Positions 1-64,000 of a DNA stretch of 64,000 nt are shown piece by piece. The notes beneath the pieces were generated by a model. The model saw only the letters and a list, made by a program, of their open reading frames with translations. It did not search any database and was not told where the DNA came from. Source of the stretch: Solobacterium moorei (lineage in GTDB: Bacteria > Bacillota_I > Bacilli_A > Erysipelotrichales > Erysipelotrichaceae); contig NZ_AP028934.1 in NCBI RefSeq assembly GCF_036323475.1, positions 2,294,001 through 2,358,000 on the forward strand. The letters are read 5' to 3'. Numbering within the stretch: the first letter of the stretch is position 1; each line of letters begins with the position of its first letter. The position numbers and the translations under genes are program-made.

Positions 1-618
1 GTAGAAAATCCAATCATGGCGATGGAAAATCTAACTGCTACTACATTACGTAACATTATTGGTGATATGGAGTTAGACCAAACACTAACATCCCGTGAAG
101 CAATCAATTCTCAGATGTTACAAACAATTGACTTAGCAACAGACCCATGGGGAATCAAGGTTACTCGTGTTGAATTAAAGAACATCCAACCACCAACAGC
201 GATTCGTGAATCTATGGAAAAGCAGATGAAGGCTGAACGCGAAAAGCGTGCTGCTATCTTAACTGCTGAGGGTCAAAAACAAGCAATGATCCTTGAGGCA
301 GAAGGTAAGAAAGAATCTGCTGTGTTAAATGCTGAAGCTGAAAAGCAAGCTACAATCTTAGCTGCCGAAGCTGCTCGTGAAAAGGAAATTAAAGAAGCTG
401 AGGGTCAGGCTGAAGCAATCCGTGCTATCCAAGAAGCTACTGCGGATGGTATTCGCGCTATCAAGGAAGCAGGCGCTGATGATACAGTTATTCGCTTAAA
501 GAGTTTAGAAGCTTTCGCTGCTGCTGCAGATGGTAAAGCAACTAAGATTATCATCCCTTCAGAAATTCAAAGTCTTGCAGGTCTAGCAAAAGGAATTACA
601 GAAAGTATTAAAGAGTAA
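1..618 (+). CDS. SPFH/Band 7 (stomatin-like) protein, 3' part
   Basis: C-terminal part of a stomatin/prohibitin-family membrane scaffold protein. The frame is open from base 1, so the gene starts outside the window and the ATG at 16 is only an internal Met. The SPFH core is recognised from the family segments NLTATTLRNIIGDMELDQTL and VTRVELKNIQPP. It is followed by a long Ala/Glu/Lys-rich coiled coil (about residues 65-145 of the visible part) and a small hydrophobic tail. Such proteins oligomerise at the cytoplasmic membrane and organise lipid domains or proteases; the substrate here is unknown. The next gene follows after 5 bases and is probably co-transcribed, in the place where an NfeD protein is often found. 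Confidence 0.9.
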   Translation, partial: VENPIMAMENLTATTLRNIIGDMELDQTLTSREAINSQMLQTIDLATDPWGIKVTRVELKNIQPPTAIRESMEKQMKAEREKRAAILTAEGQKQAMILEAEGKKESAVLNAEAEKQATILAAEAAREKEIKEAEGQAEAIRAIQEATADGIRAIKEAGADDTVIRLKSLEAFAAAADGKATKIIIPSEIQSLAGLAKGITESIKE

Positions 619-623
619 CTATT

Positions 624-932
624 ATGTCAGATGGTTTCTTCCCTTTAGTTCTTCTGATGGCTATTACATTTGCCCTTTTAGCTGGATTTTCCAATAAGCT
701 ACAACAGGCGAACAACCGACAGAAAAAAACTTTCAACAATGACTATATTCCACCAAAATCACCGCTAGATATACCTGTACGCACAGCACCACGTCGTGTG
801 CCAAATATTATGGAGCCAAATCATACCGATGATATTAATGGTAGAAATATCATTCATCGTGACGCTCCTGAAAAAGGATACGTTGTATTAAATGGTGTAA
901 AGCGTAGAATTCACGAGTGTAAAAACTTATAA
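624..932 (+). CDS. Small membrane-anchored protein of unknown function
   Basis: A 102-residue protein with one N-terminal membrane segment (about residues 5-22, FFPLVLLMAITFALLAGF) and a polar, proline- and arginine-containing cytoplasmic or external tail. I do not recognise a family. It begins 5 bases after the SPFH gene, and its ribosome-binding site (AAAGAG) overlaps that gene's last codons, so the two are probably translated together and may form a membrane pair. It ends just before a strong palindromic terminator. It does not look like NfeD, which has more membrane segments and an OB-fold. Confidence 0.75.
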   Translation: MSDGFFPLVLLMAITFALLAGFSNKLQQANNRQKKTFNNDYIPPKSPLDIPVRTAPRRVPNIMEPNHTDDINGRNIIHRDAPEKGYVVLNGVKRRIHECKNL

Positions 933-936
933 CAAC

Positions 937-970
937 ATAAAAACTAGTATGCATGCATACTAGTTTTTAT
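937..970. terminator. Bidirectional terminator, perfect 34-bp palindrome
   Basis: The left arm (937-953) and right arm (954-970) are exact reverse complements, centred on GCATGC, with A- and T-tracts at the outer ends. It lies between two convergent genes and can serve both strands. It overlaps the stop codon of the HAD phosphatase gene. Confidence 0.85.
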
Positions 971-1806
971 TGTAGAGATGGAATATATTTTTGAAGTGCT
1001 TTTGCGATACCATCATGATTATTATCATCTGTCATATCATCTGCGATTGCCTTTACTTTCTCTTGTGCATTTGCCATCGCAACACCAACACCCGCAAACT
1101 CCAACATCGTTATATCATTGCCTGCATCCCCAAATGCAATGCAGTCTTTGGCTTCAATCCCAAGCTTTGATAATGCACTCTGTAGTGCTGCACCTTTATC
1201 AATTCCTTGAGATGTCATCTCATAGAAGAAGTTAGAACTAAACATCATAGAAAGCTTTCCTTCAAACGGTGCAGAGATAGCCTTATAATTTTCGCGTAAA
1301 TATTCAGGCTGACCAACCACCAAAATCTTATTGATTGGAAAGTCTACATAACTTGCAAGATCACTTACCTCTTTAAGTAAGTAGTTATTCATGCGTGCTT
1401 CATACTGAAATCCGTTAAATGTATGTCCCTTATCAGTAATCATGCAGTCATATACATCCTCAACTACCATATACTCATTTTCTACAATAATCGGATGTAC
1501 ATCAAACTGTTTCAAGTGTTGAAGTGTCTTCGTAACTAAATCCTGCTGCATCGTTGTATTGACAAGTACTTCACCTGTTTGACAATCGATTACCTTCGCA
1601 CCGTTGAAACAAAGGAATAAACCATGATTCTTATCCATTTCTAGCAGCTTGCCATACTTTTCAATTCCCTTTGCAGGACGACCACTCGCAATAACTAAGC
1701 GAATACCCTGCTCTTGTGCTTTCATTAGTACTCTTCTCGTTTCAGGAGTAATTTCCTTTTGGTCATTTGTTAATGTACCATCAACATCTAATAAAATCGC
1801 TTTCAT
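967..1806 (-). CDS. Cof-type HAD-IIB sugar phosphatase
   Basis: A 279-residue haloacid dehalogenase-superfamily hydrolase of the Cof/YidA group, which dephosphorylate sugar phosphates, FMN or related small metabolites in the cytoplasm. Motif I is LLDVDGTLTND at the N-terminus, motif II is VIASGRPAKG, and motif IV is FGDAGNDITML near the C-terminus. The cap domain in the middle is of C2 type. Two ATGs are adjacent; the second (1806) is better spaced from GGGAGG than the one at 1809. The exact substrate cannot be told from sequence. It probably shares a transcript with the DUF1294 gene upstream (12-base gap). Confidence 0.9.
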   Translation of the reverse strand: MKAILLDVDGTLTNDQKEITPETRRVLMKAQEQGIRLVIASGRPAKGIEKYGKLLEMDKNHGLFLCFNGAKVIDCQTGEVLVNTTMQQDLVTKTLQHLKQFDVHPIIVENEYMVVEDVYDCMITDKGHTFNGFQYEARMNNYLLKEVSDLASYVDFPINKILVVGQPEYLRENYKAISAPFEGKLSMMFSSNFFYEMTSQGIDKGAALQSALSKLGIEAKDCIAFGDAGNDITMLEFAGVGVAMANAQEKVKAIADDMTDDNNHDGIAKALQKYIPSLQ

Positions 1807-1818
1807 CATTAACCTCCC

Positions 1819-2091
1819 TTAACGTATTTCAGGAAATCCTTTTGTCACAAAATAAATCCATACCAACATCATAATTGGAACCCCAATCTGAAACTTCAAA
1901 TGCTTTGTTTTATGATGAAAAATACGCATTCCTAAATATGCACCATAGGCTCCCCCAATTGCGGCAGCCCCTAACAATGTCTTCTCTGGAATTCTCCACA
2001 TATTGTTCATCGCACGATATTTATCTAAACCATATAAACCAAATGTGATGATATTGATAACTGCTAAATATGCTAAAACTGCTATTGACAT
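1819..2091 (-). CDS. DUF1294 membrane protein
   Basis: A 90-residue integral membrane protein. It carries the DUF1294 pattern YGLDKYRAMNNMWRIPE followed by LLGAAAIGGAYGAYLGMRIF and a conserved HKTKH. There are about three membrane segments. The start is supported by GAGGGG seven bases upstream. The biochemical role of DUF1294 is unknown; some members are fused to cold-shock or nuclease-like domains. Here it is first in a two-gene unit with the HAD phosphatase. Confidence 0.85.
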   Translation of the reverse strand: MSIAVLAYLAVINIITFGLYGLDKYRAMNNMWRIPEKTLLGAAAIGGAYGAYLGMRIFHHKTKHLKFQIGVPIMMLVWIYFVTKGFPEIR

Positions 2092-2216
2092 CTATATACC
2101 CCTCACTTTTCGCATGGTTATCATATAGTATCCTTCCATAAATTAGAAGTAAATTTTTTATTAACACCACAATGAAGTGTTATGATTAACACAACAATAG
2201 ATTGGAGATTAACAAT

Positions 2217-3710
2217 ATGCCATGTACAACATTACTCGTCGGTAAGAAAGCTAGTTATGACGGTTCCACATTAGTGGCTCGTAACGAAGATTCCGGCGCT
2301 GGCGATTTTACTGCCAAGAAATTTATCGTAGTTCATCCGAGTGATCAACCAAAAGTGTATAAATCCGTTTTATCTCACGTAGAAATTCCACTTCCAAATA
2401 ACCCAATGCGTTACACCTGCATGCCAGACGCATTAAATGATAAAGGCATCTGGGGTGCTGCAGGTGTCAACGAATTAAACGTATCTATGACAGCGACTGA
2501 GACAATCACTTCAAACGAAAGAGTTCTCGCTGCAGACCCTCTAGTAAAATATATCCCTGCCAAAGGCAAAGAAGGCGATGTAGATTATACCCCAGAAGTC
2601 GTTGGTGGTATTGGGGAAGAAGATATTGTTACACTTGTACTTCCTTATATCAAGAGTGCCCGTGAAGGCGTTCTTCGTCTTGGCGAAATCTTAGAGAAGT
2701 ACGGTACATACGAAATGAATGGTATTGCCTTCCAGGATATCGACGAAATCTGGTGGTTAGAAACAATCGGTGGTCATCACTGGATTGCAAAGCGTGTTAA
2801 AGATGATGAATATGTTGTAATGCCAAACCAGCTGGGTATCGATAGCTTTGATTTAAAGGATGCCTTCGATAAGCAAAAAGAACACCTATGTTCTAGTGAC
2901 CTTGTAGAATTCATTGAGAAGAATTATCTCAATCTAAATCAAGATAAACATTTTAATCCAAGATATGCTTTTGGTTCACACTCAGATGCAGACCACGTAT
3001 ACAACACACCACGTGCTTGGATCATTGGTCGCTACTTCAATCCAACAACCTATCGTTGGGATGGTCCTAAGGCAGACTATCGTCCTGATTCTGATAATAT
3101 CCCTTGGAGCCTTGTGCCAGAACACAAGATTACAGTTGAAGATGTGAAGTACGTCTTATCTCACCATTATCAAGGCACACCATATGATCCATATGGAAAG
3201 CATGGTGATTCCTCACTACGTGGTTCCTTTAGACCAATTGGCATCAACCGTAACAACTTCCTATCATGCGTACAGATTCGTCCATACGCACCGGAAGAAA
3301 TTCGTTCTATTGAATGGATTGCCTACGGTTCAAATACATTTAATGCATTTGTGCCATTCTATGTAAACGTCGATGAAACACCTATCTATACAGCGAATAC
3401 AAATAAAACTGTATCAACAGATAACTTCTATTGGTCTAACCGTATTATCGGCGCTCTTGCAGATGCACACTATAGTAATACAAGTTCCGCAATTGAGCGT
3501 TATCAAAATGCAGTACAAACAAAAGGTCATCAACTCATAAACAAGTATGATGCTTTATTTACAAAAGATGTAGACCCTGTCACATTTTGCCAAGCAGCGA
3601 ACCAAGAAATTGCAGATATGGCAAAACAACATACAGATGCCCTCTTAGATAAAGTTCTCTTTACTGCAAGCATGGGTATGAAGAATAGCTTCTCTAGATC
3701 AGATGCTTAG
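2217..3710 (+). CDS. pepD: C69-family dipeptidase
   Basis: A 497-residue cytosolic dipeptidase of the N-terminal nucleophile family C69, like Lactobacillus PepD, which hydrolyses a wide range of dipeptides but not longer peptides. The start at 2217 gives MPCTTLLVGKKASYDGST. Cys3 would become the N-terminal nucleophile after removal of the first residues, and the motif TLVARNEDSG follows. An upstream in-frame start at 2202 has no ribosome-binding site and would bury the nucleophile; GGAG lies about nine bases before 2217. The gene stands alone, between a divergent unit and a strong terminator, and adds to several peptidases in this region. Confidence 0.9.
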   Translation: MPCTTLLVGKKASYDGSTLVARNEDSGAGDFTAKKFIVVHPSDQPKVYKSVLSHVEIPLPNNPMRYTCMPDALNDKGIWGAAGVNELNVSMTATETITSNERVLAADPLVKYIPAKGKEGDVDYTPEVVGGIGEEDIVTLVLPYIKSAREGVLRLGEILEKYGTYEMNGIAFQDIDEIWWLETIGGHHWIAKRVKDDEYVVMPNQLGIDSFDLKDAFDKQKEHLCSSDLVEFIEKNYLNLNQDKHFNPRYAFGSHSDADHVYNTPRAWIIGRYFNPTTYRWDGPKADYRPDSDNIPWSLVPEHKITVEDVKYVLSHHYQGTPYDPYGKHGDSSLRGSFRPIGINRNNFLSCVQIRPYAPEEIRSIEWIAYGSNTFNAFVPFYVNVDETPIYTANTNKTVSTDNFYWSNRIIGALADAHYSNTSSAIERYQNAVQTKGHQLINKYDALFTKDVDPVTFCQAANQEIADMAKQHTDALLDKVLFTASMGMKNSFSRSDA

Positions 3711-3715
3711 CCACC

Positions 3716-3744
3716 AAAAAGGCTCGTAACACACGAGCCTTTTA
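3716..3744 (+). terminator. Intrinsic terminator of the dipeptidase gene
   Basis: The stem GGCTCGT/ACGAGCC with loop AACAC is extended by A-tract/T-tract pairing and ends in TTTT. It lies directly after the C69 gene. Confidence 0.85.
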
Positions 3745-3792
3745 TTGTTTTATACGTATGTATACATAATATGCATGCATATCATATTTTGA

Positions 3793-5025
3793 TTATTGTT
3801 TTGAGAACAATACTTCCTTACAAACCTTAAAGAAGTTTGGTTTATTACCATAGTTCAATGTTCCCCAACGATAAATACGGATGGATAGTCTTGCGAATAA
3901 GTAAATGAATACAATCGTAAGTACTGTTGATCCAATAACCTCGTATATCGCAACGGTTGTAATCGCATTTCGAATCGGCATTACCATGACAGAGAAGAAC
4001 GGAATCCATGAGGCAATCTTTACCAATATAGATTCTCCACTCTGTAAAGCAGACATCGCAATCATATAACTAGCGATAAACAGGAACATAACTGGGCTAA
4101 TCGCATTGCTTACATCTTCCATTCTGGATACGACAGAACCTAAAGCCGCAAAGATAAACATATACAATAATAGACCGAGGATGAAATAGAAGATATACAT
4201 ACCCAGCATCGATAGATCGAACATCGACTTTGCAATCAAGAGAAACATCTTTGGATACATTCCCTTAAAGATAAAATAGGAAATTAATCCAGAAGTAAAG
4301 ATGATGCCACATTGAATCACAGACGCGCATGTTACTGCCAGCACCTTACCAATGATAAGGTTCTTTGGATCAGTTGTCGTAATTAGTAGCTCCATTGTTC
4401 TACTATCTTTTTCTCTTGCGACTGCTGTAGCTACGATAGATCCAAACATTAGGATAACAGCATATAATGTGATGACATACGCAAACGCAAGTAGATATTG
4501 TGTTGATGTATCTCGACCTAAAACTTCTTCTTCCGCATTGATCTTCACGTCATTTAATGCCTGATATTCAGCGATGCTAATACCCTTCTCATTAAATTTT
4601 TGTGTCACAATGTGATCTTTTAAAACTTCATTTAAAGGATCGTCCCTTCCACCTAAGAATCCCTTATCGTGGAAGTATGTCTTATAGTGATCATAATCAT
4701 AGATTGCATATCCCTTTGATTCTTTACCACTTTTTACCGCTTCTTTTAGTGCATCTTCCGTTGGATAAAGACTGGATTCATCAATGTTTAATGTTTTTGC
4801 AATCTCTTCATTCGATACAAAGTATCCACCAGGGATGCTGTCATTGAGATAAGACGCTCCCTCAGAACTATCAAACTCAGTTGGCTTGTTAAAATGGTTG
4901 ATGATACCCGGTGCTGCTGCACCACCGAAAGCGACAATTGCTAGTAGTATCGTCGACACGATAACTGCCTTCTTCTTTATTTGTTGGAAGAATTCAAATT
5001 CAAATACAGTTCTAAAGTTACGCAT
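3793..5025 (-). CDS. ABC-2 type exporter permease (NatB-like)
   Basis: A 410-residue permease of the NatB/ABC-2 group. It has one N-terminal membrane segment (VIVSTILLAIVAFGGAAAPG), a large extracytoplasmic domain (about residues 45-165), and five or six clustered segments in the second half around EKDSRTMELLITTTDP, the motif typical of this group. With the neighbouring ATPase it probably exports an ion or small toxic compound; Na+ export is the known role of Bacillus NatAB, but the substrate here is inferred only. The ATG at 5025 follows AGGAGGTGAGACA and overlaps the ATPase stop by eight bases, indicating translational coupling. A GTG at 5034 is less likely. Confidence 0.88.
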   Translation of the reverse strand: MRNFRTVFEFEFFQQIKKKAVIVSTILLAIVAFGGAAAPGIINHFNKPTEFDSSEGASYLNDSIPGGYFVSNEEIAKTLNIDESSLYPTEDALKEAVKSGKESKGYAIYDYDHYKTYFHDKGFLGGRDDPLNEVLKDHIVTQKFNEKGISIAEYQALNDVKINAEEEVLGRDTSTQYLLAFAYVITLYAVILMFGSIVATAVAREKDSRTMELLITTTDPKNLIIGKVLAVTCASVIQCGIIFTSGLISYFIFKGMYPKMFLLIAKSMFDLSMLGMYIFYFILGLLLYMFIFAALGSVVSRMEDVSNAISPVMFLFIASYMIAMSALQSGESILVKIASWIPFFSVMVMPIRNAITTVAIYEVIGSTVLTIVFIYLFARLSIRIYRWGTLNYGNKPNFFKVCKEVLFSKQ

Positions 5026-5932
5026 TTGTCTCACCTCCTACCTTGTTTACAAAAATATCTTGTAAACTAGGACGATATTGTCCAAAGGACACAACTTCAC
5101 ATACATGATTTAATAACTCCTTCAAAATTTCATTCGAAGTATGTTCTGTATTCTTTGTAATCAGGTACTCGCCATCTACAATATGAAACTCTAAGCCAAA
5201 TTTATTCTGTAAAACATCCTCTACAACCGCAGTATCCTCAGGATTTACACGAAGTACTAACTTATCTTGTCCCTCTTTCTTCTTAATTTCCTCTAAGTCA
5301 CCAGAGATGATGATATTACCATGGTCAATTAATGTAATCTCATCACACATCTCTTCAACATATGCCATCTGGTGTGAGGAGAAGATAACTAGTTTACCCT
5401 TCGCAACTGCTTCTTTGATCGCATCCTTAAAGATTTGTGCATTGACTGGATCCAAGCCTGAGAATGGTTCATCAAGAATAATGATTGCAGGATCGTTAAT
5501 AAATGCCTGTGCAATTTGAATTTTCTGTTGATTACCTTTAGATAATGTTTCTAGCTTTTTATTTGTATACTCTTTTAATCCAAAGTAATCAATCCAGTAC
5601 TCTGCTTCTTCAGCAGCCTTTTTATTATCTGCCCCTTTTAACTTCGCAAAGTATGCCAATTGATCTTTTAGAGATACTTTAGCATACATACCACGTTCTT
5701 CTGGCAGATAACCAATATGGTTTTGATTCACATCAAATGGCTTACCATCCAACAAAAATTCTCCTTCTGTTTGTTTGAATACATTCATCAAGCAGCGGAA
5801 TGTTGTTGTCTTACCAGCACCATTTCTTCCAAGGAAGCCCATCGCCTTACCGCTTTGTACAGTAAAACTGATTCCATGGAGAATTTCCGTCTTGTCGAAG
5901 GTTTTTCTAATTCCCTTTACTTCTAGTATCAT
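5018..5932 (-). CDS. ABC exporter ATP-binding subunit (NatA-like)
   Basis: A 304-residue ATPase that powers the neighbouring permease. Walker A is GRNGAGKTTTF, the signature is LSKGNQQKIQIAQAF, and Walker B is IIILDEPFSGLDP. The last 80 residues form the DUF4162-like C-terminal domain found in NatA- and BcrA-type subunits. The start at 5932 (MILEVKGIRKTF) has AAAGGGG at good spacing; the in-frame Met at 5953 does not. It is first in a two-gene operon, and its product would be cytoplasmic and membrane-associated. Confidence 0.92.
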   Translation of the reverse strand: MILEVKGIRKTFDKTEILHGISFTVQSGKAMGFLGRNGAGKTTTFRCLMNVFKQTEGEFLLDGKPFDVNQNHIGYLPEERGMYAKVSLKDQLAYFAKLKGADNKKAAEEAEYWIDYFGLKEYTNKKLETLSKGNQQKIQIAQAFINDPAIIILDEPFSGLDPVNAQIFKDAIKEAVAKGKLVIFSSHQMAYVEEMCDEITLIDHGNIIISGDLEEIKKKEGQDKLVLRVNPEDTAVVEDVLQNKFGLEFHIVDGEYLITKNTEHTSNEILKELLNHVCEVVSFGQYRPSLQDIFVNKVGGETNA

Positions 5933-6092
5933 AAATACCCCTTTCATTTCCAAGGAAATACAATTGTTAAAACAGGAACATCCGTATAATTTTTATACGA
6001 GTGCTTCTTTATGATTCGATTATATTCTTTGTTTGACCAAAGGTCAATATATATTATACAAAACTCTATATTTGTCGTTACTTCAAAATTCT

Positions 6093-7727
6093 CCTCAATT
6101 ATTTTTGAAAGTTCCTCTTTTGATTTTATTATTGGTGAAGGTTCCCTTTTTTAATATGATGTCTTTAGAGATGGTGCTGGCAGTTCAAGAAAGGAGGCAA
6201 TCATATGGTTGCCAGCGGTTATAAACATCTATCTTTAGAAGAACGTAAATCTATAGAAGTTCTATTGAATCATTCCGACATCAAACTCAAACAGATAGCA
6301 CTCTCTATCAATCATTCACAGAAATGCGTACGTGAAGAAATCAGAGCACACAGGGTCGTACGTGTCCACTCGAATAAGACGAACAAATGTGGACGGCAAG
6401 ATTCTTGTAAGAAACATCGCTTATGCACATATTGCATAAGCGGTGATTGTAAGTCTTGTAAGCATAAGGACTGCAACGAGCTATGTGATGACTTCGTCTC
6501 ATATCCCGTTTGCGAGAGAATAGAGCGATTCCCTTATGTCTGTTCAGGTTGTCCTGACATACATAAATGTCATCTTCCCAAGTACTTCTACATCGCACGA
6601 ATAGCACAGGATAAATATACGCAAGACAAATTAGAATGGAGGTCCGGACCTCGCAAGAGCGAAGCAGAAATGAAATCTATCGTGGAGGCATTTCAAAATA
6701 ATATTCCTAAAAAGCAATCCATCGATACGATTATCCATACTAACGACCTGAATATATCCGCCTCTACTGCATATAGATACATTCGTGAGCACCAGATTCC
6801 CGGGATTTCAAACATCGACCTAAAACGTCAGGTACGCTACACGCAACGCAGTTCTTCAAGGCATCATCCTATATCGATTGACTACGATTTCCTCGAAGGA
6901 CGCAAATACGAGGACTTCCTAGCAGCCCTAGAAACAGCAGGACCAGATGTAAACGTATGGGAAATGGATACGATCATCGGGAAGAAAGGGAGCGATGAGA
7001 AGTGTGTACTGAGCCTGTTACACAGACGTTCCAATCTTCAATTATATTTTCTCTTACGACACAAGAATATGTTTGAGGTAACGTATCTATTTGATACTAT
7101 CAAAAGTTTCTTAGGCATCGACTTATTCAAAGATACGTTCACTATCATACTCACCGATAATGGCACTGAGTTCCATGATCCACTATCGCTTGAGACAGAC
7201 CCTGAAACGGGAGAAAAACTCATCAGTATCTATTTCGCAAGGCCTAGACGTTCTGATGACAAAGGCAAATGTGAAAAGAACCACGAGCACTTCAGAGAGA
7301 AGATTCCAAAAGGATGCAGTATGAACAGCCTTACAAAATACGACATCAATTTCGTATCAAATCAGGTAAATAATTATGTACGCAGGAAGTTAAATTACCA
7401 ATCACCCTACAGCATTGCCAAACTAGTACTAAACGAAAAGGTGTTAGAACTAAACCGCCTTCATCCCATTTCACCCAAGGCAGTTGATCTAACACCTATC
7501 CTCCATTAGCATCAGACCCTAACAGCACCATCTCTTTATATTCAAAGGGAGCTTTCAAGAGAAATTCAAAAAAATTTCATTTGAAAGTATACTTTTCGTG
7601 CGGTCAAAATGCCCAATATCTATTTAGATTATAGCTTAAAATATATAAATTCAAAACCTGTAAATGGAAAAGCACCCCAATTAAAGGGAGCTTTCGTTAA
7701 AAGGGAGCTTTCACTGAAAATTGAGCA
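6093..7727 (+). mobile_element. IS30-family insertion sequence
   Basis: One transposase gene is flanked by imperfect inverted repeats. The left arm begins near 6093 (CTCAATTA...TGAAAGTTCCTCTTTT). It matches the reverse complement of the right end near 7697-7727 (AAAAGGGAGCTTTC...AATTGAG). Sub-terminal relatives of the same motif occur at about 6136, 7541 and 7679. The outer limits and target-site duplication were not resolved by eye. Confidence 0.65.
6205..7509 (+). CDS. IS30-family transposase
   Basis: A 434-residue DDE transposase. The N-terminal helix-turn-helix (GYKHLSLEERKSIEVLL, then LKQIALSINHSQKCVREEI) is typical of IS30. A cysteine-rich insert follows (about residues 60-125, many CxxC-like pairs), which many long IS30 proteins have. 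The catalytic triad appears intact: Asp255 in EMDTIIGKKG, Asp318 in LTDNGTEF, and Glu357 in the CEKNHEHFRE segment that corresponds to the ExxNG...R motif. AAGGAGG lies upstream of the ATG. The enzyme would cut and join the IS ends; nothing visible suggests inactivation. Confidence 0.93.
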   Translation: MVASGYKHLSLEERKSIEVLLNHSDIKLKQIALSINHSQKCVREEIRAHRVVRVHSNKTNKCGRQDSCKKHRLCTYCISGDCKSCKHKDCNELCDDFVSYPVCERIERFPYVCSGCPDIHKCHLPKYFYIARIAQDKYTQDKLEWRSGPRKSEAEMKSIVEAFQNNIPKKQSIDTIIHTNDLNISASTAYRYIREHQIPGISNIDLKRQVRYTQRSSSRHHPISIDYDFLEGRKYEDFLAALETAGPDVNVWEMDTIIGKKGSDEKCVLSLLHRRSNLQLYFLLRHKNMFEVTYLFDTIKSFLGIDLFKDTFTIILTDNGTEFHDPLSLETDPETGEKLISIYFARPRRSDDKGKCEKNHEHFREKIPKGCSMNSLTKYDINFVSNQVNNYVRRKLNYQSPYSIAKLVLNEKVLELNRLHPISPKAVDLTPILH

Positions 7728-8183
7728 CTTCAAAATTCTAGAGCCTAAATAAATACAAATTCCATCATATAGATATTTTTTAATGATACGTTGTAGAGAT
7801 GTTTCTTACGCTAAAGCACGATAATCATATTCCTTTGTGCGATATACAAAAGTGAAGCTATCTCTAATACAGTCATAACCTTCTGAAGCATTAAATAATT
7901 CATAGAATCGATATATTCGACTCTTTTGAAACAAGTTTATAAATTTAAGGACTTAAGAGCCAAGAGTCACAAACGGATATATTGACTGATGAAATAATTC
8001 TTCAGCACTTTCAATCAATCACAAGCAATTAACCATCTGTGTTTTATTCACATATCCAACAGTTCATCAAGCTTCTGTTTCAAACTGACACTTGTATCCA
8101 TTACGATCATGCATGCATAACATTGCTTGTGATACCATTCATCATTGATATCGTAATACGATATAACACTGTCTATGTTCTCT
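7728..8183. other. Intergenic stretch without a recognisable gene
   Basis: About 450 AT-rich bases between the IS right end and the stop of the GNAT-HAD gene. I see no supported coding region, RNA gene or strong terminator. The flank may be remnant DNA left by the insertion. Confidence 0.5.
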
Positions 8184-9317
8184 TTATTCATATAGATCTA
8201 CAATCTTTAATAAATCATCCACGACAATTGTATCTTCATAGAGTGGTGTAACAGGAGTGTTCTGGTCCAAGAATAGGGTACATTTGATTCCTGCTTTCTT
8301 TCCAGCTTCTTCATCTAAACGACGATCACCAATATATGTACAATACTTTGGATTTAACTTAAATTTATCTAACAGATAATGAATACCTTCTGGATCAGGT
8401 TTTTTCGCAAAGCCATCATCACCTGTAATGATATAACTCATATACTCCGCAATTCCTAAATCTTCCAAAACTTGTTTTGCGGTTTGGTCTTTATGTGTGT
8501 ATACATAATTTCTAACACCCTTACGTTTTAATACCTGTAGCGTTTCTTTAGCGTTCTTGATTAACTTTACTTTATCATTATCCGCATCCTGTAAGGTTGT
8601 GTAATACTGATACACCGTTTCAAACTGTAAGCCTTCTCTCTGGGCAAATTCACGAATGAATTGATGCACAGAATTAAGTATGACATACTCACAAAGATAT
8701 TCGCGGTCATATATATGACCGTAATGTGTCATTGTTTCCTGTAAACTATCTAGAATAACGTCATAGGAATCTAGTAATGTCCCATCCAAATCCCATATAC
8801 ATGCATGAATCGGTTTGATTGGGAGTCTTGTATATACCTCTTCCTCATCATCATGGTGGATATAGGCACCGTTTGCGAGTTGGACATGTAGAGAGGCTGG
8901 ATTATCCTTGTGAGAAGCCATATAGATTTCATCTTCGCGGATAATTTCTTTTGCGATATTCAATAACAGTGCTAAACCCCTCTTTGCATAACCTTGATTT
9001 CGATATGCCGGTAAAATAGCATATCCGATATGGCCAGATCCATTTCGTAAATGCTCATTTAGATAATGTCTTAACTTATATACACCAATAATATGATTAT
9101 CTTTCCATAGGAAATAATATGTTTGTGGTACATACCCTGGTTTTAAATTGATACCATTTGCAATATCAATTAGTTTTTGCATTGTTTCATGCATGAATGT
9201 TTCTCTATCAATTCCATAGTATTGATTCATAAAACCATTTTCATCTTCTGGTAATTCTTTGAATACTTGGTAGATAGCATCCACATCTTGCCAATTTAAT
9301 TCTCGTATTTCTAACAT
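8184..9317 (-). CDS. GNAT acetyltransferase - HAD hydrolase fusion
   Basis: A 377-residue two-domain protein. Residues 1 to about 165 form a GNAT N-acetyltransferase, with the acetyl-CoA-binding region HIGYAILPAYRNQGYAKRGLALLL. Residues about 172-377 form a HAD-superfamily phosphatase of the phosphoglycolate/beta-phosphoglucomutase type. There, motif I is WDLDGTLLDSYD, a conserved lysine region includes TGDDGFAKKPDPEG, and motif IV is YIGDRRLDEEAGKKAG. Both active sites look intact. Substrates are unknown; the fusion suggests linked acetylation and dephosphorylation of related metabolites, which is inference. It ends two bases before sbcC and is probably the last gene of that operon. Confidence 0.85.
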   Translation of the reverse strand: MLEIRELNWQDVDAIYQVFKELPEDENGFMNQYYGIDRETFMHETMQKLIDIANGINLKPGYVPQTYYFLWKDNHIIGVYKLRHYLNEHLRNGSGHIGYAILPAYRNQGYAKRGLALLLNIAKEIIREDEIYMASHKDNPASLHVQLANGAYIHHDDEEEVYTRLPIKPIHACIWDLDGTLLDSYDVILDSLQETMTHYGHIYDREYLCEYVILNSVHQFIREFAQREGLQFETVYQYYTTLQDADNDKVKLIKNAKETLQVLKRKGVRNYVYTHKDQTAKQVLEDLGIAEYMSYIITGDDGFAKKPDPEGIHYLLDKFKLNPKYCTYIGDRRLDEEAGKKAGIKCTLFLDQNTPVTPLYEDTIVVDDLLKIVDLYE

Positions 9318-9319
9318 GT

Positions 9320-12133
9320 TTATTCCTCATTAATCACTTTCGCAACTGAGCCATGGCTACCATGTAAATCTTTGGTCACGATAATTCCTTTATGGATACG
9401 TTCCTTTAACTCTTTGACGTGCGAAATAATACCTACCAAACGATTTTCTCCAGACAGTTTCATCAGTGTCTGTATTGCGTTATTGAGTGAATCTTGGTCC
9501 AATGTACCAAAGCCTTCATCAATAAACATTGTATCAATTTGAATACCACCTGCTTGGGATTGTATTTCATCCGACATTCCTAACGCCAAGGCAAGAGAGG
9601 CAATAAATGACTCTCCACCAGATAAGGAACTCACTGGGCGGATTGAGCCATTGCTAAAGTCGATTACATCTAAATCTAATGCTTCATGACTTCTTTTATC
9701 TTTAGTGCCAGCACTGCGTACAAGTTGGTATTGTTGATTGGACATTGATAGATAACGCTCATTTGCCTTATGAATCATACGGTCAAGATATGCAATCTGA
9801 ACATATTCTTGTAATGTAATTTTCTCCTTGCTAGAGCGACCATTCCCCATTGCGACATCCGCAAGTTCTCGCAAACTACTATAGCGAGAAAGCTTTGTTT
9901 GATATGTATCACTTTCAGACTTGATTTTCTTCTTTGTATCTTGGGCGTCATTTTCATACATCTGTGTATCATGAATACTCTTAAGTATCTCTTCCTGCTG
10001 TACTTGTAGATTTTCAATTTCAGCCTGAAGTAGCCCAAGTTGGTTTTTCTGAAGTGGAATCTCATCAATGGATGACTCTACCTTTTCCTTTAACATATCA
10101 ATCTGCGCACTCACATAAACCAGTTCATCCATTGCCAGTTTGCTTTCATTTGCCAATTGATCGATTTGTTGTTGGTATTCTAAGATTTGCTTTGCAAGGA
10201 TAGCTAAACGATTCTTCGCTTCTGTTTCCGAAGAATACTTTAGCTTTGTAGTAGTCTCTTGTACTTGTTTTTGAATCTGCTCATGTTCAACAGATAGCTT
10301 TGCCTGTGTAATTTCACTTTGACTTGCTTCTTCAGCCAAAGCAGTTAATTTTTGTTGTAGTTTTGGAATCATCTTTAGTAATTCTTGATAGCGCTTTGAT
10401 TGCTGTTGAAGTTGCTTGATACAAGTTGAAATTTCTTTCTGTTCTTTCTTTAGCTGCGTTGTATGTTCATCAATGAATGTCTTTACATTTCCGAGTGGAA
10501 TTGTTTGTTCTGTAACAGACTTTAATACTAGCTCCAACTCGTTCTGTAAAGTACTCATCTTTAGATTCGCATCCACACACGCTTTACTAGCAACCTGATA
10601 TTCTTTTTCAACTTGATCTGCTTTCTTTTTATATTGATTAATTTCTTCTTGTGTGACAAGCTGGTCACTATAACTAGCAGGACGCGGATGTTCTATAGAT
10701 CCACATACAGGACATGGTTCACCCTTAATTAATCTTGAAGCTAGCAAACCCGCCTGATTTGCGAAATAAGACAATTGCGCATCATCATACTGCTTTTGAA
10801 GCATTGCTTTCCTATCAGTACTTTCTTGGAGAAACTGTGTTTTCTCCTTCAAATTATCAACTGCGTTTTGATAATTACTTTGAATCATGCTTGCGTGATA
10901 AAAAGCAGAAATCTTCTTTTCTATTTCTTCTTCTTTTATGAAAAGCTTATTCAAAGATAGTTCACTATCTGTTAATATCTGTGCTTCCTTTTGTTTCAAA
11001 GTGATATCTTCATCCAACTGCTTCTTGAGGATTGTTTTTGTTTCTAAATCCTTTAATACAGAAGAGCTCTGTTTTTTAATCTCGGCAAGTTTTGCAGTGA
11101 GTTTTGTTAGTCCTGCATATTCAGGTAACTCATGTTCAATTTGTGCTTGTTCCTTCTTTAACGCATCGATTTGAATACGATACTTTTCTCCATCAGTCTT
11201 CAATCTTTCTGTGTAACGATTTGCTTTCTCTTCTTTCACTGGCTTTTCTTTTAACAGTTTTTCAAGTGAAAGAAGATCTTGTAATTGTTTCGTTTTCTCT
11301 GTTTCTTCTTTGCGAGATTTCTGAAGTTGCTTTTGAACTTGTTCCTTTTGTTTCTGCAGGTTTTCTATACTTCCCTTTGCGCCAATGATGATATTATCCA
11401 ATAAATCATATACTGGTTGAATATCATTCATCGCAAACGTTTCTAGCGTTTGTTCATATTGTTCTTGTAATATTTCTGGTACACGTATATCACTGATGAT
11501 CTGTTGTAAACGCAGCTTTGCGTCATTCAATGCAATGGAACTTTCCTTTGCCATTTGATTTAAGCGATCCATAAGGACAGAGTATTTACTTGTCGTAAAT
11601 ACTTTTTCAAATAACTTTCCACGTTCTTTTGTATCTGCGTTTAAAATTTCAAGGAAACTTCCTTGAGCTATCATAGCAATCTGGCGGAATTGATCTCTCT
11701 TCATACCAAGTAATTGTTCGACCTGTTTGGTAACTTCTGTTGGTTTTACAATACGGTCTCCATTTGGCAGGATGAGATATGCATCTGTTGCTTTACTACG
11801 CTGTTTTACTTCACCATTTTTTTGTACATGCGTATATGTATATTCAGGACGTCGATAGATATGATATTCCTCATCATGATAGATAAAATCTAATTCAACA
11901 TAGGTTTCTATCTCCTCATTTGCATATTCACTTCGTAATGTCTTTACATCACGAATATCTCCACTTGGTTTTCCGAATAGAGCGAATGTAATCGCATCAA
12001 AAATGGTTGTCTTACCTGCACCGGTATCACCAGTAATCAGATAAACTCCATTTTCACCTAACTTTGAAAGATCAAGTTCAATCTTGGAGGCATATGGGCC
12101 AAAGGCGGAGAGCACTAATTTAATTGGTCTCAT
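9320..12133 (-). CDS. sbcC: Exonuclease subunit SbcC (Rad50-like)
   Basis: A 937-residue SMC-like ATPase that works with SbcD to open hairpins and degrade protein-blocked DNA ends. Walker A is GDTGAGKTTIFDAITFALFG near residue 35. Two long coiled coils flank the zinc hook CPVCGS (about residues 471-476). The ABC signature is SLSGGESFIASLALALG, and Walker B is TMFIDEGFGTLD. Length and layout are normal for SbcC. The ATG overlaps the sbcD stop by four bases, so the pair is translationally coupled. Confidence 0.96.
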   Translation of the reverse strand: MRPIKLVLSAFGPYASKIELDLSKLGENGVYLITGDTGAGKTTIFDAITFALFGKPSGDIRDVKTLRSEYANEEIETYVELDFIYHDEEYHIYRRPEYTYTHVQKNGEVKQRSKATDAYLILPNGDRIVKPTEVTKQVEQLLGMKRDQFRQIAMIAQGSFLEILNADTKERGKLFEKVFTTSKYSVLMDRLNQMAKESSIALNDAKLRLQQIISDIRVPEILQEQYEQTLETFAMNDIQPVYDLLDNIIIGAKGSIENLQKQKEQVQKQLQKSRKEETEKTKQLQDLLSLEKLLKEKPVKEEKANRYTERLKTDGEKYRIQIDALKKEQAQIEHELPEYAGLTKLTAKLAEIKKQSSSVLKDLETKTILKKQLDEDITLKQKEAQILTDSELSLNKLFIKEEEIEKKISAFYHASMIQSNYQNAVDNLKEKTQFLQESTDRKAMLQKQYDDAQLSYFANQAGLLASRLIKGEPCPVCGSIEHPRPASYSDQLVTQEEINQYKKKADQVEKEYQVASKACVDANLKMSTLQNELELVLKSVTEQTIPLGNVKTFIDEHTTQLKKEQKEISTCIKQLQQQSKRYQELLKMIPKLQQKLTALAEEASQSEITQAKLSVEHEQIQKQVQETTTKLKYSSETEAKNRLAILAKQILEYQQQIDQLANESKLAMDELVYVSAQIDMLKEKVESSIDEIPLQKNQLGLLQAEIENLQVQQEEILKSIHDTQMYENDAQDTKKKIKSESDTYQTKLSRYSSLRELADVAMGNGRSSKEKITLQEYVQIAYLDRMIHKANERYLSMSNQQYQLVRSAGTKDKRSHEALDLDVIDFSNGSIRPVSSLSGGESFIASLALALGMSDEIQSQAGGIQIDTMFIDEGFGTLDQDSLNNAIQTLMKLSGENRLVGIISHVKELKERIHKGIIVTKDLHGSHGSVAKVINEE

Positions 12134-13269
12134 TCTTCATCCCCCTCTTTCCATATTTTCGTCACAAGTTCATCTAATATTTTCTCTTGTATATCATCGA
12201 GTGCATGCCCTGTATATTGTGCAAAGAAATCCCCAAAGATTTCTTGTGGTGTTTGATTCTTTTGTTTTGTATAACTGATGCCTTGTTCGCTTTGTTCATA
12301 AGCTGAATTTGGATATGAAATTCCAAGAATATTCGGATAACGTAAACGTAATGTATTCATCGCATCAAATACCATACGTTCATCTTGTAGTTGGAAGTAT
12401 ACATAATCATCATTCTTTGTGTTCTTTCTTTGTAGAATGTTCGCAAAGGTATCTTTGATAACCACTACATCATGTAGTGGTTTTAAATCAACAGTATAAA
12501 CCGTTGTATGTCCCTTTTCTTTCATATCAATGATCGTGACTGATTTTGTTGTATTAGCTTCACCAATAGAATATTTAAGAGGTGTACCACAATAGCGCAT
12601 TGTCTCTCGTAAGATAGTTTGTGGACGATGGATATGTCCTAATGCGACATAATCAAAATCATTAAACACATTTCCATCCACATTATCTGTACCACCAACG
12701 CTTACCTCTGAACCCTGTTCATCAGTTACAGAGCCTGTAATAAATTGATGCGATAGGATTACATTACGTTCCTGTTGATTCAGTTCAACTGTTTGTAATG
12801 CATGTTTGATAGCTGCTGTATATCCCTCCACAGCTTCTGTCTCATCTAAATACTGGTTTACATAGATTGGACGTATATACGGAAGGCTGTAGAAATGGAT
12901 GGGTCCATATGCATCCTCTATCGTTGTACTTGCAAGTATACCTGTATATTTCCCAGTAATATGAATATTGGAATCCGCAAATATCTCAGCTCCATATGAA
13001 AGTCTAGTCCCGTTATCGTGGTTTCCTGCAATTATAATCACATGGATATTTAAGTTCTTTAACTCCAACAGAAACATGCTTAAAAGAGCGACCGCTTCTG
13101 AACTAGGGTTACCAGTATCATAGATATCTCCAGCTAATAATACTGTAGTCACTTTTTCTTGTTTTAGAATTTCTATGATTTGTCGCAAAATGTACTTTTG
13201 ATCTTCAATCAATGAATATTCTTTGAGCCTTTTTCCTAGATGCAGATCTGATAAATGTGCAATTTTCAT
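12130..13269 (-). CDS. sbcD: Exonuclease subunit SbcD (Mre11-like)
   Basis: A 379-residue metallophosphoesterase nuclease, partner of SbcC. The metal-binding motifs are in order: HLSDLHLGKRL (N-terminus), AGDIYDTG, IAGNHDNGTRL, ILSHQF and ALGHIHRPQ. The C-terminal capping part fits the family. The first gene of an sbcD-sbcC unit that ends with the GNAT-HAD gene. Confidence 0.96.
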   Translation of the reverse strand: MKIAHLSDLHLGKRLKEYSLIEDQKYILRQIIEILKQEKVTTVLLAGDIYDTGNPSSEAVALLSMFLLELKNLNIHVIIIAGNHDNGTRLSYGAEIFADSNIHITGKYTGILASTTIEDAYGPIHFYSLPYIRPIYVNQYLDETEAVEGYTAAIKHALQTVELNQQERNVILSHQFITGSVTDEQGSEVSVGGTDNVDGNVFNDFDYVALGHIHRPQTILRETMRYCGTPLKYSIGEANTTKSVTIIDMKEKGHTTVYTVDLKPLHDVVVIKDTFANILQRKNTKNDDYVYFQLQDERMVFDAMNTLRLRYPNILGISYPNSAYEQSEQGISYTKQKNQTPQEIFGDFFAQYTGHALDDIQEKILDELVTKIWKEGDEE

Positions 13270-13286
13270 ATAAATAACTTTCTATA

Positions 13287-14213
13287 CTAACTTCTCTGTG
13301 CATTTGTGATTGAGAATACAATTGCATTGATTACGGCATAAATCGATAAATTATCTTCCGCATAATATTGCAATAGAATCATGCATGTATGTAATGATCT
13401 TGTATGATTATAGAATTTACCATAGTCTTTCTGCATTTTTAGGAAAGCAGATACTTCCTCATAATCCTCCAAAACCCTTTCAAAAGGAACGGATATATTT
13501 GCCAATACTGCTGGTAATATGAAGTAAAGGTAGTTAATTGAACGATCCCATCCATTTGTAATTGCCTGTAGTAGCTCCATTGCACGTCTTACCTTTACAG
13601 TTGCAGTACCCTCACATAGCGCTAAAACATAGGATAATCTTCTTGCATAATCACCGTCCAAATGATATTCATTCATCAATAAATCATCCATGATGACTAA
13701 CTCATCCACAACATCTTCTTTTAAATGTGGTGTCATTGCCAATATACCGGCATAAATAACATCCTGATCATTTGTTAAAAAACGATGCAGATCTTTCATC
13801 CGATTATAAATCGATAATGCTGTATAGTATATCGGTTGATATTCTACCTGTTGGATCTCTGCCGCAATGAACGCCAATACCGCAAGTCCATTATTCTTTG
13901 CGAAACTACGATTAAATTGTTGTTCAAACGCCATCACTCTAGCAACTACTGTATCTGGATCCTGCTGGGAAACAGCCATCATCGCTGCATATATTCTAGG
14001 ATGAGCTTGCCTATATGGGGATGTAAATGAAAATGCTTTCTTTACTATCCATTCACATGAACTCAATGCATCAAAGTTAATTTCCTGCTTATGGTACATA
14101 TAAATATATGCAATCACTGCATTTTCATCCAGATTTGAAAAGAAATTTTTTTGCCGCAATGCTTCTTTTTTATCCATAAAGGTTATGCATTTTTGTAACA
14201 ATAAATCATCCAT
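13287..14213 (-). CDS. DUF4003-like protein, copy 1
   Basis: A 308-residue, mostly helical, probably cytoplasmic protein. The pattern (MDDLLLQKC, YAAMMAV..., DVVDELVIMDDLL) fits what I know as DUF4003, a Firmicutes family without known function. It is clearly a paralog of the next gene upstream: both begin MDDLLL and both contain DVVDELVIMDDLL.NEY. RBS AGAGGT supports the start. A terminator separates the two copies, so they may be expressed independently. Confidence 0.7.
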   Translation of the reverse strand: MDDLLLQKCITFMDKKEALRQKNFFSNLDENAVIAYIYMYHKQEINFDALSSCEWIVKKAFSFTSPYRQAHPRIYAAMMAVSQQDPDTVVARVMAFEQQFNRSFAKNNGLAVLAFIAAEIQQVEYQPIYYTALSIYNRMKDLHRFLTNDQDVIYAGILAMTPHLKEDVVDELVIMDDLLMNEYHLDGDYARRLSYVLALCEGTATVKVRRAMELLQAITNGWDRSINYLYFILPAVLANISVPFERVLEDYEEVSAFLKMQKDYGKFYNHTRSLHTCMILLQYYAEDNLSIYAVINAIVFSITNAQRS

Positions 14214-14277
14214 ATCAGTTACCTCTTCTATCTAATATTATAAGCAGAATATGACTTTCCCTCAATTCAAAGTCATA

Positions 14278-14302
14278 AAAACAAGCCCTCTAAGACTTGT
14301 TT
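14278..14302 (-). terminator. Terminator between the DUF4003-like paralogs
   Basis: On the minus strand AAACAAG...CTTGTTT forms a stem with a ten-base loop, followed by a T-rich tract. It overlaps the stop codon of the upstream copy. Confidence 0.7.
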
Positions 14303-15245
14303 AACATGACCTGCGTTGGACAAGTGCTTTTATTAATGCAATTGTATAAAGAATCGCATTTGTCAGTGTATAAATGGAAGTATTATTTCCAACATAGAAA
14401 TTTAATAAAATCATACATGCATGTAAAGAACGTTCCGGTTTAGAGAATAGACCGTATTGTCTACTCTTTTTTAAATACTGCATCACTTCATCATAATCTT
14501 TTTGGATTGTATCAAGCGGAATTGAAAGATTTGCAACTACCGCATGAAGGACATAGTAGATATACCCTACATGGCGATTCCATTTACTTGTACAAGATTT
14601 AATGAAGTCCATCGCATTCTGAACTTTCTGTGTTGCGGTACCATCACAGAAGGCAAGTGCATAGGAGAGTCTTCTTGAAAAATCCTTAGGAAGTCTATAT
14701 TCATTCACAAGTAGATCATCCATGATAACTAGTTCATCCACAACATCTTCTTTGATGCTTGGAGCCATCGCTAGAATACCTGCATACACCACATCCAAAT
14801 CATTCGTTAAAGAACGCTGTAAATCCTTCATCTGGTTGTAAATTGTAAGTGCCTTGTAGTAGATTGTTTGATATTCTACCTGCGATCTTTCTGCAGCGCT
14901 AAAACATAGTACTGCAAGCCCAATCGTATCCTTAAATGTACGATTGAATAGTTCTTCAAAACTCATCACACGATTGACTACGATATCTGGTTCAATATTA
15001 GACACATCCATCATAGCAGCATATACCTTGGTTAAGAATCGGTATTGAAATGAAACGAATGGAAATGATTGGCGGATGACATCTTCACAGTATTCCAACA
15101 TTTCAAAGTTGATTTCTCTCTCATTAGACATGTAGATAAACGCAATATCCGCAATTCCTTCAGGACTATATAAGAAATATTTACGACGTAACGCTCTTCG
15201 ATTATCAAGGAACGTATTACATTTTTCTAATAGCAAGTCATCCAT
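14301..15245 (-). CDS. DUF4003-like protein, copy 2
   Basis: A 314-residue paralog of the gene that follows it, similar along its whole length and so a tandem duplication. Examples of shared segments are IYNQMKDLQRSLTNDLDVVY against the other copy's IYNRMKDLHRFLTNDQDVIY. The ATG at 15245 follows GAGGTG with good spacing and is preferred to the GTG at 15254. No catalytic motif or membrane segment is evident. Function unknown. Confidence 0.7.
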   Translation of the reverse strand: MDDLLLEKCNTFLDNRRALRRKYFLYSPEGIADIAFIYMSNEREINFEMLEYCEDVIRQSFPFVSFQYRFLTKVYAAMMDVSNIEPDIVVNRVMSFEELFNRTFKDTIGLAVLCFSAAERSQVEYQTIYYKALTIYNQMKDLQRSLTNDLDVVYAGILAMAPSIKEDVVDELVIMDDLLVNEYRLPKDFSRRLSYALAFCDGTATQKVQNAMDFIKSCTSKWNRHVGYIYYVLHAVVANLSIPLDTIQKDYDEVMQYLKKSRQYGLFSKPERSLHACMILLNFYVGNNTSIYTLTNAILYTIALIKALVQRRSC

Positions 15246-15306
15246 CAAAATCACCTCTTATTTTAATATTGTATGCATAATTATCTTTTCAAGCAATCCA
15301 TAGCCA

Positions 15307-15338
15307 AAAAACAAGCCCTCACCACTGAAGACCTGTTC
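15307..15338 (-). terminator. Terminator downstream of the M18 aminopeptidase
   Basis: Minus-strand hairpin between GAACAG and CTTGTT arms followed by TTTTTT. It is related in sequence to the terminator at 14278 (both contain AACAAGCCCTC on the plus strand). Confidence 0.6.
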
Positions 15339-15351
15339 ATTGTGATTCTAA

Positions 15352-16656
15352 TTAACGAAGTGAGAATACGCCTTCCCCTTCATCTTCTAAAGTGAGGGAG
15401 AAGAAATGTGACATTGCTTCTACAAGATACTCTGTATCCTTTGCGCCTGCTGTTTCATAAGATGAATGCATTGCAAGTTGTGCAAGTCCAATATCTACTG
15501 TATTCAGTGATACATGGGCATTAGAAATATTACCCAATGTCGAACCACCTGCCATATCAGAACGATTTGTAAATGTCTGTACTGGAACATTTACCGCTGC
15601 ACACACTTCTTTAAACACTGCAGCAGAGACCGCGTCTGTTGTGTACTTCTGATTTGCGTTGTACTTGATGACAATCCCCTTGTTCATCTGTGGACGGTTG
15701 ATTGGGTCCGCCTTTCCCACATGGTTTGGATGTACAGCATGCGCATTATCCGCAGATACCATAAAGCTAGATGCAATTGCACGTTTTGCTTCTTCTGGCT
15801 TCTTACCGCAGGATAGCGCAATTCTTTCCAATGTATCTTCTAAGAAAGTGGAATCTGCACCTTGCTTTGTACCTGAACCAACTTCTTCATTATCAAAAAT
15901 TGCCACAACAGGAATACTTTCACTATCACTTGCAGCTAAGAAACCATATAGAGAACCAAATACACATTGTAGGTCATCTAAATGACCTGCAGATACAAAC
16001 TCATTCTGATAGCCCCAAACGGTACCCTTTTCACGTGTATAGAGATATAAGTCATGACTGAGGATGTCTTCCGCCTTTACACCGATAGATTCGGCTACAA
16101 CCTCCATAAACTTACCCTTGGAATCTTCTGTACCAAATACCGGCAACATATCTACCTGTGCGTTATAGGTCGCATTTGTATTTGCTTCACGATTCATATG
16201 AATCGCAAGATTAGGAATTACTAATAGATCCTTATCCACACGTACAAGCTTCGTAACAAGCTTCCCATTTTCCTTTACGATGACTCTTCCCGCTACAGAT
16301 AATGGACGATCAAACCACGGTGCACATAGCATACCACCATACTTTTCAACGTTTAACTTCACAACACCATTCCCAACGATTTCTGGGTTTTCTTTTACTT
16401 TGAATGTTGGAGAATCACTGTGTGCTGCACCAATCATATATCCCTTATAATCTGTTGTAGGGATGCGGAAGGCGATAATACTGGATTGGTTTCTCACCGT
16501 AAAGTATCTTCCATCTATCTCAAGATTCCAACAATCTGCCTCTGACAATTCATGATATCCTTGTTTCACTAATATCTTCTTTATCTCATCGATTGCGTGG
16601 AAACAAGTTGGACTCTTGTGTAGAAAATCTAATAATTTTTCATTGATATCTACCAT
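15352..16656 (-). CDS. M18-family aminopeptidase
   Basis: A 434-residue cytosolic zinc aminopeptidase of family M18 (yeast aminopeptidase I/aspartyl aminopeptidase type). It releases N-terminal residues, often acidic ones. Metal-binding and catalytic segments are all present: AAHSDSPTFKVKENPE, SAGHLDDLQCVFG, FDNEEVGSGTKQGA, VSADNAHAVHPNH, and the C-terminal AMHSSYETAGAKD. The length is normal. It ends before a terminator and probably stands alone. Confidence 0.94.
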   Translation of the reverse strand: MVDINEKLLDFLHKSPTCFHAIDEIKKILVKQGYHELSEADCWNLEIDGRYFTVRNQSSIIAFRIPTTDYKGYMIGAAHSDSPTFKVKENPEIVGNGVVKLNVEKYGGMLCAPWFDRPLSVAGRVIVKENGKLVTKLVRVDKDLLVIPNLAIHMNREANTNATYNAQVDMLPVFGTEDSKGKFMEVVAESIGVKAEDILSHDLYLYTREKGTVWGYQNEFVSAGHLDDLQCVFGSLYGFLAASDSESIPVVAIFDNEEVGSGTKQGADSTFLEDTLERIALSCGKKPEEAKRAIASSFMVSADNAHAVHPNHVGKADPINRPQMNKGIVIKYNANQKYTTDAVSAAVFKEVCAAVNVPVQTFTNRSDMAGGSTLGNISNAHVSLNTVDIGLAQLAMHSSYETAGAKDTEYLVEAMSHFFSLTLEDEGEGVFSLR

Positions 16657-16695
16657 AAACTCTCCTTATACAAAATTACTTACTTTATTATAGAC

Positions 16696-16717
16696 GAAAA
16701 CCACCATCATTGATGGT
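16696..16717 (-). terminator. Terminator of the M29 aminopeptidase operon
   Basis: Stem ACCATC/GATGGT with a three-base loop, followed on the minus strand by GGTTTT. It lies just after the M29 stop codon. Confidence 0.6.
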
Positions 16718-16725
16718 TTCCTTAT

Positions 16726-17964
16726 CTAGATTACAAAATTTCCATTTCTAAATACTGGCACAACCGTACCATCTTGTTGGATACCATCAATATTCATTTC
16801 CTTCGTACCAAACATAAAGTCTTCATGTTGAGATGATTCGTTTGCACCTGCGGCCTTGAGTTCTTCTTCACTCATATGTGCTCCACCCTTTACGTTTTCA
16901 GGATATGGCATACCTAGCGCTAAGTGACACGCAGCGTTTTCATCAAATAATGTATTGAAGAATAAGATATTTGAATTTGAGATCGGTGAATCATATGGCA
17001 CTAAGGCAACTTCACCTAAGTATCTAGAGCCTTCATCAAAGTATAATAAACTCTTCAGGGTTTCCTCTTCTTGTTTTGCACCAAAGTCGACAACCTTGCC
17101 ATTTTCAAAACGGAACCAGAAACCATCAATGACCTTACCACTGTAACTTAAAGGCTTTGATGCGTACACGATACCATTAACACCAGTCTTCTTAGGCATT
17201 GTGAAGCATTCTTCTGTTGGAATGTTTGGATCAAAGTAAACTTTCTTCGGTGTCATATCTCCACCACCAATCCATACATGGTTATCTACAAGCTCTACTG
17301 TTAAATCTGTTCCAAGTTCGCTTGTAAAATGCAACTGCTTGAAGTTTAATTCCGTTAACTTGCGTGCATGTTCTACAAGATTACCATCATGAATACGCCA
17401 GTTTTCAAGTGGATCACTATCCTCCGTAACACGGCTTGTCATAAAGATTGCATCTTCTAACTTCTCAAAAGCTTTCTCCTCAGAAAGATTAGGGAATACA
17501 ACCTTTGCCCACTCTACAGAAGGAATACCTATTACACACCATTGTCCTTCGTTATTCATTGTGTACTTGCGTAAGTCTTTCATCTTCTTACTATAAGCCA
17601 TCTGGTATGCACGAACCTTAGATTGGTCTACATCCTTTAGCGCACCTGGCATATCAGAACTAATGCGTAAATAGCACGCACCTAAATCGTGTTCACGCTT
17701 TACACAATCATATTTCCAATCTGGGATATCAGCTAATGTCTCTTCACTTTGATATGTATAATTTAATTTTGCTAATTCCGTATCCGTCCAGTTGATAATT
17801 ACTTCTCTAGCACCTACGGCATACGCTTCTTTGGCAACCATGCGTACAAACTCATAATCACGTACGGATGCAGTAATCACTAGTGGTTGATTAGGCTGTA
17901 CATTGACACCACGTACAATTGCTAATTTTGCTAATTTTTGATACATTGCTTTACTTGCACTCAT
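16726..17964 (-). CDS. M29-family aminopeptidase (AmpS/PepS type)
   Basis: A 412-residue cytosolic metallo-aminopeptidase. Segments typical of family M29 are TSELGTDLTVEL, GGGDMTPKKVYF.PNIPTEE, and the C-terminal metal-binding region FNTLFDENAACHLALG and ESSQHEDFMFGT. These enzymes release N-terminal residues from peptides, so with the M18 and C69 enzymes this stretch is rich in peptide-breakdown functions. The ATG overlaps the stop of the upstream membrane protein gene by four bases (ATGA), so the two are coupled. Confidence 0.94.
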   Translation of the reverse strand: MSASKAMYQKLAKLAIVRGVNVQPNQPLVITASVRDYEFVRMVAKEAYAVGAREVIINWTDTELAKLNYTYQSEETLADIPDWKYDCVKREHDLGACYLRISSDMPGALKDVDQSKVRAYQMAYSKKMKDLRKYTMNNEGQWCVIGIPSVEWAKVVFPNLSEEKAFEKLEDAIFMTSRVTEDSDPLENWRIHDGNLVEHARKLTELNFKQLHFTSELGTDLTVELVDNHVWIGGGDMTPKKVYFDPNIPTEECFTMPKKTGVNGIVYASKPLSYSGKVIDGFWFRFENGKVVDFGAKQEEETLKSLLYFDEGSRYLGEVALVPYDSPISNSNILFFNTLFDENAACHLALGMPYPENVKGGAHMSEEELKAAGANESSQHEDFMFGTKEMNIDGIQQDGTVVPVFRNGNFVI

Positions 17965-19148
17965 AAATCCTCCTGTTTTTTAAATAATCCGTCATAACCA
18001 AGAACCCCTTGAATATGACGCATAAAATCTTTGGTAATAATGAACGACTTTGGTCCAAATGGATTGATCACAATAGAGTCATATTTCGCTGGTATTAAGT
18101 GAAAACATTCCTTGATGTTACGAACTTCCATGTGAATCTCATCCTCTTCAAATATGTTACTATAACGCAATAGCGCATTCCAATCTGTAAACAATACCAA
18201 TACAGCTTTATCCGGATTGACATTTAGACGAACAGACATAAATCTTTCATCATCGACGTTTTCGTTTGTGTATTTAATGAGATAATACTCGCTCATACAG
18301 ATTTCATAGACCAGTGTGCCAATATACTCTTGATCCATAAAGAACTTCGCATACTCACGCAAAATTCCACTTAAACCTGGATTTTCTATAATACTTGGAT
18401 CTGCACCAGTTTGAATACTACTGATAACACTGTACTTCAATAAGAAATCTTTACAGGAGTGGTCTAGTCTGATTGTTACCATCTGATGCTTTGCGGAAGA
18501 TACTTGTTTATCATCACAGAGTATCTCCACAATCGTTGCGTTGATATCACCTTTATCACTACAGTGAAGACATATCGTATCATTCACTTTCATCTCACCA
18601 TAGACAAAACCAGTACAGATTGTATCTTGATCACTTTCGACAACCATCATCGTATAGCGTCTTTCGCCATTCAGGATCGCATTCTTTTCAAATTGTTTTA
18701 ATTCCCTTTGATGTTTCATTTTTGTGTACTGTTGTTGTGTAAAGATAACAGCCGCAATGCCTAACGCAATCGCTGTTAGATAGATCTGTGTCAGCTCTCT
18801 ACTTGCATTTGCCCCTGATTGACTTACAACAATGTATGTCATCACTACCAGACGTGCAATTAATACACCAACAATCCCAAAAAAGAATAGATTTTTTGCC
18901 CATGGTGAAACTTTGAACCGAAAATAAACCTCATTTCGACAAGATTTTCGATACATGTATTCTGCCATGGCAAACGTTAAGACTGCTAAGATACCCCAAA
19001 GAAGTGGAAACAATCCCTGCGCAATCATCCACGGAGATATTGTAATCTCTCGAAACATAAAATTCAGATTATGAAAGAAGCCATATAGTCCTACTACATA
19101 ACCAATCATTGATATCAACATTACTAGAATCAATAGATACTTTTTCAT
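17961..19148 (-). CDS. Membrane protein with an EF-Tu domain II-like segment
   Basis: A 395-residue protein of unknown function. The N-terminal 150 residues hold about five membrane segments. A soluble part follows; its middle (around TMMVVESDQDTICTGFVYGE) has the alternating pattern and small-residue turns of a translation-factor domain II beta barrel, which is a suggestion and not a firm assignment. The start at 19148 (MKKYLLILVML) has GGAGGGGG upstream. It is co-transcribed with the M29 aminopeptidase. Confidence 0.6.
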   Translation of the reverse strand: MKKYLLILVMLISMIGYVVGLYGFFHNLNFMFREITISPWMIAQGLFPLLWGILAVLTFAMAEYMYRKSCRNEVYFRFKVSPWAKNLFFFGIVGVLIARLVVMTYIVVSQSGANASRELTQIYLTAIALGIAAVIFTQQQYTKMKHQRELKQFEKNAILNGERRYTMMVVESDQDTICTGFVYGEMKVNDTICLHCSDKGDINATIVEILCDDKQVSSAKHQMVTIRLDHSCKDFLLKYSVISSIQTGADPSIIENPGLSGILREYAKFFMDQEYIGTLVYEICMSEYYLIKYTNENVDDERFMSVRLNVNPDKAVLVLFTDWNALLRYSNIFEEDEIHMEVRNIKECFHLIPAKYDSIVINPFGPKSFIITKDFMRHIQGVLGYDGLFKKQEDL

Positions 19149-19174
19149 CGACCCCCTCCAATAGAACAAGTTTA

Positions 19175-19897
19175 TCACAATCCCCAACTGAGGCTATCAA
19201 AATAACCACAAAAAACCAATAAAAAGGATACCGAAAGAAACGGCCCAAACGCAATACAATTTTTCTGATGAAAAACCATCCACGAAATTGCAAGTATACA
19301 TGCAATGGATAACACAATCCAAATCTTTTGAAACGAAAGAAATAAACTCATACAAGATAGAAGCTTTAAATCTCCACCACCGATACATTCCTTATGAAAC
19401 AACTTCTCACAAAGAATAAATATGAAATACCCACAAACAAACATAACCAACATACGTATCCATGGTTGTATATTTATCTCATTTATCATACATGCATGTA
19501 TGATAAACAGAATTATCATACCGATATGTATCTCATTCGGTATCTCCATGATGAGATAGTCGATATAACATACACACCAAAGTAGAGAGAATAGAAGAAC
19601 CCTCATCATTATATCCCACTTGAAAGTATCAACGTTCCATACAACTAACATACACAAAAACCCTGTCAGTATTTCCGCAAGGATATATTCTTTTGAAAAT
19701 CTTCTACCACAATAACGACATCTTCCCCTTAAACAAATATAACTTAGTATTGGTATTAAATCATACCAATGTAGTATATGATGACATGCATCACAATGGC
19801 TACGTAAGGTCGATCTTTTCCGAAGATAACCATGACACATACACAACAAAAAGCTTCCTAAATGGAAGCCGAATACTCCAATCCATATCCGATACAT
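19175..19897 (-). CDS. Prepilin peptidase (A24 family)
   Basis: A 240-residue polytopic membrane aspartyl protease of the type IV prepilin peptidase family (ComC/PilD type). It cuts the leader of type IV-like pilins and may methylate the new N-terminus. The N-terminal domain has the paired CDAC and CRYC cysteines. The two catalytic aspartates are in CYIDYLIMEIPN and in GGGDLKLL (the GxGD motif). No pilin or assembly gene is close by, so its substrates (for example competence pseudopilins) must be encoded elsewhere. Confidence 0.9.
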   Translation of the reverse strand: MYRIWIGVFGFHLGSFLLCMCHGYLRKRSTLRSHCDACHHILHWYDLIPILSYICLRGRCRYCGRRFSKEYILAEILTGFLCMLVVWNVDTFKWDIMMRVLLFSLLWCVCYIDYLIMEIPNEIHIGMIILFIIHACMINEINIQPWIRMLVMFVCGYFIFILCEKLFHKECIGGGDLKLLSCMSLFLSFQKIWIVLSIACILAISWMVFHQKNCIAFGPFLSVSFLLVFCGYFDSLSWGL

Positions 19898-19939
19898 TTT
19901 ATCACCCCATAAAATATACAGATATTATTTCTACTTTCC

Positions 19940-20644
19940 TTATAATTTCTCCAGAATCTTGTCTTTGTTAAATAAGATGACCACAACAGAAATTACTTGA
20001 ATCGCTACAGCAAGTGCAGATACGATATAGTTTCCTTCTGCTAAGAAGTGACCTGAGATACAACTTAATAAAATCTGTATCCAACTAGAACACAATATCG
20101 CTAGAGAGAAATCTTTCAAACTGATTTTGGCATGTGCCGCAACATAAGGGATGATTCCATTTGGTATCCCTGGCAACATACATGACACAGCCACAACGAA
20201 GATTGGTTTTTCCTCATTAATCTTCTTCATTAACCAGTTTTCTTTTAGTGTTGTATTATTCATCGCAATACGGATAGATTTACCCACACCACGCAATATC
20301 GCAAACACCAATACATTACCAGCAGTAAATCCAAGCCAACACAGTAGGAAAGCTCTCCACCAACCAAATAGGAAAGCACCCGCAAACTGGATAATGACGC
20401 CTGGTAAAATAACACTGACTACCTGGAGTACACTAATCATAAATAGTGCAATGTAGGCACCATAATGACCCTGTCCTTGGATATATTCTGCTAGTTCTGA
20501 CTGATTTCCAGACTGTAATATCTGCCATACTTCTTGAACCATCGGTCCAAAAGCTCGATATACTAACCATCCAATGGTCGCAATAATCACCAAGATTAAT
20601 AGTATAATCGCAGACTTTCTTAGTCGCTTGATTTTTCTAACCAT
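19940..20644 (-). CDS. TVP38/TMEM64-family membrane protein
   Basis: A 234-residue protein with about five to six membrane segments and the family core GAFLFGWWRAFLLCWLGF...GNVLVFAILRGVGKSI (SNARE-associated/VTT domain). Related DedA-type proteins act as lipid or undecaprenyl-phosphate scramblases and flippases; the substrate here is unknown. An N-terminal basic stretch (MVRKIKRLRKS) precedes the first segment. It is probably a single-gene unit. Confidence 0.85.
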   Translation of the reverse strand: MVRKIKRLRKSAIILLILVIIATIGWLVYRAFGPMVQEVWQILQSGNQSELAEYIQGQGHYGAYIALFMISVLQVVSVILPGVIIQFAGAFLFGWWRAFLLCWLGFTAGNVLVFAILRGVGKSIRIAMNNTTLKENWLMKKINEEKPIFVVAVSCMLPGIPNGIIPYVAAHAKISLKDFSLAILCSSWIQILLSCISGHFLAEGNYIVSALAVAIQVISVVVILFNKDKILEKL

Positions 20645-20701
20645 GTTCCCCCTGTAATGAAATACAATTTAAAACAATAACACATTTTAAAAAACACGCA
20701 A

Positions 20702-21157
20702 CTATATTTTCTTTAAATAATCCGACTTAACACTATGTTCCTTCAAGAAGTTTCTTACTTCATCAAACTGGTCTTCTTCAAAGAATAATGCTGTTGTAAT
20801 CTTATTTCTCACAAAATAAATACTATTATCCGAACGCGAAAGCGTTACCTGTCCTGCCTTATGGAATTTAATCAATGACCCCATCATCACAATGCCCTCA
20901 TCTGATAATCCAGACTTCATGAAGTAGTACATCATTCCTAAAATAATTGGAATGACGAATTGCACAATACGAAATACACCCTCATAACGTACAAAGCCAA
21001 TAATCGCAATCACAATAAATAAGACAGGAATCATCCACTTCATCTTATTACCAACCTTTGTTTCTATCTTTACAGTATTTGATACCATCAACATTCTCGC
21101 AAACGCGACTAACATCACTGCATCGAATACATATAAAATCAAATTCTGAATATCCAT
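20702..21157 (-). CDS. Small membrane protein of unknown function
   Basis: A 151-residue protein with three membrane segments in its first 90 residues and a C-terminal soluble part ending in DYLKKI. The start at 21157 (MDIQNLILYVFD) follows GGAGGATCTT; the open frame extends further upstream through the terminator of the next gene, but without a ribosome-binding site. No family recognised; the C-terminal segment resembles a small PH-like or YcxB-like domain only weakly. Confidence 0.6.
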   Translation of the reverse strand: MDIQNLILYVFDAVMLVAFARMLMVSNTVKIETKVGNKMKWMIPVLFIVIAIIGFVRYEGVFRIVQFVIPIILGMMYYFMKSGLSDEGIVMMGSLIKFHKAGQVTLSRSDNSIYFVRNKITTALFFEEDQFDEVRNFLKEHSVKSDYLKKI

Positions 21158-21184
21158 AAGATCCTCCGTGTTCTTTATTCTATC

Positions 21185-21210
21185 ATAAAAGGTTCTGCAC
21201 TTGCAGAACC
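21185..21210 (-). terminator. Terminator of the liv/CBS-ACT operon
   Basis: Perfect stem GGTTCTGC/GCAGAACC with a four-base loop, followed on the minus strand by TTTTATG. Confidence 0.85.
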
Positions 21211-21219
21211 CTATTTCTT

Positions 21220-21897
21220 CTACTTCAACCAAACAACAGTTTTACCTTCTGCGGTTGTTTGAACAACATTGGTAATATTAAATCCAGCGTCTTGTAAGAT
21301 CTTTGTCATCTTATCTACTGCAACTTCACCTGTTGCCTTAACAACAACCTCAGAACCACGGTCTGTATGATATACAGCGATATTCTCTACGTTGGCATTT
21401 TCTTGTGCAAATAGCTTCGTTACCTGTGCAAATACACCTGGCTTATCATCAATCAACATGACAAATCGTGTGCCTTGACGTTTTAATCCCATTAAGTCAA
21501 CGAATGTTAAGAAGATATCCTTTTCTGTAATAATACCAACCACATGATTTTCTTCATCCACAACTGGTAATACATTGACAGCATTCTCTAGCATCACTTG
21601 CGCAGCTTCTTCTAAGAAGACCATTGGAGAAATCGTGTGCACATCACGAATCATGATGTCCTTTGCCTGTGTACGAGATAACAGGTAATTCAATTCATAA
21701 ATGGATAAGGACGTTGCGTTCTTTCCAGATGCGTCGTTGACCAAACCCTCTGTAATCAAACCAATCAGCTTATGATTCTCATCCACAACTGGTAAGCGGT
21801 GGAAGTGATTCTTACCCATGATTTCTAGCGCTTTGGATAACGGTGTATCCGCAGTAATTGTAATGGGATTTGCTGTCATATGATCTTTAACGTACAT
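21220..21897 (-). CDS. CBS-pair plus ACT domain protein (AcuB-like)
   Basis: A 225-residue cytoplasmic regulatory protein. Two CBS domains (about residues 3-60 and 78-130; MTANPITITADTPLSKALEIM and IRDVHTISPMVFLEEAAQVM) are followed by an ACT domain (GTRFVMLIDDKPGVFAQVTKLF). CBS pairs bind adenine nucleotides and ACT domains bind amino acids. Its place four bases after livF suggests it senses energy state or branched-chain amino acids in connection with the transporter; this is inference. It resembles AcuB of Bacillus in layout. Confidence 0.85.
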   Translation of the reverse strand: MYVKDHMTANPITITADTPLSKALEIMGKNHFHRLPVVDENHKLIGLITEGLVNDASGKNATSLSIYELNYLLSRTQAKDIMIRDVHTISPMVFLEEAAQVMLENAVNVLPVVDEENHVVGIITEKDIFLTFVDLMGLKRQGTRFVMLIDDKPGVFAQVTKLFAQENANVENIAVYHTDRGSEVVVKATGEVAVDKMTKILQDAGFNITNVVQTTAEGKTVVWLK

Positions 21898-21901
21898 TGC
21901 T

Positions 21902-22606
21902 TTATCCTCCTAGATAAACTTTCTGAACTTGCTCGCTAGCAGCCAACTCTTGGCCACTACCCTCTAATGTTATTTTACCTGTTTCTAGTACATATGCACG
22001 ATCAGCAATCGCTAATGCCATCTTTGCATTCTGTTCTACTAGTAATATTGTAGTGCCTTGTTTATTAATTTCCTCAATAATTCTGAAAATTTCTTTTACA
22101 AGTAATGGCGATAAACCCATGGATGGCTCATCCAATAATAGAATCTTTGGTCGAGCCATTAAAGCTCTACCCATCGCAAGCATCTGCTGTTCACCACCAG
22201 ATAAGGTGCCAGCTAATTGCTTCTTACGTTCTTTTAAACGTGGGAATAATGTATAAACACGCTCTAAGTCTTGTACAATTCCTTCTTTATCTTTTCTTGT
22301 AAAGGCGCCAAGATCAAGATTTTCTTCAACGGTCTGTGAAGCGAATACTCTTCTACGTTCAGGAATCTGTGCAAGTCCCATCGTCACAATTTTATGGGCT
22401 GGAATCTTTGTAATATCAACCCCATCTAATAAGATAGAACCTTCTGCCGGTTTTAATAAACCTGAAATTGTATGCATGGTTGTTGTCTTACCAGCACCAT
22501 TGGCACCAATCAGTGTAACAATTTCACCATCATTGACTTCAAAGGAGATACCTTTGATAGCTTCAATCATTCCGTAACGTACAACTAAATTTTCTACTTT
22601 CAGCAT
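21902..22606 (-). CDS. livF: Branched-chain amino acid ABC transporter ATPase LivF
   Basis: A 234-residue ATP-binding subunit. Walker A GANGAGKTTTM, signature LSGGEQQMLAMGRAL and Walker B LLLDEPSMGLSP are intact. LivF-specific features are its short length and position after LivG. It drives uptake of branched-chain amino acids or related substrates through LivHM. It is separated from livG by four bases. Confidence 0.93.
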   Translation of the reverse strand: MLKVENLVVRYGMIEAIKGISFEVNDGEIVTLIGANGAGKTTTMHTISGLLKPAEGSILLDGVDITKIPAHKIVTMGLAQIPERRRVFASQTVEENLDLGAFTRKDKEGIVQDLERVYTLFPRLKERKKQLAGTLSGGEQQMLAMGRALMARPKILLLDEPSMGLSPLLVKEIFRIIEEINKQGTTILLVEQNAKMALAIADRAYVLETGKITLEGSGQELAASEQVQKVYLGG

Positions 22607-22610
22607 ATCA

Positions 22611-23381
22611 TCACTCTCCTAAGTATGCCTTTACAACATCTGGGTTTATACGGATTTCCTCCGGTGTCCCCTCCGCCAGCAACATACCATAATTCAATAC
22701 AGAAATCTTTTCACAGATACCCATGACAAGCTTCATATCATGTTCAATTAGTAAGATAGCGATATTGAAGCGATCACGTACAAGACGAATCGTTTCCATG
22801 AGGTTCTTTGTTTCCTGTGGGTTCATACCTGCCGCAGGCTCATCCAACAATAACAATTTCGGATGTGCACCTAATGCACGAATGATTTCTAACTCACGCT
22901 GTTTACCATACGGTAGATTCTTCGCAAGTTTATCTGCATCCTTTTCTAGACGGAACACTTCTAATAAAGACATGGCTTCTTGATCCATATCTTTTTCCTG
23001 TTTCAAGGAATTTGGTAACTTAAACATTCCAGAGAATAATCCATAGCTTGCTTGTGTATCTAAAGCTACTAAGACATTCTCTTTCACCGTCATATCTTTA
23101 AACAAACGAATATTTTGGAATGTTCGCGCAATTCCCAAACGAGTAATCGCATATGGCTTCATACCATTAATCTTCTTACCCTCTAGTTTTACTGTACCAT
23201 CCGTTGGTGTATAAACACCTGTTAACATATTAAATACAGTTGTTTTACCAGCACCATTTGGGCCAATTAGACCGTAGAGCTGACCTTCTTCAATCTTCAT
23301 TGAGAAGTTATTTACAGCACGCAAACCACCAAAGTTAATACCGAGTTCATCAACTTCTAGAATATATTTCTTCTCACTCAT
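22611..23381 (-). CDS. livG: Branched-chain amino acid ABC transporter ATPase LivG
   Basis: A 256-residue ATP-binding subunit with Walker A GPNGAGKTTVFNMLTG, signature LPYGKQRELEIIRAL and Walker B LLLDEPAAGMNPQE. The LivG hallmark RTFQNIRLFKDMTV.ENV is present. It pairs with LivF. Its start overlaps the livM stop by four bases. Confidence 0.93.
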   Translation of the reverse strand: MSEKKYILEVDELGINFGGLRAVNNFSMKIEEGQLYGLIGPNGAGKTTVFNMLTGVYTPTDGTVKLEGKKINGMKPYAITRLGIARTFQNIRLFKDMTVKENVLVALDTQASYGLFSGMFKLPNSLKQEKDMDQEAMSLLEVFRLEKDADKLAKNLPYGKQRELEIIRALGAHPKLLLLDEPAAGMNPQETKNLMETIRLVRDRFNIAILLIEHDMKLVMGICEKISVLNYGMLLAEGTPEEIRINPDVVKAYLGE

Positions 23382-24331
23382 GAATGAACCTCCTTATTCC
23401 TATTAAAACGATGGAAAAACGTCTGCATTTGTGGTGCATGTTTCACTAACATCATCAAAATTAGCACAACAGAATATACCAGCATACGATAATCACTAAC
23501 ACTACGTAATACTTCTGGCAATAATGTTAGAACACTCGCGGATACGATAGAGCCAAAGATATTACCCATACCACCTAATACAACCATTACCAAAATCTCA
23601 ATCGATTTATCTAATGTAAATACGCTAGGCTGTAAGAACCCCATGTAATGCGCGTATAAAGCACCACCTACACCCGCAAAGAATGCAGAGTATAGGAATG
23701 TGATAATTTTATATTTCTGCGTGTTGATACCAGAGGATTCAGCCGCAATCTCATCCTCACGAATCGCAATAATCGAACGACCATGTCGAGAATGAATTAG
23801 CGATAACGACAAGAACACCGTAATCGCAGCTAAAGCGAATGCCCATGTAAATGTAGTATTCTTTGCGATTGCCGAATAACCACCAGCACCACCCAATACT
23901 TTCAAGTTGATGAGTACATTACGTACAATTTCACCAAAGGCTAATGTAATAATTGCGAGATAGTCTCCACGTAAACGTAGGGTAGGTAAACAAACAAGAA
24001 GACCTAGAATCATCGCAACAATACCACCGATGATAATCGCAACCGGAAATTCAATGATAGGTAATAGACGCATCGACTTTGTAAATACTGCAGAAGCGTA
24101 GGCTCCAGCAGCCATAAAGCCCGCGTGTCCTAACGCAAGTTCACCAAGGAAACCCGCCGTCATATTTAAAGAGACAGTCAAGATTACATTGATACAGATG
24201 GTAATCAAGATACCTTGCCAATAACTCTTTAATACACCTATACGCATTAATATAACCAACAAAATATATCCTAGTGCAGTAATACCAAATTCGAGTAGGA
24301 GTCTGTTTTTTAAATTGAGTTTCTTCATCAC
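23378..24331 (-). CDS. livM: Branched-chain amino acid ABC transporter permease LivM
   Basis: A 317-residue permease with about ten membrane segments. The family regions are SLNMTAGFLGELALGHAGFMAAGAY and LRLRGDYLAIITLAFGEI, and the cytoplasmic EAA-like loop is near GRSIIAIREDEIAAESSGIN. It forms the channel with LivH. It directly follows livH without a gap. Confidence 0.93.
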   Translation of the reverse strand: MMKKLNLKNRLLLEFGITALGYILLVILMRIGVLKSYWQGILITICINVILTVSLNMTAGFLGELALGHAGFMAAGAYASAVFTKSMRLLPIIEFPVAIIIGGIVAMILGLLVCLPTLRLRGDYLAIITLAFGEIVRNVLINLKVLGGAGGYSAIAKNTTFTWAFALAAITVFLSLSLIHSRHGRSIIAIREDEIAAESSGINTQKYKIITFLYSAFFAGVGGALYAHYMGFLQPSVFTLDKSIEILVMVVLGGMGNIFGSIVSASVLTLLPEVLRSVSDYRMLVYSVVLILMMLVKHAPQMQTFFHRFNRNKEVHS

Positions 24332-25207
24332 TTACACCTTCTCCTTTACATTTTTGCCTAGAATACCAGCCGGTTTAAATACCAACATTAAAATCAAAAT
24401 CGCAAATACAATCGTATCTGTTAACTGAGAGGAAATATATGCCTTAGTCATGGCTTCGATCATACCAAGGATAAACGCACCAATTACCGCACCTGGAATT
24501 GAACCAATTCCACCAAGTACCGCCGCAATAAACGCCTTAATACCAGGTAAAGAACCGAGTGTTGGGTTAATCATCGGATAACAATTCGCATAAAGAATAC
24601 CCGCTATCGCCGCAAGTGCACAACCAATCGCAAACGTTAAGCTGATTGTGGTATCGACGTTAATACCCATTAGCTTCGCAGCACCCTCATCTTCCGATAC
24701 AGCACGCATAGCCTTACCCATCGTTGTCTTATTCACGAATAGCGTTAATAAGATCATCAGAAGTACAGACACACTAAATGTAATATAGTAGTTTGCCTGA
24801 ATTGTAATACCACCTAGATTTAATGCTGGTAAAGCAATAAACGCATGATATGGTTGTGGATTTGCGCCAAAGATCAATTGGAACAAATTCTGTAGGAGGT
24901 AACTAATACCAATTGCAGTAATCAATAATGAAATACGACTTGCATTACGTAAAGGCTTATACGCAACCTTCTCCATCACCACACCTAAAACAGCACATAC
25001 GACGATAGAGATAATGACCGCAAGCCACCATGGTAACCCAAACTTCATACTGATAAAACTAATATACGCACCAACCATGATAACATCACCATGCGCAAAG
25101 TTAATTAACTTTGCAATACCGTATACCATTGTATAGCCAAGTGCAATCAGTGCATAAATTGAACCGATGTTTAATCCATTGATAAATTGCATAAAAAACT
25201 GATTCAT
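24332..25207 (-). CDS. livH: Branched-chain amino acid ABC transporter permease LivH
   Basis: A 291-residue permease with about eight membrane segments. Family motifs are GSIYALIALGYTMVYGIAKLINFAHGD and the loop GKAMRAVSEDEGAAKLMGIN. It is the second gene of the operon, after the binding protein, separated from it by 60 bases that contain a hairpin. Confidence 0.93.
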   Translation of the reverse strand: MNQFFMQFINGLNIGSIYALIALGYTMVYGIAKLINFAHGDVIMVGAYISFISMKFGLPWWLAVIISIVVCAVLGVVMEKVAYKPLRNASRISLLITAIGISYLLQNLFQLIFGANPQPYHAFIALPALNLGGITIQANYYITFSVSVLLMILLTLFVNKTTMGKAMRAVSEDEGAAKLMGINVDTTISLTFAIGCALAAIAGILYANCYPMINPTLGSLPGIKAFIAAVLGGIGSIPGAVIGAFILGMIEAMTKAYISSQLTDTIVFAILILMLVFKPAGILGKNVKEKV

Positions 25208-25236
25208 GCATGTTCCTCCTTACCACAAATAACGAA

Positions 25237-25258
25237 ATAGGGAGTATCGCCTCCCTAT
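25237..25258 (-). terminator. Hairpin between the binding-protein gene and livH
   Basis: Perfect eight-base stem ATAGGGAG/CTCCCTAT with a six-base loop but no T-run. It fits a processing or partial-termination site that would let the binding protein be made in excess of the permease, as often seen in such operons (inference). Confidence 0.5.
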
Positions 25259-25267
25259 CTCAAATCA

Positions 25268-26443
25268 CTACTTCTTATAAGTTGTATATTGACCGTTCTT
25301 GATTTGAACAAATACCGGTTCCTTGATCGGATCCCCATTACTATCAAAGGAGATACTTCCTAAGATTCCCTTGTAATCTGTAGATGCAATGCCCTTTACA
25401 ATATCACTCGCCTTAAGAGAGCCAACCTTTTCAATTGTCTGTAATAGTAACATTGTTGAGTCATATGCGTTGATACCAAATGAGTTAATATCTGTGCCAA
25501 ACTTTCCCTTATACTTCTTCATGATATCCTGAACGCTTTCCATATCTGGTGAGTATTGGTTGATAAAGATAACACCTTCAATTGCGGAAGCGTCGTTACC
25601 GGCTACACTAACAGCACCATCCCAACCATCAGCACCAACAATCTGTGCCTTGATGCCAAGATTTCTTGCTTGCTTTGCAATCTGTACATCCTTTTCATAA
25701 TAGTTTGGAACAAATAATACATCGATATCTTCAGCCGCAATTTTTGTTAACTGAGAACTGAAGTCTTGGTCAGAAGTAGAAAATGCTTCAGATAGAACAA
25801 CCTTTCCACCCTTACTTTCAAACTCAGCCTTGAAAGCTTCCGCTACACCGGTTGAGTAATCATCATCACTGTTATAAATCATAGCAGCCTTCTTTAAACC
25901 TAATGTTTCATATGTAAAGTCAGCTACCTGCTTTGCCTGCTGTGGGTCTGTATAACATGCACGGAACACATTAGGTCCACCTTCATCCGTAATATTCGCA
26001 GCAGTGCCACTAGGTGTAATGATAGGAACACCAGTATCCTTACTCTGTACTGCAATCGCATAAGATTCACCTGAAACAGTACCACCGATAATACCTGCAA
26101 CCTTTGTATCAGAAACAAACTTGTTGTAGATATTTAACGCCTGTGTCTGATCACCTTGAGAATCCTGTACATCTACCTTAATTTTTGTACCATTAGCAGC
26201 GTTGTAATCCTCAACCGCAAGTTTAACTGCATTTGTTACAGCTAAACCGTATACTGCATAGTCACCCGTTGTTGGTCCTAATGTACCAATCGTATATGAC
26301 TTCAAATCTCCAGACGCAACATAATCAGAAGTTGTTTCTGTTGATGTAGATTTACCAGATCCTTCGGATGCTTCACAAGCTGCTAGTGATAGAGCCATGA
26401 GTGCCACAAGGCCACCTTTTACTACTTTCCTGAAACTCATCAT
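25268..26443 (-). CDS. Branched-chain amino acid-binding lipoprotein
   Basis: A 391-residue periplasmic-binding-type protein (LivJ/LivK family) anchored as a lipoprotein. The signal peptide ends in the lipobox LSLAAC (Cys near residue 23), followed by a Ser/Thr-rich linker. The mature part begins IGTLGPTTGDYAVYGLAV and has the family segments GIIGGTVSGES and YNSDDDYSTGVAEAF. The start was placed at the ATG near GAGGGTGG. It captures the substrate for LivHMGF. A sigma-A promoter lies upstream. Confidence 0.92.
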   Translation of the reverse strand: MMSFRKVVKGGLVALMALSLAACEASEGSGKSTSTETTSDYVASGDLKSYTIGTLGPTTGDYAVYGLAVTNAVKLAVEDYNAANGTKIKVDVQDSQGDQTQALNIYNKFVSDTKVAGIIGGTVSGESYAIAVQSKDTGVPIITPSGTAANITDEGGPNVFRACYTDPQQAKQVADFTYETLGLKKAAMIYNSDDDYSTGVAEAFKAEFESKGGKVVLSEAFSTSDQDFSSQLTKIAAEDIDVLFVPNYYEKDVQIAKQARNLGIKAQIVGADGWDGAVSVAGNDASAIEGVIFINQYSPDMESVQDIMKKYKGKFGTDINSFGINAYDSTMLLLQTIEKVGSLKASDIVKGIASTDYKGILGSISFDSNGDPIKEPVFVQIKNGQYTTYKK

Positions 26444-26483
26444 TTCCACCCTCGTTTTCTAATCTCTTATTTAAGATGTTCTT

Positions 26484-26512
26484 ATTATATTGATGTAAAA
26501 ATCTAAAATCAA
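26484..26512 (-). promoter_or_regulatory. Sigma-A promoter of the liv operon
   Basis: On the minus strand the -35 TTGATT (26512-26507) and the -10 TATAAT (26489-26484) are separated by 17 bases. It lies about 40 bases upstream of the binding-protein start. Confidence 0.75.
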
Positions 26513-26673
26513 CTATATTCAGAATATTTTTACACATTTCTTTCACATTTGATGTAAATTTCTTTCAAAAATATAGATTATTTTTTCAATGTATAAAATT
26601 TATTCAAATTCACAAACCAATCATTTGTTTACATCTAACACAATACATACAATACACGTAGGAGGATAACGCA

Positions 26674-27528
26674 ATGCACGACACATGGAATCCTTGGCAT
26701 GGGTGTAAGAAGATTAGTGAAGGATGCACAAACTGCTATATGTATTTTCTCGATCAAATGCGCGCTCAAGATGGCTCACTCGTCCGCTTAACAAACAGTA
26801 TGAAAAAACCCTTAGCGAAAAATCGTAAGGGTGAATATAAAATCAAGAGCGGTGAACTCATACGTGTATGTATGACCTCAGATTTCTTCCTAGAAGAAGC
26901 AGACGCTTGGCGCACACAAGCTTGGGACATCATGTGTATCCGTAGTGATGTAAAATTCTTCCTATTAACCAAACGACCAGAACGTATACTCTCCTGTTTA
27001 CCGTCTGATTGGGGAGATGGATGGGAAAACATCATGATCAATGTCACAGCCGAAAACCAAAAGCGTGCTGATGAACGTATCCCTATCTTATTAGATTTGC
27101 CCTTTAAACATAAAGGGATTATGTGTGCCCCACTCTTATCAGAGCTACACATTGAGCAATACTTATCCGACAAAATCGAACAAATCATCGTCGGTGGAGA
27201 AAACTATAACGGCAGTAGACCTTGCCATTACGAGTGGGTTAAAAGCCTCTATCACCAAGCCACCAAACACGATATTACATTTGCCTTCATCGAAACGGGA
27301 ACACACTTTATAAAAGATGGTAAAACGTATCATATCCCATCCAAAACCATTCAATCTAAACAGGCCTTTCGATCTGGTTTACAACACCAAGGAAGAAAAC
27401 CCAGCTACATACTCGTCGACCAATTTAATAACCACATACCAGAGGAACAGAGATACCAACGTCAATTTGATATCGACTGTACAGAATGTGGTTCTAAACT
27501 CATATGTAATGGGATTGAACTAGGATAA
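26674..27528 (+). CDS. DUF5131 (phage Gp37/Gp68-like) protein
   Basis: A 284-residue protein beginning MHDTWNPWHGCKKISEGCTNCYM. This is the hallmark of DUF5131, often found in phages and mobile elements, with three clustered cysteines (C-x6-C-x2-C) that suggest an iron-sulfur cluster or metal site. Other family segments are MTSDFFLEEAD, FLLTKRPERI and IIVGGENYNGSRPC. A C-terminal CTECGS adds a second cysteine pair. A radical-SAM-like role has been suggested for the family; function is unproven. AGGAGG precedes the start. It stands alone and overlaps the convergent ABC permease gene by nine bases. Confidence 0.85.
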   Translation: MHDTWNPWHGCKKISEGCTNCYMYFLDQMRAQDGSLVRLTNSMKKPLAKNRKGEYKIKSGELIRVCMTSDFFLEEADAWRTQAWDIMCIRSDVKFFLLTKRPERILSCLPSDWGDGWENIMINVTAENQKRADERIPILLDLPFKHKGIMCAPLLSELHIEQYLSDKIEQIIVGGENYNGSRPCHYEWVKSLYHQATKHDITFAFIETGTHFIKDGKTYHIPSKTIQSKQAFRSGLQHQGRKPSYILVDQFNNHIPEEQRYQRQFDIDCTECGSKLICNGIELG

Positions 27529-29043
27529 TGTACGAATTCTACTCAAAAGTAGAAATAGAATCATACTTAACATTAATAGAATACTCGCTACCAGATACAT
27601 TGCGAAATAAAGATTCATTAATAAGCTAACCGAAAGTAGTATAGGCAATCCAACCATAAACAAACTAGTCAGCATCGTTAAACCAACTTGCAAATTTTGC
27701 TTAATTGGAACAACTTCATTGTCCCAACTATAATTTGCAAATCGATAGTCTAGCGCAAATCCCAAAATTGCAGTAAAGATAGAATATGCTAATGGAATAA
27801 GTAACACCGCAATCATCTGTTCAACTGATAGCGAAAATCGCAAGAATACAGCAATGATTGCGCAAACATATCCTATTAAATGTAAAGACAATGTCACCGA
27901 TATCTTACTGAATATAATATCTAACATCTTGACAGGAGCAGTCTGAATAATCCATAGATTCTTCCCTTCTAATGATAAGGAAGAAGCCGATGGGAATGTG
28001 AACGCCAGCATCCCTGCAATCACAAGCGGAATATAATCCACCACATTTACAGGAATTTGCGACACTTTCAACATGGAAAACAGTACTGTTGGTGGCACAA
28101 ACACCAACAAAACACTCCCTATCACCAACATAATGACACCAAACCCCTGATTGATTACTGCTAAATATGAACTAAAGAAACGTTTCATTTCTTTTTGATA
28201 TAACGCATGCAATGCTGAACGCTGATTGAAAATTGCATTATGATATATAACTCTACGTTTTGTGGAAAGCTTATGAAGGACTTCATATTTCCATGTAAGC
28301 ATATAGAAGGTTAAAACAGAAGCAATGATTGATATGCATGCATATAATAGGTTAGACTTCAAAAAGATTAAGGATAGTGGGTATATCTGTATCATTTGTA
28401 ATCCTATCGTAGTAGATAAACCGCCTACACTTTGAAGCAGAAAGCTTCCTACCATCAAACCAATAAACAATAAAACAGATAATAGTACTTTTAATACTAT
28501 TGTATGTTTAGCAAAAGATGCTACATAAAGAATGCCCACACCAAAGATGATTGCAATTCCTATCGGCATCACCGGAACAAACACAAGGGAAACAATACCG
28601 AATACAAACTGTATGTATGCATGTGTACTAAGTACATGCACCACCATACCCGGTAACATCATTACACAGGCGAAACAAAGCGAAAAGATATACACAATCA
28701 ATAGTTTACTTGCAATAATATCTCTTTTAGAAACAGGTAATGACTGCAACATTTCATAATCATTGCCTTCAAACAATAATGCATTCAACGTAAACAATAA
28801 TAATGTTATTAAAACAATACTCGTTAGCGACAATAAACTTGCATACACATATTCCACAAGTTCTGCATGCATCAAGTTTATTGTTGTCGTGACAGAGAAT
28901 GACCCAATATTTATTGCCATATAAACAATCATGACAATGAATAATACGGCTATATAACGCTTTTGTTTATTGTTTCCACAAAGATCATTTATAGGCAGTG
29001 TATTTAAGAGTTTTGCTTTTGATAGATGAATGATTTGATTCAT
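27520..29043 (-). CDS. ABC-2-like exporter membrane subunit
   Basis: A 507-residue protein with about twelve to fourteen membrane segments, forming the membrane part of the exporter encoded with the next gene. The start at 29043 (MNQIIHLSKAKLLNTL) follows GGAGGTGG and overlaps the ATPase stop (TAATG), so translation is coupled. No clear substrate clue; related MerR-controlled exporters often confer peptide or drug resistance. Confidence 0.8.
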   Translation of the reverse strand: MNQIIHLSKAKLLNTLPINDLCGNNKQKRYIAVLFIVMIVYMAINIGSFSVTTTINLMHAELVEYVYASLLSLTSIVLITLLLFTLNALLFEGNDYEMLQSLPVSKRDIIASKLLIVYIFSLCFACVMMLPGMVVHVLSTHAYIQFVFGIVSLVFVPVMPIGIAIIFGVGILYVASFAKHTIVLKVLLSVLLFIGLMVGSFLLQSVGGLSTTIGLQMIQIYPLSLIFLKSNLLYACISIIASVLTFYMLTWKYEVLHKLSTKRRVIYHNAIFNQRSALHALYQKEMKRFFSSYLAVINQGFGVIMLVIGSVLLVFVPPTVLFSMLKVSQIPVNVVDYIPLVIAGMLAFTFPSASSLSLEGKNLWIIQTAPVKMLDIIFSKISVTLSLHLIGYVCAIIAVFLRFSLSVEQMIAVLLIPLAYSIFTAILGFALDYRFANYSWDNEVVPIKQNLQVGLTMLTSLFMVGLPILLSVSLLMNLYFAMYLVASILLMLSMILFLLLSRIRTLS

Positions 29044-29747
29044 TATGCATCCACCTCCATAAAGAACTCTTCTAATGACTTTGTTCCCTTTACGGTATTC
29101 ATATCGCCACATGTTATAAGTTTTCCTTTATGGATAATCGCAACTTTATTACATAGTTTCTCTGCCACATCTAATACATGCGTTGAGAAGAAAATTGTAC
29201 ATCCTTTCTGCGTCATCTCTTTCATAATATTCTTGAGTTCAAATGTAGCTTTAGGATCCAATCCAACAAATGGTTCATCTAAAATCAATATCTTCGGCTC
29301 ATGTATAAGAGCCGCAATTATCGCAGTACGCTGTTTCATACCATGTGAATATGAGGAAATCATATTTCCCAGGGAATCTGTCATATCGAAGAGATTTCCA
29401 TATGTTTGTATACGATTTTTTCTATCTTCAGAAGATACATTGTATAAATCAGCGATAAAGTTAATGAATTGATACCCCGTTAAATGTTCATATAAATCAG
29501 GATTATCCGGTATATATGCCAATTGTTGTTTACATAAGATTGGCTCACTTTGAATAGAATGACCATTGATCAAAATATTACCTTCATCAAAGCCATGAAT
29601 ACCAACGATTGCTTTAATAGTAGAAGTTTTCCCTGCACCATTAGCTCCAATAAAACCATAGATATCTCCATCAGAAATAGACAAAGATAAATGCTCTACA
29701 GCAACTTTTCCGTCATACTTCTTCGTTAAATTTTTAATTTCAATCAT
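29043..29747 (-). CDS. ABC exporter ATP-binding subunit (BcrA-like)
   Basis: A 234-residue ATPase with Walker A GANGAGKTSTI, signature YSHGMKQRTAIIAAL and Walker B ILILDEPFVGLDP. It pairs with the membrane subunit downstream. It is overlapped by four bases with the upstream regulator gene, forming a regulator-ATPase-permease operon. Confidence 0.92.
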   Translation of the reverse strand: MIEIKNLTKKYDGKVAVEHLSLSISDGDIYGFIGANGAGKTSTIKAIVGIHGFDEGNILINGHSIQSEPILCKQQLAYIPDNPDLYEHLTGYQFINFIADLYNVSSEDRKNRIQTYGNLFDMTDSLGNMISSYSHGMKQRTAIIAALIHEPKILILDEPFVGLDPKATFELKNIMKEMTQKGCTIFFSTHVLDVAEKLCNKVAIIHKGKLITCGDMNTVKGTKSLEEFFMEVDA

Positions 29748-30496
29748 AAGTCTTCCTCTCGTAAGGTTTCTACACAGAACCTTTTTTTATTACAACATGG
29801 ACAAGTCAACCTTCTAGTATGATACGTGTGTCTCGCCCAAAAAACCTCTTTTCCATTTGGCCTAAAAACGGTATGACATTCAGGACAGATATAGGCAACA
29901 ATATTCATATATTTTTTGAATAAAATCGATCCAAAGATAATTATCAATATCTCAATAACAAGATATACCCACCACTTTCCGCTAAATAGCGAATACACAA
30001 AAGATGCACCTTGTATGATTCCAACTATGATCCCAATAACGAAAAGCTGTATCCGGTAATGTTTTAATCGTTCTTTCCGTTTCAAAATATACGCAATATT
30101 TGACATTGAGGCTGGTGTTATCACTGGTAGCGCCTTTAATTGTTCACGAAAAGATTTCGCATCTTGAAGTTTTATTTTTTGTTCCTCAACTTCTTTCTCT
30201 ATCGCAAATATACGTTCATCAATTAAAGCCTTTATTATATTCTCGCCATTATCTTGCTGATAAATACTGGCAATATCATCAATGGATAATCCTAGAGAAC
30301 GCAAGTAAATTAATAATCTTAATTTTTCTACATCTTCGGAAGTATACATGCGTCTACCACCTTCACTTAGTTCAGTAGGAATTAGTAATCCACGTTGATC
30401 ATAGTATTGAACAGTACGGACTGTAATACCACATAATTTCGCAATCTCACCTGTCGAATACATCTTTTGTTTATTTCTTTCGATAGTATCACGCAT
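29744..30496 (-). CDS. MerR-family regulator with membrane and zinc-ribbon domains
   Basis: A 250-residue protein. A MerR-type winged helix (YSTGEIAKLCGITVRTVQYYDQRGLL, about residues 13-80) is followed by a coiled-coil dimerisation helix. Two membrane segments (about 150-190) come next, and a C-terminal zinc ribbon has CPEC and CPCC pairs. The start at 30496 follows GAGGTG. It is first in the operon with the ABC exporter and probably controls it, sensing a membrane or envelope signal. Membrane-anchored MerR proteins with zinc ribbons are uncommon but known in Firmicutes. Confidence 0.8.
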   Translation of the reverse strand: MRDTIERNKQKMYSTGEIAKLCGITVRTVQYYDQRGLLIPTELSEGGRRMYTSEDVEKLRLLIYLRSLGLSIDDIASIYQQDNGENIIKALIDERIFAIEKEVEEQKIKLQDAKSFREQLKALPVITPASMSNIAYILKRKERLKHYRIQLFVIGIIVGIIQGASFVYSLFSGKWWVYLVIEILIIIFGSILFKKYMNIVAYICPECHTVFRPNGKEVFWARHTYHTRRLTCPCCNKKRFCVETLREEDL

Positions 30497-30616
30497 ATCA
30501 CTCACCTCATAATAACGATAGTTTATCACGCAACGTCACAAGCAAGTTATTTTTGATTTTTTTCTGTAAAATTGCGAAAAAAACGTAAATTCTAAGATAA
30601 ATGCGAAAAGAGTGGT

Positions 30617-30692
30617 ATAACTCAAATCGCATAGAAACATTAAACAATGTGATTAAGAGAAATATAACTCTTGGTCGCATTGTTTTTATTTT
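30617..30692 (+). promoter_or_regulatory. Attenuator-like leader of the HTH gene
   Basis: The left arm 30643-30659 (AACAATGTGATTAAGAG) pairs with 30668-30684 (CTCTTGGTCGCATTGTT) through a nearly complete 17-pair stem including G-U pairs, followed by TTTTTATTTT: an intrinsic terminator. The upstream element ATAACTCAAATCGCAT (30617-30632) resembles the right arm (ATAACTCTTGGTCGCAT) and could pair with the same left arm, giving an alternative antiterminator. The ribosome-binding site of the next gene follows immediately. Confidence 0.55.
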
Positions 30693-30711
30693 GAGAAAGG
30701 AGGATAAGCTA

Positions 30712-31275
30712 ATGGCATTGGAAAAAGTCAGTAAAAAGATCGTTAAGAAAATAGAAGAGTTGCATATACAAAACGTTGATCCAAATGTCATTGCTGGAGT
30801 TTTGGATATAGCCGAATCAACCGTGAAAAATGTGATTGCCGGAAAATATGTACGCACATCACTTACGGAAGCAGATGATAAGAGAATCCATGCACTTTGG
30901 GAAGAAGGCTTATCTGTTAAAGAAATCCGTGAAAAAACCGGATGGACAGAGCCGACAATCGCAAAGGTATTAAAGGATGTAAGAAAGCAGGTTCATAAGA
31001 TCAAAGATGATGAACATCAATATATCCGTCAATTATATCAAGAAGGGAAAAAGCCGGCACAAATTGCAAGGATAACAAATCATAGTATTCCGGTAATCAT
31101 GCTACATCTGGAAGGGCTTGTAGAACGTTCTACATTTAAGCGATTAACGCAAGATGATAAAGAATCTATCTTAGCGTTGAATAAGCAAGGATATAGCAGT
31201 AAAGACCTTGCAGAACGATTTAAAGTACATCTGGCAACGATCTATCGAATCATTAAAGAAAACAAAAGAGAATAA
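30712..31275 (+). CDS. Multi-HTH DNA-binding regulator
   Basis: A 187-residue basic protein made of several resolvase-like or sigma-like helix-turn-helix units: VIAGVLDIAESTVKNVIAGK, VKEIREKTGWTEPTIAKVLK, PAQIARITNHSIPVIMLHL and SSKDLAERFKVHLATIYRII. No catalytic domain is visible, so it is not a recombinase but a DNA-binding regulator or element-copy controller (inference). AAAGGAGG precedes the ATG at 30712. The frame extends upstream to 30601 through the terminator hairpin, which is not coding. Probably the first gene of the mobile element. Confidence 0.7.
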   Translation: MALEKVSKKIVKKIEELHIQNVDPNVIAGVLDIAESTVKNVIAGKYVRTSLTEADDKRIHALWEEGLSVKEIREKTGWTEPTIAKVLKDVRKQVHKIKDDEHQYIRQLYQEGKKPAQIARITNHSIPVIMLHLEGLVERSTFKRLTQDDKESILALNKQGYSSKDLAERFKVHLATIYRIIKENKRE

Positions 31276-31552
31276 AAAAATCACATGAACATTTACCCAT
31301 CGCCTACCAAGCTAGAGTGTTCTGTGATCAAGGGAGAAGGTTAATAGCCTTCAATATAGTGCATATGTAGAGGACTCAGATACTCAGATACTATCAGTAT
31401 GACCTGACCGACCTCTTTGCATATATAAATATATAAGATTTAACTAAAAAAAGCAATTTTATAGATGTTAAAGATTTATTAAAAATCACAAATAAAATAA
31501 AAAAACAACATAGGAAACCTATGATGTGTAGTTAATTGAATGAAGGAGCTTT
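31276..31552. other. Structured non-coding region, possible origin
   Basis: No gene is seen here. Several inverted repeats lie together: GAAGG/CCTTC (31336-31352), an outer pair ATATGTAGAGG/CCTCTTTGCATAT (31363-31373 with 31412-31424) enclosing ATACT-ATC-AGTAT (31388-31400) and a tandem CTCAGATA, and CATAGG-AAA-CCTATG (31509-31523). The density of dyads before an unrecognised large gene and parAB would suit a replication or transfer origin or a regulatory RNA. Confidence 0.4.
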
Positions 31553-32587
31553 ATGGAAACATTTTTTAACAGGACAAATATTTATGATGATCTGCAGTCT
31601 GTGTTCAGTATTAGTGATTGGATTACCGCTTGCACTGGTGATGTGGTAGTGGATTCCACGGTTACGGATCTTGGCTGGCAAGAATTCTTCTGTATGTTGG
31701 AAGAATTTGAGATAAGTAGGGCAGGCAAGAGAGCATCCACCTTCAATATCCAGGCAAAGTCTTTAGAGATTTTGCTACCTACCGGAATAACGGATGTCAA
31801 ACATTGTGTACATGTCATCATGCATGAATTGTTTGGTCATGAAAAGCATCTACCCTATGCGGCATGGTTGGAAACAAGAGGAAAGGGGAAGTATATCAAA
31901 ATACTTATTTCTGAACGATATTACAGTAAAGAAGAACTTATCTATGAAGATAGATGGAAGTCGGATAGGTTTCAAAACAAGCTCACAGGGAAACTATGTA
32001 AAGCAGACGATCCTCAAGCCAGAAGAATTGTAAAGGCAGGTGACATTCGGAAGACTTGGATATCACACTTCAGCCTAAAGAGCCGAATGTTTACGGCTGA
32101 TGGATTTGCCAGAAAGCATTCAAACAGAAAAAAGAGAATTGGCTTTGATAGATTGCTAAGCCATATACGCCAGTGTATTGCTGCAGCATTTGTTAAATTG
32201 AAGATTCAGTTTAACAAAACATTCCTACTTCCAAAGCTGAAACGTCATGATTGGCTCAATAAGTATCAAAACATCAATCTAACCAGGATAAATTCAGCCA
32301 TACAACATATAGAACAGGAACTGCAGATGGAGTGGATTGCACTCAGGGATGGTTATTTCCTACAAGAAAGGAAAACATATGACCGATTCATGGTGATTGC
32401 ACAGAGATACTTAAATCGTTTCAAAAATGGTTTTTTCAATAAAAAAGTTGGAGGAAACAGAAAACTAAAACTATCATTCTCACCGTTCATGAATGTGGTG
32501 AGAGTCCAGGAGAATCTGGACAGTTTGGTCGAAGATTTTAATCAGGAAATTGAAGAATTCCGGATGAAATACCGGTATGGAATCTAA
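31553..32587 (+). CDS. Unrecognised 344-residue protein of the mobile element
   Basis: A basic, mainly soluble protein without membrane segments or signal peptide. The first half contains the compact segment HVIMHELFGHEKHLPYAAWL followed by GKYIKILISERYY, which superficially resembles replication or mobilisation proteins but lacks a recognisable HUH motif. The second half is helical and rich in Lys/Arg. AAGGAG precedes the start. Its position directly upstream of parA/parB and downstream of a dyad-rich region suggests a replication-linked role, which is only inference. Confidence 0.6.
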   Translation: METFFNRTNIYDDLQSVFSISDWITACTGDVVVDSTVTDLGWQEFFCMLEEFEISRAGKRASTFNIQAKSLEILLPTGITDVKHCVHVIMHELFGHEKHLPYAAWLETRGKGKYIKILISERYYSKEELIYEDRWKSDRFQNKLTGKLCKADDPQARRIVKAGDIRKTWISHFSLKSRMFTADGFARKHSNRKKRIGFDRLLSHIRQCIAAAFVKLKIQFNKTFLLPKLKRHDWLNKYQNINLTRINSAIQHIEQELQMEWIALRDGYFLQERKTYDRFMVIAQRYLNRFKNGFFNKKVGGNRKLKLSFSPFMNVVRVQENLDSLVEDFNQEIEEFRMKYRYGI

Positions 32588-32600
32588 GGAGAAGAGAAAA

Positions 32601-32777
32601 ATGGATGAGATGTTGATCAAAGAGTATGACGATGTTCTTAAAAAAGTACATTCTGAATGGAAAGCATTGCCGGAATCACGAAAAAAAGAAAAACTATTTC
32701 AGTTATTCCAAATGATGTTGAACGTACAAACGAAATTACATGTTTATTGGCAATTTGAACAAAATATGGAGGGTTAG
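32601..32777 (+). CDS. Small helical protein of unknown function
   Basis: A 58-residue helical, charged protein (MDEMLIKEYDDVLKKVH...). The ATG at 32601 follows AAGGAGAAG; an upstream in-frame ATG at 32577 overlaps the previous gene and lacks an RBS. It sits three bases before parA and is likely co-expressed with the partition genes. Confidence 0.55.
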   Translation: MDEMLIKEYDDVLKKVHSEWKALPESRKKEKLFQLFQMMLNVQTKLHVYWQFEQNMEG

Positions 32778-32780
32778 TTT

Positions 32781-33575
32781 ATGATCACAGCAATACTAAA
32801 CATCAAAGGTGGTTGTTCCAAAACACTGTCAGCTGAAATGCTTGCAAGGGGATATGCAAAAGAAGGTAGAAAAACATTAGTAGTAGATGCAGACGGACAA
32901 GGGGATATTACTTCTTCTTTAATGCCACACATCAATTTTGATCAACCTGAAAATGTTGGGGGCGTTACGCCCCCGGAAAAGGGAACCATTGTGGACTATC
33001 TGAAAGGAAACAAAAAGATAGAGGATTGTATCTGGCATACAAAGATCGAAAACATTGACTTGATCCCATCCAGTATGGACTTGTTCACTGTCATCTATGA
33101 AATGCAGGGAAGAGGTGGTGCAGATTTCTTGTTGGGAAATGCATTAAAGGGATTGGACTATGACGAGATCATCATCGACAATAACCCTTCCATCAATAAG
33201 ATGACCTATAACTCCATCTATGCGGCAGATGTAATCATCTGTCCTACAAATATTAGTGAAAAGACATTGAAGGGAGTTATGAATACACGTGGTGTATGCG
33301 TGCAAGCATTAGATGCATTGCCATTTAGCAAGCCTTTAAACTTCAAGATTGTCCTTACAATGATGACACGAAACAATAACTGTAAAGAAGGAGCAAAACA
33401 GTTAAGAGCAGCATTTGGAAAAGATGTATTTGATACACAGATTCGATTCCAACAGAAGCCAGTGCAGGATGCAGAATTTAGTAAGAAGTCCCTATTAGAC
33501 ATGAAAGCTGGTGTAGCTGAAGACTATAGAAATTTGACAAAAGAAGTAATTCAAAAGGATGAGGTGCATGCATGA
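32781..33575 (+). CDS. parA: ParA-like partition ATPase with divergent P-loop
   Basis: A 264-residue ParA/Soj-family protein for segregation or maintenance of the element. The deviant Walker A reads NIKGGCSKT, in which the usual Gly before the catalytic Lys is Ser. The Walker A' region is VVDADGQGDITSSL and Walker B is IIIDNNPSI, both altered from the consensus. The hairpin repeat is inserted in frame near residues 59-66 (ENVGGVTPPEKG). GGAGGG precedes the ATG, and the stop overlaps the parB start (ATGA). Whether it still hydrolyses ATP cannot be told from sequence. Confidence 0.85.
   Translation: MITAILNIKGGCSKTLSAEMLARGYAKEGRKTLVVDADGQGDITSSLMPHINFDQPENVGGVTPPEKGTIVDYLKGNKKIEDCIWHTKIENIDLIPSSMDLFTVIYEMQGRGGADFLLGNALKGLDYDEIIIDNNPSINKMTYNSIYAADVIICPTNISEKTLKGVMNTRGVCVQALDALPFSKPLNFKIVLTMMTRNNNCKEGAKQLRAAFGKDVFDTQIRFQQKPVQDAEFSKKSLLDMKAGVAEDYRNLTKEVIQKDEVHA
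32958..32974 (+). repeat. Hairpin repeat, copy 1, inside parA
   Basis: GGGGGCG-TTA-CGCCCCC, a seven-base stem with a three-base loop, in frame within parA (GGVTPP). The loop differs from the AAA/TTT of the other copies. Confidence 0.9.
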
Positions 33576-34393
33576 CAAATTTAGATTTAGGAAAGATGTT
33601 TGGGGACAGCAATCAGGAGATGCAGAAAGCAGCTGCATTAAAGACATACTTAGTAAAGTTGAATAAAATTCTTCCATCAGAGGAGAATCCATACGAAGTA
33701 GAAGAAGAATCCGTTCAAAGATTGGCTGAGAACATTGAACAATACGGACTGTTCCAGGCACTTACTGCACAGAAAGAAGGCAGTGAGATACGGTTGATCT
33801 CCGGAGAACGCAGATATACGGCATTGAAATATCTTGTGAATCAGGGACTTACATATTCTTACAATGGTGAAGATATAACTGGATATGCTCCAATTTGCTA
33901 CATCAAGCAAACTTCAGGAGATACAAAAACAATGTTTATGATTTCTGCAAATGCTCATAGAGATTTACAGTCAGATGAAAAAAATAGAATCATAGACACA
34001 ACCTTAGTAGCTTTAGAAAAGCAGGAGATGAGTGGAAAGTTCTCCTGGGAAGGCAAACGCAAGGCAACGGTAATCTCTTCGATCACAGGAATTAAAGAAC
34101 ATTATGTAAAAGATTATTTAGCAAGTAAAAATAGAGAAATTAAATTTGCTGAAGAAGATCCGGAAACGCTTGCGAAGATCAGACAATCCAAGCAAGTATC
34201 GGAAGAAGAGAAAGCCTATAAGGAACTGCTCAAACAGATCAATAAATGCATCAAGAAGTTTGAAAAACTGGACAGTTATGTATTAGCAACTTTATCTGAA
34301 GATGAATTAAATACATTTCAAAGCAAATGCTTTGAACTAAGTCTTCATCTACAAGAATGCACAGCAAATGGTGAAAGAGAATTAATGTCATAG
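33572..34393 (+). CDS. parB: ParB-like partition protein
   Basis: A 273-residue ParB/Spo0J-family protein. The N-terminal ParB/sulfiredoxin-like domain contains VQRLAENIEQYGLFQAL and the nucleotide-binding motif RLISGERRYTALKYL, followed by ISANAHRDLQSDEKNRI. A helix-turn-helix-like part follows (around SITGIKEHYVKDYLASK), then a charged, helical dimerisation tail. It would bind a centromere-like site and partner with ParA; no parS-like palindrome was identified nearby. It is translationally coupled to parA. Confidence 0.88.
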   Translation: MTNLDLGKMFGDSNQEMQKAAALKTYLVKLNKILPSEENPYEVEEESVQRLAENIEQYGLFQALTAQKEGSEIRLISGERRYTALKYLVNQGLTYSYNGEDITGYAPICYIKQTSGDTKTMFMISANAHRDLQSDEKNRIIDTTLVALEKQEMSGKFSWEGKRKATVISSITGIKEHYVKDYLASKNREIKFAEEDPETLAKIRQSKQVSEEEKAYKELLKQINKCIKKFEKLDSYVLATLSEDELNTFQSKCFELSLHLQECTANGERELMS

Positions 34394-34415
34394 AAAAAAA
34401 GTAGTAGGTGTTGTT

Positions 34416-34436
34416 CTGGGGGCGAAACGCCCCCAG
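34416..34436 (+). repeat. Hairpin repeat, copy 2
   Basis: CT-GGGGGCG-AAA-CGCCCCC-AG, a nine-base stem between parB and the next gene, immediately followed by that gene's ribosome-binding site. Confidence 0.95.
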
Positions 34437-34452
34437 AGGAAAGGGGAGCAAG

Positions 34453-34869
34453 ATGATCCGCAATAATCAACAAAGCGTGGATGCATTGGCTGAATATGTC
34501 GAGGATGAAATGTCCATATTGTGCCGACTGAATGCAACAAATATCAGAATGAACGAAAGCATTCCGATAGCGGATTGTTTTGATCCAATCTGTTTGTTTG
34601 AATCCAGGATGCTGATCTATGAAATGCAAAAACGTATTGCAAGTAAAGATGAAGAAAATGAGTTGCTGAAACGACTTGTACTGCAAGAACTGCAGAGCTG
34701 TTCGATTAATGAAATAGATTTATGGGTGGAAGAATTACGCATGCAGGGTTTATCGATGACAGTTGGCAGCCTGAGTGAAAAGATCAAATCCAATTCTTTA
34801 AGACCGGAAGAATATACGATCATCGCAAAATGCATATTGAATAAAAATGCAGGAGGTACAGATGGATAG
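34453..34869 (+). CDS. Unrecognised small helical protein
   Basis: A 138-residue soluble, helical, acidic protein (MIRNNQQSVDALAEYVEDEM...). No family recognised. The start at 34453 follows AAAGGGGAG just after the hairpin repeat; the frame is open across the hairpin but that part is unlikely to be translated. Its end overlaps the next gene by eight bases, so both are likely co-translated. Confidence 0.6.
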   Translation: MIRNNQQSVDALAEYVEDEMSILCRLNATNIRMNESIPIADCFDPICLFESRMLIYEMQKRIASKDEENELLKRLVLQELQSCSINEIDLWVEELRMQGLSMTVGSLSEKIKSNSLRPEEYTIIAKCILNKNAGGTDG

Positions 34870-35536
34870 ATGGGTAAAAATCGTTGAAATGCATTGTGAT
34901 CCGGAAGAAAGGTTGAATGAGTTTATGGGTTTGCTGCAGGACATCAACGCATTGTACAGCAATCAAAGATTCTATTTTAATGATCAATGCATTGCAAGAT
35001 TTGATAAAGAAGTATTCCGATTGAATCGGATCAAGGTTGGCGGTTCGATAGTTAAAATTCCGGAAGGAAACTGCGAATATGATGAAAGATATTCTGCTTC
35101 CATGATGTATGACTACGAAAATAAAATGCTGAGTTATGGATCATTAAGATATTTCAATGTATTTCTTACGGAAATTGAAAGACATGCGATTGTGTGGAAA
35201 TGGTTTAAAGCAACCAAACGGATCAGCAGAGAATATCTTTTAAAAAAGTTCCAAATTTCATCTAAGACTTTACCTAAAGTATTAGCAAGAGCAGAAGAAA
35301 AACTGATTGAGCTATGGGCATTGGACTTTTATGGTCGGGCATGTGACAGTGGAGAGATATTGGGACGTGATGCACGGAACTGGTTGCGAGAAACAAGAAC
35401 TGGGATCTATGGTGGCTATTTGGCAGAGTATCCACAATGGTACTTACATTTCTATCCATCTGAAGAGGAAACGAAAATGATTTTAGAAAGACATGGATTG
35501 TTAGATCTTAGTAAATTTGAGGGAAAAACGAAATGA
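34862..35536 (+). CDS. Unrecognised 224-residue protein
   Basis: A soluble protein, MDRWVKIVEMHCDPEERLNEF..., rich in aromatic residues. The segment FQISSKTLPKVLARAEEKLIEL resembles a helix-turn-helix of the sigma type, so DNA binding is possible. The ATG at 34862 follows GGAGGT. It is coupled to the gene before it. Function unknown. Confidence 0.6.
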   Translation: MDRWVKIVEMHCDPEERLNEFMGLLQDINALYSNQRFYFNDQCIARFDKEVFRLNRIKVGGSIVKIPEGNCEYDERYSASMMYDYENKMLSYGSLRYFNVFLTEIERHAIVWKWFKATKRISREYLLKKFQISSKTLPKVLARAEEKLIELWALDFYGRACDSGEILGRDARNWLRETRTGIYGGYLAEYPQWYLHFYPSEEETKMILERHGLLDLSKFEGKTK

Positions 35537-35551
35537 AATTAATATGTTAGC

Positions 35552-35770
35552 ATGCTTGCAAAGAAATTTTTATCTGATCGGATCTTAGATGAGATTTCAT
35601 TAATAAAGGAAATCTTTGAAGGGTTGGATGCACCACATGGTTTTCATTTGGCAATCAATGAAGATCTATCAATATTTGTCTTGGATGGAAATTTGTACTT
35701 ATATAGCGATGAGTATGCGCTAGGTACAAAGTTTAAGGAGATTGCTTTGTCTGAAGCTTCAAGAGATTAA
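35552..35770 (+). CDS. Small protein of unknown function
   Basis: A 72-residue protein (MLAKKFLSDRILDEISLIKEIF...) without membrane segments. The ribosome-binding site is weak, which lowers confidence, but the reading frame uses the same codon style as its neighbours and is followed by a hairpin repeat like other element genes. Confidence 0.45.
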   Translation: MLAKKFLSDRILDEISLIKEIFEGLDAPHGFHLAINEDLSIFVLDGNLYLYSDEYALGTKFKEIALSEASRD

Positions 35771-35805
35771 CCAACTATAAGTTTGTGTTTTGAGAAAGAA
35801 ATAGT

Positions 35806-35826
35806 CTGGGGGCGTTTTGCCCCCAG
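35806..35826 (+). repeat. Hairpin repeat, copy 3
   Basis: CT-GGGGGCG-TTT-TGCCCCC-AG with one G-T pair at the loop base. It lies immediately before AGGAGG of the next gene. Confidence 0.95.
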
Positions 35827-35839
35827 AAGGAGGAAGTAA

Positions 35840-36043
35840 ATGATCATAATGAAAAATCATGAATATAAGTTAATTAAAAGAGGAGTATGCCGAAAGTGCG
35901 GCTGCACAGAAAATAGTGCTTGTTATGTGTCCGGAATTGGCACTTGCTGGTGGGTGGATGATACGAAAACACTATGCAGTCATTGCTTTTATGGATGTTG
36001 TGAGCTGTCATTAGAAGAGAGTGTCGGTGAACAGAATGGATGA
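35840..36043 (+). CDS. Cysteine-rich zinc-ribbon-like phage-type protein
   Basis: A 67-residue protein with eleven cysteines: CRKCGCTENSAC, CWWVDD, then CSHCFYGCC. The pattern CxxCGCT...AC...CWWV...LC..C is one I know from small phage and mobile-element proteins of unknown function, presumably binding zinc. AAGGAGGAAGTAA precedes the ATG. It overlaps the start of the next gene slightly. Confidence 0.65.
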   Translation: MIIMKNHEYKLIKRGVCRKCGCTENSACYVSGIGTCWWVDDTKTLCSHCFYGCCELSLEESVGEQNG

Positions 36044-36215
36044 TGAGATCATGGTTATTCTTTCTAAAGATAACAGGGCATTTGAAACAGCATGGTTCAC
36101 CAATATGCATGCAGCCAAGAAGTGGGCGGACAGAATCAGAGATAAAAGTGATTATCTGGTTACGATTTTTAAGGGTTCAAATGACAATCCAGTTGAACAA
36201 TATCAGGTAATGTAA
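36036..36215 (+). CDS. Small protein of unknown function
   Basis: A 59-residue protein (MDDEIMVILSKDNRAFETAWF...) with a WxxN..AAKKWADRIRDKS segment, predicted to be a small alpha/beta protein. The start may be the GTG at 36021 or the ATG at 36036; neither has a strong ribosome-binding site. It overlaps the cysteine-rich gene by eight bases. Confidence 0.5.
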   Translation: MDDEIMVILSKDNRAFETAWFTNMHAAKKWADRIRDKSDYLVTIFKGSNDNPVEQYQVM

Positions 36216-36219
36216 AAGT

Positions 36220-36237
36220 CTGGCGTTTCGCCCCCAG
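36220..36237 (+). repeat. Hairpin repeat, copy 4, truncated left arm
   Basis: CTGGCG-TTT-CGCCCCCAG: the left arm has lost three G, so the stem is shorter. It is followed by GAAAGGA. Confidence 0.85.
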
Positions 36238-36261
36238 AGAAAGGAATGCGAAAGCGCTAAT

Positions 36262-36465
36262 ATGTTATCAAATAAAATTGAACAATTAAGAAAAGAAAAA
36301 GGATACACTTTTGCAAAGCTATCTGAACTAACAAGAATCAGTACAGGAAGACTATACGATCTGGCTACAGGAAAACGAAATAATCCAACTATGGATACTC
36401 TTATAAAATTGGCAGATGCACTAGATGTAACACTAGATGAATTGGTGGGAAGAAAAGGAAGATAA
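36262..36465 (+). CDS. XRE-family small regulator, copy 1
   Basis: A 67-residue protein that is essentially one lambda-repressor-type helix-turn-helix (IEQLRKEKGYTFAKLSELTRISTGRLYDLATGK) plus the C-terminal tail TLIKLADALDVTLDELVGRKGR. That tail is nearly identical in two further genes (36834 and 38111). It is followed by a hairpin repeat and then a small membrane protein gene. Such single-domain regulators usually repress their own operon; the target is unknown. Confidence 0.85.
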   Translation: MLSNKIEQLRKEKGYTFAKLSELTRISTGRLYDLATGKRNNPTMDTLIKLADALDVTLDELVGRKGR

Positions 36466-36468
36466 TGT

Positions 36469-36493
36469 CTGGGGGGGCGTTTCGCCCCCCCAG
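36469..36493 (+). repeat. Hairpin repeat, copy 5, extended G/C arms
   Basis: Seven G, CG-TTT-CG, seven C: both arms are two bases longer than in the standard copy, keeping perfect pairing. It lies between the regulator and the membrane protein gene. Confidence 0.95.
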
Positions 36494-36506
36494 AGAAAGG
36501 AATAAG

Positions 36507-36803
36507 ATGAAAGAAAAATTCTATACAAGATATTTACTTTTAAATACATTGTTGCTGATATTGAGTCTGGCATTTTGGTTAGTGATATCTGATCTATATA
36601 TGAAATGTTTTGTTTTGGCAAGTTTATATATTTTTAGTGCAGTAGCTCTACTACGAATAATGTGTGATGACAAGAAAGTATATATATCTCGTTTGCTTTT
36701 GGTTACTGTAACTATGGTTATATATGCGATTGTAATGACGATTTTATTTATGAAAGTGTATCCTTTAATTTTTGAATTTTGTGAAAATTATCCTCAAAGG
36801 TGA
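36507..36803 (+). CDS. Small membrane protein after regulator copy 1
   Basis: A 98-residue protein with three membrane segments (about residues 9-27, 30-49 and 65-87). No family recognised. The start at 36507 follows GAAAGGAATAAG right after the hairpin. An upstream ATG overlapping the regulator stop (TAATG) would translate the hairpin; I consider it a less likely start. Regulator and membrane protein form a unit that recurs downstream. Confidence 0.6.
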   Translation: MKEKFYTRYLLLNTLLLILSLAFWLVISDLYMKCFVLASLYIFSAVALLRIMCDDKKVYISRLLLVTVTMVIYAIVMTILFMKVYPLIFEFCENYPQR

Positions 36804-36833
36804 TTATGGAGATATGAAGAAAATAGAAATATT

Positions 36834-37034
36834 ATGAAAATAGAGTTACTAGAATATAGAGAACAGAAGCATCTTACTTTAGCAGTACTGTCGAAAATGA
36901 CAGGTCTAGGTACTGGAAGGCTTTCAGAAATTGAAACAGGCGTAACGTCTGATCCCAGAATTAGTACACTCATAAAAATAGCGGATGCATTGGGTGTATC
37001 ACTAGATGAATTGGTTGGTAGGAAGAAACAATAG
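36834..37034 (+). CDS. XRE-family small regulator, copy 2
   Basis: A 66-residue single helix-turn-helix protein (LLEYREQKHLTLAVLSKMTGLGTGRLSEIETG) with the shared tail STLIKIADALGVSLDELVGRKKQ. It is a divergent paralog of the genes at 36262 and 38111. Ribosome binding is weak upstream. It is followed directly by a hairpin repeat and a small membrane protein gene. Confidence 0.85.
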   Translation: MKIELLEYREQKHLTLAVLSKMTGLGTGRLSEIETGVTSDPRISTLIKIADALGVSLDELVGRKKQ

Positions 37035-37036
37035 GT

Positions 37037-37057
37037 ATGGGGGCGAAACGCCCCCAG
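37037..37057 (+). repeat. Hairpin repeat, copy 6
   Basis: GGGGGCG-AAA-CGCCCCC (37039-37055) between regulator copy 2 and the next membrane protein gene; AGAAGAAAGGA follows. Confidence 0.95.
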
Positions 37058-37073
37058 AAGAAAGGATAAGGAT

Positions 37074-37412
37074 GTGAAAATAATATTACTTGGCTTACTT
37101 GTTACATTACATTTTGCAATCGCTGCACCAAAAATTACTGATACAAATGATAAAGTTGCAGAAATTTTTATTGGAATAACAAAATTATCAATAATCTATC
37201 TATTATTTATGAATATTGATATGCAGATTATTAAATATACATTTGGAAAGGAAGGAGAATATATAGCAAATATCATTTGTTATACAGGCTCGATATTTTT
37301 GATACCAACATACTGTATCTGCTATGCATTAAAACTATTGTTTTTAAAATGGGAGAAGAAACTGGAAAACAGATGGAAGTGCTGCAAAGAGCAAGACAAG
37401 GATCGGGGATAA
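37074..37412 (+). CDS. Small membrane protein after regulator copy 2
   Basis: A 112-residue protein with a GTG start (AAAGGATAAG upstream) and three to four membrane segments: IILLGLLVTLHFAIAAP, ISIIYLLFMNIDM-like and IANIICYTGSIFLIPTYCI. The C-terminus is basic and cysteine-containing. Unrelated in obvious sequence to the membrane protein at 36507, though in the same position relative to the regulator and hairpin. Its 3' end overlaps a convergent gene by about 70 bases. Confidence 0.55.
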   Translation: MKIILLGLLVTLHFAIAAPKITDTNDKVAEIFIGITKLSIIYLLFMNIDMQIIKYTFGKEGEYIANIICYTGSIFLIPTYCICYALKLLFLKWEKKLENRWKCCKEQDKDRG

Positions 37413-38045
37413 GCAAAACATAAAATACACTTTGTAAATTTTCTTTAATTGATTTGGTAAATTACTATATGTACAAACTGCGTGATTATAAATGCAATAC
37501 GAGAAAAAGAAAATAATAATGATTGGAGATATAAGGAAAAGTGGCAGAAAGGATACTGTCGAGAAAATTTGACTACTGGGAATTGATGATTCATATGCGA
37601 ATGATGATACAAAAAAGAACAAAGTGCTAAGGAAAGGAATATTATATGCAAATACTTTTCGTAGAGAAAAATTTCTTTTTTTGAAATGTATTATGCGGAT
37701 AACAAGGATTGTGATTACTAAAAGTGCCAGAATGATGTTAAGCAAAATTGTTCCTTTTTCAAAGCGTCGGAGCCATGTTAAATTCGGATATATGAGATTA
37801 AGTATTTTTGTAAGCAGAAGTTGAACAATGAGAGTAAACACTAAAACGAAAAATAATAACAACAATGATGATCTGTCAGACATATTTATGTTTCTTGATA
37901 TTGGATCGATGTTTGAGGAGGAATTATTAACATAGAAATTATAGTTATTATTTATAACGGTTTTGGCATCATTATCTTTTTTGAAGTGGTCTTCAATAGA
38001 AAACAGATTTGCAAGTAAGGATATTAAATTGAAGAGAAAATCCAT
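37344..38045 (-). CDS. Multi-spanning membrane protein on the opposite strand
   Basis: A 233-residue protein with about six membrane segments after an Asn-rich stretch (INNNYNFYVNNSSSNIDP). CGGAGG precedes the ATG at good spacing, supporting a real gene, although it is the only minus-strand gene in the element part of the window. Function unknown. It converges on the membrane gene at 37074 and diverges from XRE regulator copy 3, which may control both directions (inference). Confidence 0.65.
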   Translation of the reverse strand: MDFLFNLISLLANLFSIEDHFKKDNDAKTVINNNYNFYVNNSSSNIDPISRNINMSDRSSLLLLFFVLVFTLIVQLLLTKILNLIYPNLTWLRRFEKGTILLNIILALLVITILVIRIIHFKKRNFSLRKVFAYNIPFLSTLFFFVSSFAYESSIPSSQIFSTVSFLPLFLISPIIIIFFFSYCIYNHAVCTYSNLPNQLKKIYKVYFMFCLSPILVLLFAALPSVFQFLLPF

Positions 38046-38110
38046 AAATAAAACCTCCGAGATATGTAATCAAATTATACTTCATAAATATGAAGTTAGA
38101 AAGGGAACCA

Positions 38111-38314
38111 ATGAATACAGAAAGCTTTAAGCGGATAAAGAAAGAAAAAGGAATAAACAATTATGAAATACATAAAAGATCAGGTGTGCTTGAATCGACC
38201 TTATCTGAATTTGAAAAAGGAAAGCATACAGATCTACGCATAAGTACACTTATAAAGATTGCGGATGCATTAGATGTAACATTGGATGAGTTGGTAGGTA
38301 GAAAAAGGAATTAA
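38111..38314 (+). CDS. XRE-family small regulator, copy 3
   Basis: A 67-residue single helix-turn-helix protein (SFKRIKKEKGINNYEIHKRSGVLESTLSEFEKGKH) with the shared tail STLIKIADALDVTLDELVGRKRN. The start at 38111 follows GAAAGGGA; an in-frame ATG at 38090 lacks a ribosome-binding site, and using 38111 makes the protein the same length as copy 1. It is divergent to the minus-strand membrane protein gene and followed by a hairpin repeat. Confidence 0.85.
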   Translation: MNTESFKRIKKEKGINNYEIHKRSGVLESTLSEFEKGKHTDLRISTLIKIADALDVTLDELVGRKRN

Positions 38315-38317
38315 TGT

Positions 38318-38338
38318 TTGGGGGCGAAACGCCCCCAG
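38318..38338 (+). repeat. Hairpin repeat, copy 7
   Basis: GGGGGCG-AAA-CGCCCCC (38320-38336) directly after regulator copy 3, with AGAAGAAAGG following. No gene starts at once here; the next start is about 140 bases on. Confidence 0.95.
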
Positions 38339-38478
38339 AAGAAAGGGTGTAAATATCCGGTGTTGGATGACGAATTTTCAATGTTGATATAATTAACTAA
38401 GAAATTGTTATAATATTTTTAATACATGGCGTGTTTTTTGCTGATGCAGAATTCGTATTATAAAAAGGGGATAAAAAT

Positions 38479-39756
38479 ATGAATGAAAAAAACTTAAATA
38501 AAACAATAATGCCGAAAGTTATGACGGAAGAGAATGATAGACCGCAGGAAGCAGGCAATCTAAAGGAAGGTAAAGAGAAAACACTTGAACAGTCAGAAAC
38601 TGACAATAAAGGAAATGACCTAATCAATAAAGTAAAAAATATGGTCATGCAGCATAAGAAAATTGCTGGCGGTATCGCAATACTGCTTTTATTGAGCATA
38701 ATCATTGCGGTCTATTTTGGATCACAACCTAAGAAACTATCAGACATGCTGAAGATAGATTTCAAAGGATATGATGGATACGGTGAAGTTGAATTCAATC
38801 ATGGTGAATTAGATAAAACAGTCACCGAAGTAATGTATAAAGAAGCGGGTCTTACGGAAAAGGATATCAAGGATGCGGAAAAAGGTTTGGATGGTCTGCT
38901 TAACGCAGTTCCGAAGTATTTAAAGGCTGAACAAGAAAAACAGAGAGTAAGTTACAGTTTTGATAAAACAGATCATTTGAAGAATGGAGATAAGATCATC
39001 TTTACCGTGACGTGCAGCGGTGAAAAATGCCCGTTTGCAAAGGAAACAAAAGAGTATGAGGTAAAAGGACTTCAGGAAACCGAGAAGATCACAACCGATG
39101 ATCTTGAAAAGGAATATCCGATTACTTTTATCGGATACAACCATTTTGGAAGAGTTGAGTTTGATGATACTATCTATGACATTAATACAAAGATCAACGA
39201 TACCATAACGAATGATTCTGAAATCAAAATAAAGATCAAAGATTCGGCAATCGAAGAACTTGCTAAAAAAGGAAAAGTTATTCAGGACAATATCAGTGAA
39301 TATAAAAAGAAAGTGACAGGATTACCGGAAGTATCAATGATCAGTGGGTTAGATGAGTTGTATGACAAAGTAAATACCTACATGCAAACGGAAACACAGA
39401 ACAGCGATACTGATTTAGGAACCACTACGTATACAGTTGAGAAACAAAAAGATTATTTGGAATACAAGGCACCATATAAAGCAGCTTATGTAGATGATGA
39501 TCTGGGCGGATATATAAATGTCAGAACGGTTTATAAAATCACCAAAGTGTTTGAAACGAAGTTTAGATATTTAGAATCCAGTGAGAAAACATATTACACA
39601 TATTTTGGTTATGAAGGAGTGGATGTTGTTGACAACAAGGTAATTCTGAAAGACAAGAATTCCGGCAAGATGCATTCATATAGTACATGGGATAACTTGG
39701 AGTCCATTGAGGCAGAAATCAAAAATGATGGATATATGGAATATAAAACGCAATAA
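38479..39756 (+). CDS. Membrane-anchored extracellular protein (TcaA/YvbJ-like layout)
   Basis: A 425-residue protein with a charged cytoplasmic N-terminus, one membrane segment (about residues 55-75, KIAGGIAILLLLSIIIAVYFG) and a large extracytoplasmic part. Two similar modules are visible there, with the segments LKIDFKGYDGYGEVEF and YPITFIGYNHFGRVEF, each followed by an Asp-rich helical region. The layout recalls YvbJ/TcaA-type zinc-ribbon proteins, but the zinc ribbon is missing. AAAGGGG lies upstream of the start. Role in envelope sensing or mating-pair interactions is possible but unproven. Confidence 0.65.
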   Translation: MNEKNLNKTIMPKVMTEENDRPQEAGNLKEGKEKTLEQSETDNKGNDLINKVKNMVMQHKKIAGGIAILLLLSIIIAVYFGSQPKKLSDMLKIDFKGYDGYGEVEFNHGELDKTVTEVMYKEAGLTEKDIKDAEKGLDGLLNAVPKYLKAEQEKQRVSYSFDKTDHLKNGDKIIFTVTCSGEKCPFAKETKEYEVKGLQETEKITTDDLEKEYPITFIGYNHFGRVEFDDTIYDINTKINDTITNDSEIKIKIKDSAIEELAKKGKVIQDNISEYKKKVTGLPEVSMISGLDELYDKVNTYMQTETQNSDTDLGTTTYTVEKQKDYLEYKAPYKAAYVDDDLGGYINVRTVYKITKVFETKFRYLESSEKTYYTYFGYEGVDVVDNKVILKDKNSGKMHSYSTWDNLESIEAEIKNDGYMEYKTQ

Positions 39757-39898
39757 CGAAAGAAATATTCTATTTCAAGACAGTAAAAAGAGTAGTTTTA
39801 TTTGCATTATTTAGTAAATGGTTTATAACTTTCGGTAAGATAAGAGATATATGACATTAAAAAAATCGCATAAATAAAGGACTTTTCAAAAAATGACG

Positions 39899-40024
39899 TT
39901 TTTGTTTCCTAAAGCACCCCTTGAATGGAAACAAAAGAGGGTACTAAAATATCTATACTTGATAAAAGTATAAGAAAGAGGAAAGTTCTTACAGTTTAGT
40001 AAACTTGAATTTTCCTCTTTTTCT
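39899..40024 (+). terminator. Three tandem hairpins ending in a terminator
   Basis: Hairpin A: TTTTGTTTCC (39900-39909) with GGAAACAAAA (39927-39936). Hairpin B: ATACTT/AAGTAT (about 39953-39971). Hairpin C: AAAGAGGAAA with TTTCCTCTTT (about 39975-40021) followed by T-rich sequence. Together they could be a terminator and a structured leader for the gene at 40090. Confidence 0.5.
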
Positions 40025-40041
40025 TATCTTGAAAAGTTTGA

Positions 40042-40075
40042 GGGGCGACACCGTAGGCGTGCATAGCAAGCCCCC
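40042..40075 (+). repeat. Hairpin repeat, long variant, copy 12
   Basis: GGGGCGACACCGTAGGCG followed by GTGCATAGCAAGCCCCC. It shares GGGGCGACACCGTAGGCGT with the copy at 57084 and has the same outer arms as the short type. It lies just before the next gene's ribosome-binding site. Confidence 0.85.
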
Positions 40076-40089
40076 AAAGGAGAGAACAA

Positions 40090-40788
40090 ATGAAAAACTT
40101 ATTCAACAGATTAAATGATCGACAAAAGAAGTCAGTCAAAATCATTGCTGCTATATTGATAGTTGCAGTGGTACTATTTGCAGTTCTGCATGTTTTACCA
40201 AAGCCAAAAACCAACAATTCAGCAAAGCACGAAACTAGCACTGAAACTTCTTCATCCAAGGAATCATCTAAGAAGAATGACAATAAAAAGAATCAAACTT
40301 CTAAGAAAGATGATAAGAAGAAGGATGACACTGGTAAGAAGGAAGATAAGAAAGAAGATACTTCCACTACATCCGAAACGTCTGTTACACCAACTACAGA
40401 TACAACTAGTACTGAGGTACAGAACAATAACAACAATTCTTCAGTAATAAATACTCCAACTACGAATACAACTCCATCTCAACCAGAACCACAACCGATC
40501 TATGAAACGGTACATCACGATGAGGTGGGGCATTACGAAACACAAGTCGTGTCTGAAGCCTGGGATGAACCGGTGTATGAACCTCGTTCATATTATTTGA
40601 CAAGTGATGGTGTTAGATTTGATGATAAATGGGCTTTAATGGAATATTGTGATGAAAATGATGTTTCATATTCTGTACAAACGGAACAAGTCCAGACCAG
40701 TTCTATCCACCATGACGCTGTTACCCAGCAGGTCTGGGTAGTCGATCAGGCTGCCTGGGACGAGCAGGTGGTAGTCGGATACAGATAA
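40090..40788 (+). CDS. Membrane-anchored surface protein with WDE-type repeats
   Basis: A 232-residue protein. One membrane segment (about residues 18-38) follows a basic N-terminus; then a long Lys/Ser/Thr/Asn-rich linker (about 45-140); then a C-terminal domain with repeated HHDE/HHDA and 'AWDE.V' segments (YETVHHDEVGHYETQVVSEA, then VVDQAAWDEQVVVGYR). I have seen similar HHDAV...AWDE modules in surface proteins of gut Firmicutes, function unknown. The start follows GGAGAG after the long hairpin. It ends before a strong terminator. Confidence 0.65.
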   Translation: MKNLFNRLNDRQKKSVKIIAAILIVAVVLFAVLHVLPKPKTNNSAKHETSTETSSSKESSKKNDNKKNQTSKKDDKKKDDTGKKEDKKEDTSTTSETSVTPTTDTTSTEVQNNNNNSSVINTPTTNTTPSQPEPQPIYETVHHDEVGHYETQVVSEAWDEPVYEPRSYYLTSDGVRFDDKWALMEYCDENDVSYSVQTEQVQTSSIHHDAVTQQVWVVDQAAWDEQVVVGYR

Positions 40789-40822
40789 AATCAAAAACAT
40801 ATAAAAATTCCCTTTCCGAAAG

Positions 40823-40853
40823 AAGACGGTAGACGTTGATCTATCGTCTTTTT
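40823..40853 (+). terminator. Intrinsic terminator before the adhesin gene
   Basis: Stem AAGACGGTAGA/TCTATCGTCTT (one G-T pair) with loop CGTTGA-like, followed by TTT. It ends the operon upstream of the adhesin gene. Confidence 0.85.
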
Positions 40854-40980
40854 CTTTTGGGAAGAACAAAAATAACATTGCCCGTTTTGAAAACTCTGCT
40901 AAAAGCGGGTGATGAGATATATTGCAGCACACGACAAGCTTCATACAATGCAGAGTATTTAAGATCTTAAAGGAGGATTT

Positions 40981-43770
40981 ATGAATTTGAAAAGTTCATT
41001 GAAGAAAACGGCCACCATCGCACTCAGTGCCTTGATGGCTTTTTCTTCCTTCCCTTTGACTGCATATGCAGAAGGGGAAACAACAGAATCAATAGATGTT
41101 GATACAAAAGAAGTCAGTGAAACAAGTCCGGATGTTGAAAAGACGGAACTGAATCTGGAAACATCCAAAACACAGCCGGAAGCCGTTTCGGAAGAGACTG
41201 CTGAAGAGGGGCAGGAAACACCGGCAGAACAGCCGGGTGAAACTGTGACAGACACAAACAGTCTGATCATGGATGTTGCCGGAAATGATACGGTCTTTGT
41301 ATCAAAGAACGGTGAAACGGAAGCGTATGTCGGAGGAGATTCTGCACGCTATACGATCAGCTACGTTGAAACAGACAGTTTAGAGGTTACAGCAGCGAAT
41401 GCATCATACTTTGTTGTCTGGAGAAATGACGGCACGACAGAAAGTCATTTTAATGAAGATGTCATCTATACCGTGCAGCCGGGTGATGCGTATATCTCCG
41501 TTGGACAGGGACTGCAGGCACAACGGCGCTCAGGCAGAAGAAGACGCAGCACTGCCAGTCTGGACACACTGGAGGTAGGTGATACCTTCTCTGGAACACT
41601 GGGAACGTCCAATACCAATCCGGATATAGGAAATGAGACTTTCTATATCGACTACATTGACGGATTGCTTGGCGGGGCAGCCGGCCAGATCTTAAACAAC
41701 CTGGCGGTTTACTGCTTAGAGCCGGGATATATCGGTCTGACATACAGAACAGACTATGAACTGCCCGGTAATCCAAAGACCTATTATCCGTACAATGCGA
41801 CAGTAACAGCAGTACAGCCTGACGGAAGAGTAACGATCCATATTGATGTACCGAGATACTTAAATCCTTATACAGGACAAGAAGCGACAGGATGGAATGC
41901 TCAACTGGGAACAGTTCCGTATCAGAACTGCGGTGCCGACTGGACAATTCAGACCGCTCCACGTAAGAAGATGATGTATGTGGCAGTGCAGAAGAAAAAC
42001 GGTAATCCGGCACTGACAAAAGGAAACAGCTGCTATGCAAGTGATTTAAGCGGTGCTGTATATGGCGTTTACAGAGATGCCAACGCAACGGATAAGATCA
42101 CTGAGATCACAACAGACGCTGAAGGAAAAGGTAAGTCAGAAGAGTTTGAAATTGGACCTACTGCTACAAAGGTGTATGTCAAGGAAATCAAAGCTCCGAA
42201 GGGATTTGCACTGGATCCGAAGGTATATCCGGTTGAGTACGATGGGGACAGCTGGACGATCGACTCGGTTGATCAGCCAATGAACGATCCGCTGGTTATA
42301 ACTTTAAATAAAATAACCGAGGATGGAACAGTTGTGGAAAATCCTGCAAGTTTGGCAGACGCTGAATTTACAGTTAAGTATTATGACGGGCAATACACAA
42401 TGAATAACCTTCCTGCAAAGCCTACAAGAACATGGGTAATTAAAACTGTTAAAACTCAAACAGGAAAGTATAGAACTATACTTGATAAAGATTTCTTGGT
42501 TTCGGGAGATCCTTTATATGAAAGCGAAGGTAAAGCAACTATTCCTCTTGGAACAATTACAGTTGAGGAAACCAAGGCTCCAGCCGGTTATACACTCAAT
42601 AATAAGACTTTGAGTATCGGTGGAGCAGTAATAACAGACGGTAAAGCTCTGTTTAATATTGTGGACATGAATGGTATTGGTAGAATTCGGAGTGGTAATG
42701 AATATACCGTAGTTGAAGGTGTTGTACGTGGTGGGTTGGAGATTCAAAAGAAAGATGCAGATACAAATGAAAATGTAGGTACTGCAACATTCCAGATTGT
42801 TAATAAGAATAACTATGATGTAGTTGCTCGAGATAAAAATGGAGATGTTGTAGCTACAGCAGCTGCTGGTGAAAGTTTACCATATACAATCACAACAGAT
42901 GCTAACGGATACTGGAAATCAAACGATAGTTTCCTTCCGGCTGGAAAATATGAACTTGTAGAAACCAAAGCCCCTGAAGGATATTATCTGAATACTGATC
43001 CAAAAGCATTTGAAATCAAAGATAATAAAACAATTGTTGGCATCGATTATGAAGATGCAAAGATCGTCATTGACGTAGCTAAAGTAGATGATCATGGAAA
43101 CAATGTTTCAGGTGCCATTCTCCAAGTAATTGAAAAAGATACCGGTAATATTGTATTTGCATATACAACAGGAAATAAACCGGTAGATATCAGCAAATAT
43201 GTCGAAGGTGGAAAAAAATATATCCTTAGAGAATCTGAAGCACCATTTGGTTTTGAAAAATTTGAAGATATCGAATTTGAAGTAACAGGTACAAGACAAC
43301 ATGAACAAGTTGTGATGGCTGTAGATACACGTAAAGTGTTCTACGTGAGTGCAATCAAGGTAGATGCTATGGATAACTCAAAGAAATTAAAGGGTGCTGA
43401 ATTGACGTTATTTAAAGCGGATGGCACGGTTGCTTTAGATAAGGACGGTAAGGAGTGCAAAGGCATCACTGATGGTGAAGGAGTTATCACTTGGGCTGTA
43501 GAGTTCGCCGATGACTTGGGTGGTTACTATGTGCAGGAAACAGCAGCACCTGAAGGTTACCGAATCAATAATGAACATCATCAAGTTGTATTGAGTGAAG
43601 ATTATGATTTTGCAGTGAATAACGCTGTACAGGTAGTAGTTAACGATACAGCTTTACCAGCAGTTAAAACAGGTGATACATTCAATGCAGCATTGTTTGC
43701 ATGTATGTTGATTGGTAGCTTGGGTGCAGCAGTGTTCTTATTTCTTAAGAAGAAGGAATTGATGAAGTAA
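40981..43770 (+). CDS. SpaA/Cna-B-type surface adhesin
   Basis: A 929-residue secreted protein. The signal peptide is near residues 1-31 (ending TAYA). An acidic low-complexity part follows, then a globular N-terminal domain (about residues 95-340) with AVYCLEPG near residue 245, as in thioester-type adhesins. Five SpaA-like prealbumin repeats follow, each ending in an E-x(2-3)-AP-x-G-[FY] segment: KEIKAPKGF, EETKAPAGY, VETKAPEGY, RESEAPFGF and QETAAPEGY; such repeats often form Lys-Asn isopeptide bonds. The C-terminus has LPAVKTGD, a membrane segment and KKKELMK, a non-canonical sorting signal. AAAGGAGG precedes the start. Role: host or partner-cell attachment during conjugation (inference). 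Confidence 0.9.
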   Translation: MNLKSSLKKTATIALSALMAFSSFPLTAYAEGETTESIDVDTKEVSETSPDVEKTELNLETSKTQPEAVSEETAEEGQETPAEQPGETVTDTNSLIMDVAGNDTVFVSKNGETEAYVGGDSARYTISYVETDSLEVTAANASYFVVWRNDGTTESHFNEDVIYTVQPGDAYISVGQGLQAQRRSGRRRRSTASLDTLEVGDTFSGTLGTSNTNPDIGNETFYIDYIDGLLGGAAGQILNNLAVYCLEPGYIGLTYRTDYELPGNPKTYYPYNATVTAVQPDGRVTIHIDVPRYLNPYTGQEATGWNAQLGTVPYQNCGADWTIQTAPRKKMMYVAVQKKNGNPALTKGNSCYASDLSGAVYGVYRDANATDKITEITTDAEGKGKSEEFEIGPTATKVYVKEIKAPKGFALDPKVYPVEYDGDSWTIDSVDQPMNDPLVITLNKITEDGTVVENPASLADAEFTVKYYDGQYTMNNLPAKPTRTWVIKTVKTQTGKYRTILDKDFLVSGDPLYESEGKATIPLGTITVEETKAPAGYTLNNKTLSIGGAVITDGKALFNIVDMNGIGRIRSGNEYTVVEGVVRGGLEIQKKDADTNENVGTATFQIVNKNNYDVVARDKNGDVVATAAAGESLPYTITTDANGYWKSNDSFLPAGKYELVETKAPEGYYLNTDPKAFEIKDNKTIVGIDYEDAKIVIDVAKVDDHGNNVSGAILQVIEKDTGNIVFAYTTGNKPVDISKYVEGGKKYILRESEAPFGFEKFEDIEFEVTGTRQHEQVVMAVDTRKVFYVSAIKVDAMDNSKKLKGAELTLFKADGTVALDKDGKECKGITDGEGVITWAVEFADDLGGYYVQETAAPEGYRINNEHHQVVLSEDYDFAVNNAVQVVVNDTALPAVKTGDTFNAALFACMLIGSLGAAVFLFLKKKELMK

Positions 43771-43783
43771 AGACATAAAAATG

Positions 43784-43812
43784 CTGGGGGCGAAACGCCC
43801 CCAAGTTTTTTA
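43784..43812 (+). repeat. Hairpin repeat, copy 8, followed by T-run
   Basis: GGGGGCG-AAA-CGCCCCC (43786-43802) followed by AAGTTTTTT, so this copy may also end adhesin transcription. Confidence 0.9.
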
Positions 43813-43849
43813 AGATTAGAAGAAATGTTGTAAAGAGAGGAGAACAAAT

Positions 43850-44224
43850 ATGTGGAACAACAGAGTCATTTTATCAGGAAATTTAGTGAAAGACGTTGAG
43901 GTAAAAGTAACGGAAGGAAAAGATAGTAAACACGTTACGAGTTTTACAGTTGCGGTTCATCGTACACGATCTAAAGAAGATACTGCAGATTTCATCAATT
44001 GTGTTGCATGGGGCGTACAAGCCGATTACCTTGGAAACTATGGAAAAAAGGGATCACGTATTGAACTGGAAGGGCAACTACATGTGAGAAGCTATGAGAA
44101 GGACGGCAAGAAGATATACGTAACGGAAGTATACGTGGATGATTGCCATTTACAGAAGAAAGCAACTGTAGAATCAGTCGATATAGGATTTGAATCTGAA
44201 GCACCGTTTGGTTTTGAAGAATAA
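43850..44224 (+). CDS. ssb: Single-stranded DNA-binding protein
   Basis: A 124-residue OB-fold protein. Family segments are NRVILSGNLVKDVEV, FTVAVHRTRSKEDTADFINCVAWG and GSRIELEGQLHVRSYEKDGKKIYVTEV. The C-terminal tip is GFEE rather than the usual DDDIPF, so contacts with host SSB partners may differ. In conjugative elements SSB protects the single strand after transfer. RBS GAGAGGAG is present. Confidence 0.92.
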   Translation: MWNNRVILSGNLVKDVEVKVTEGKDSKHVTSFTVAVHRTRSKEDTADFINCVAWGVQADYLGNYGKKGSRIELEGQLHVRSYEKDGKKIYVTEVYVDDCHLQKKATVESVDIGFESEAPFGFEE

Positions 44225-44248
44225 TCGATATAGTAACGAAATGATTAG

Positions 44249-44281
44249 TGGCGTTCACTAAGGTACGCCTACAGTAGCGAT
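44249..44281 (+). repeat. Hairpin repeat, degenerate long variant, inverted (copy 13)
   Basis: GGCGTTCACTAAGGTACGCC followed by TACAGTAGCG matches the reverse complement of the copy at 57084 with few changes. It lies in the gap after ssb. Confidence 0.7.
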
Positions 44282-44317
44282 TTCTTAGTAAAACTGTCAT
44301 AAGGAAAGGAGGTGTAA

Positions 44318-45331
44318 ATGATCATGGAAAAGATAGCAATCGAATCAACGGAAGATTTTGAAGATATGGAATTTAAGCAAGACATCAGTATGACAAAGGA
44401 TATTGTTAATCAAGATGGCACGGTCGGGATGATCAATAATTATTACAGGATCGTCCATATCAAAGATGGTGTATTAAGACCGATACAGGATGATATTTTT
44501 ACAAATAAGAATGACGCAGAAGAATATGCAAGATCACTCAATGATAAAAAGTTGGTCAGTTATGAAGAAATACTAGATCAGACGGATAAAAGAATCGCTG
44601 TTAATACAATGGTGGAAGAAATTAAGAATCAGTATGATGCAAAAAAACTTTCTGGGGGCGAAACGCCCCCAGAGAATGCAGAAGAAAAACAGCAGTTCAA
44701 TCATCAGAAATTTGCCAAAGCGGTAGCCCATTCCATAGTAGAAGCAAACTGTTTGGAAAATGCCGCTAAAGCCGTTTCCGAACTTAGATGGACATATTCA
44801 GAATTTCTTGATGAGGAACTGCAAGATGTTTTAGAAAATATTGGCTATCGTATATCAACATTGCAATCGTCAATGCAATGGGTATCAGATAAAATGATAG
44901 AAAAAGCTACGAACACATTGCAACAGGATCAAGGAAAACAGCTAAAAACTTTAGTGGACGATGATTTAGTCAATCATGAAACGGAAAAGGCATATTTCAT
45001 CAAAATACCAAAAGCAGTTATGAAATCAGATATGGATGGATTATGGGTGCCAAAGAAGATTATGAAATGGAATGCAGAAGCAAATGCCTATGAAGTCAAT
45101 CATTATCAAAAATTTCAATTTACCGAATATCAATATTCCAAAGAAAACGGTAAATTAGGCAATATCATTGATAAGAAGGTGATCAATGGAGCTGAGTTCA
45201 AAAACTTGATGCTTGATGCAAGTATGTATATGGATCACTTACGAAATCTGGAAGAATCTCCCAGTATCGTTCCAAATCAATCTGTAATGGAAGAAAATAC
45301 TGAAGAAGAAAGGAAAGGTAGGAAATTATAA
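44318..45331 (+). CDS. Unrecognised 337-residue protein with in-frame hairpin repeat
   Basis: A soluble, charged protein (MIMEKIAIESTEDFEDMEF...). The hairpin repeat is inserted in frame near residues 112-119 (LSGGETPPENAEE), separating an N-terminal part from a helical middle (ANCLENAAKAVSELRWTYSEF) and a C-terminal part with FIKIPKAVMKSDMDGLWVPKK. AAGGAGG precedes the start. Its last codons (AAAGGTAGGAAA) double as the ribosome-binding region of the next gene. Function unknown; the position beside ssb and the ArdC fusion suggests a role in DNA establishment. Confidence 0.65.
   Translation: MIMEKIAIESTEDFEDMEFKQDISMTKDIVNQDGTVGMINNYYRIVHIKDGVLRPIQDDIFTNKNDAEEYARSLNDKKLVSYEEILDQTDKRIAVNTMVEEIKNQYDAKKLSGGETPPENAEEKQQFNHQKFAKAVAHSIVEANCLENAAKAVSELRWTYSEFLDEELQDVLENIGYRISTLQSSMQWVSDKMIEKATNTLQQDQGKQLKTLVDDDLVNHETEKAYFIKIPKAVMKSDMDGLWVPKKIMKWNAEANAYEVNHYQKFQFTEYQYSKENGKLGNIIDKKVINGAEFKNLMLDASMYMDHLRNLEESPSIVPNQSVMEENTEEERKGRKL
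44651..44671 (+). repeat. Hairpin repeat, copy 9, inside a coding region
   Basis: CT-GGGGGCG-AAA-CGCCCCC-AG in frame within the 44318 gene (SGGETPPE). Confidence 0.95.
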
Positions 45332-45508
45332 ATGGATAAAGAACTGATCAAAATGATTGAGGATAGTCAAGAGGGCTTTTCTGAAGAAGAAATGCAAGAG
45401 ATGTGCGCAGAAATGAATGGGGAATTTACCGGAAATCAAATTAAAAATAAGATCAATGAAATGAACGACGGTGAAATGATCACCGTTATTTTAAACAGCG
45501 GAGCATAA
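45332..45508 (+). CDS. Small acidic protein of unknown function
   Basis: A 58-residue helical acidic protein (MDKELIKMIEDSQEGFSEEE...) that starts one base after the stop of the preceding gene and uses AGGAAAGGTAGG as its ribosome-binding site. It ends four bases before the RadC-ArdC gene. It was found by reading the gap directly. No family recognised. Confidence 0.6.
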   Translation: MDKELIKMIEDSQEGFSEEEMQEMCAEMNGEFTGNQIKNKINEMNDGEMITVILNSGA

Positions 45509-45512
45509 TAAT

Positions 45513-47270
45513 ATGACGGATACAGGGAAGACATATACATACAACGTTCCAGATAAACATAAACTATATGAACTGAAAGAAATCAAGGTACGTTTAAAAC
45601 CGGAAGATGGTGAAAGTTTACTTAGTAATGAGATAATCGATTCTCCGGATGCTGTGATTGGATTGATGCAAGGATACCTAAACAATCTTGATAGAGAAAA
45701 ACTTGTCGTGGTCAATCTGGATACACAGAATAGACCGTTGTCCTATCATGTTGTATCGATTGGTGATGTAAATAGGTCGCTTGCACCAATACAGAACATG
45801 TATAAAACGGCAATTCTAAATAATGCTACCTCTATCATGCTGTTCCATAATCACCCTTCAGGAAGTCTTGTGCCAAGTAGAACAGATGATATTATTACAG
45901 CTAGAGCTGCATATGTGGGACAAATCATGGGTATCAATATTTTGGATCATGTGATCGTCGCCAATAACGCAAATGATTATTTTTCGTATAGATCACAAAA
46001 AGGTGAAATCCTGGAAACACCACGTATCGTGCTGGATAAGATCGATGTTGCGGGTGTTGCTGAAGAAACAGAAAACTATCATGTCGAAGAAAATATCATG
46101 CATGCAAATGATACGGAAGCAGGTCAGATAAAATCAGATGACACAAAAGATACAAAACCTAAAAAGAGCGTGCAGGATAAAGTCGATGAATACAGAAAAC
46201 TTGTTGCAGATAAGTTCTTGAAACTGTTGGATGCGGATAATCCCGTTCATTCAATGGACTGGATGAAAGAATGGATCTCCATAGATGAACCTGTCAGCAT
46301 GATCACCGGTAATGGGTACAGAGGAATTAACGCATTTATGCTCTCACTGATCGCCATAGATAAAGGATATAAAGACCCACGCTGGATCACATTTCACGGA
46401 TTGAATAAATTTGATGATGCAAGGATAAAAAAGGGAGAAAAGTCATCACAGATCCAGTATTGGATGCTTTCGGATCTTACCAAAAAACACGGTGATAAAA
46501 ATAAATTTATTACCTTTCAAGAAGCGGCAAGATTGATCAAGGAGGAAGGCAGAGAAGAGAAGGATTTTGCGCCGGTCGTAAGATATTCCAATGTATTCAA
46601 TGCGGAGCAGTGTACAGGACTTCCGGAGCTGGTTCAAAAAGAACAAGAACAACAAATTAATCAGAATGAGTACGTGACAAAGATCTCCGAGAAAATGAAA
46701 GTTCCTATTCTGAATGACGGAGGAGCATTTTACAATCGTAAAAGTGATGCGGTACATCTTCCGGAAAAGAAGATGTTTTTCAGTGAGTATGCATACAACG
46801 CCACGGCACTTCATGAATTGGGACACGCAACCGGGGCAGCGCATCGTCTGAACAGGACAAAGGGAAAATCTTTCGGAGATGCAGATTATGCATTTGAGGA
46901 ACTGGTTGCGGAGATGACAAGCTGCTTTACCGCATCAAGGCTTGCAGGTGATGAACAAAGCATTGATAAGTATCTCAAGGAAAATGCAGAAAATCATATG
47001 CGTTATGTCAAAAGTTGGGCAGAGGAAATCAAAAAGAATCCGAAGTGTCTTGAAGACGCTGTGAAACTTGCACAGACTGCTACGGATTTTCTGGATCTGC
47101 ATGGCGGTTATTTGTCATTGAGCGAATATAACCGGCGACAGCAGGATAAACAGGTTGAGTTGTTTAATGATGAATTTATCATGAAGAACGCATTACACAG
47201 TGATACCATTGCAGAACCGGTAAATATTCAAGTGAAATCGGAGGTACAGGGAAGGGGAATAAGCGTATGA
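45513..47270 (+). CDS. RadC-like JAB domain fused to ArdC-like antirestriction protein
   Basis: A 585-residue two-part protein. Residues about 1-165 form a RadC/JAB-MPN metalloprotease-like domain with the motif LFHNHPSGSLVPSRTDD (HxH-x7-S-x2-D). Residues about 220-560 form an ArdC-like protein. Its N-terminal ssDNA-binding domain (YRGINAFMLSLIAI..., WITFHGLNKF) is followed by a zinc-peptidase-like domain with ALHELGHATGAAHRLNR and a downstream Glu in FEELVAEMTSCF. ArdC proteins protect incoming DNA during conjugation. Both putative metal sites look intact. Its stop overlaps the ATG of the lipoprotein gene (ATGA). Confidence 0.85.
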   Translation: MTDTGKTYTYNVPDKHKLYELKEIKVRLKPEDGESLLSNEIIDSPDAVIGLMQGYLNNLDREKLVVVNLDTQNRPLSYHVVSIGDVNRSLAPIQNMYKTAILNNATSIMLFHNHPSGSLVPSRTDDIITARAAYVGQIMGINILDHVIVANNANDYFSYRSQKGEILETPRIVLDKIDVAGVAEETENYHVEENIMHANDTEAGQIKSDDTKDTKPKKSVQDKVDEYRKLVADKFLKLLDADNPVHSMDWMKEWISIDEPVSMITGNGYRGINAFMLSLIAIDKGYKDPRWITFHGLNKFDDARIKKGEKSSQIQYWMLSDLTKKHGDKNKFITFQEAARLIKEEGREEKDFAPVVRYSNVFNAEQCTGLPELVQKEQEQQINQNEYVTKISEKMKVPILNDGGAFYNRKSDAVHLPEKKMFFSEYAYNATALHELGHATGAAHRLNRTKGKSFGDADYAFEELVAEMTSCFTASRLAGDEQSIDKYLKENAENHMRYVKSWAEEIKKNPKCLEDAVKLAQTATDFLDLHGGYLSLSEYNRRQQDKQVELFNDEFIMKNALHSDTIAEPVNIQVKSEVQGRGISV

Positions 47271-48210
47271 AACTAAAGAAGGTATTATTGATTGCACTGA
47301 CAGGTTTTTGCTTGTTGGATGTACCGGTTCAAAGGTCGTGACAGAAGACACTGATCCGGTTGAATCGATTGCCGGTGAACCATTCAGTATCAAGAAAGAC
47401 CGGGTTCTTGTAAATTGGAAGGGCATTAAAGTTACTACCCTTGGATATGATGAAACGGACACTCATGAATGGCATAAAGTCGATTTCAGCAAAGTATATC
47501 AGGGTTTTAAGGTGAAGATTGAAAATAAATCAAAGTATGATATACGGGTAGAACCATCCTCCATATCAATCAATGGATATACAGTGAACGACTTTCTCAA
47601 AGATTCAGCAAGTACATATGTTTCCTCCGGAGAAGAAGGATCTGCTAAAGTTATGGCATTTCTTGAAGAAGAACTGGAAGATATAGGGATCTTAAATGTC
47701 GGAAGAATAGGAGTTGTTTTTAACATTTACAATGCAAAAACATCAGAGCTGCTGCATCGTAGTGAGACGCTGTTTATACGGACGAGCGACTATGAAAAGA
47801 TGGATGCGGAAGCTGCTTTTGAATCACAGGAAGTGTATGATGAATCCAATGTAGCGATCGGGGCAGCTATGGTCACGTATCATACGAGTTTTTTATATAC
47901 GGTGGTTGAAAATAAAACGGATCAGGAGTTGATCGGAGAAGTCAAAAATATCACGCTCATCGATCAGAAAGGAAAAGAAGTTCCTGTTCCGGATGACAGA
48001 TATCAGCTTCTGATCGCTCCTAAATCCAAAGCGATCATATCTCATGTAATCGATTATTCTGACGGTGTCAGGTTTACGGTCGAATTAACCGATAGAGAAA
48101 CCAATGAAAAGATTCTTCCAACGGATGAACTGTTTATGGATCTTCATGTGGATGGAAGTCAAATGTGGCAGGATATTGAAGCCGAAAAGGCTGCACTGTA
48201 TGAGAAGTAA
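47267..48210 (+). pseudogene. Lipoprotein gene with apparent -1 frameshift in the signal peptide
   Basis: The ATG at 47267 overlaps the previous stop (ATGA) and follows GGAAGGGG. It opens a signal peptide (MKLKKVLLIALTGF) that stops soon after, at CGTGA. The rest of the protein is in another frame from about 47308 and begins LLVGCTGSK, a lipobox. Adding one T to the T5 run at 47305-47309 would join them as MKLKKVLLIALTGFLLVGC, a perfect lipoprotein signal. The mature part (about 290 residues) has a FxxxSxTLFIRTSDYE-like region and DUF5067-like beta-sandwich character. Either a sequencing error, a mutation or slippage is involved. Confidence 0.65.
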
Positions 48211-48212
48211 TA

Positions 48213-48241
48213 TTGTTGAAAAGCAGTAAATATGATATTAT
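48213..48241 (+). promoter_or_regulatory. Promoter of the two-copy RNA
   Basis: -35 TTGTTG (48213-48218), 17-base spacer, -10 TATTAT (48236-48241), directly upstream of the repeat RNA. Confidence 0.65.
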
Positions 48242-48247
48242 TTCTAT

Positions 48248-48566
48248 GTCAAATATGGCGACGGTGTTAGATATACATAACACTGAATTTGTGTCCGAAC
48301 GTCCGAAGACATACAGCCGGTTGCTTTAGCACTTTCTAAATTTCTTATATATCCGGAACTTATCTAAAGTAAAGGCAAACAAAAACTATAGGCGATGTTT
48401 CATTCAATTTGTGTCCGAACGTCCGAAGACATACAGCTGGTTACCATCAAAATACTGATTACCGGATAAATCAGACGATGGCAAACGCAAACAAAAACTA
48501 TAGGCGATCTATTCATTATATTTGACGAAGGAGAAACCGATTGGAATTTATCTGATCGGTTTTTTT
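48248..48566 (+). ncRNA. Two-copy structured RNA, candidate antitoxin RNA
   Basis: Two units of about 120 bases. Each begins with a conserved block (48286-48321 and 48406-48441; contains TTTGTGTCCGAACGTCCGAA and GACATACAGC). A variable loop region follows, and each unit ends with GCAAACAAAAACTATAGGCG (48375 and 48487). In each unit GTT after the first block can pair with AAAC before the second. The adjoining helix differs in sequence but not in pairing: TTTA/TAAA in unit 1, CCATC/GATGG in unit 2. A promoter precedes it and a terminator follows, then the toxin-like gene. The layout matches type III antitoxin RNAs (repeats, terminator, toxin). The transcript start is estimated from the promoter. 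Confidence 0.6.
48534..48566 (+). terminator. Terminator between the repeat RNA and the toxin-like gene
   Basis: Stem AAACCGAT (48534-48541) with ATCGGTTT (48555-48562), 13-base loop, then a run of seven T. In type III toxin-antitoxin loci a leaky terminator at this place keeps antitoxin RNA in excess over toxin mRNA. Confidence 0.9.
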
Positions 48567-48586
48567 CATGTCTGAAAGGAACATAT

Positions 48587-49444
48587 ATGAGTTTTAAATT
48601 TTATACGATCTCAACTAAATTGAGGGACAGCATCGACAGGAGTCTGGATCGTGGTTTGCATAAAAAAAAGATACGACCATATTTTCTGGGTTTGAAATAT
48701 GACGGTTATCATGTACTGTTGCCGCTTAGGAGTAATTGTCCCAAAAGATATAGTGTCGCAATCGATCATCCCGATCCAACAAAGGAGAACCATGGGATCG
48801 ATTGTACGACGATGCTGCTGTTGCGTAACAGAGAACTAAATACAATGGCAAAGGAAATACAATTACATCCTTATGAAGTGGCAGAAAATGTAAAAAATAA
48901 ATATTCCCGGATACACGCAATGGCGATGTATACGATTTCACAATATAAAGCCATTCAGGAAGAGAAAGAAAAAGGTATCCAACTAACAAAAGATGATGCC
49001 TGGCTTGATCATCGCTGCACGCTGAAGAATTATCATGCGGAACTTGGAATAAAGCCATATATTCAGGCAGAAGAAAGCAGGCAGCAGGATTTGGAGAAAG
49101 CGAAAAGATTGATCAAAAGGTATCGTAAAACCCAGAAACATCAGACTGATTTTTCAGATATGAAACATGTGCTGATTAATAAGTTCAGTACCCGGGACGG
49201 AGGAAATTATTCCGTAGAAGCAAACCTGGAAAAAGCAAAGATCACATATTACCAGGATGCAGCAGTAATTAAAGAATATCAATTTCATAATTTGCAGGGG
49301 ATGAACAATAAATTTTTAGCAAATTTGGATCGCAATAAGATGGCTGCCACTTGCTTGCGTTTTTCCAAGTCACAGGTGGTGACAGTACATGTTGAAATTG
49401 GTAATCCAATTCAAAACGTACAATCCAAAGGTAGGAAACTGTAG
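48587..49444 (+). CDS. ToxN/AbiQ-like toxin (type III TA endoribonuclease) with long C-terminal extension
   Basis: A 285-residue protein. The N-terminal part has the ToxN/AbiQ family signature: FKFYTIS at residues 3-9, then RPYFLGLKYDGYHVLLPLRS (residues 30-49) and CPK. In ToxN the corresponding loop (PLTSPK-like) carries catalytic Thr/Ser/Lys; Ser49 and Lys53 match here. A helical part (GIDCTTMLLL, AMAMYTISQYKAIQ) follows, as in the family. ToxN is about 170 residues, so the last ~120 (from about 165, including KHVLINKFSTRDGGNYSVEA) are an extra domain I do not recognise. The gene follows a two-copy structured RNA and a terminator. GAAAGGA precedes the ATG. Family assignment is from memory of the pattern and not a search. 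Confidence 0.65.
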   Translation: MSFKFYTISTKLRDSIDRSLDRGLHKKKIRPYFLGLKYDGYHVLLPLRSNCPKRYSVAIDHPDPTKENHGIDCTTMLLLRNRELNTMAKEIQLHPYEVAENVKNKYSRIHAMAMYTISQYKAIQEEKEKGIQLTKDDAWLDHRCTLKNYHAELGIKPYIQAEESRQQDLEKAKRLIKRYRKTQKHQTDFSDMKHVLINKFSTRDGGNYSVEANLEKAKITYYQDAAVIKEYQFHNLQGMNNKFLANLDRNKMAATCLRFSKSQVVTVHVEIGNPIQNVQSKGRKL

Positions 49445-49521
49445 TCTGGGTACGGTGCCATCGTTACACCGTGAAATGTCCTAGAGATAAAAATCCAAAA
49501 AGAGAAAGGGGGTGATAAAGG

Positions 49522-50628
49522 ATGAATTATTTAAAGGAAGTTGAAAGCAGGGGGTTAAACGGTTTCCAAATGGCGGAGGTCAGAGAAGGTTTAAAAACAT
49601 TAACTACCGATCAGGTAGATGTATATGCAAGACCAGAATATGATCACATGCAGATGCAGGAGATACGGCTTGGGTTGGAACATGGACTTAGCGCAAAAGA
49701 AATGAGCGTATTCTTGGATCCAGGAATCAATTATGAAGCGATGAACCATGCCAGAATCAAGATCGAAAATGCAAACGTGATCGATGAGCAGGCAATATCT
49801 AAACTGCATGCGAAACAACTGAAAAATCTATTTATGGTCTTGTTAATTGTTGTTGTAATCGTAGGCGGAGTTGCAATCGGTTATTTCGGCAAAAAATACT
49901 TTATGCTTTTTAATCAGCCGATGGAGATCAAATTAAAATCCGATCATATTGAATTGAAATATGGAGAAGTATTTAATCCTATAGATTATATCGAAGATTA
50001 TACAAAAGCAGATGGTATACAGTTGATACTTCCGGAAGCTGTTGAAACAAAACAGATTGGTGAAATCAAGGTCATCTACACTCTTAAAAATCAACTGAAG
50101 AGCATATCTAAGGAGCTAACAATCAAAATACAAGATAAGACAGCACCAACGATCACATTAAACACAAAAGATGTAACGCTCACTCGAACGAAGGATACCT
50201 TTCATGGTAAGGCTTATCTATCTAGTGCTATGGATGATGTTGATGGAGACGTTACAGATAACGTTACGTGGACAAATCCAGATGAGAGTATAAATGACCA
50301 AATGATTACATACAGCGCTAAAGACAAGGCTGGAAATGAGTCACAGAGCATTTTAAGTGTACATTACAAAGACCCAGAACCTACACCTACACCAGAGACG
50401 ATCGTTATCTATCAACCAAGTGGAGGTGGTGGAAATACTTCTGGGGGCGAAACGCCCCCAAGCACAAGCACGTCTCATGGAACACAGTATTTTATGTTCT
50501 CGGATGGGTATAACTTGGATTCTGGATACAGTGCGTGCATTGCTGCTGGTTCAGCTTTTGGAGCGTATTCATGTGAACCAATCATGGGTGATGATGGGCT
50601 ATATAAAGGGTATAAATTAACGTACTAG
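49522..50628 (+). CDS. Single-pass membrane protein with helical repeats and Ig-like domain
   Basis: A 368-residue protein. Residues 1-95 hold two to three copies of a 30-35-residue cytoplasmic helical repeat (MQEIRLGLEHGLSAKEMSVFLDPG) known to me from ICE-encoded proteins. A membrane segment follows (about 100-125). The extracellular part holds DUF5011/HYR-like beta-sandwich domains (KDVTLTRTKDTFHGKAYL..., DDVDGDVTDNVTW..., YSAKDKAGNESQSI). A Pro/Thr/Gly linker contains the hairpin repeat in frame (NTSGGETPPSTST), and a short C-terminal domain has two cysteines. RBS AAAGGGGG is present. Role unknown, perhaps in cell contact. Confidence 0.7.
   Translation: MNYLKEVESRGLNGFQMAEVREGLKTLTTDQVDVYARPEYDHMQMQEIRLGLEHGLSAKEMSVFLDPGINYEAMNHARIKIENANVIDEQAISKLHAKQLKNLFMVLLIVVVIVGGVAIGYFGKKYFMLFNQPMEIKLKSDHIELKYGEVFNPIDYIEDYTKADGIQLILPEAVETKQIGEIKVIYTLKNQLKSISKELTIKIQDKTAPTITLNTKDVTLTRTKDTFHGKAYLSSAMDDVDGDVTDNVTWTNPDESINDQMITYSAKDKAGNESQSILSVHYKDPEPTPTPETIVIYQPSGGGGNTSGGETPPSTSTSHGTQYFMFSDGYNLDSGYSACIAAGSAFGAYSCEPIMGDDGLYKGYKLTY
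50441..50461 (+). repeat. Hairpin repeat, copy 10, inside a coding region
   Basis: CT-GGGGGCG-AAA-CGCCCCC-A in frame within the 49522 gene (SGGETPPS), in a Gly/Thr linker. Confidence 0.95.
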
Positions 50629-50632
50629 AAGG

Positions 50633-50653
50633 CTGGGGGCGTTTCGCCCCCAA
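50633..50653 (+). repeat. Hairpin repeat, copy 11
   Basis: GGGGGCG-TTT-CGCCCCC (50635-50651) five bases after a stop codon and just before AAAGGAAAGGAG of the next gene. Confidence 0.95.
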
Positions 50654-50669
50654 AGGAAAGGAGAGACGA

Positions 50670-51014
50670 ATGGAAAATAAAGTCTTGGAAGAGAGAATGA
50701 ATTACAAATGTACGATTGCGGCGTTACTGATCATTCATAAATCATTAGGTGCTTTGCCGGTCGAAATATTTGAGATCCTAGCAACGGCGATAAAGCATCT
50801 AGTCAAAGAAAATTTGATCGAATATGAAAATGTTGGTGCCAATGCGTTATGCTGGAAGTTTTTGATGAATTACTCTTTTCGACAGGATGACAACAACAAG
50901 AATATTTATTACATCGATCCATTCATGTTGGACAAGCCACAGATGATCGTTGATATAACGATGCCAGATATGGTCTTTAGCGGTATGACATTACAAGGTG
51001 ATAGTTATGTATGA
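50670..51014 (+). CDS. Small protein of unknown function
   Basis: A 114-residue soluble protein (MENKVLEERMNYKCTIAALLII...). The first half has helix-turn-helix-like or winged-helix-like character (LGALPVEIFEILATAIKHLVKENLIEYENVG). AAAGGAGAG precedes the start. It overlaps the next gene by eight bases. No family recognised; it opens the secretion operon. Confidence 0.6.
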   Translation: MENKVLEERMNYKCTIAALLIIHKSLGALPVEIFEILATAIKHLVKENLIEYENVGANALCWKFLMNYSFRQDDNNKNIYYIDPFMLDKPQMIVDITMPDMVFSGMTLQGDSYV

Positions 51015-51297
51015 TCTGATAGGGACATATCTGCCAGATAAATATTTTCGATACAAAAAAGTTGATGATGAATATCATATCTATTTTCCGGATGATAGCT
51101 CAATGAAAGGGCTGTTTTTTATTGTGTTGAAAAGAGATGTGCAGGAAGAAACGGATGGATTGAAAATACAGATCAACAATAAAACAACGACCTTCGTATT
51201 GGATATGGAAAAAAAGATCTTCAATCGGTACGAATGGATAAAAATCAAAACTTATGTAGAAAGATACGTACGTATCAAGGAGAGAAAAGTAAGATGA
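51007..51297 (+). CDS. Small protein of unknown function
   Basis: A 96-residue soluble protein (MYDLIGTYLPDKYFRYKKVD...) with alternating strands and Lys-rich C-terminus. The ATG at 51007 follows AAGGTG; GTG at 50998 is an alternative. It overlaps the next gene (ATGA). Its place directly before the VirB2-like gene suggests a transfer role, unproven. Confidence 0.55.
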   Translation: MYDLIGTYLPDKYFRYKKVDDEYHIYFPDDSSMKGLFFIVLKRDVQEETDGLKIQINNKTTTFVLDMEKKIFNRYEWIKIKTYVERYVRIKERKVR

Positions 51298-51635
51298 AAA
51301 AAATAAATAGAACAAAGATGATTATTAAGACAACAATACTTGTATGCATGATGGAATTAATGACACTGCAGACACATGCGGACGGAGTCAATGAAGCAGA
51401 GTGGTGGAATTGGTTCAACAGTTATTTAGCACCGGCAACAAGAATCATGTATGGCATCATTCCGTTGGCATTGGTCATTTATTTATTGCTCAAAGCGGTA
51501 GATTGGTTTAAGAAGGACGCACAGGGAGAACAGGTTCCATCCTATTGGTCGACCGTTTCAAAAGGCGTGACCGTAGCGATCGTGGCGGTATCGATCAATA
51601 CTATTCTGAAGATCGTATCCATTGTTACCGAATGA
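51294..51635 (+). CDS. VirB2-like pilin/TrbC-type conjugation protein
   Basis: A 113-residue protein with a signal-like N-terminus and two membrane segments near the C-terminus (about residues 55-73 and 90-110). The order small two-segment protein - VirB6 - PrgI - VirB4 is standard in Gram-positive conjugation modules, where the first member is the VirB2-like or Maff2-like subunit. The start at 51294 overlaps the previous stop. Confidence 0.65.
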   Translation: MKKINRTKMIIKTTILVCMMELMTLQTHADGVNEAEWWNWFNSYLAPATRIMYGIIPLALVIYLLLKAVDWFKKDAQGEQVPSYWSTVSKGVTVAIVAVSINTILKIVSIVTE

Positions 51636-51669
51636 GAAATGATAAGGGAAAAGAAGGGAGGAAGAAGAT

Positions 51670-52560
51670 ATGGGTATCTTTCGATCCGTATTATGGATAT
51701 TTACAAGTTTGGCTCTTGAGATAACGGATTACATTTATAAGATCATCATGAAATTTTTTAGTTTGAATATCAATCAGTTTCCATTTATCAAGAGTTTCTA
51801 CATCATCATAATCAGTGCGGTAGGTTTCTTTATGATGTTTCGTATCGCAGCAATGTTTGTACAAGGAATATGGGGCGAAAACAAATTGGACAAATTGGAT
51901 GGAATGGAACTAGCACGACGGATCATTGTAGCATTGGTCATACTGTCATTCATTCCATTTATGATGCCAAGATTAAATGATTTTGCGGCTGAATCAGCCA
52001 AGACTTTCCCAAAGATGATCTCAATCGGAGAAATACTACCGAGTGATGTGATCATCGAAGCAGGAAATGCCGAGTTTATTGGCAATAGCAGTTCTACCGG
52101 TGAAAAAGCAACATTAAAGACAGTTACCGAAAAGACAATCAACGATAAAAGCAGAGGGGAGTATGTCTATTTCAAAAAGACGGAAGGAATTGTACTTGTT
52201 TTGGTGTTGGCTGGAATCTGTGCATACACATTTCTGAACGTGGCAATCCAGGTGATCATCCGCATGATCTCATTATTATTAAAAATGGTACTTGCACCAT
52301 ATGCGGTATCAGGTCTGGTCGATCCGGATGATCAGGGGACGAATACATGGTTCAAATTATGTTTTTCCGATTATCTGGCTATCTTCTTTCAGGTGGTAAC
52401 GATGTGGATTGCAATGTTGTTTGCGACAAAACTACCGGCAGATTGGGGCGGTTTTGAAAAAGGAATCGCATTTGTGGGTGCGATCTTTGCAATCATCAAT
52501 GCGCCTAGTGGTATTGCACAAATTTTAGGTGCAGATATAGGTACACAAGCCGCAATGTAA
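51670..52560 (+). CDS. VirB6-like conjugation channel protein, 5' part before an in-frame stop
   Basis: A 296-residue polytopic protein with about six membrane segments, forming the channel core of the type IV secretion system (VirB6/TrbL type). The family segment LKMVLAPYAVSGLVDPDDQG followed by FKLCFSDYLAIFFQVVTMWI and NAPSGIAQILGADIGTQAAM is recognisable. The stop TAA at 52558-52560 is followed by the same open frame up to 53202, so the protein appears cut short at its hydrophobic core. AAGGGAGGAAGAAG precedes the start. See the gene at 52579 and the corresponding finding. Confidence 0.8.
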   Translation: MGIFRSVLWIFTSLALEITDYIYKIIMKFFSLNINQFPFIKSFYIIIISAVGFFMMFRIAAMFVQGIWGENKLDKLDGMELARRIIVALVILSFIPFMMPRLNDFAAESAKTFPKMISIGEILPSDVIIEAGNAEFIGNSSSTGEKATLKTVTEKTINDKSRGEYVYFKKTEGIVLVLVLAGICAYTFLNVAIQVIIRMISLLLKMVLAPYAVSGLVDPDDQGTNTWFKLCFSDYLAIFFQVVTMWIAMLFATKLPADWGGFEKGIAFVGAIFAIINAPSGIAQILGADIGTQAAM

Positions 52561-52578
52561 TCCTTACAATCCATACAA

Positions 52579-53202
52579 ATGATGACAGGAGCGATTAGTA
52601 CCGGTGCTGGGCTTGCCAAAGCTGGGGTTGGAATGGCAGCAGGCGCTGCATTAACAGCGGGGAAATTAGGAAAGACTGCCGGTGCATTGGGCATCTATGG
52701 GATAGGCAGAAAACTGGGTGCTAGAAGCCTGAATCCAATGAATGTTGGCGGTGGAACAGGGAGTTCCGGTGGGTTTGCGGGAAAATTAGGGAACGGTGGT
52801 ACGGACCAAATATCGGAGACCTTTGCGAATGGAGGCGACGCAGGCATAGATTGGAATGCAGAACCATCTGCTTCACGATCATCCGGAAGTGCTATGGCAA
52901 GTCCGTATATCAATGAGCGTGGTTCTGTACGCTATGCTGATAATCGAGTAACTGATTCAGATTCAAGACTGGGACAGATTGGACAAAACAGTCGAGCAGG
53001 TGGCATGGCTGCCTCATTTGCTTCATACATGTATAAGAAGTCAGCCGATCGGCTGTTCATGTCAAATATTCAACGAAAACATCTCAATGACACAAAATCA
53101 GTTGGCTCTACGATAAAAAATGTAGGGCAAGGTGTGCGATACTTCGGGAATGCGATACGCAATGCCGGCAGAAATGGAGATCTGGCAAATGGAACAGAAT
53201 AA
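52579..53202 (+). pseudogene. VirB6-like protein, Gly/Ala-rich 3' part, in frame after a stop
   Basis: A 207-residue Gly/Ala/Ser-rich segment (MMTGAISTGAGLAKAGVGMAAGAALTAGKLG...) typical of the C-terminal tail of Gram-positive VirB6-like proteins. It is in the same frame as the preceding gene, separated by one TAA and six codons (SLQSIQ), and no ribosome-binding site precedes its first ATG. It is therefore more likely the 3' half of one gene disrupted by a nonsense change, or expressed by readthrough, than an independent gene. The next gene overlaps its end. Confidence 0.65.
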
Positions 53203-53530
53203 GCAGATTGTTTTTACGTCACCAAGAAATTTTAAATACGGAAGATTGATCATGAACCGCTTCAGATTGAGTGATCTGATCATAGTGATCGCAGGTGTTG
53301 TATTCAGTTTTCTTGGATTGATTATTTATGTTGGTTTTTTGAGCCAATTCAACATATGGATTGTATTATTGCTGTTATTGCCGGCGGTGATCACTTACTT
53401 CTTGACACTGCCGGCAGGAATCTACCACAACAATATAGAGTTTTTAAAAGTGATTGTAAGGTATGTCATGACAAATAAAAAGTATATATGGGAAGGAATT
53501 TACAAACATGATTCGATTGAAGAAAAATAA
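53189..53530 (+). CDS. PrgI-family conjugation protein
   Basis: A 113-residue protein with two membrane segments (about residues 28-70: LIIVIAGVVFSFLGLIIYVG and WIVLLLLLPAVITYFL), and a small C-terminal part KVIVRYVMTNKKYIWEG. PrgI is the usual partner just upstream of VirB4 in Gram-positive systems. The start at 53189 (MEQNKQIVFTSPRNFKYG) follows GGAG; the frame extends upstream but is covered by the VirB6 tail. Confidence 0.8.
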   Translation: MEQNKQIVFTSPRNFKYGRLIMNRFRLSDLIIVIAGVVFSFLGLIIYVGFLSQFNIWIVLLLLLPAVITYFLTLPAGIYHNNIEFLKVIVRYVMTNKKYIWEGIYKHDSIEEK

Positions 53531-56120
53531 CGGTCGTGCGATGACACGCCTGGAGAGAGCGGAATATAAAAAATTGAAATCATCACAAAAAGCAGCCCAA
53601 GCAATCAAAAAGAAAGTAGCCACTTCGCTGAGATGGATGGATTTGCAAGAAGTCAAAGATGATTGCATGATTGTTGGTAAAGATAAAAAATATATCGTTA
53701 GAGGCATCAAACTGGAACCGCATGATATTTTTATTGACGATGAAGGAAAACAGCGTGCGATTCTGAATAATATCCGTCTGGCACTCAATCAGATGCCTGA
53801 TGAGGTATGGTTTGAGTTTCCGTACTCACCGGTTAATGCAGATAACTGGATCAATGATCTGAATCGTCAACTGCGTGGAGAAAGCGATCCGGTCATCACT
53901 CGCATGATCGAAGCGGATCTGGAAAAAATTTATGACTTTCAGAAGTATCACAGAGAGAAAGAATTCTTTTTACTGATACGTGATACGGATGAGAAAAGAC
54001 TTCATAAGAACCTGGAGGATTTGTATCGTCATTGGGCAAATGCCGGATTTGATCCTAAGGTATTGAATAAACGTGATTATTATTCATTGGTATCCTTTTA
54101 TTTTGAAAACAATATGATCAATGATTATACCTTCAGCAGAGGTATTTTTTCATATCTGAATGTACAGATGCAGCTGAATCAGCAGAAAGATGAATATGAA
54201 AAGATCGATCATACAGAGGACTTTTCACAGTACGGTGGTGAGCCGATATTAAATATCAAACCTTCAGAAAACCTGATTCAGCGTTCCAAGATCGCTCCGG
54301 TTGGCTTGCTGGTAAAAAACCGGTATTTGGAGGTTGGTGATAAATACGTTCAGAATCTTTTGGTAACGGAACTTCCGGATGTCTTTAATCTTGGACTTAT
54401 GTGTGATTATTTGACGGATCCGAACATCAAAGTGTTCATGAAGGCGAAACGCTCCAATAACGATCTGACAAAGATGCTTAATAAAGATCTGCGGACTCTG
54501 AAGGAACGATATCGTAGATCAAAGGACGAGATTGAAAAGGAAAAGATTCTGTCTGAAATCGAATCGCAGGAAGTATACATATCGGAGGTTGTAAGAAAAG
54601 CAGATCGAACACATGAGCTGACCGTTATATTCCAGATCGTCGCCGATGATGAAAAGGAATTGAAGGACAGGTTTGAACGGCTTCGCTCCAGATTGACATT
54701 GGATAAGTTTAAGGTTAGTGCTGCGCCGATGATACAAGAGCAGCTATTTAAAATGGCAACGCCGTTATTTGTTTCTTCAGGACTCAATCAGACGATAGAA
54801 GAGAATATAGGCGCACCGTTAACATCAGATGCGGTGGCGGGCATGTATCCGTATGTATTTGAAACACTGAACGACTTGTACGGTTTTCTGTTGGGTGAAG
54901 AAAGAGCAAACGGCGGTAAAATCTTTCTGGATCCCCAGTTCTATCTGCATCAGCCAAAACAGGCTGCCATCACCAATCGTTTAAACGGAAACTTTGTTAT
55001 CGTCGGTACTGCCGGTTCAGGAAAAACTACTTTAACGGCATTGGTAATTAGATGGCTGATACGAAAGCGTATCTTTACAATATGGGTGGATCCAGAGAAT
55101 AAGAATGAGATCCTTACAAAGCGTTACAATGGAACTTATGTAAGCTGGGGACAGTTGGGGAATGTTATCAATATATTTGATTTAAAGCCAAATTCATCTG
55201 ATGAAGGTGAAGATGATTCGGCAATGTGGAATACGGGATTGGCAATCAACCGAGTAATTGAGGATGTTACGATTTTGTTTAAATTCTTATTCCCGCAGAT
55301 GGAAGAGGACGCACTGTCTTTTATCGGCGGTATCGTTAAAATGACCTATGCGGAAGTTGGCATTAAAGCGGATGAAAATGGTATGTGGAAATCATTTAAA
55401 GATCTTACAACGGAAGATATGCCGACATTTGAAACATTTAACACATGTTTATTAAGAGTTTTGAAATCCTATCAAAAGATGGGAAGCGGACATGTAGAAG
55501 ATGTAAAACTGCTTAGTTCCCTAGTCAGAAAGATGCAGCGTATCTTGACGGAATGGTCTGTTTATTTCGTCGGACATACGACCATCAAATTAAAGGATGA
55601 TGGCAGAAACATCATTTCTTTTGGCACCAAAGAGCTATTCAATGCTGACCAGGAATTAAAGAATGCTTTGTATTACTTGATGTTTAACTACTCTTGGTCA
55701 CTGTGTTTGGATGAAAATGTAGAGTCAGCATTCATTGTTGATGAGGCACACGATGTTATTCAGACATCGCATACGGCAAAAATGGTCGCTCAGTTCGTCA
55801 GACGTTCAAGAAAATATAAAAATCTGATGTTTCTGATTACGCAAGAGCCACAGGACTTTGCTGTTGATGCGGTCATCATGCATACAAGAGCAATGTTTAA
55901 TAATTCTGCGTATAAGATTGTGATGAAATTAAACAAGGCAGCTGCAGAAGGTTTTGAAAAGTTGGAATCTGTCAATGAGAATGAAATGTACTGGGTAAAA
56001 CATATATTCTCACAAGGTGATGCGCTACTGTTGATTGGGGATCAAAGAAGAATTCCGATCCATGTCAACGCAACGCAGAATGAGTTATGGGAGATGGGAG
56101 CGATGTTTACAGGGAAATGA
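53508..56120 (+). CDS. VirB4/TrbE-type conjugation ATPase
   Basis: An 870-residue AAA+ ATPase that energises assembly and substrate transfer in the type IV secretion channel. Walker A is VGTAGSGKTTLTAL near residue 501; Walker B is AFIVDEAHDVI near 741. The N-terminal half with ERYRRSKDEIEKEKI and the C-terminal segments LITQEPQDFAVDAV and KHIFSQGDALLLIGDQRRIP fit the Gram-positive VirB4 group. AAGGAATTTACAAAC precedes the ATG, which overlaps the PrgI gene by 23 bases. Length normal. Confidence 0.93.
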   Translation: MIRLKKNNGRAMTRLERAEYKKLKSSQKAAQAIKKKVATSLRWMDLQEVKDDCMIVGKDKKYIVRGIKLEPHDIFIDDEGKQRAILNNIRLALNQMPDEVWFEFPYSPVNADNWINDLNRQLRGESDPVITRMIEADLEKIYDFQKYHREKEFFLLIRDTDEKRLHKNLEDLYRHWANAGFDPKVLNKRDYYSLVSFYFENNMINDYTFSRGIFSYLNVQMQLNQQKDEYEKIDHTEDFSQYGGEPILNIKPSENLIQRSKIAPVGLLVKNRYLEVGDKYVQNLLVTELPDVFNLGLMCDYLTDPNIKVFMKAKRSNNDLTKMLNKDLRTLKERYRRSKDEIEKEKILSEIESQEVYISEVVRKADRTHELTVIFQIVADDEKELKDRFERLRSRLTLDKFKVSAAPMIQEQLFKMATPLFVSSGLNQTIEENIGAPLTSDAVAGMYPYVFETLNDLYGFLLGEERANGGKIFLDPQFYLHQPKQAAITNRLNGNFVIVGTAGSGKTTLTALVIRWLIRKRIFTIWVDPENKNEILTKRYNGTYVSWGQLGNVINIFDLKPNSSDEGEDDSAMWNTGLAINRVIEDVTILFKFLFPQMEEDALSFIGGIVKMTYAEVGIKADENGMWKSFKDLTTEDMPTFETFNTCLLRVLKSYQKMGSGHVEDVKLLSSLVRKMQRILTEWSVYFVGHTTIKLKDDGRNIISFGTKELFNADQELKNALYYLMFNYSWSLCLDENVESAFIVDEAHDVIQTSHTAKMVAQFVRRSRKYKNLMFLITQEPQDFAVDAVIMHTRAMFNNSAYKIVMKLNKAAAEGFEKLESVNENEMYWVKHIFSQGDALLLIGDQRRIPIHVNATQNELWEMGAMFTGK

Positions 56121-57070
56121 CAAGAGAATTAGGAAAACTGAAGAAGTTTATAACGATATTTGCGATATCGGTTTTACTGTTGCCGCTTTTGTTTTCACTA
56201 TTGGCTGCAGCAAGTGTTGTGGCGGCACCAATCATCGCCCTGGATGCGGCAAAGACCTGGATTGTTGGTTGGTTTGAAGACGAAAATACAGCAACTGATC
56301 TGCTATCAAAATGGCATGCAGAAGTATATCCGAATTTTGAAGACTATGGTTCCCATGAAGAAGTCGGTTACGCTGAAGCAATATCTTGCTACTATTTTTT
56401 GGAAACGGGGGAAGATATCAATACAAAGATCCCCATGCGGGAGTATATGAATTATTTTACCGGAGATGAACAGCTCGAGCAGGTCTATACAAAGATTGAA
56501 GAAATTACCGGATTTATTTTTTCGGAAGAGAAAATCTCCAGGATTAAGACCTTAAAGACACAGATCGTCAGTAAAACGATTAACAGCATGTCGTTAGGAA
56601 GAAGTGAACTGGTTGCGGCACCGATCGAAGCGGCAATCGAATGGGGAACGGCTATCGCTAACGATAATAGTCATGGTTACTCTCAGATCACTCGATACGG
56701 GAATCCGAACTATGATTGCTCATCATTGGTATGCTATGCGATGCAAGCTGCAGGATTCAACATTGCTATCACTTCGACCCATAGTATGAAAAATATGTTC
56801 TTGGCTGAAGGGCATTGGGAATGGATTCCAAGTTACCAATTAGGTGATTTATCAAATTATGGTGTCCTTAGCGGTCAATCATCGCTTAGAAGAGGTGATA
56901 TATTATTGAATGAACAAAATCACACAGAACTATATCTGGGCGGTGGAATGAGCCTTGGAGCGCATTGGGATTGGGATGGAGTAAATGGTGATTCATCAGG
57001 TACGGAAATCAGTGTTGCGCAATACTGGGACTCCAACTGGGATGGCATTTTAAGATATACTGGTTCATAG
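56117..57070 (+). CDS. NlpC/P60 cell-wall hydrolase of the conjugation module
   Basis: A 317-residue protein with an N-terminal membrane anchor (about residues 10-40) and a C-terminal NlpC/P60 peptidase domain. The catalytic Cys is in NYDCSSLVCYAM (about residue 201) and the His in NHTELYLGGGMS (about 269), with a further His in LGAHWDWDG. It lacks the lysozyme-like domain found in many Tn916-type homologues, so it would cut only peptide cross-bridges to let the channel through the wall. The start overlaps the virB4 stop (ATGA). Confidence 0.85.
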   Translation: MTRELGKLKKFITIFAISVLLLPLLFSLLAAASVVAAPIIALDAAKTWIVGWFEDENTATDLLSKWHAEVYPNFEDYGSHEEVGYAEAISCYYFLETGEDINTKIPMREYMNYFTGDEQLEQVYTKIEEITGFIFSEEKISRIKTLKTQIVSKTINSMSLGRSELVAAPIEAAIEWGTAIANDNSHGYSQITRYGNPNYDCSSLVCYAMQAAGFNIAITSTHSMKNMFLAEGHWEWIPSYQLGDLSNYGVLSGQSSLRRGDILLNEQNHTELYLGGGMSLGAHWDWDGVNGDSSGTEISVAQYWDSNWDGILRYTGS

Positions 57071-57083
57071 CGCTTTAAAGTCT

Positions 57084-57120
57084 GGGGGCGACACCGTAGG
57101 CGTACCTTGGTAAACGCCCC
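57084..57120 (+). repeat. Hairpin repeat, long variant, copy 14
   Basis: GGGGGCGACACCGTAGGCGT followed by ACCTTGGTAAACGCCCC. The outer arms match the short repeat, with a longer loop between. It lies just before the sortase-like gene's ribosome-binding site. Confidence 0.9.
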
Positions 57121-57140
57121 AGAGGGAAGGAAGTGAGGAA

Positions 57141-58010
57141 GTGAAACAAAAGAAGATTATTTTAGGATGTTTGATTGCCGTTGTTTTAACGGGATTATTT
57201 GCATATGGTTATAATCAAAGAAGGAACAGATCAAAGGAAAACGTGGCACAAGAACACAGCAGTAATGTCGAAACGAAAGAAACATCGGTCGAACCGGAAG
57301 AAAAGCCGGATGATAATCCATATATTGCTGCAGATGATGTTCCGGCGGAAGAGGAGCATCCAACGATTACCTACAACAACTTCACATGGGATGCTGGATA
57401 TGAAGGTGCGTTTGAGAACACCAGAAGGCATATGCGTGAATTAACGGAAGATAATTATGACATTTATGGATGGATGTTATGGGATACCGGAATGGTGCAG
57501 GAAGAAATCATGAAGACGAATGATAACGAAAAATATTTGGATCATGCAGCCAATGGTGGAACGACCGATAAAGGGCAACCATTCTTTGATAAAGCTGCAG
57601 ATCTGAAAAATGATCAAGTCATTACGGTCTATAGTTATAGTACCGGAGATGTTGCTAGACTTGGCTATGTAGCAGATATTCTTGGAATTCAGGAAAACTA
57701 TGAACACAATAAGACGTTCTTGGTCGAATATGATGATTTTGCAGATTGGTTTCAGGTCGATTGTGTATTTGATTTGAGTCAAGTTCCGGAATTTGAAATC
57801 AATAAACGCAATTTCAAAAATAAGGAAGATTTTAAGAATTGGTACACTGCAGCAAAGGAAGCTTCAACAATCGATTCCGGTCTGAAGGCAAATGATCAAA
57901 ATCATTTCATGGTGATGAGTCTTCAGACAAGTAAAGATAAAAAATTCATTCTGTTAGCAAAAAGATTGAAACGATATTATTACAAAGATTTTGAAAAAAC
58001 ACCACAATAG
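57141..58010 (+). CDS. Sortase-B-like protein lacking catalytic residues (pseudo-sortase)
   Basis: A 289-residue membrane-anchored protein (membrane segment residues 4-23, then an acidic linker). Residues about 90-289 follow the class B sortase plan: NYDIYGWMLWDTGM (NPDVVGWI-like), KYLDHAANGGTTDKGQPFFD (YLHHDF-NG...GxxFxD), and FKNWYTAAKEA. The catalytic His (usually in IIYGHN) falls in VITVYSYSTGDVARL and is absent. The Cys (usually in TLSTC) falls in FMVMSLQTSKD and is absent. The Arg (usually RFVVHAK) is replaced in KFILLAKRL. It should therefore bind rather than cut sorting signals, or only be structural. GTG start with AGGAAGTGAG upstream. Active class B sortases occupy this place in many related elements. 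Confidence 0.7.
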   Translation: MKQKKIILGCLIAVVLTGLFAYGYNQRRNRSKENVAQEHSSNVETKETSVEPEEKPDDNPYIAADDVPAEEEHPTITYNNFTWDAGYEGAFENTRRHMRELTEDNYDIYGWMLWDTGMVQEEIMKTNDNEKYLDHAANGGTTDKGQPFFDKAADLKNDQVITVYSYSTGDVARLGYVADILGIQENYEHNKTFLVEYDDFADWFQVDCVFDLSQVPEFEINKRNFKNKEDFKNWYTAAKEASTIDSGLKANDQNHFMVMSLQTSKDKKFILLAKRLKRYYYKDFEKTPQ

Positions 58011-58031
58011 CAATTTGTTTTCGGCTTAAAC

Positions 58032-58071
58032 AAGCAGCACACTCAACCATTCAGGTTTCATGTGCTGCTTT
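58032..58071 (+). terminator. Hairpin after the pseudo-sortase gene
   Basis: Perfect ten-base stem AAGCAGCACA/TGTGCTGCTT with a 19-base loop, followed by TAAATA. It probably ends or stabilises the transfer-operon transcript. Confidence 0.65.
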
Positions 58072-58558
58072 AAATACATGGATGCCTTCGCAGAATACAA
58101 TCTGCTCAGGCTTCCTTTTTTTATTGCAATCTGTTTTAACAAACAGACTGCTAGATTAATTCTGATTTATCTTTCAAAGATCCTTGGCACTCCACGCTTT
58201 TCGCATAGACGAGATACAAAACAAGGATACGAGTTTCTGACGAAACTCTATCAAGCAGCTTCCAGATATTATCTGTCGCTGTCCTTTGTTTTTTATCTCT
58301 TGGCGTTACGCATTACGAACAAGATCTTATGGGTTGACCCTTGACCTTTTTGAATCCTGTGACAGCCAGCTGTCAAGGACGGCGCACTCTGTGCTTGCAA
58401 GTTCAAAATACTCAAGGGCTACGGTACAAGTACCTTGCAAGTCAACCGCATTTCATTTGCTAGGTTCTTCATGCTGCACTTTTCTATGCTTCATTTTGGG
58501 CGTGCCAAGGATAAGGCATTAGAAAGTGCTACCCTAAAGGTAGATAAGGAAATTCAAA
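58072..58558. other. Non-coding region with nested inverted repeats
   Basis: About 490 bases without a convincing gene, although two open frames cross it. A hairpin with TGACAG/CTGTCA arms lies at about 58355-58378 (loop CCAG), and the palindrome CTTGCAAG occurs twice (about 58395 and 58434). The sequence has the look of a conserved leader or RNA of gut-Firmicutes conjugative elements, but I cannot confirm that. Confidence 0.4.
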
Positions 58559-58981
58559 ATGAAACACTACTACAGATTTATTCTCAACTACGATGAAGAT
58601 GAAACACGGATCTTCATCAGTCCAAAAGAATTAAAGAAAGATGACGTTGCTGTTGTTCATTCTTATGGCAAACAATTTGCAATCGGTACGGTTTTAGAGC
58701 CGGTGAGTGAACTGGAAGCGTTAACCGGTCATCAACGCAAATGTATTGAAGATGTTATCTGCTTGGTCGATGTTACCAATTATCTCAAAAAGCAACAGGC
58801 ATTATCAGAGCGTTCTAAACTTGAAGAATTGATGGACGAAAAAATGGCAGAGTTGAAGTATGAAGACCAACTCAAAAAGACTGCTGATAGAAGCGCAGAT
58901 TTCAAAGTTCTCTATGAAGCATATCTCAAAACATTATCACCGGTCACAGATGATGTGAACGAAATTCTGGACGAAGAATAA
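58559..58981 (+). CDS. Small protein of unknown function
   Basis: A 140-residue protein. The N-terminal half (YYRFILNYDEDETRIFISPKE...GKQFAIGTVLEPVSEL) is beta-rich, like a small SH3-like or transcript-associated fold; the C-terminal half is helical. I know similar small proteins in phages and conjugative elements without function. RBS GATAAGGAA is weak. It lies between two non-coding regions. Confidence 0.6.
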   Translation: MKHYYRFILNYDEDETRIFISPKELKKDDVAVVHSYGKQFAIGTVLEPVSELEALTGHQRKCIEDVICLVDVTNYLKKQQALSERSKLEELMDEKMAELKYEDQLKKTADRSADFKVLYEAYLKTLSPVTDDVNEILDEE

Positions 58982-59052
58982 ATGCGTGAGTGAGTGAGTG
59001 GGAAGAAAAAATCTTTCCACTCATCTCAACACTGATGAAAGGAAAAGGCAAT

Positions 59053-59145
59053 ATGAATTATTTGGAAATTATTAGCAATTACAAAGTGCTACCGAAAATT
59101 TTTGATGGACTTTCCTGCATGTACAATGGAAAAATCAAATCATGA
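59053..59145 (+). CDS. Possible 30-residue leader peptide
   Basis: MNYLEIISNYKVLPKIFDGL, then ten more residues to a TGA. AAAGGAAAAGGCAAT precedes the ATG, so it may be translated, perhaps as a leader. Below the usual length for a confident gene. Confidence 0.3.
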   Translation: MNYLEIISNYKVLPKIFDGLSCMYNGKIKS

Positions 59146-59345
59146 ATTTCAAAAATTTTGAAACGAAAAACACGCAAAGTCGTATTGAAAAAATTCAAGA
59201 CAGCAAAAAATTTTAATCGAAGAAATCGAAAATTCTAAATCGGAAAATCGGAAAAATGAAATCGGATTTTTCTAAAATCGAAAATGGAAGTTTGCGGAAA
59301 GTTTGAAATTTTCTCAAAATATCTTAGAGAAACAGGGTAAGGAAG
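59146..59345. other. AT-rich repeats with AAATCGGAAAA motifs
   Basis: No gene. Dense short repeats related to AAATCGGAAAA and its complement (around 59230-59290) lie next to the iteron array. Confidence 0.5.
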
Positions 59346-59506
59346 TGTGTGTCCACAAAATTGTGTCCACAACTTCACTTTGGATAAATGGGCAATGCCC
59401 ATTTTCACGCTTTATAAGCGGCTTTTTTGATGTGTACACATTGTGTCACAGTGTGGACATACATACCGATTTTTTGTGTCCACATGTTGTCCACGTTGTG
59501 TCCACA
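59346..59506 (+). repeat. Iteron-like array of TGTGTCCACA
   Basis: Exact TGTGTCCACA copies are at 59348, 59362, 59475 and 59497. Variants are TGTGTACACA (59431), TGTGTCACA (59442), TGTGGACA (59452, inverted) and TTGTCCACG (about 59487). The element resembles a DnaA box (TTATCCACA) and the array stands just before the ribbon-helix-helix and relaxase genes. Candidate oriT or replication origin, or an operator for the gene at 59608. Confidence 0.6.
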
Positions 59507-59607
59507 AAATGAATGACAAAAAATGATGTTTAAAAATTCGTTTTTTTGTTTTTTCGGTAAATCTTTTTCGGTGTTTTTTAAGCAGAAGGGAGCAATATAG
59601 TAAGAAT

Positions 59608-60066
59608 ATGGCAAATGGAAAAGAGATACACTTCAGAGCAGAAGATGAGTATATATCCATGCTTGATTTTCTGGTAACACAGGAAGAAACAGATGCAATT
59701 ACCGCAAACAGAATTGCATTAAATAAGACGCAGATCATCAAACAGGCGATCAAAGATTACTACATTAAGCGCACAGACAAGAAAACTTCCAATGCATTTT
59801 CCGAATCAATTCAAATTACTTTGGAGAGTGTATTAGAAGATTACTTTAATAAAAATAATGCAATGATCACAGGCAAGTTAAAACTGTTGCAGGACTTTGT
59901 TAAAGAAATAAACATAAAAGAATTGCTCATGTTAAAAGTTTTAATGTACAGTGCAAGTGCAGAAAAACATTTAGATAGTGTGCAAACTGCAGTTGATAAC
60001 AATATGAAGTTTGAAGAGATCATTACAGAAAAAGTAAAACAGATTATGGGAGGAAATGAAAAATGA
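59608..60066 (+). CDS. Ribbon-helix-helix relaxosome accessory protein
   Basis: A 152-residue protein. Its N-terminal MANGKEIHFRAEDEYISMLD and NKTQIIKQAIKDYYIKRTDKK fit a ribbon-helix-helix (beta strand then two helices) as in relaxosome accessory factors; the rest is helical. It would bind the origin-of-transfer repeats upstream and help the relaxase. AGAAGGGAG precedes the start region. It overlaps the next gene (ATGA). Confidence 0.7.
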   Translation: MANGKEIHFRAEDEYISMLDFLVTQEETDAITANRIALNKTQIIKQAIKDYYIKRTDKKTSNAFSESIQITLESVLEDYFNKNNAMITGKLKLLQDFVKEINIKELLMLKVLMYSASAEKHLDSVQTAVDNNMKFEEIITEKVKQIMGGNEK

Positions 60067-60386
60067 ATTTACAACAACTGAATAGCAAGTTAGAAAAAAT
60101 GGAAGCTGTCTTAAAGGCAAATGAAGAACAGATTGCAGTCTTGAATGAACAAAACGGAATCCTGAAATCAAACATTTCTGAAGTGAAGAAACTGCAAAAG
60201 AAATATGAAAGTATCGAAGCAGATTTGGAAAAGAAGATTGAAAGTTTGAATCTGATGGATCTTGATCTGAAACCAAAACGCAGAACGAAGCCAAAGAAAA
60301 AAGTGCAGGCAGATGTTACAGAAAATGCAGTAGAAGAAAAAAAGACAGATGATGAAGCAGACATCAGCAAATACTTTAATCACTAA
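60063..60386 (+). CDS. Coiled-coil mobilisation protein
   Basis: A 107-residue protein with a coiled coil (about residues 5-62, MNLQQLNSKLEKMEAVLKAN) and a strongly basic segment (PKRRTKPKKKV) before an acidic tail. It is encoded between the ribbon-helix-helix protein and the relaxase, coupled to the former, and probably assists the relaxosome. It resembles MobC-type accessory proteins in position only. Confidence 0.65.
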   Translation: MNLQQLNSKLEKMEAVLKANEEQIAVLNEQNGILKSNISEVKKLQKKYESIEADLEKKIESLNLMDLDLKPKRRTKPKKKVQADVTENAVEEKKTDDEADISKYFNH

Positions 60387-60400
60387 GGAAGAGATGTAAA

Positions 60401-62032
60401 ATGGGACATGCAGATGTAATCGTTGATGTGGCATTTCTGCAATATGGTAAACACGCACCAAGCAATTCCGGGTTCAAAGGAATCGTCACAACAGAATCCG
60501 TATTTGGCGGATTTGTAAATTATCTGGTACGTGACAAAGCCATCAGCAATTCAATGGATGATGAATTAGTACGAGGTAAAGGAGAGCAAGCAGAAAAAAC
60601 TGTAAGCTCTCTTTTACATTCCGAACATGGACTGGATGGTTCACTGATGGATTATACAAGCAGAGAAAATGCAACGAAAAATTCAAATGATAAAGCATAC
60701 TTTACGATGACAAACGAAGGAAAGATTTATTCACAAGAACAACGTGAAGAGTGGATCAGAAATTCAATGAAGTCATTTTCCAAGGATGGCGATCTTATTT
60801 GGACACTTGTCGTTTCATTGGATAATTATGATTTGTTAAATGAATATGAGCTAAAGACGCAGGAGGATTTTGCAAGTACGACGCAAAAAGCGCTGAACAA
60901 AACATTTAAGAAGATTGGACTTGATCCGAAGAACATGATCTGGTGGGAAGATTTTCACACCAATACGGATCACCCGCATATGCATATTACGTTCCTTGAA
61001 AAAGAACATACAAGAGATCGAGGAAAGTTTACTGAGAAAGAAATCGATAAAGTTAAAACTACAATCATCACAGAAATTGCGGCAAGAAAAAGATATAAGG
61101 AACTGTATCTGCAGGAATCAGAAGATGCACTTAAAATGATCAATCCACTTAAAAAAGAAGTCATCAGTCAAATGGAAACTCTTTCTTATAAGACGTTAAA
61201 GGATGTATCCAATCTCTATTCACAACTGCCAAGAAGCGGACGCTTACAGTACAACTCCGCCAACATGGCACCATATAAAAACCAACTGGATAACATCGTG
61301 GAACAGATTTTGAAGAGTGATGAACTGAAAGGGACGTATGAACAGTTTGCGGATCATCTGAAAAAGTTTGATAACAATATGAATGCGATCGGCAACGAAA
61401 AAATATCTCATATGATGGAAAGAGAAGATACAAAACTGCGTGTGATGATCGCTAATGAGATACTCAAAGGATTCAAAGAAATCAAACAGGATCCGACTGA
61501 AAAAGCAAATAAAGTGCATACCTGGAAGATGGATCACGGTACGCAGCTTTTGTGGAATGCATTAGAGCAGATAAAAACAGATGATCTCTTGCCGGAACAA
61601 AAAATTGTGGTTCAGGAACTAAAGGAGCAAAACTTTGTGGCGGCACAAATGGCGATTAAGAATCTTGGCAGCTCTGCTGTGGATCAATATCTGAAGGGAA
61701 GCGTGATTGTGATTGCTTCTAAAGAAGATGCAGAAAAAGAAAGAGGTATCGAATATCTACATTCTGCATCTGAGCAGGGAAACAAACAGGCAAAGAAGTT
61801 TATGAACTTTTTTAACAGAAGTGTCAGTTTTACAAAAAATGAGTTCCATGGATACAAACAAAGATTTGGAATGCGGTTGCCAAAGTTTTTTAAACGCATG
61901 TTGAACAATCGAAAGAGAGAAGTTGAGGAAGAAATTGATGAGTATCTGAAGCAGAATCAAAAGAAGATATATGAAAAAGAGTCTGGAGAATATCCTAGTT
62001 ATAAAGTGAAAAGAGGTGAACAGAAGATATGA
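60401..62032 (+). CDS. MobL-family relaxase
   Basis: A 543-residue relaxase that nicks the origin of transfer and pilots the strand. The N-terminal half holds the MobL pattern: DLIWTLVVSLDNYDLL, then the histidine triad HTNTDHPHMHITFLEK (about residues 186-200). The C-terminal third is helical and includes Sel1-like repeats (GIEYLHSASEQGNKQAKKF). A nick-site Tyr could not be assigned. RBS AAGGAAGAGATG is close to the ATG. Its stop overlaps the coupling protein start (ATGA). Confidence 0.85.
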   Translation: MGHADVIVDVAFLQYGKHAPSNSGFKGIVTTESVFGGFVNYLVRDKAISNSMDDELVRGKGEQAEKTVSSLLHSEHGLDGSLMDYTSRENATKNSNDKAYFTMTNEGKIYSQEQREEWIRNSMKSFSKDGDLIWTLVVSLDNYDLLNEYELKTQEDFASTTQKALNKTFKKIGLDPKNMIWWEDFHTNTDHPHMHITFLEKEHTRDRGKFTEKEIDKVKTTIITEIAARKRYKELYLQESEDALKMINPLKKEVISQMETLSYKTLKDVSNLYSQLPRSGRLQYNSANMAPYKNQLDNIVEQILKSDELKGTYEQFADHLKKFDNNMNAIGNEKISHMMEREDTKLRVMIANEILKGFKEIKQDPTEKANKVHTWKMDHGTQLLWNALEQIKTDDLLPEQKIVVQELKEQNFVAAQMAIKNLGSSAVDQYLKGSVIVIASKEDAEKERGIEYLHSASEQGNKQAKKFMNFFNRSVSFTKNEFHGYKQRFGMRLPKFFKRMLNNRKREVEEEIDEYLKQNQKKIYEKESGEYPSYKVKRGEQKI

Positions 62033-64000
62033 TTGTTTTGAAGAAAATATTGAAGTCGATCATTTGGGGGATTGCCTATGTGATTGTTGCATACTTTCTT
62101 GCTATGCAGATAGCATGGCTTTTATCTTACAGAGATGATCTGATGGGATTTATTGATGCGATCAATGTGCGGCATGTCTGTCTGGATCCGGCAATCATGT
62201 TCTGGCAGGGGAATGCAGAATACTTCCGCCTGGTAACATATCTGATTCTGGCCGGACTGCTGTACTTTTTGACCATGTCATTGCGGCCGTCTAAGACAGA
62301 AAGAGAAATGCGTGCGATGAAGCGGCGATTGACGCATGAAGAAATGGATTCATATACACATATTGCAAGCAGGCACGAGGCTAAAAAAGGATTGCAGCGC
62401 TTCCGCTTCGATGCGGATGGAAGACAGGATCATAAGTTTGTTTCCGCCAAAAAGTATTATAAAGATGTCCGGTGGTGGTTTGGCAATGCGGCATTTTTGA
62501 TTCAGTTTGTATCAGCAGTGGTCATTGTTATGATCACAATAAAAAATCTGATCAACCGGATAGGTCAATATATTCCGTCAAACATGCTGCGGATTCAATT
62601 AACACTGCCGGCAGTTTTGGATCATATGTTCTTTTATATTGTGATCTTTTTGGGACTGCTAATCCTGGAGATTCTGATCAGCTCTAATGTATGGGAAAAA
62701 TCAGCCCGGAAGCTGTTCAAGGATAAATTAACGATGATCAAAGATACGATTCGGCAGCGAAGAGAGCTGAAGCAGCTGATCAAAAGCGGACATATTCAAC
62801 AGATCGAGGCGAATATGGGAAATTGGAGAACAGATCTGCTGTTGAGATGGAATGCGGTATATGTACTGCTCAGACCGCATATCAAAGATTATGCTGATTT
62901 TGTATTCAACCCGCAGAAACACTTGTGGAATAAACTGGTACAGCGTTTGAAGCTCTCCGATAAATGGAAAGTAAATGAATACAGATGGTTTAATATCAAT
63001 GGGGAAGATACGAATCGAAGATGCGGCTTGCCGATGGAAACATCAAGATCATGTACTTACGTGGATCCGGATGATAATCACAGTCTGGTCATTGGTACAA
63101 CGAACTCCGGTAAGACAACTACGGTAGTGCATGGCTTTATTGAAGGTGTGCGCATTGGCAGATCAAACATGTTTGTCAATGATATTAAAAAGAATCTGTT
63201 ACAGGCGCATTACGGACGCTTGAAGGCGGACGGGTACAATGTTATTGTTCTGGATTTTGTGGATCCGGCGAAATCTGAATGCTGGAATCCTTTTGGAATC
63301 GTATATGCAAAATACCGGGAAGCACAGCAAGCAGCGGATCAGTGCTGGAAAAATGAAAATGAACGGGGAAATTACCTAGAGATAAAGAAACAATACCTCT
63401 TGCTGCAGGCAAAGATGCTGCAAGTAAATAAAGAATTTGCCAAAGACCTAGATTCGGAAGACAAAGATCAGCAGCAAAAAGCCAAGGCGGCGATCGATCC
63501 GGTCGAAAAACGATATAACCAGCTGAAGAAACAAAAGATGATGATCGAAGAATCACCGAACTTTCCAAGACCGGATCTTTCTGATGCCAATGAACAGTTG
63601 ACGGATATTTGCCGGACACTGTGTGAAGAAAAAACATCAAAAGCACACTTCTGGCAACAGGCACAGCGGCTCATGGAAGGATGTGTGTCTTTTCTTTTGG
63701 AGTATGAGTATGTTGATGATGACGGGAACATTTGCCAGTTGGATGAAGATCAGATCAACTTCCCGAATATCAATGCACTTGCAAGCGAGGGTTTTTCTAC
63801 CGTTGATACACCATCCGGAAGGATGTTCCTGTTAATGTGGTATCTGCAAAATCTCCGTAATGTGACAGATCGATCTTATGAAAGACTGATCACGATATGT
63901 TATACGGGTGCAGACGAAAGAGGATCCATTCTGTCTACGTTCTCCAATAAAATGCAGATAGGTATGATCAATGAACGTGTCAGAAAGATGACCTCAAAGA
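62029..64000 (+). CDS. VirD4/TraG-type coupling protein (5' part)
   Basis: The frame is open to the window end (657 codons), so this is the first part of a type IV coupling protein. Two membrane segments near the N-terminus (about residues 6-30 and 60-85) are followed by two more before residue 220. The Walker A motif GTTNSGKTT is at about residue 356. The following NDIKKNLLQAHYGRL and VIVLDFVDPAKSECWNPFG are typical of the family. AGAGGTGA precedes the ATG. It links the relaxase-DNA complex to the VirB4/VirB6 channel. GC-richer codon use than the genes before it. Confidence 0.92.
   Translation, partial: MIVLKKILKSIIWGIAYVIVAYFLAMQIAWLLSYRDDLMGFIDAINVRHVCLDPAIMFWQGNAEYFRLVTYLILAGLLYFLTMSLRPSKTEREMRAMKRRLTHEEMDSYTHIASRHEAKKGLQRFRFDADGRQDHKFVSAKKYYKDVRWWFGNAAFLIQFVSAVVIVMITIKNLINRIGQYIPSNMLRIQLTLPAVLDHMFFYIVIFLGLLILEILISSNVWEKSARKLFKDKLTMIKDTIRQRRELKQLIKSGHIQQIEANMGNWRTDLLLRWNAVYVLLRPHIKDYADFVFNPQKHLWNKLVQRLKLSDKWKVNEYRWFNINGEDTNRRCGLPMETSRSCTYVDPDDNHSLVIGTTNSGKTTTVVHGFIEGVRIGRSNMFVNDIKKNLLQAHYGRLKADGYNVIVLDFVDPAKSECWNPFGIVYAKYREAQQAADQCWKNENERGNYLEIKKQYLLLQAKMLQVNKEFAKDLDSEDKDQQQKAKAAIDPVEKRYNQLKKQKMMIEESPNFPRPDLSDANEQLTDICRTLCEEKTSKAHFWQQAQRLMEGCVSFLLEYEYVDDDGNICQLDEDQINFPNINALASEGFSTVDTPSGRMFLLMWYLQNLRNVTDRSYERLITICYTGADERGSILSTFSNKMQIGMINERVRKMTSK

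Follow-up and report, generated by a model that had tools for sequence, protein, structure and literature searches.

An integrative conjugative element of Solobacterium moorei carries an intact gene for a protein that is, by sequence homology and predicted fold, a class B sortase. None of the three catalytic residues of this enzyme family, His, Cys and Arg, is found in its sequence, and the protein is for this reason named a pseudosortase rather than a sortase. The gene lies in the stretch of 64,000 nucleotides analysed here (the window; positions without a contig name refer to it). With a probability of about 0.5, the pseudosortase is an accessory, non-catalytic cell-envelope component of the type IV secretion system of this element.

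The known pseudosortases comprise three distinct sequences in four gene copies from two Erysipelotrichaceae genomes. Three copies are found in the S. moorei genome: the window copy, an identical copy (100%) in a second element, and a copy with 46-50% identity in a diverged third element (copy B; C1:1747510-1782757). The fourth, with 31% identity, stems from an Erysipelotrichaceae MAG (G048; SUG162, JALENJ010000013.1).

The protein has the fold of a class B sortase

The open reading frame is uninterrupted, and its GTG start follows a purine-rich ribosome site, GGAAGGAAGTGAGGAA. In the protein, a positively charged N-terminus leads into a single membrane helix, which is followed by an acidic linker and one domain:

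57141..58010, plus strand: pseudosortase gene, GTG start, 289 amino acids; the encoded class B sortase fold lacks the catalytic residues
57150..57212, plus strand: N-terminal membrane anchor, about residues 4-24, predicted from the sequence as positive-inside with an extracytoplasmic C-terminus
57213..57362, plus strand: acidic low-complexity linker, residues 25-74, pLDDT about 30
57402..57980, plus strand: domain with the sortase fold, about residues 88-280; against SrtB, VIA-align gives Z 12.8 for 164-177 residues
57636..57638, plus strand: codon of Tyr166, which aligns with the catalytic His (YSYSTG in place of YGHHxxx)
57918..57920, plus strand: codon of Ser260, which aligns with the catalytic Cys, give or take a few residues
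57942..57944, plus strand: codon of Lys268 at the catalytic Arg position, from the alignment with SrtB relatives

The original prediction had recognised a class B sortase from the order of its family segments, and both sequence and structure comparisons bear this out. The NCBIfam profile TIGR03064 (class B sortase) matches with E=1.6e-12, although its 47.2 bits stay below the curated cut-off of 153.75, and NF040525 matches with E=2.1e-5. A phmmer search of the PDB ranks the S. aureus SrtB 4lfd first (E=1.2e-6); the Pfam search gave no match of note. Two AlphaFold models were made, one of the full-length protein with only the G048 homologue as second alignment row (pLDDT 47, poor), the other of the domain, for which two viral-contig sortases were aligned in addition to the G048 homologue (pLDDT 57, pTM 0.63). 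Confidence is low for both, and in the domain model it is weakest in the first third of the domain, though in Foldseek both find class B sortases first: the low-confidence domain model with E 8e-9, and the full-length model, built without any active sortase, with E 8e-6. In VIA-align, the domain model superposes on SrtB with Z 12.8 (164-177 residues, rmsd 3.2-3.8 A). The 16 class B entries all lie at Z 10.6-12.8, as compared to 7.8 for the best other sortase class. No NTF2 or VirB8 family is among the Pfam matches of the protein, and NTF2-like chains are absent from the fold lists, which does not exclude them.

With the class B sortases (S. aureus 4LFD/1NG5, C. perfringens 5B23, C. difficile 4UX7) the pseudosortase shares the N-terminal anchor, a helix in the beta6/beta7 loop and 15-20% identity over the domain. 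If the topology of these enzymes is carried over, its C-terminal domain would be extracytoplasmic. In contrast to them, it has lost the catalytic residues, its beta7-beta8 hairpin is two residues shorter, and its gene stands in a conjugation operon and not beside a substrate gene.

The catalytic triad is replaced

As had been claimed from the window sequence, all three catalytic positions are changed: in the alignment with SrtB relatives, His corresponds to Tyr166, Cys to Ser260 and Arg to Lys268, so that the columns read Y, S and K where the active enzymes have H, C and R. Among 30 active relatives, His and Cys are present in every one and Arg in nearly all. The same is seen in a wider set of about 45 SrtB relatives, in which every protein other than the pseudosortases retains His and Cys, and Arg varies in a few. 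The former His site is occupied by Tyr in all three distinct pseudosortases, even though these are only 31-46% identical, and the Arg column reads Lys, Lys and Pro. Because of the shortened beta7-beta8 hairpin, the Cys column can be placed only to within 2-4 residues; the window protein has no Cys at the catalytic site in any alignment register. We rejected a reading of its LQTS as the LQTC Cys motif, since this Ser is out of register, standing four residues too close to the Arg column. The sole extracellular Cys of the window protein, C208, is Ala in copy B and Gly in G048. The copy-B homologue (C1:1753435), read from its GTG start, contains no Cys in the whole protein, and thus no realignment can restore a catalytic Cys. 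The G048 homologue has a Cys near the catalytic site, but Tyr for His and Pro for Arg.

The gene probably belongs to a conjugation operon

The pseudosortase gene is surrounded by genes of the transfer machinery:

51670..52560, plus strand: TrbL/VirB6-like membrane protein (PF19597 5.3e-5, below cut-off)
53132..53530, plus strand: PrgI/VirB3-like protein (PF12666 E=0.0054, below cut-off)
53508..56120, plus strand: VirB4-like conjugation ATPase, overlapping the NlpC/P60 gene (NF045975 4e-68)
56087..57070, plus strand: NlpC/P60-type peptidoglycan hydrolase (VirB1-like), directly upstream of the pseudosortase (PF25309 1.7e-9, PF05382 7.5e-7, PF00877 3.3e-6)
57080..57122, plus strand: hairpin between the NlpC/P60 and pseudosortase genes, a longer-loop variant of the element-specific palindrome (see below)
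58032..58070, plus strand: hairpin just 3' of the pseudosortase stop, a 17-nt inverted repeat, 82% complementary; probable operon end
60401..62032, plus strand: MobL relaxase of the element (PF18555 2.1e-23)

All four pseudosortase genes stand directly behind VirB4 and then NlpC/P60, and in G048 only two bases separate the NlpC stop from the pseudosortase start codon. The constant gene order, this two-base gap and the hairpin after the stop make it likely that VirB4, NlpC/P60 and the pseudosortase are encoded in one operon. The idea that active sortases occupy this site in related modules found no support: among 14 modules with a related VirB4 (37-55% identity), including that of a fourth related element of the same genome (about C1:567-598 kb, no pseudosortase), none has a sortase after VirB4/NlpC, and most have nothing at the site. 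Active class B sortases nearby sit elsewhere, several of them directly behind large Cna-B/SpaA surface proteins, as does the one at C1:790052 of this genome. An open reading frame behind NlpC in another module (G075:C41, 182 aa) was rejected as a further pseudosortase, since it fails to match the sortase profile, its best domain scoring 4 bits and lying in the membrane helix. The VirB4 search of plasmid and phage collections gave no match, and the comparison is thus confined to modules of the family, as opposed to Tn1549-type ones.

Two side observations concern other sequence features of the elements. Directly behind the pseudosortase lie 331 nt without a likely gene (58030-58360), with counterparts at C1:1753097-1753424 and C1:586907-587218. 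This stretch is 99% identical between the window element and the third element, whose flanking proteins are only about 45-53% identical, and 82% identical in the fourth; it may reflect recombination, or contain an origin of transfer or a non-coding RNA. A sub-threshold Rfam match to mir-15 in the 3' flank of the pseudosortase gene was taken as chance.

The second observation is a perfect palindrome, GGGGGCGnnnCGCCCCC (often TCTGGGGGCGAAACGCCCCCAGA), of which the 2.6 Mb genome has 30 copies, all within the four related conjugative elements (C1:566995, 1547735-1561572, 1760779-1779972 and 2326958-2344651); as a control, the element part of the window yields 0.28 after shuffling. In the window, it is found at 32958, 34418, 36473, 37039, 38320, 43786, 44654, 50443 and 50635, with a variant at 35808. 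Some copies are intergenic and just precede ribosome sites, others are in frame within open reading frames. All seven copies in G048 are on the element contig, and one of them is placed in frame in the linker of the pseudosortase (GGETPP; G048:C59:59728-59744, L073 about 10110-10125), as if inserted; G075:C41 has a version with a CAG loop. The palindromes are possibly parS-like sites for the ParA/ParB-like proteins of the element (genes at 32781 and 33572, assigned from reading the translations), or a small mobile hairpin.

Sorting signals and wall proteins as possible partners

An adhesin of the element had been put forward as a partner of the inactive sortase:

40981..43770, plus strand: SpaA/Cna-B surface protein with an LPAVKTGD signal (PF17802 4.2e-51), in elements with and without pseudosortase

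A specific partnership with this adhesin is not supported, as its family is also present in the fourth element of the S. moorei genome and in the element of G056, both without pseudosortase. The signals in the family are LPAVKTGD, LPSVKTGD, LPARGVQTGY and a degenerate LPAIVKTAD, and these variants point to a V(K/Q)TG-type pentapeptide rather than an odd LPXTG for the signal, which had been called unusual. The degenerate form, with Ala for the sorting-signal Gly, terminates the adhesin of the fourth element (C1:573 kb region, L136:4252-6606) and is a single case.

The pseudosortase could nevertheless bind sorting signals and leave them uncut, be they those of the adhesin or of surface proteins of the host. 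The genome has two active sortases, and for one of these it would then be a chaperone, a competitor or a delivery factor. The equivalent of the groove residue Tyr128 is Tyr in all three pseudosortases; however, other substrate-contact positions are altered (the S. aureus SrtB residues N92, L96 and I182 are variable or missing), and these changed groove positions argue against a plain retention of sorting-signal binding. In the elements with pseudosortase the adhesin signals are of the VKTGD form, whereas the element without it has VKTAD, a contrast that amounts to one case, and the occurrence of the adhesin family in elements without pseudosortase speaks against such a role. The active sortase that is nearest by tree path is encoded near a large Cna-B protein. 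A precedent is provided by SipA of the S. pyogenes pilus islands, which has a signal-peptidase fold without the catalytic residues and is experimentally required for pilus polymerisation (PMC4049620). As with the pseudosortase, an extracytoplasmic processing-enzyme fold devoid of its catalytic residues is kept in a surface-assembly operon; unlike the pseudosortase, SipA has a fold unrelated to that of sortases and its need in pilus assembly has been shown experimentally. Taken together, we consider the binding of sorting signals unlikely.

Similarly doubtful is a second idea, in which the pseudosortase would be a hydrolase-linked wall-binding protein or VirB8-like scaffold, taking the place of VirB8/TcpC behind VirB1 as in Tn916-type elements and positioning NlpC/P60 or the channel in the wall. 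With its one membrane helix, small outer domain and gene directly after a VirB1-like gene, it resembles VirB8, TcpC and Orf13 of Gram-positive conjugation, which have the same build, adjoin VirB1 and interact with it according to a review (PMC12857230), and Pfam finds no VirB8 family among ten proteins of the element. However, the same review describes an NTF2-like fold that is present in most systems, whereas the predicted fold of the pseudosortase is that of a sortase. In the G056 element and in the S. moorei element at 583 kb, moreover, there is neither a pseudosortase nor a substitute at the site, and this rules it out as an obligatory VirB8. That review also mentions inactive VirB1 homologues as proposed adhesins; this precedent is weak, since the apparent source, a 2024 lactococcal adhesion paper, reports complete catalytic residues (PMC11067333).

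Distribution, origin and constraint

The second copy of the window element (C1:1534386-1563952) is 99.9% identical to the window segment 30578-64000, from which it differs by a 3.8-kb segment present in the window copy only (45417-49258). This segment carries an ArdC/RadC-domain gene (45513-47270) and a possible lipoprotein (47308). Scans for close relatives of the pseudosortase protein found nothing in genome-contig, viral-contig, plasmid and phage collections, the profile scan of the genome-contig collection returned the G048 MAG only, and the profile found no further pseudosortase in samples from the order (315 genomes), the class (395) and the phylum (392). The pseudosortases group as a single clade in a maximum-likelihood tree (support 100/100; stem of 1.28 changes per site), and therefore the catalytic triad was probably lost once, with a single origin of the group; the placement of this clade beside any particular active sortase is weak.

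The divergence between the window and copy B pseudosortases parallels that of their neighbours: third codon positions are 0.59 different and first plus second positions 0.35, as compared to 0.61/0.34 for VirB4, 0.63/0.36 for VirB6 and 53/32% for NlpC/P60. The corresponding dN of 0.48 and dS of 2.5 give a dN/dS of about 0.19, a rough value with dS near saturation. All four open reading frames are intact, with homologues down to 31% identity, and the block KRNFKNKEDFKNWYTAAKEASTIDSGL (DFxxWY...ASTI) is largely common to pseudosortases that are 31-46% identical. Because the divergence parallels that of the transfer genes, with the third codon positions changing most, the sequences indicate that the pseudosortase gene is kept under protein-level constraint like the adjoining transfer genes and is not decaying. 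Thus, the original prediction of a kept, intact gene in a conjugation module has stood.

This pattern makes a decaying relic of an active sortase improbable. The loss of all three catalytic residues, the patchy distribution and the faster divergence to G048 (31% identity, as compared to 68% for VirB4) would fit a relic, but not the intact reading frames, the third-position bias matching that of working transfer genes and the conserved Tyr at the His site together with the DFxxWY...ASTI block. The sortase pseudogene of C. difficile 630 (PMC4155245) is likewise unable to work; there, however, a stop codon precedes the catalytic Cys, whereas the pseudosortases are an intact, constrained family with active-site substitutions. 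A cryptic enzyme with a rewired active site, with Ser260 or Ser264 as possible nucleophile, is very improbable: the window protein has Ser and Lys at or close to the former Cys and Arg columns, but in copy B the aligned Cys column holds Val and the Ser of VVQTS is out of register, G048 has no Ser-Lys pair there, and no His is conserved across all three pseudosortases.

Proposed role and implications

A non-catalytic role, as had been proposed for an inactive sortase that binds or serves as a scaffold, follows from the fold, the loss of the triad and the constraint; its other part, the binding of sorting signals, is unsupported. For the preferred reading as an accessory envelope component, we suggest the following scenario: a membrane-anchored class B sortase fold would have lost its His-Cys-Arg triad and been retained by a conjugative element. 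Co-expressed with VirB4 and NlpC/P60, the protein would face the cell wall, where its old groove or its surface may bind a peptide or peptidoglycan stem, or else a partner like NlpC/P60, and it would hold or steer what is bound rather than cut it. Enzymes that have lost their activity have precedents in neighbouring systems, namely SipA and, as a weaker case, the inactive VirB1 homologues mentioned above. The link to DNA transfer is drawn from gene order alone. Since the pseudosortase is absent from some related elements, it is not essential to the transfer machinery as such. It is tempting to speculate, although the chance is somewhat less than even, that the pseudosortases are a dedicated family of sortase folds that no longer catalyse and have been taken over for binding or scaffolding in a Gram-positive type IV secretion system, beside its wall hydrolase.

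We found no conserved, catalytically dead sortase family in the open-access literature, subscription papers being outside this search. For genome annotation, the finding calls for caution: Pfam misses the pseudosortase and the NCBIfam match is far below its cut-off, so that similar dead members would be overlooked. If the proposed role is true, the envelope side of Gram-positive conjugation would include a type of component that the consulted passages of the type IV secretion review (PMC12857230) do not mention, and sortase folds would have a function that is not enzymatic.

Follow-up and report, generated by a model that had tools for sequence, protein, structure and literature searches.

A repeat array upstream of a MobL relaxase gene in Solobacterium moorei is probably the repeat part of an origin of transfer

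The 64,000-nucleotide stretch of the Solobacterium moorei chromosome analysed here (the window) contains an array of short repeats that is very probably the repeat part of an origin of transfer (oriT, ~59330–59510) of a conjugative element that resides in the chromosome and encodes a MobL relaxase. This reading of the sequence builds on four kinds of observation: conservation, covariation, recurrence and linkage. The array sits in a 626-nt gap (58982–59607) between a 140-aa ORF and an accessory gene. The features are as follows.

58559–58981: 140-aa ORF preceding the oriT
59333–59342, minus strand: predicted nick core, 5'-CCTTACCCTG followed by T, with the predicted nick between 59333 and 59332
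59342–59376: IR1, GAAGT...ACTTC around two iterons, adjoining the core; its position matches that of IR1 in relatives
59386–59404: IR2 hairpin, AAATGGGC-AAT-GCCCATTT, 8 bp with a 3-nt loop, marked by covariation
59408–59420, plus strand: terminator-like small hairpin CGCTT-TAT-AAGCG with a T run behind it; possible IR3
59431–59506: distal iteron array, in the order TGTGTACACA, TGTGTCACA, TATGTCCACA (minus strand), TGTGTCCACA, TTGTCCACG, TGTGTCCACA
59431–59440: variant iteron TGTGTACACA
59442–59450: variant iteron TGTGTCACA, read by eye
59452–59461, minus strand: variant iteron TATGTCCACA
59487–59495: variant iteron TTGTCCACG, read by eye
59608–60066, plus strand: accessory protein, 152 aa, probable ribbon-helix-helix (RHH) protein in the Aux/SmpO position, found at the same place in relatives
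60063–60386, plus strand: 107-aa coiled-coil-like ORF, with ORFs at the same place in related loci L045, L047 and L048
60401–62032, plus strand: MobL relaxase, 543 aa (PF18555, 83.4 bits against a cut-off of 28.5)
62029–64000, plus strand: VirD4-type coupling protein (PF02534, above cut-off), running off the window

Exact copies of TGTGTCCACA start at positions 59348, 59362, 59475 and 59497 of the window. The first two are spaced by 14 nt and the last two by 22 nt, with a variant midway that divides this interval into ~11+11. The four exact and about four variant copies, partly spaced by 11 or 14 bases and partly inverted, that the first-pass annotation had described were thus all seen, and the 161-nt stretch that holds them is strongly enriched: shuffles preserving dinucleotides contained a mean of 0.016 exact copies, and none of 2000 contained four. 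When up to two mismatches were allowed, TGTGTCCACA occurred 41 times in the whole 64-kb window against 53 expected, which is no excess, and the array signal is therefore local. The genome contains 13 exact copies, of which four are at the array, four are in a second copy of the element that carries the array with identical spacing, and five are single. The repetition of AAATCGAAAAT in the adjoining AT-rich stretch, also reported earlier, was confirmed as exactly two copies (59223 and 59275). An A-tract phasing score for static bending, a rough measure from a crude model, was not above shuffles.

The array had been placed directly before an RHH gene and a relaxase. The accessory gene does come next, 102–260 bp from the array, but the 107-aa ORF separates it from the relaxase gene. 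The accessory protein is likely, if weakly so, an RHH protein judging from its relatives: Pfam RHH_1 matched 5/14 of these weakly (best E 0.0023) and was absent from the window's own protein. For the accessory protein a profile search gave no meaningful PDB match, Aux1/Aux2 gave no match either, and a single-sequence AlphaFold model (pLDDT 38) had no usable fold. The assignment of the relaxase is firmer, with the catalytic tyrosine and histidine triad of RelLS20, the MobL relaxase of pLS20 (Y26 and H150/H157/H159), conserved in the window protein, which misses the NCBIfam cut-offs for MobP3 (118.7 vs 150) and MobP2 (95.6 vs 200). VirB4-like, NlpC/P60 and class-B-sortase-like proteins are encoded at 53.5–58 kb. 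The 140-aa ORF on the other side of the gap has a copy of 89% identity in locus L046. The relaxase of that locus is just 35% identical, and this points to module exchange.

Just to the left of the array, on the minus strand, lies the sequence CTTACCCTG followed by T. The start of 59346 that the first-pass annotation gave the array missed the conserved core at 59330–59342; its suggestion that the array might be the oriT is supported in that core, hairpin and repeat layout are shared by related relaxase loci, with the nick core lying outside the region it delimited. The core keeps its position and form at 35 distinct matches and at the weaker match G165. On the nicked strand these 36 cores read ATCCTG (22), ATCTTG (6), ACCCTG (4, the window among them), ATGCTC (2), ATCCCG (1) and ATGCCC (1). 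MOBP relaxases have the nick consensus (C/T)ATCCTG(C/T) (PMC3772185), to which the window core, one base off ATCCTG, has one mismatch. In chromosomal MobL loci the core is mostly TTATCCTG, which equals this consensus. Because the cores match the published MOBP consensus, the minus strand is predicted to be nicked between 59333 and 59332. A core of the TTATCCTG type was not described for MobL relaxases among the matches listed in a search of open-licence PMC literature, which is no proof of absence.

The inverted repeats beside the core differ in how strongly they stand out. In the window itself the inverted repeat of IR1 is weak, scoring 5 where the best of 60 shuffles scored 7; across the matched places IR1 exceeds all 60 shuffles in 28/36. 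IR2 forms 8/8 pairs in the window, and among nine sequences including the window both sides have changed in 5/8 pairs, giving 17 double-changed cells against 5.0 in shuffles, with pairing kept in 97.2% of cells despite sequence change. A third hairpin at the IR3 place was found in 21/36 relatives against 12.5 expected, only modestly above shuffles. An Rfam search gave no match.

Of 272 genomes searched within the family, 26 contained a relative of the relaxase at E 1e-20. A related-locus search found no relatives, and searched phage records gave no match. Loci that share this gene order, including two in this chromosome, have the series CAGGRTAAGG, IR1, GGACAA or similar, IR2 and more repeats upstream of the accessory gene, with copies of the IR1 word continuing as far as that gene. 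The array, which had been proposed for a search in related elements, accordingly has counterparts at the same place, but the repeat word changes from element to element. A covariance model was built from nine sequences, the window included, and matched at 36 places spread over 26 of these 272 genomes, the nine seeds being among these matches by construction; 22 of the 26 genomes also appear in the relaxase list. One of the 36 is the element's second copy, identical to the first, which leaves 35 distinct places; at 28 of these a MobL relaxase follows downstream on the strand of the match. Plain pattern scans for the core plus GGACAA gave only chance matches: in 0/183 did the available sequence show a MobL relaxase within the following 6 kb (at least 119 stretches from genome contigs and 64 from viral contigs).

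The other 7/35 places have no same-strand relaxase within the sequence examined. In G022 the relaxase lies within 0.4 kb of the oriT match on the opposite strand; in G075 a relaxase fragment lies 14.6 kb onward, at the contig end; the G059 match is itself at a contig end; and G109 has the accessory gene, with the relaxase absent from the stretches examined. Three oriT matches stand without a relaxase in the stretches examined: G018 (L277, 4645–4709), G061 (L279, 894–969) and G111a (in L281 of G111, within 6415–6769), the last with a relaxase ~10 kb away on the contig that has its own oriT. Such relaxase-less oriTs are candidate passengers that would use a helper's relaxase. By eye, the neighbours of the G018 oriT include a tyrosine integrase-like ORF and a RepA-type ATPase-like ORF. 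In L281 two oriT matches lie ~0.2 kb from each other, one on each strand, and the oriTs of L278 (G059) and L279 are identical letter for letter over the model length in differing surroundings. In a survey of 392 genomes of the phylum, 10 contained a match, five of them outside the family. Within the stretches examined, an accessory-like ORF adjoins the oriT in 4/5 of the latter and a relaxase is present in 2/5; in these matches the oriT runs opposite to the genes, and G439 has neither an accessory-like ORF nor a relaxase. G022, G165 and the same-order matches also have the oriT in this inverted orientation, its inner layout kept.

The iterons make up just one part of the oriT, the element-specific one. 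The IR1 word is TGTGTCCACA in the window element, TTGTACAAC and a CGTATTACG-type word in two further elements on this chromosome, and GTGAGTAC and TGTCCGACA in the two nearest relatives. Each element's IR1 words cover 30.5 bases of its own distal 200 nt, whereas other elements' words cover 9.5 (27 groups; 0/20000 permutations). Across 34 elements, 29.8 bases are covered in the 200 nt beyond IR2, compared with 9.4 on the upstream side of the core and 5.5 within coding sequence, and in the window's distal array the element's own IR1 words cover 51 bases (0/300 shuffles). The recurrence is absent in G083, G149 and G022. Since own words recur far above foreign ones, the array is best understood as an element-specific address and not as a site for a host factor. 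With relaxase identity controlled for, more similar accessory proteins did not go with more similar iterons (partial r 0.02; 1861/5000 permutations as high), in a test that used overall identity of the accessory protein, perhaps the wrong measure.

From these observations we infer binding, nicking, transfer and the assignment of proteins to parts. Dimers of the accessory, probably RHH, protein would bind the near-palindromic TGTGTCCACA in IR1 and in the distal array and would bring the relaxase (encoded from 60401) to the adjacent core. The relaxase would then nick the minus strand, which is the template strand of the transfer genes, after CTTACCCTG. The IR2 hairpin, in its single-stranded form, may help nicking, and the coupling protein would pass the strand to the type IV secretion system (T4SS) encoded at 51–58 kb. 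Core and IR2 would constitute the shared part of such an oriT, and the iterons its element-specific address.

Other roles can be imagined for repeats in this position. Many such accessory proteins autoregulate, and the array precedes the accessory gene closely enough that the protein might bind it solely to repress its own operon, the array having no part in transfer. This is quite unlikely: the conserved core, IR2 and the core-adjacent IR1 would be superfluous for an operator, a scan of the plus strand found no promoter-like site, and the inversion of the oriT with its inner layout intact, described above, also argues against it. An operator role for the accessory gene may exist alongside the oriT. 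Partition loci, too, typically combine RHH proteins with iterated operators, so the repeats could be a centromere read by an RHH centromere-binding protein; we regard this as the least credible of the readings, because the neighbours are a relaxase and a coupling protein and no ParA-like gene adjoins the array, the ParA- and ParB-like ORFs seen by eye lying 26 kb off (32781–34393).

A vegetative replication origin, which the first-pass annotation had also entertained, would account for an iteron array next to an AT-rich stretch and for a repeat word close to the DnaA box, TTWTNCACA. Even the looser TTNTNCACA has no match in 58982–59607, however, and a scan of nine adjoining proteins recognised no replication initiator. 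The repeat word differs wholly even among three elements of one chromosome, and DnaA, like any host factor, is therefore an unlikely reader. A DnaA-read origin thus finds little room here, and a vegetative origin in general is very improbable.

The oriT reading has close precedents: certain plasmids are known to have this layout, and their core is a different one. In pWBG749, pMG2200, pMC189, pHTbeta and pGL5, the sequence CTTATGCTCTT lies beside IR1–IR3, and the pWBG749-type nick is placed in CCTTATGCTCTTACGG (O'Brien 2015, PMC4652767). According to the same source, smpO sets oriT specificity, with repeat IR2 its likely target; SmpO binding was shown at ossB, within the core-proximal repeat, and ~50 bp away at ossA (Yui Eto 2021, PMC8136818). 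As in the pWBG749 family described there, whose hairpins are branched, the core ends the hairpin set, an element-specific repeat adjoins the core and a second copy of the word lies further off; IR1 here corresponds to IR2 of pWBG749. The RHH gene smpO lies between the oriT and a MobL-like relaxase gene in that family, in the place held here by the probable-RHH accessory gene. The published family members are staphylococcal plasmids, whereas the present elements are chromosomal, have a longer repeat array and carry the oriT inverted relative to the genes. Plasmid pWBG637, assigned to the pWBG749 type by its layout, has the same arrangement and a relaxase annotated as MobP2. The traits of the pWBG749/pHTbeta type (MOB-MG) that are present in the window are the hairpins beside the core and the element-specific repeat with a distant copy. 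The MOB-MG core CTTATGCTCTT is not in the window; CTTACCCTGTT stands in its place, equal at 8/11 positions, and the window oriT is therefore best taken as a variant that would work like a MOB-MG oriT and not as a member. By this comparison it probably works like a pWBG749-type oriT with a different core. A further resemblance is to the MOBP/IncP nick region (PMC3772185), where the likeness is that 22/36 cores here hold ATCCTG with an inverted repeat beside it, and the differences are that the window core is ACCCTG and that its relaxase is a MobL protein below the cut-off of the Pfam Relaxase model.

Plasmids with MobL relaxases were compared over 12 stretches, 11 picked from 80 listed matches plus pLS20. 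In all 12 the gap that precedes the accessory genes contains a core; it reads TTATCCTG in the L. brevis stretch and TTATGCTC in the other 11. The covariance model does not match MobL plasmids of Bacilli, and the link to plasmids rests on layout and core. In pLS20 an intergenic oriT with three TGTGCAT repeats precedes the Aux genes and the relaxase gene (PMC5313138, PMC5675868), similar to the window. Its oriT gap (L244, 9740–9800) also holds CCCCTTATGCTCTTT beside two hairpins; unlike the window, pLS20 has no ATCCTG core and no worthwhile covariance-model match. The pLS20 nick was mapped after GAATCGGGGGCCGG on the template strand (PMC5313138), 42 nt from the TTATGCTC core and on the opposite strand. 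This published position was measured, and the disagreement is a discrepancy and not a correction. By eye, the GC-rich hairpin at the mapped nick is kept in a close B. velezensis relative and was not seen in the Priestia or Exiguobacterium stretches.

It is possible, though we would not yet call it probable, that all MobL elements, from Bacilli plasmids to chromosomal ones, share one oriT plan: a TTATSCTS core (in TTATGCTC or TTATCCTG form), one hairpin and a private iteron address. If so, the pLS20 nick in vivo would be at CTTATGCTCTT on the coding strand and not at the mapped site, and the lone oriTs of G018, G061 and G111 would be hitch-hikers on a helper's relaxase, limited by iteron match. 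The 2017 MOBL paper, in its passages on clade 2, left the nature of that clade open for lack of functional information, with the oriT of just a single member mapped (PMC5313138). Core and hairpin now offer a computational means of finding chromosomal MobL oriTs and of seeking passengers that lack a relaxase, the iteron word may allow prediction of who mobilises whom, and the shared core makes one published nick position directly testable again.

The element occurs twice in the chromosome, at window positions 30578–64000 and at ~1.53–1.56 Mb of G000:C1, with 99.9–100% identity where compared and the left end of identity near 30578. A 3.8-kb stretch (45417–49258) is missing from the second copy, with a 14–15-nt overlap at the junction, and contains an ORF (45513–47270) that is RadC/ArdC-type-like by eye.
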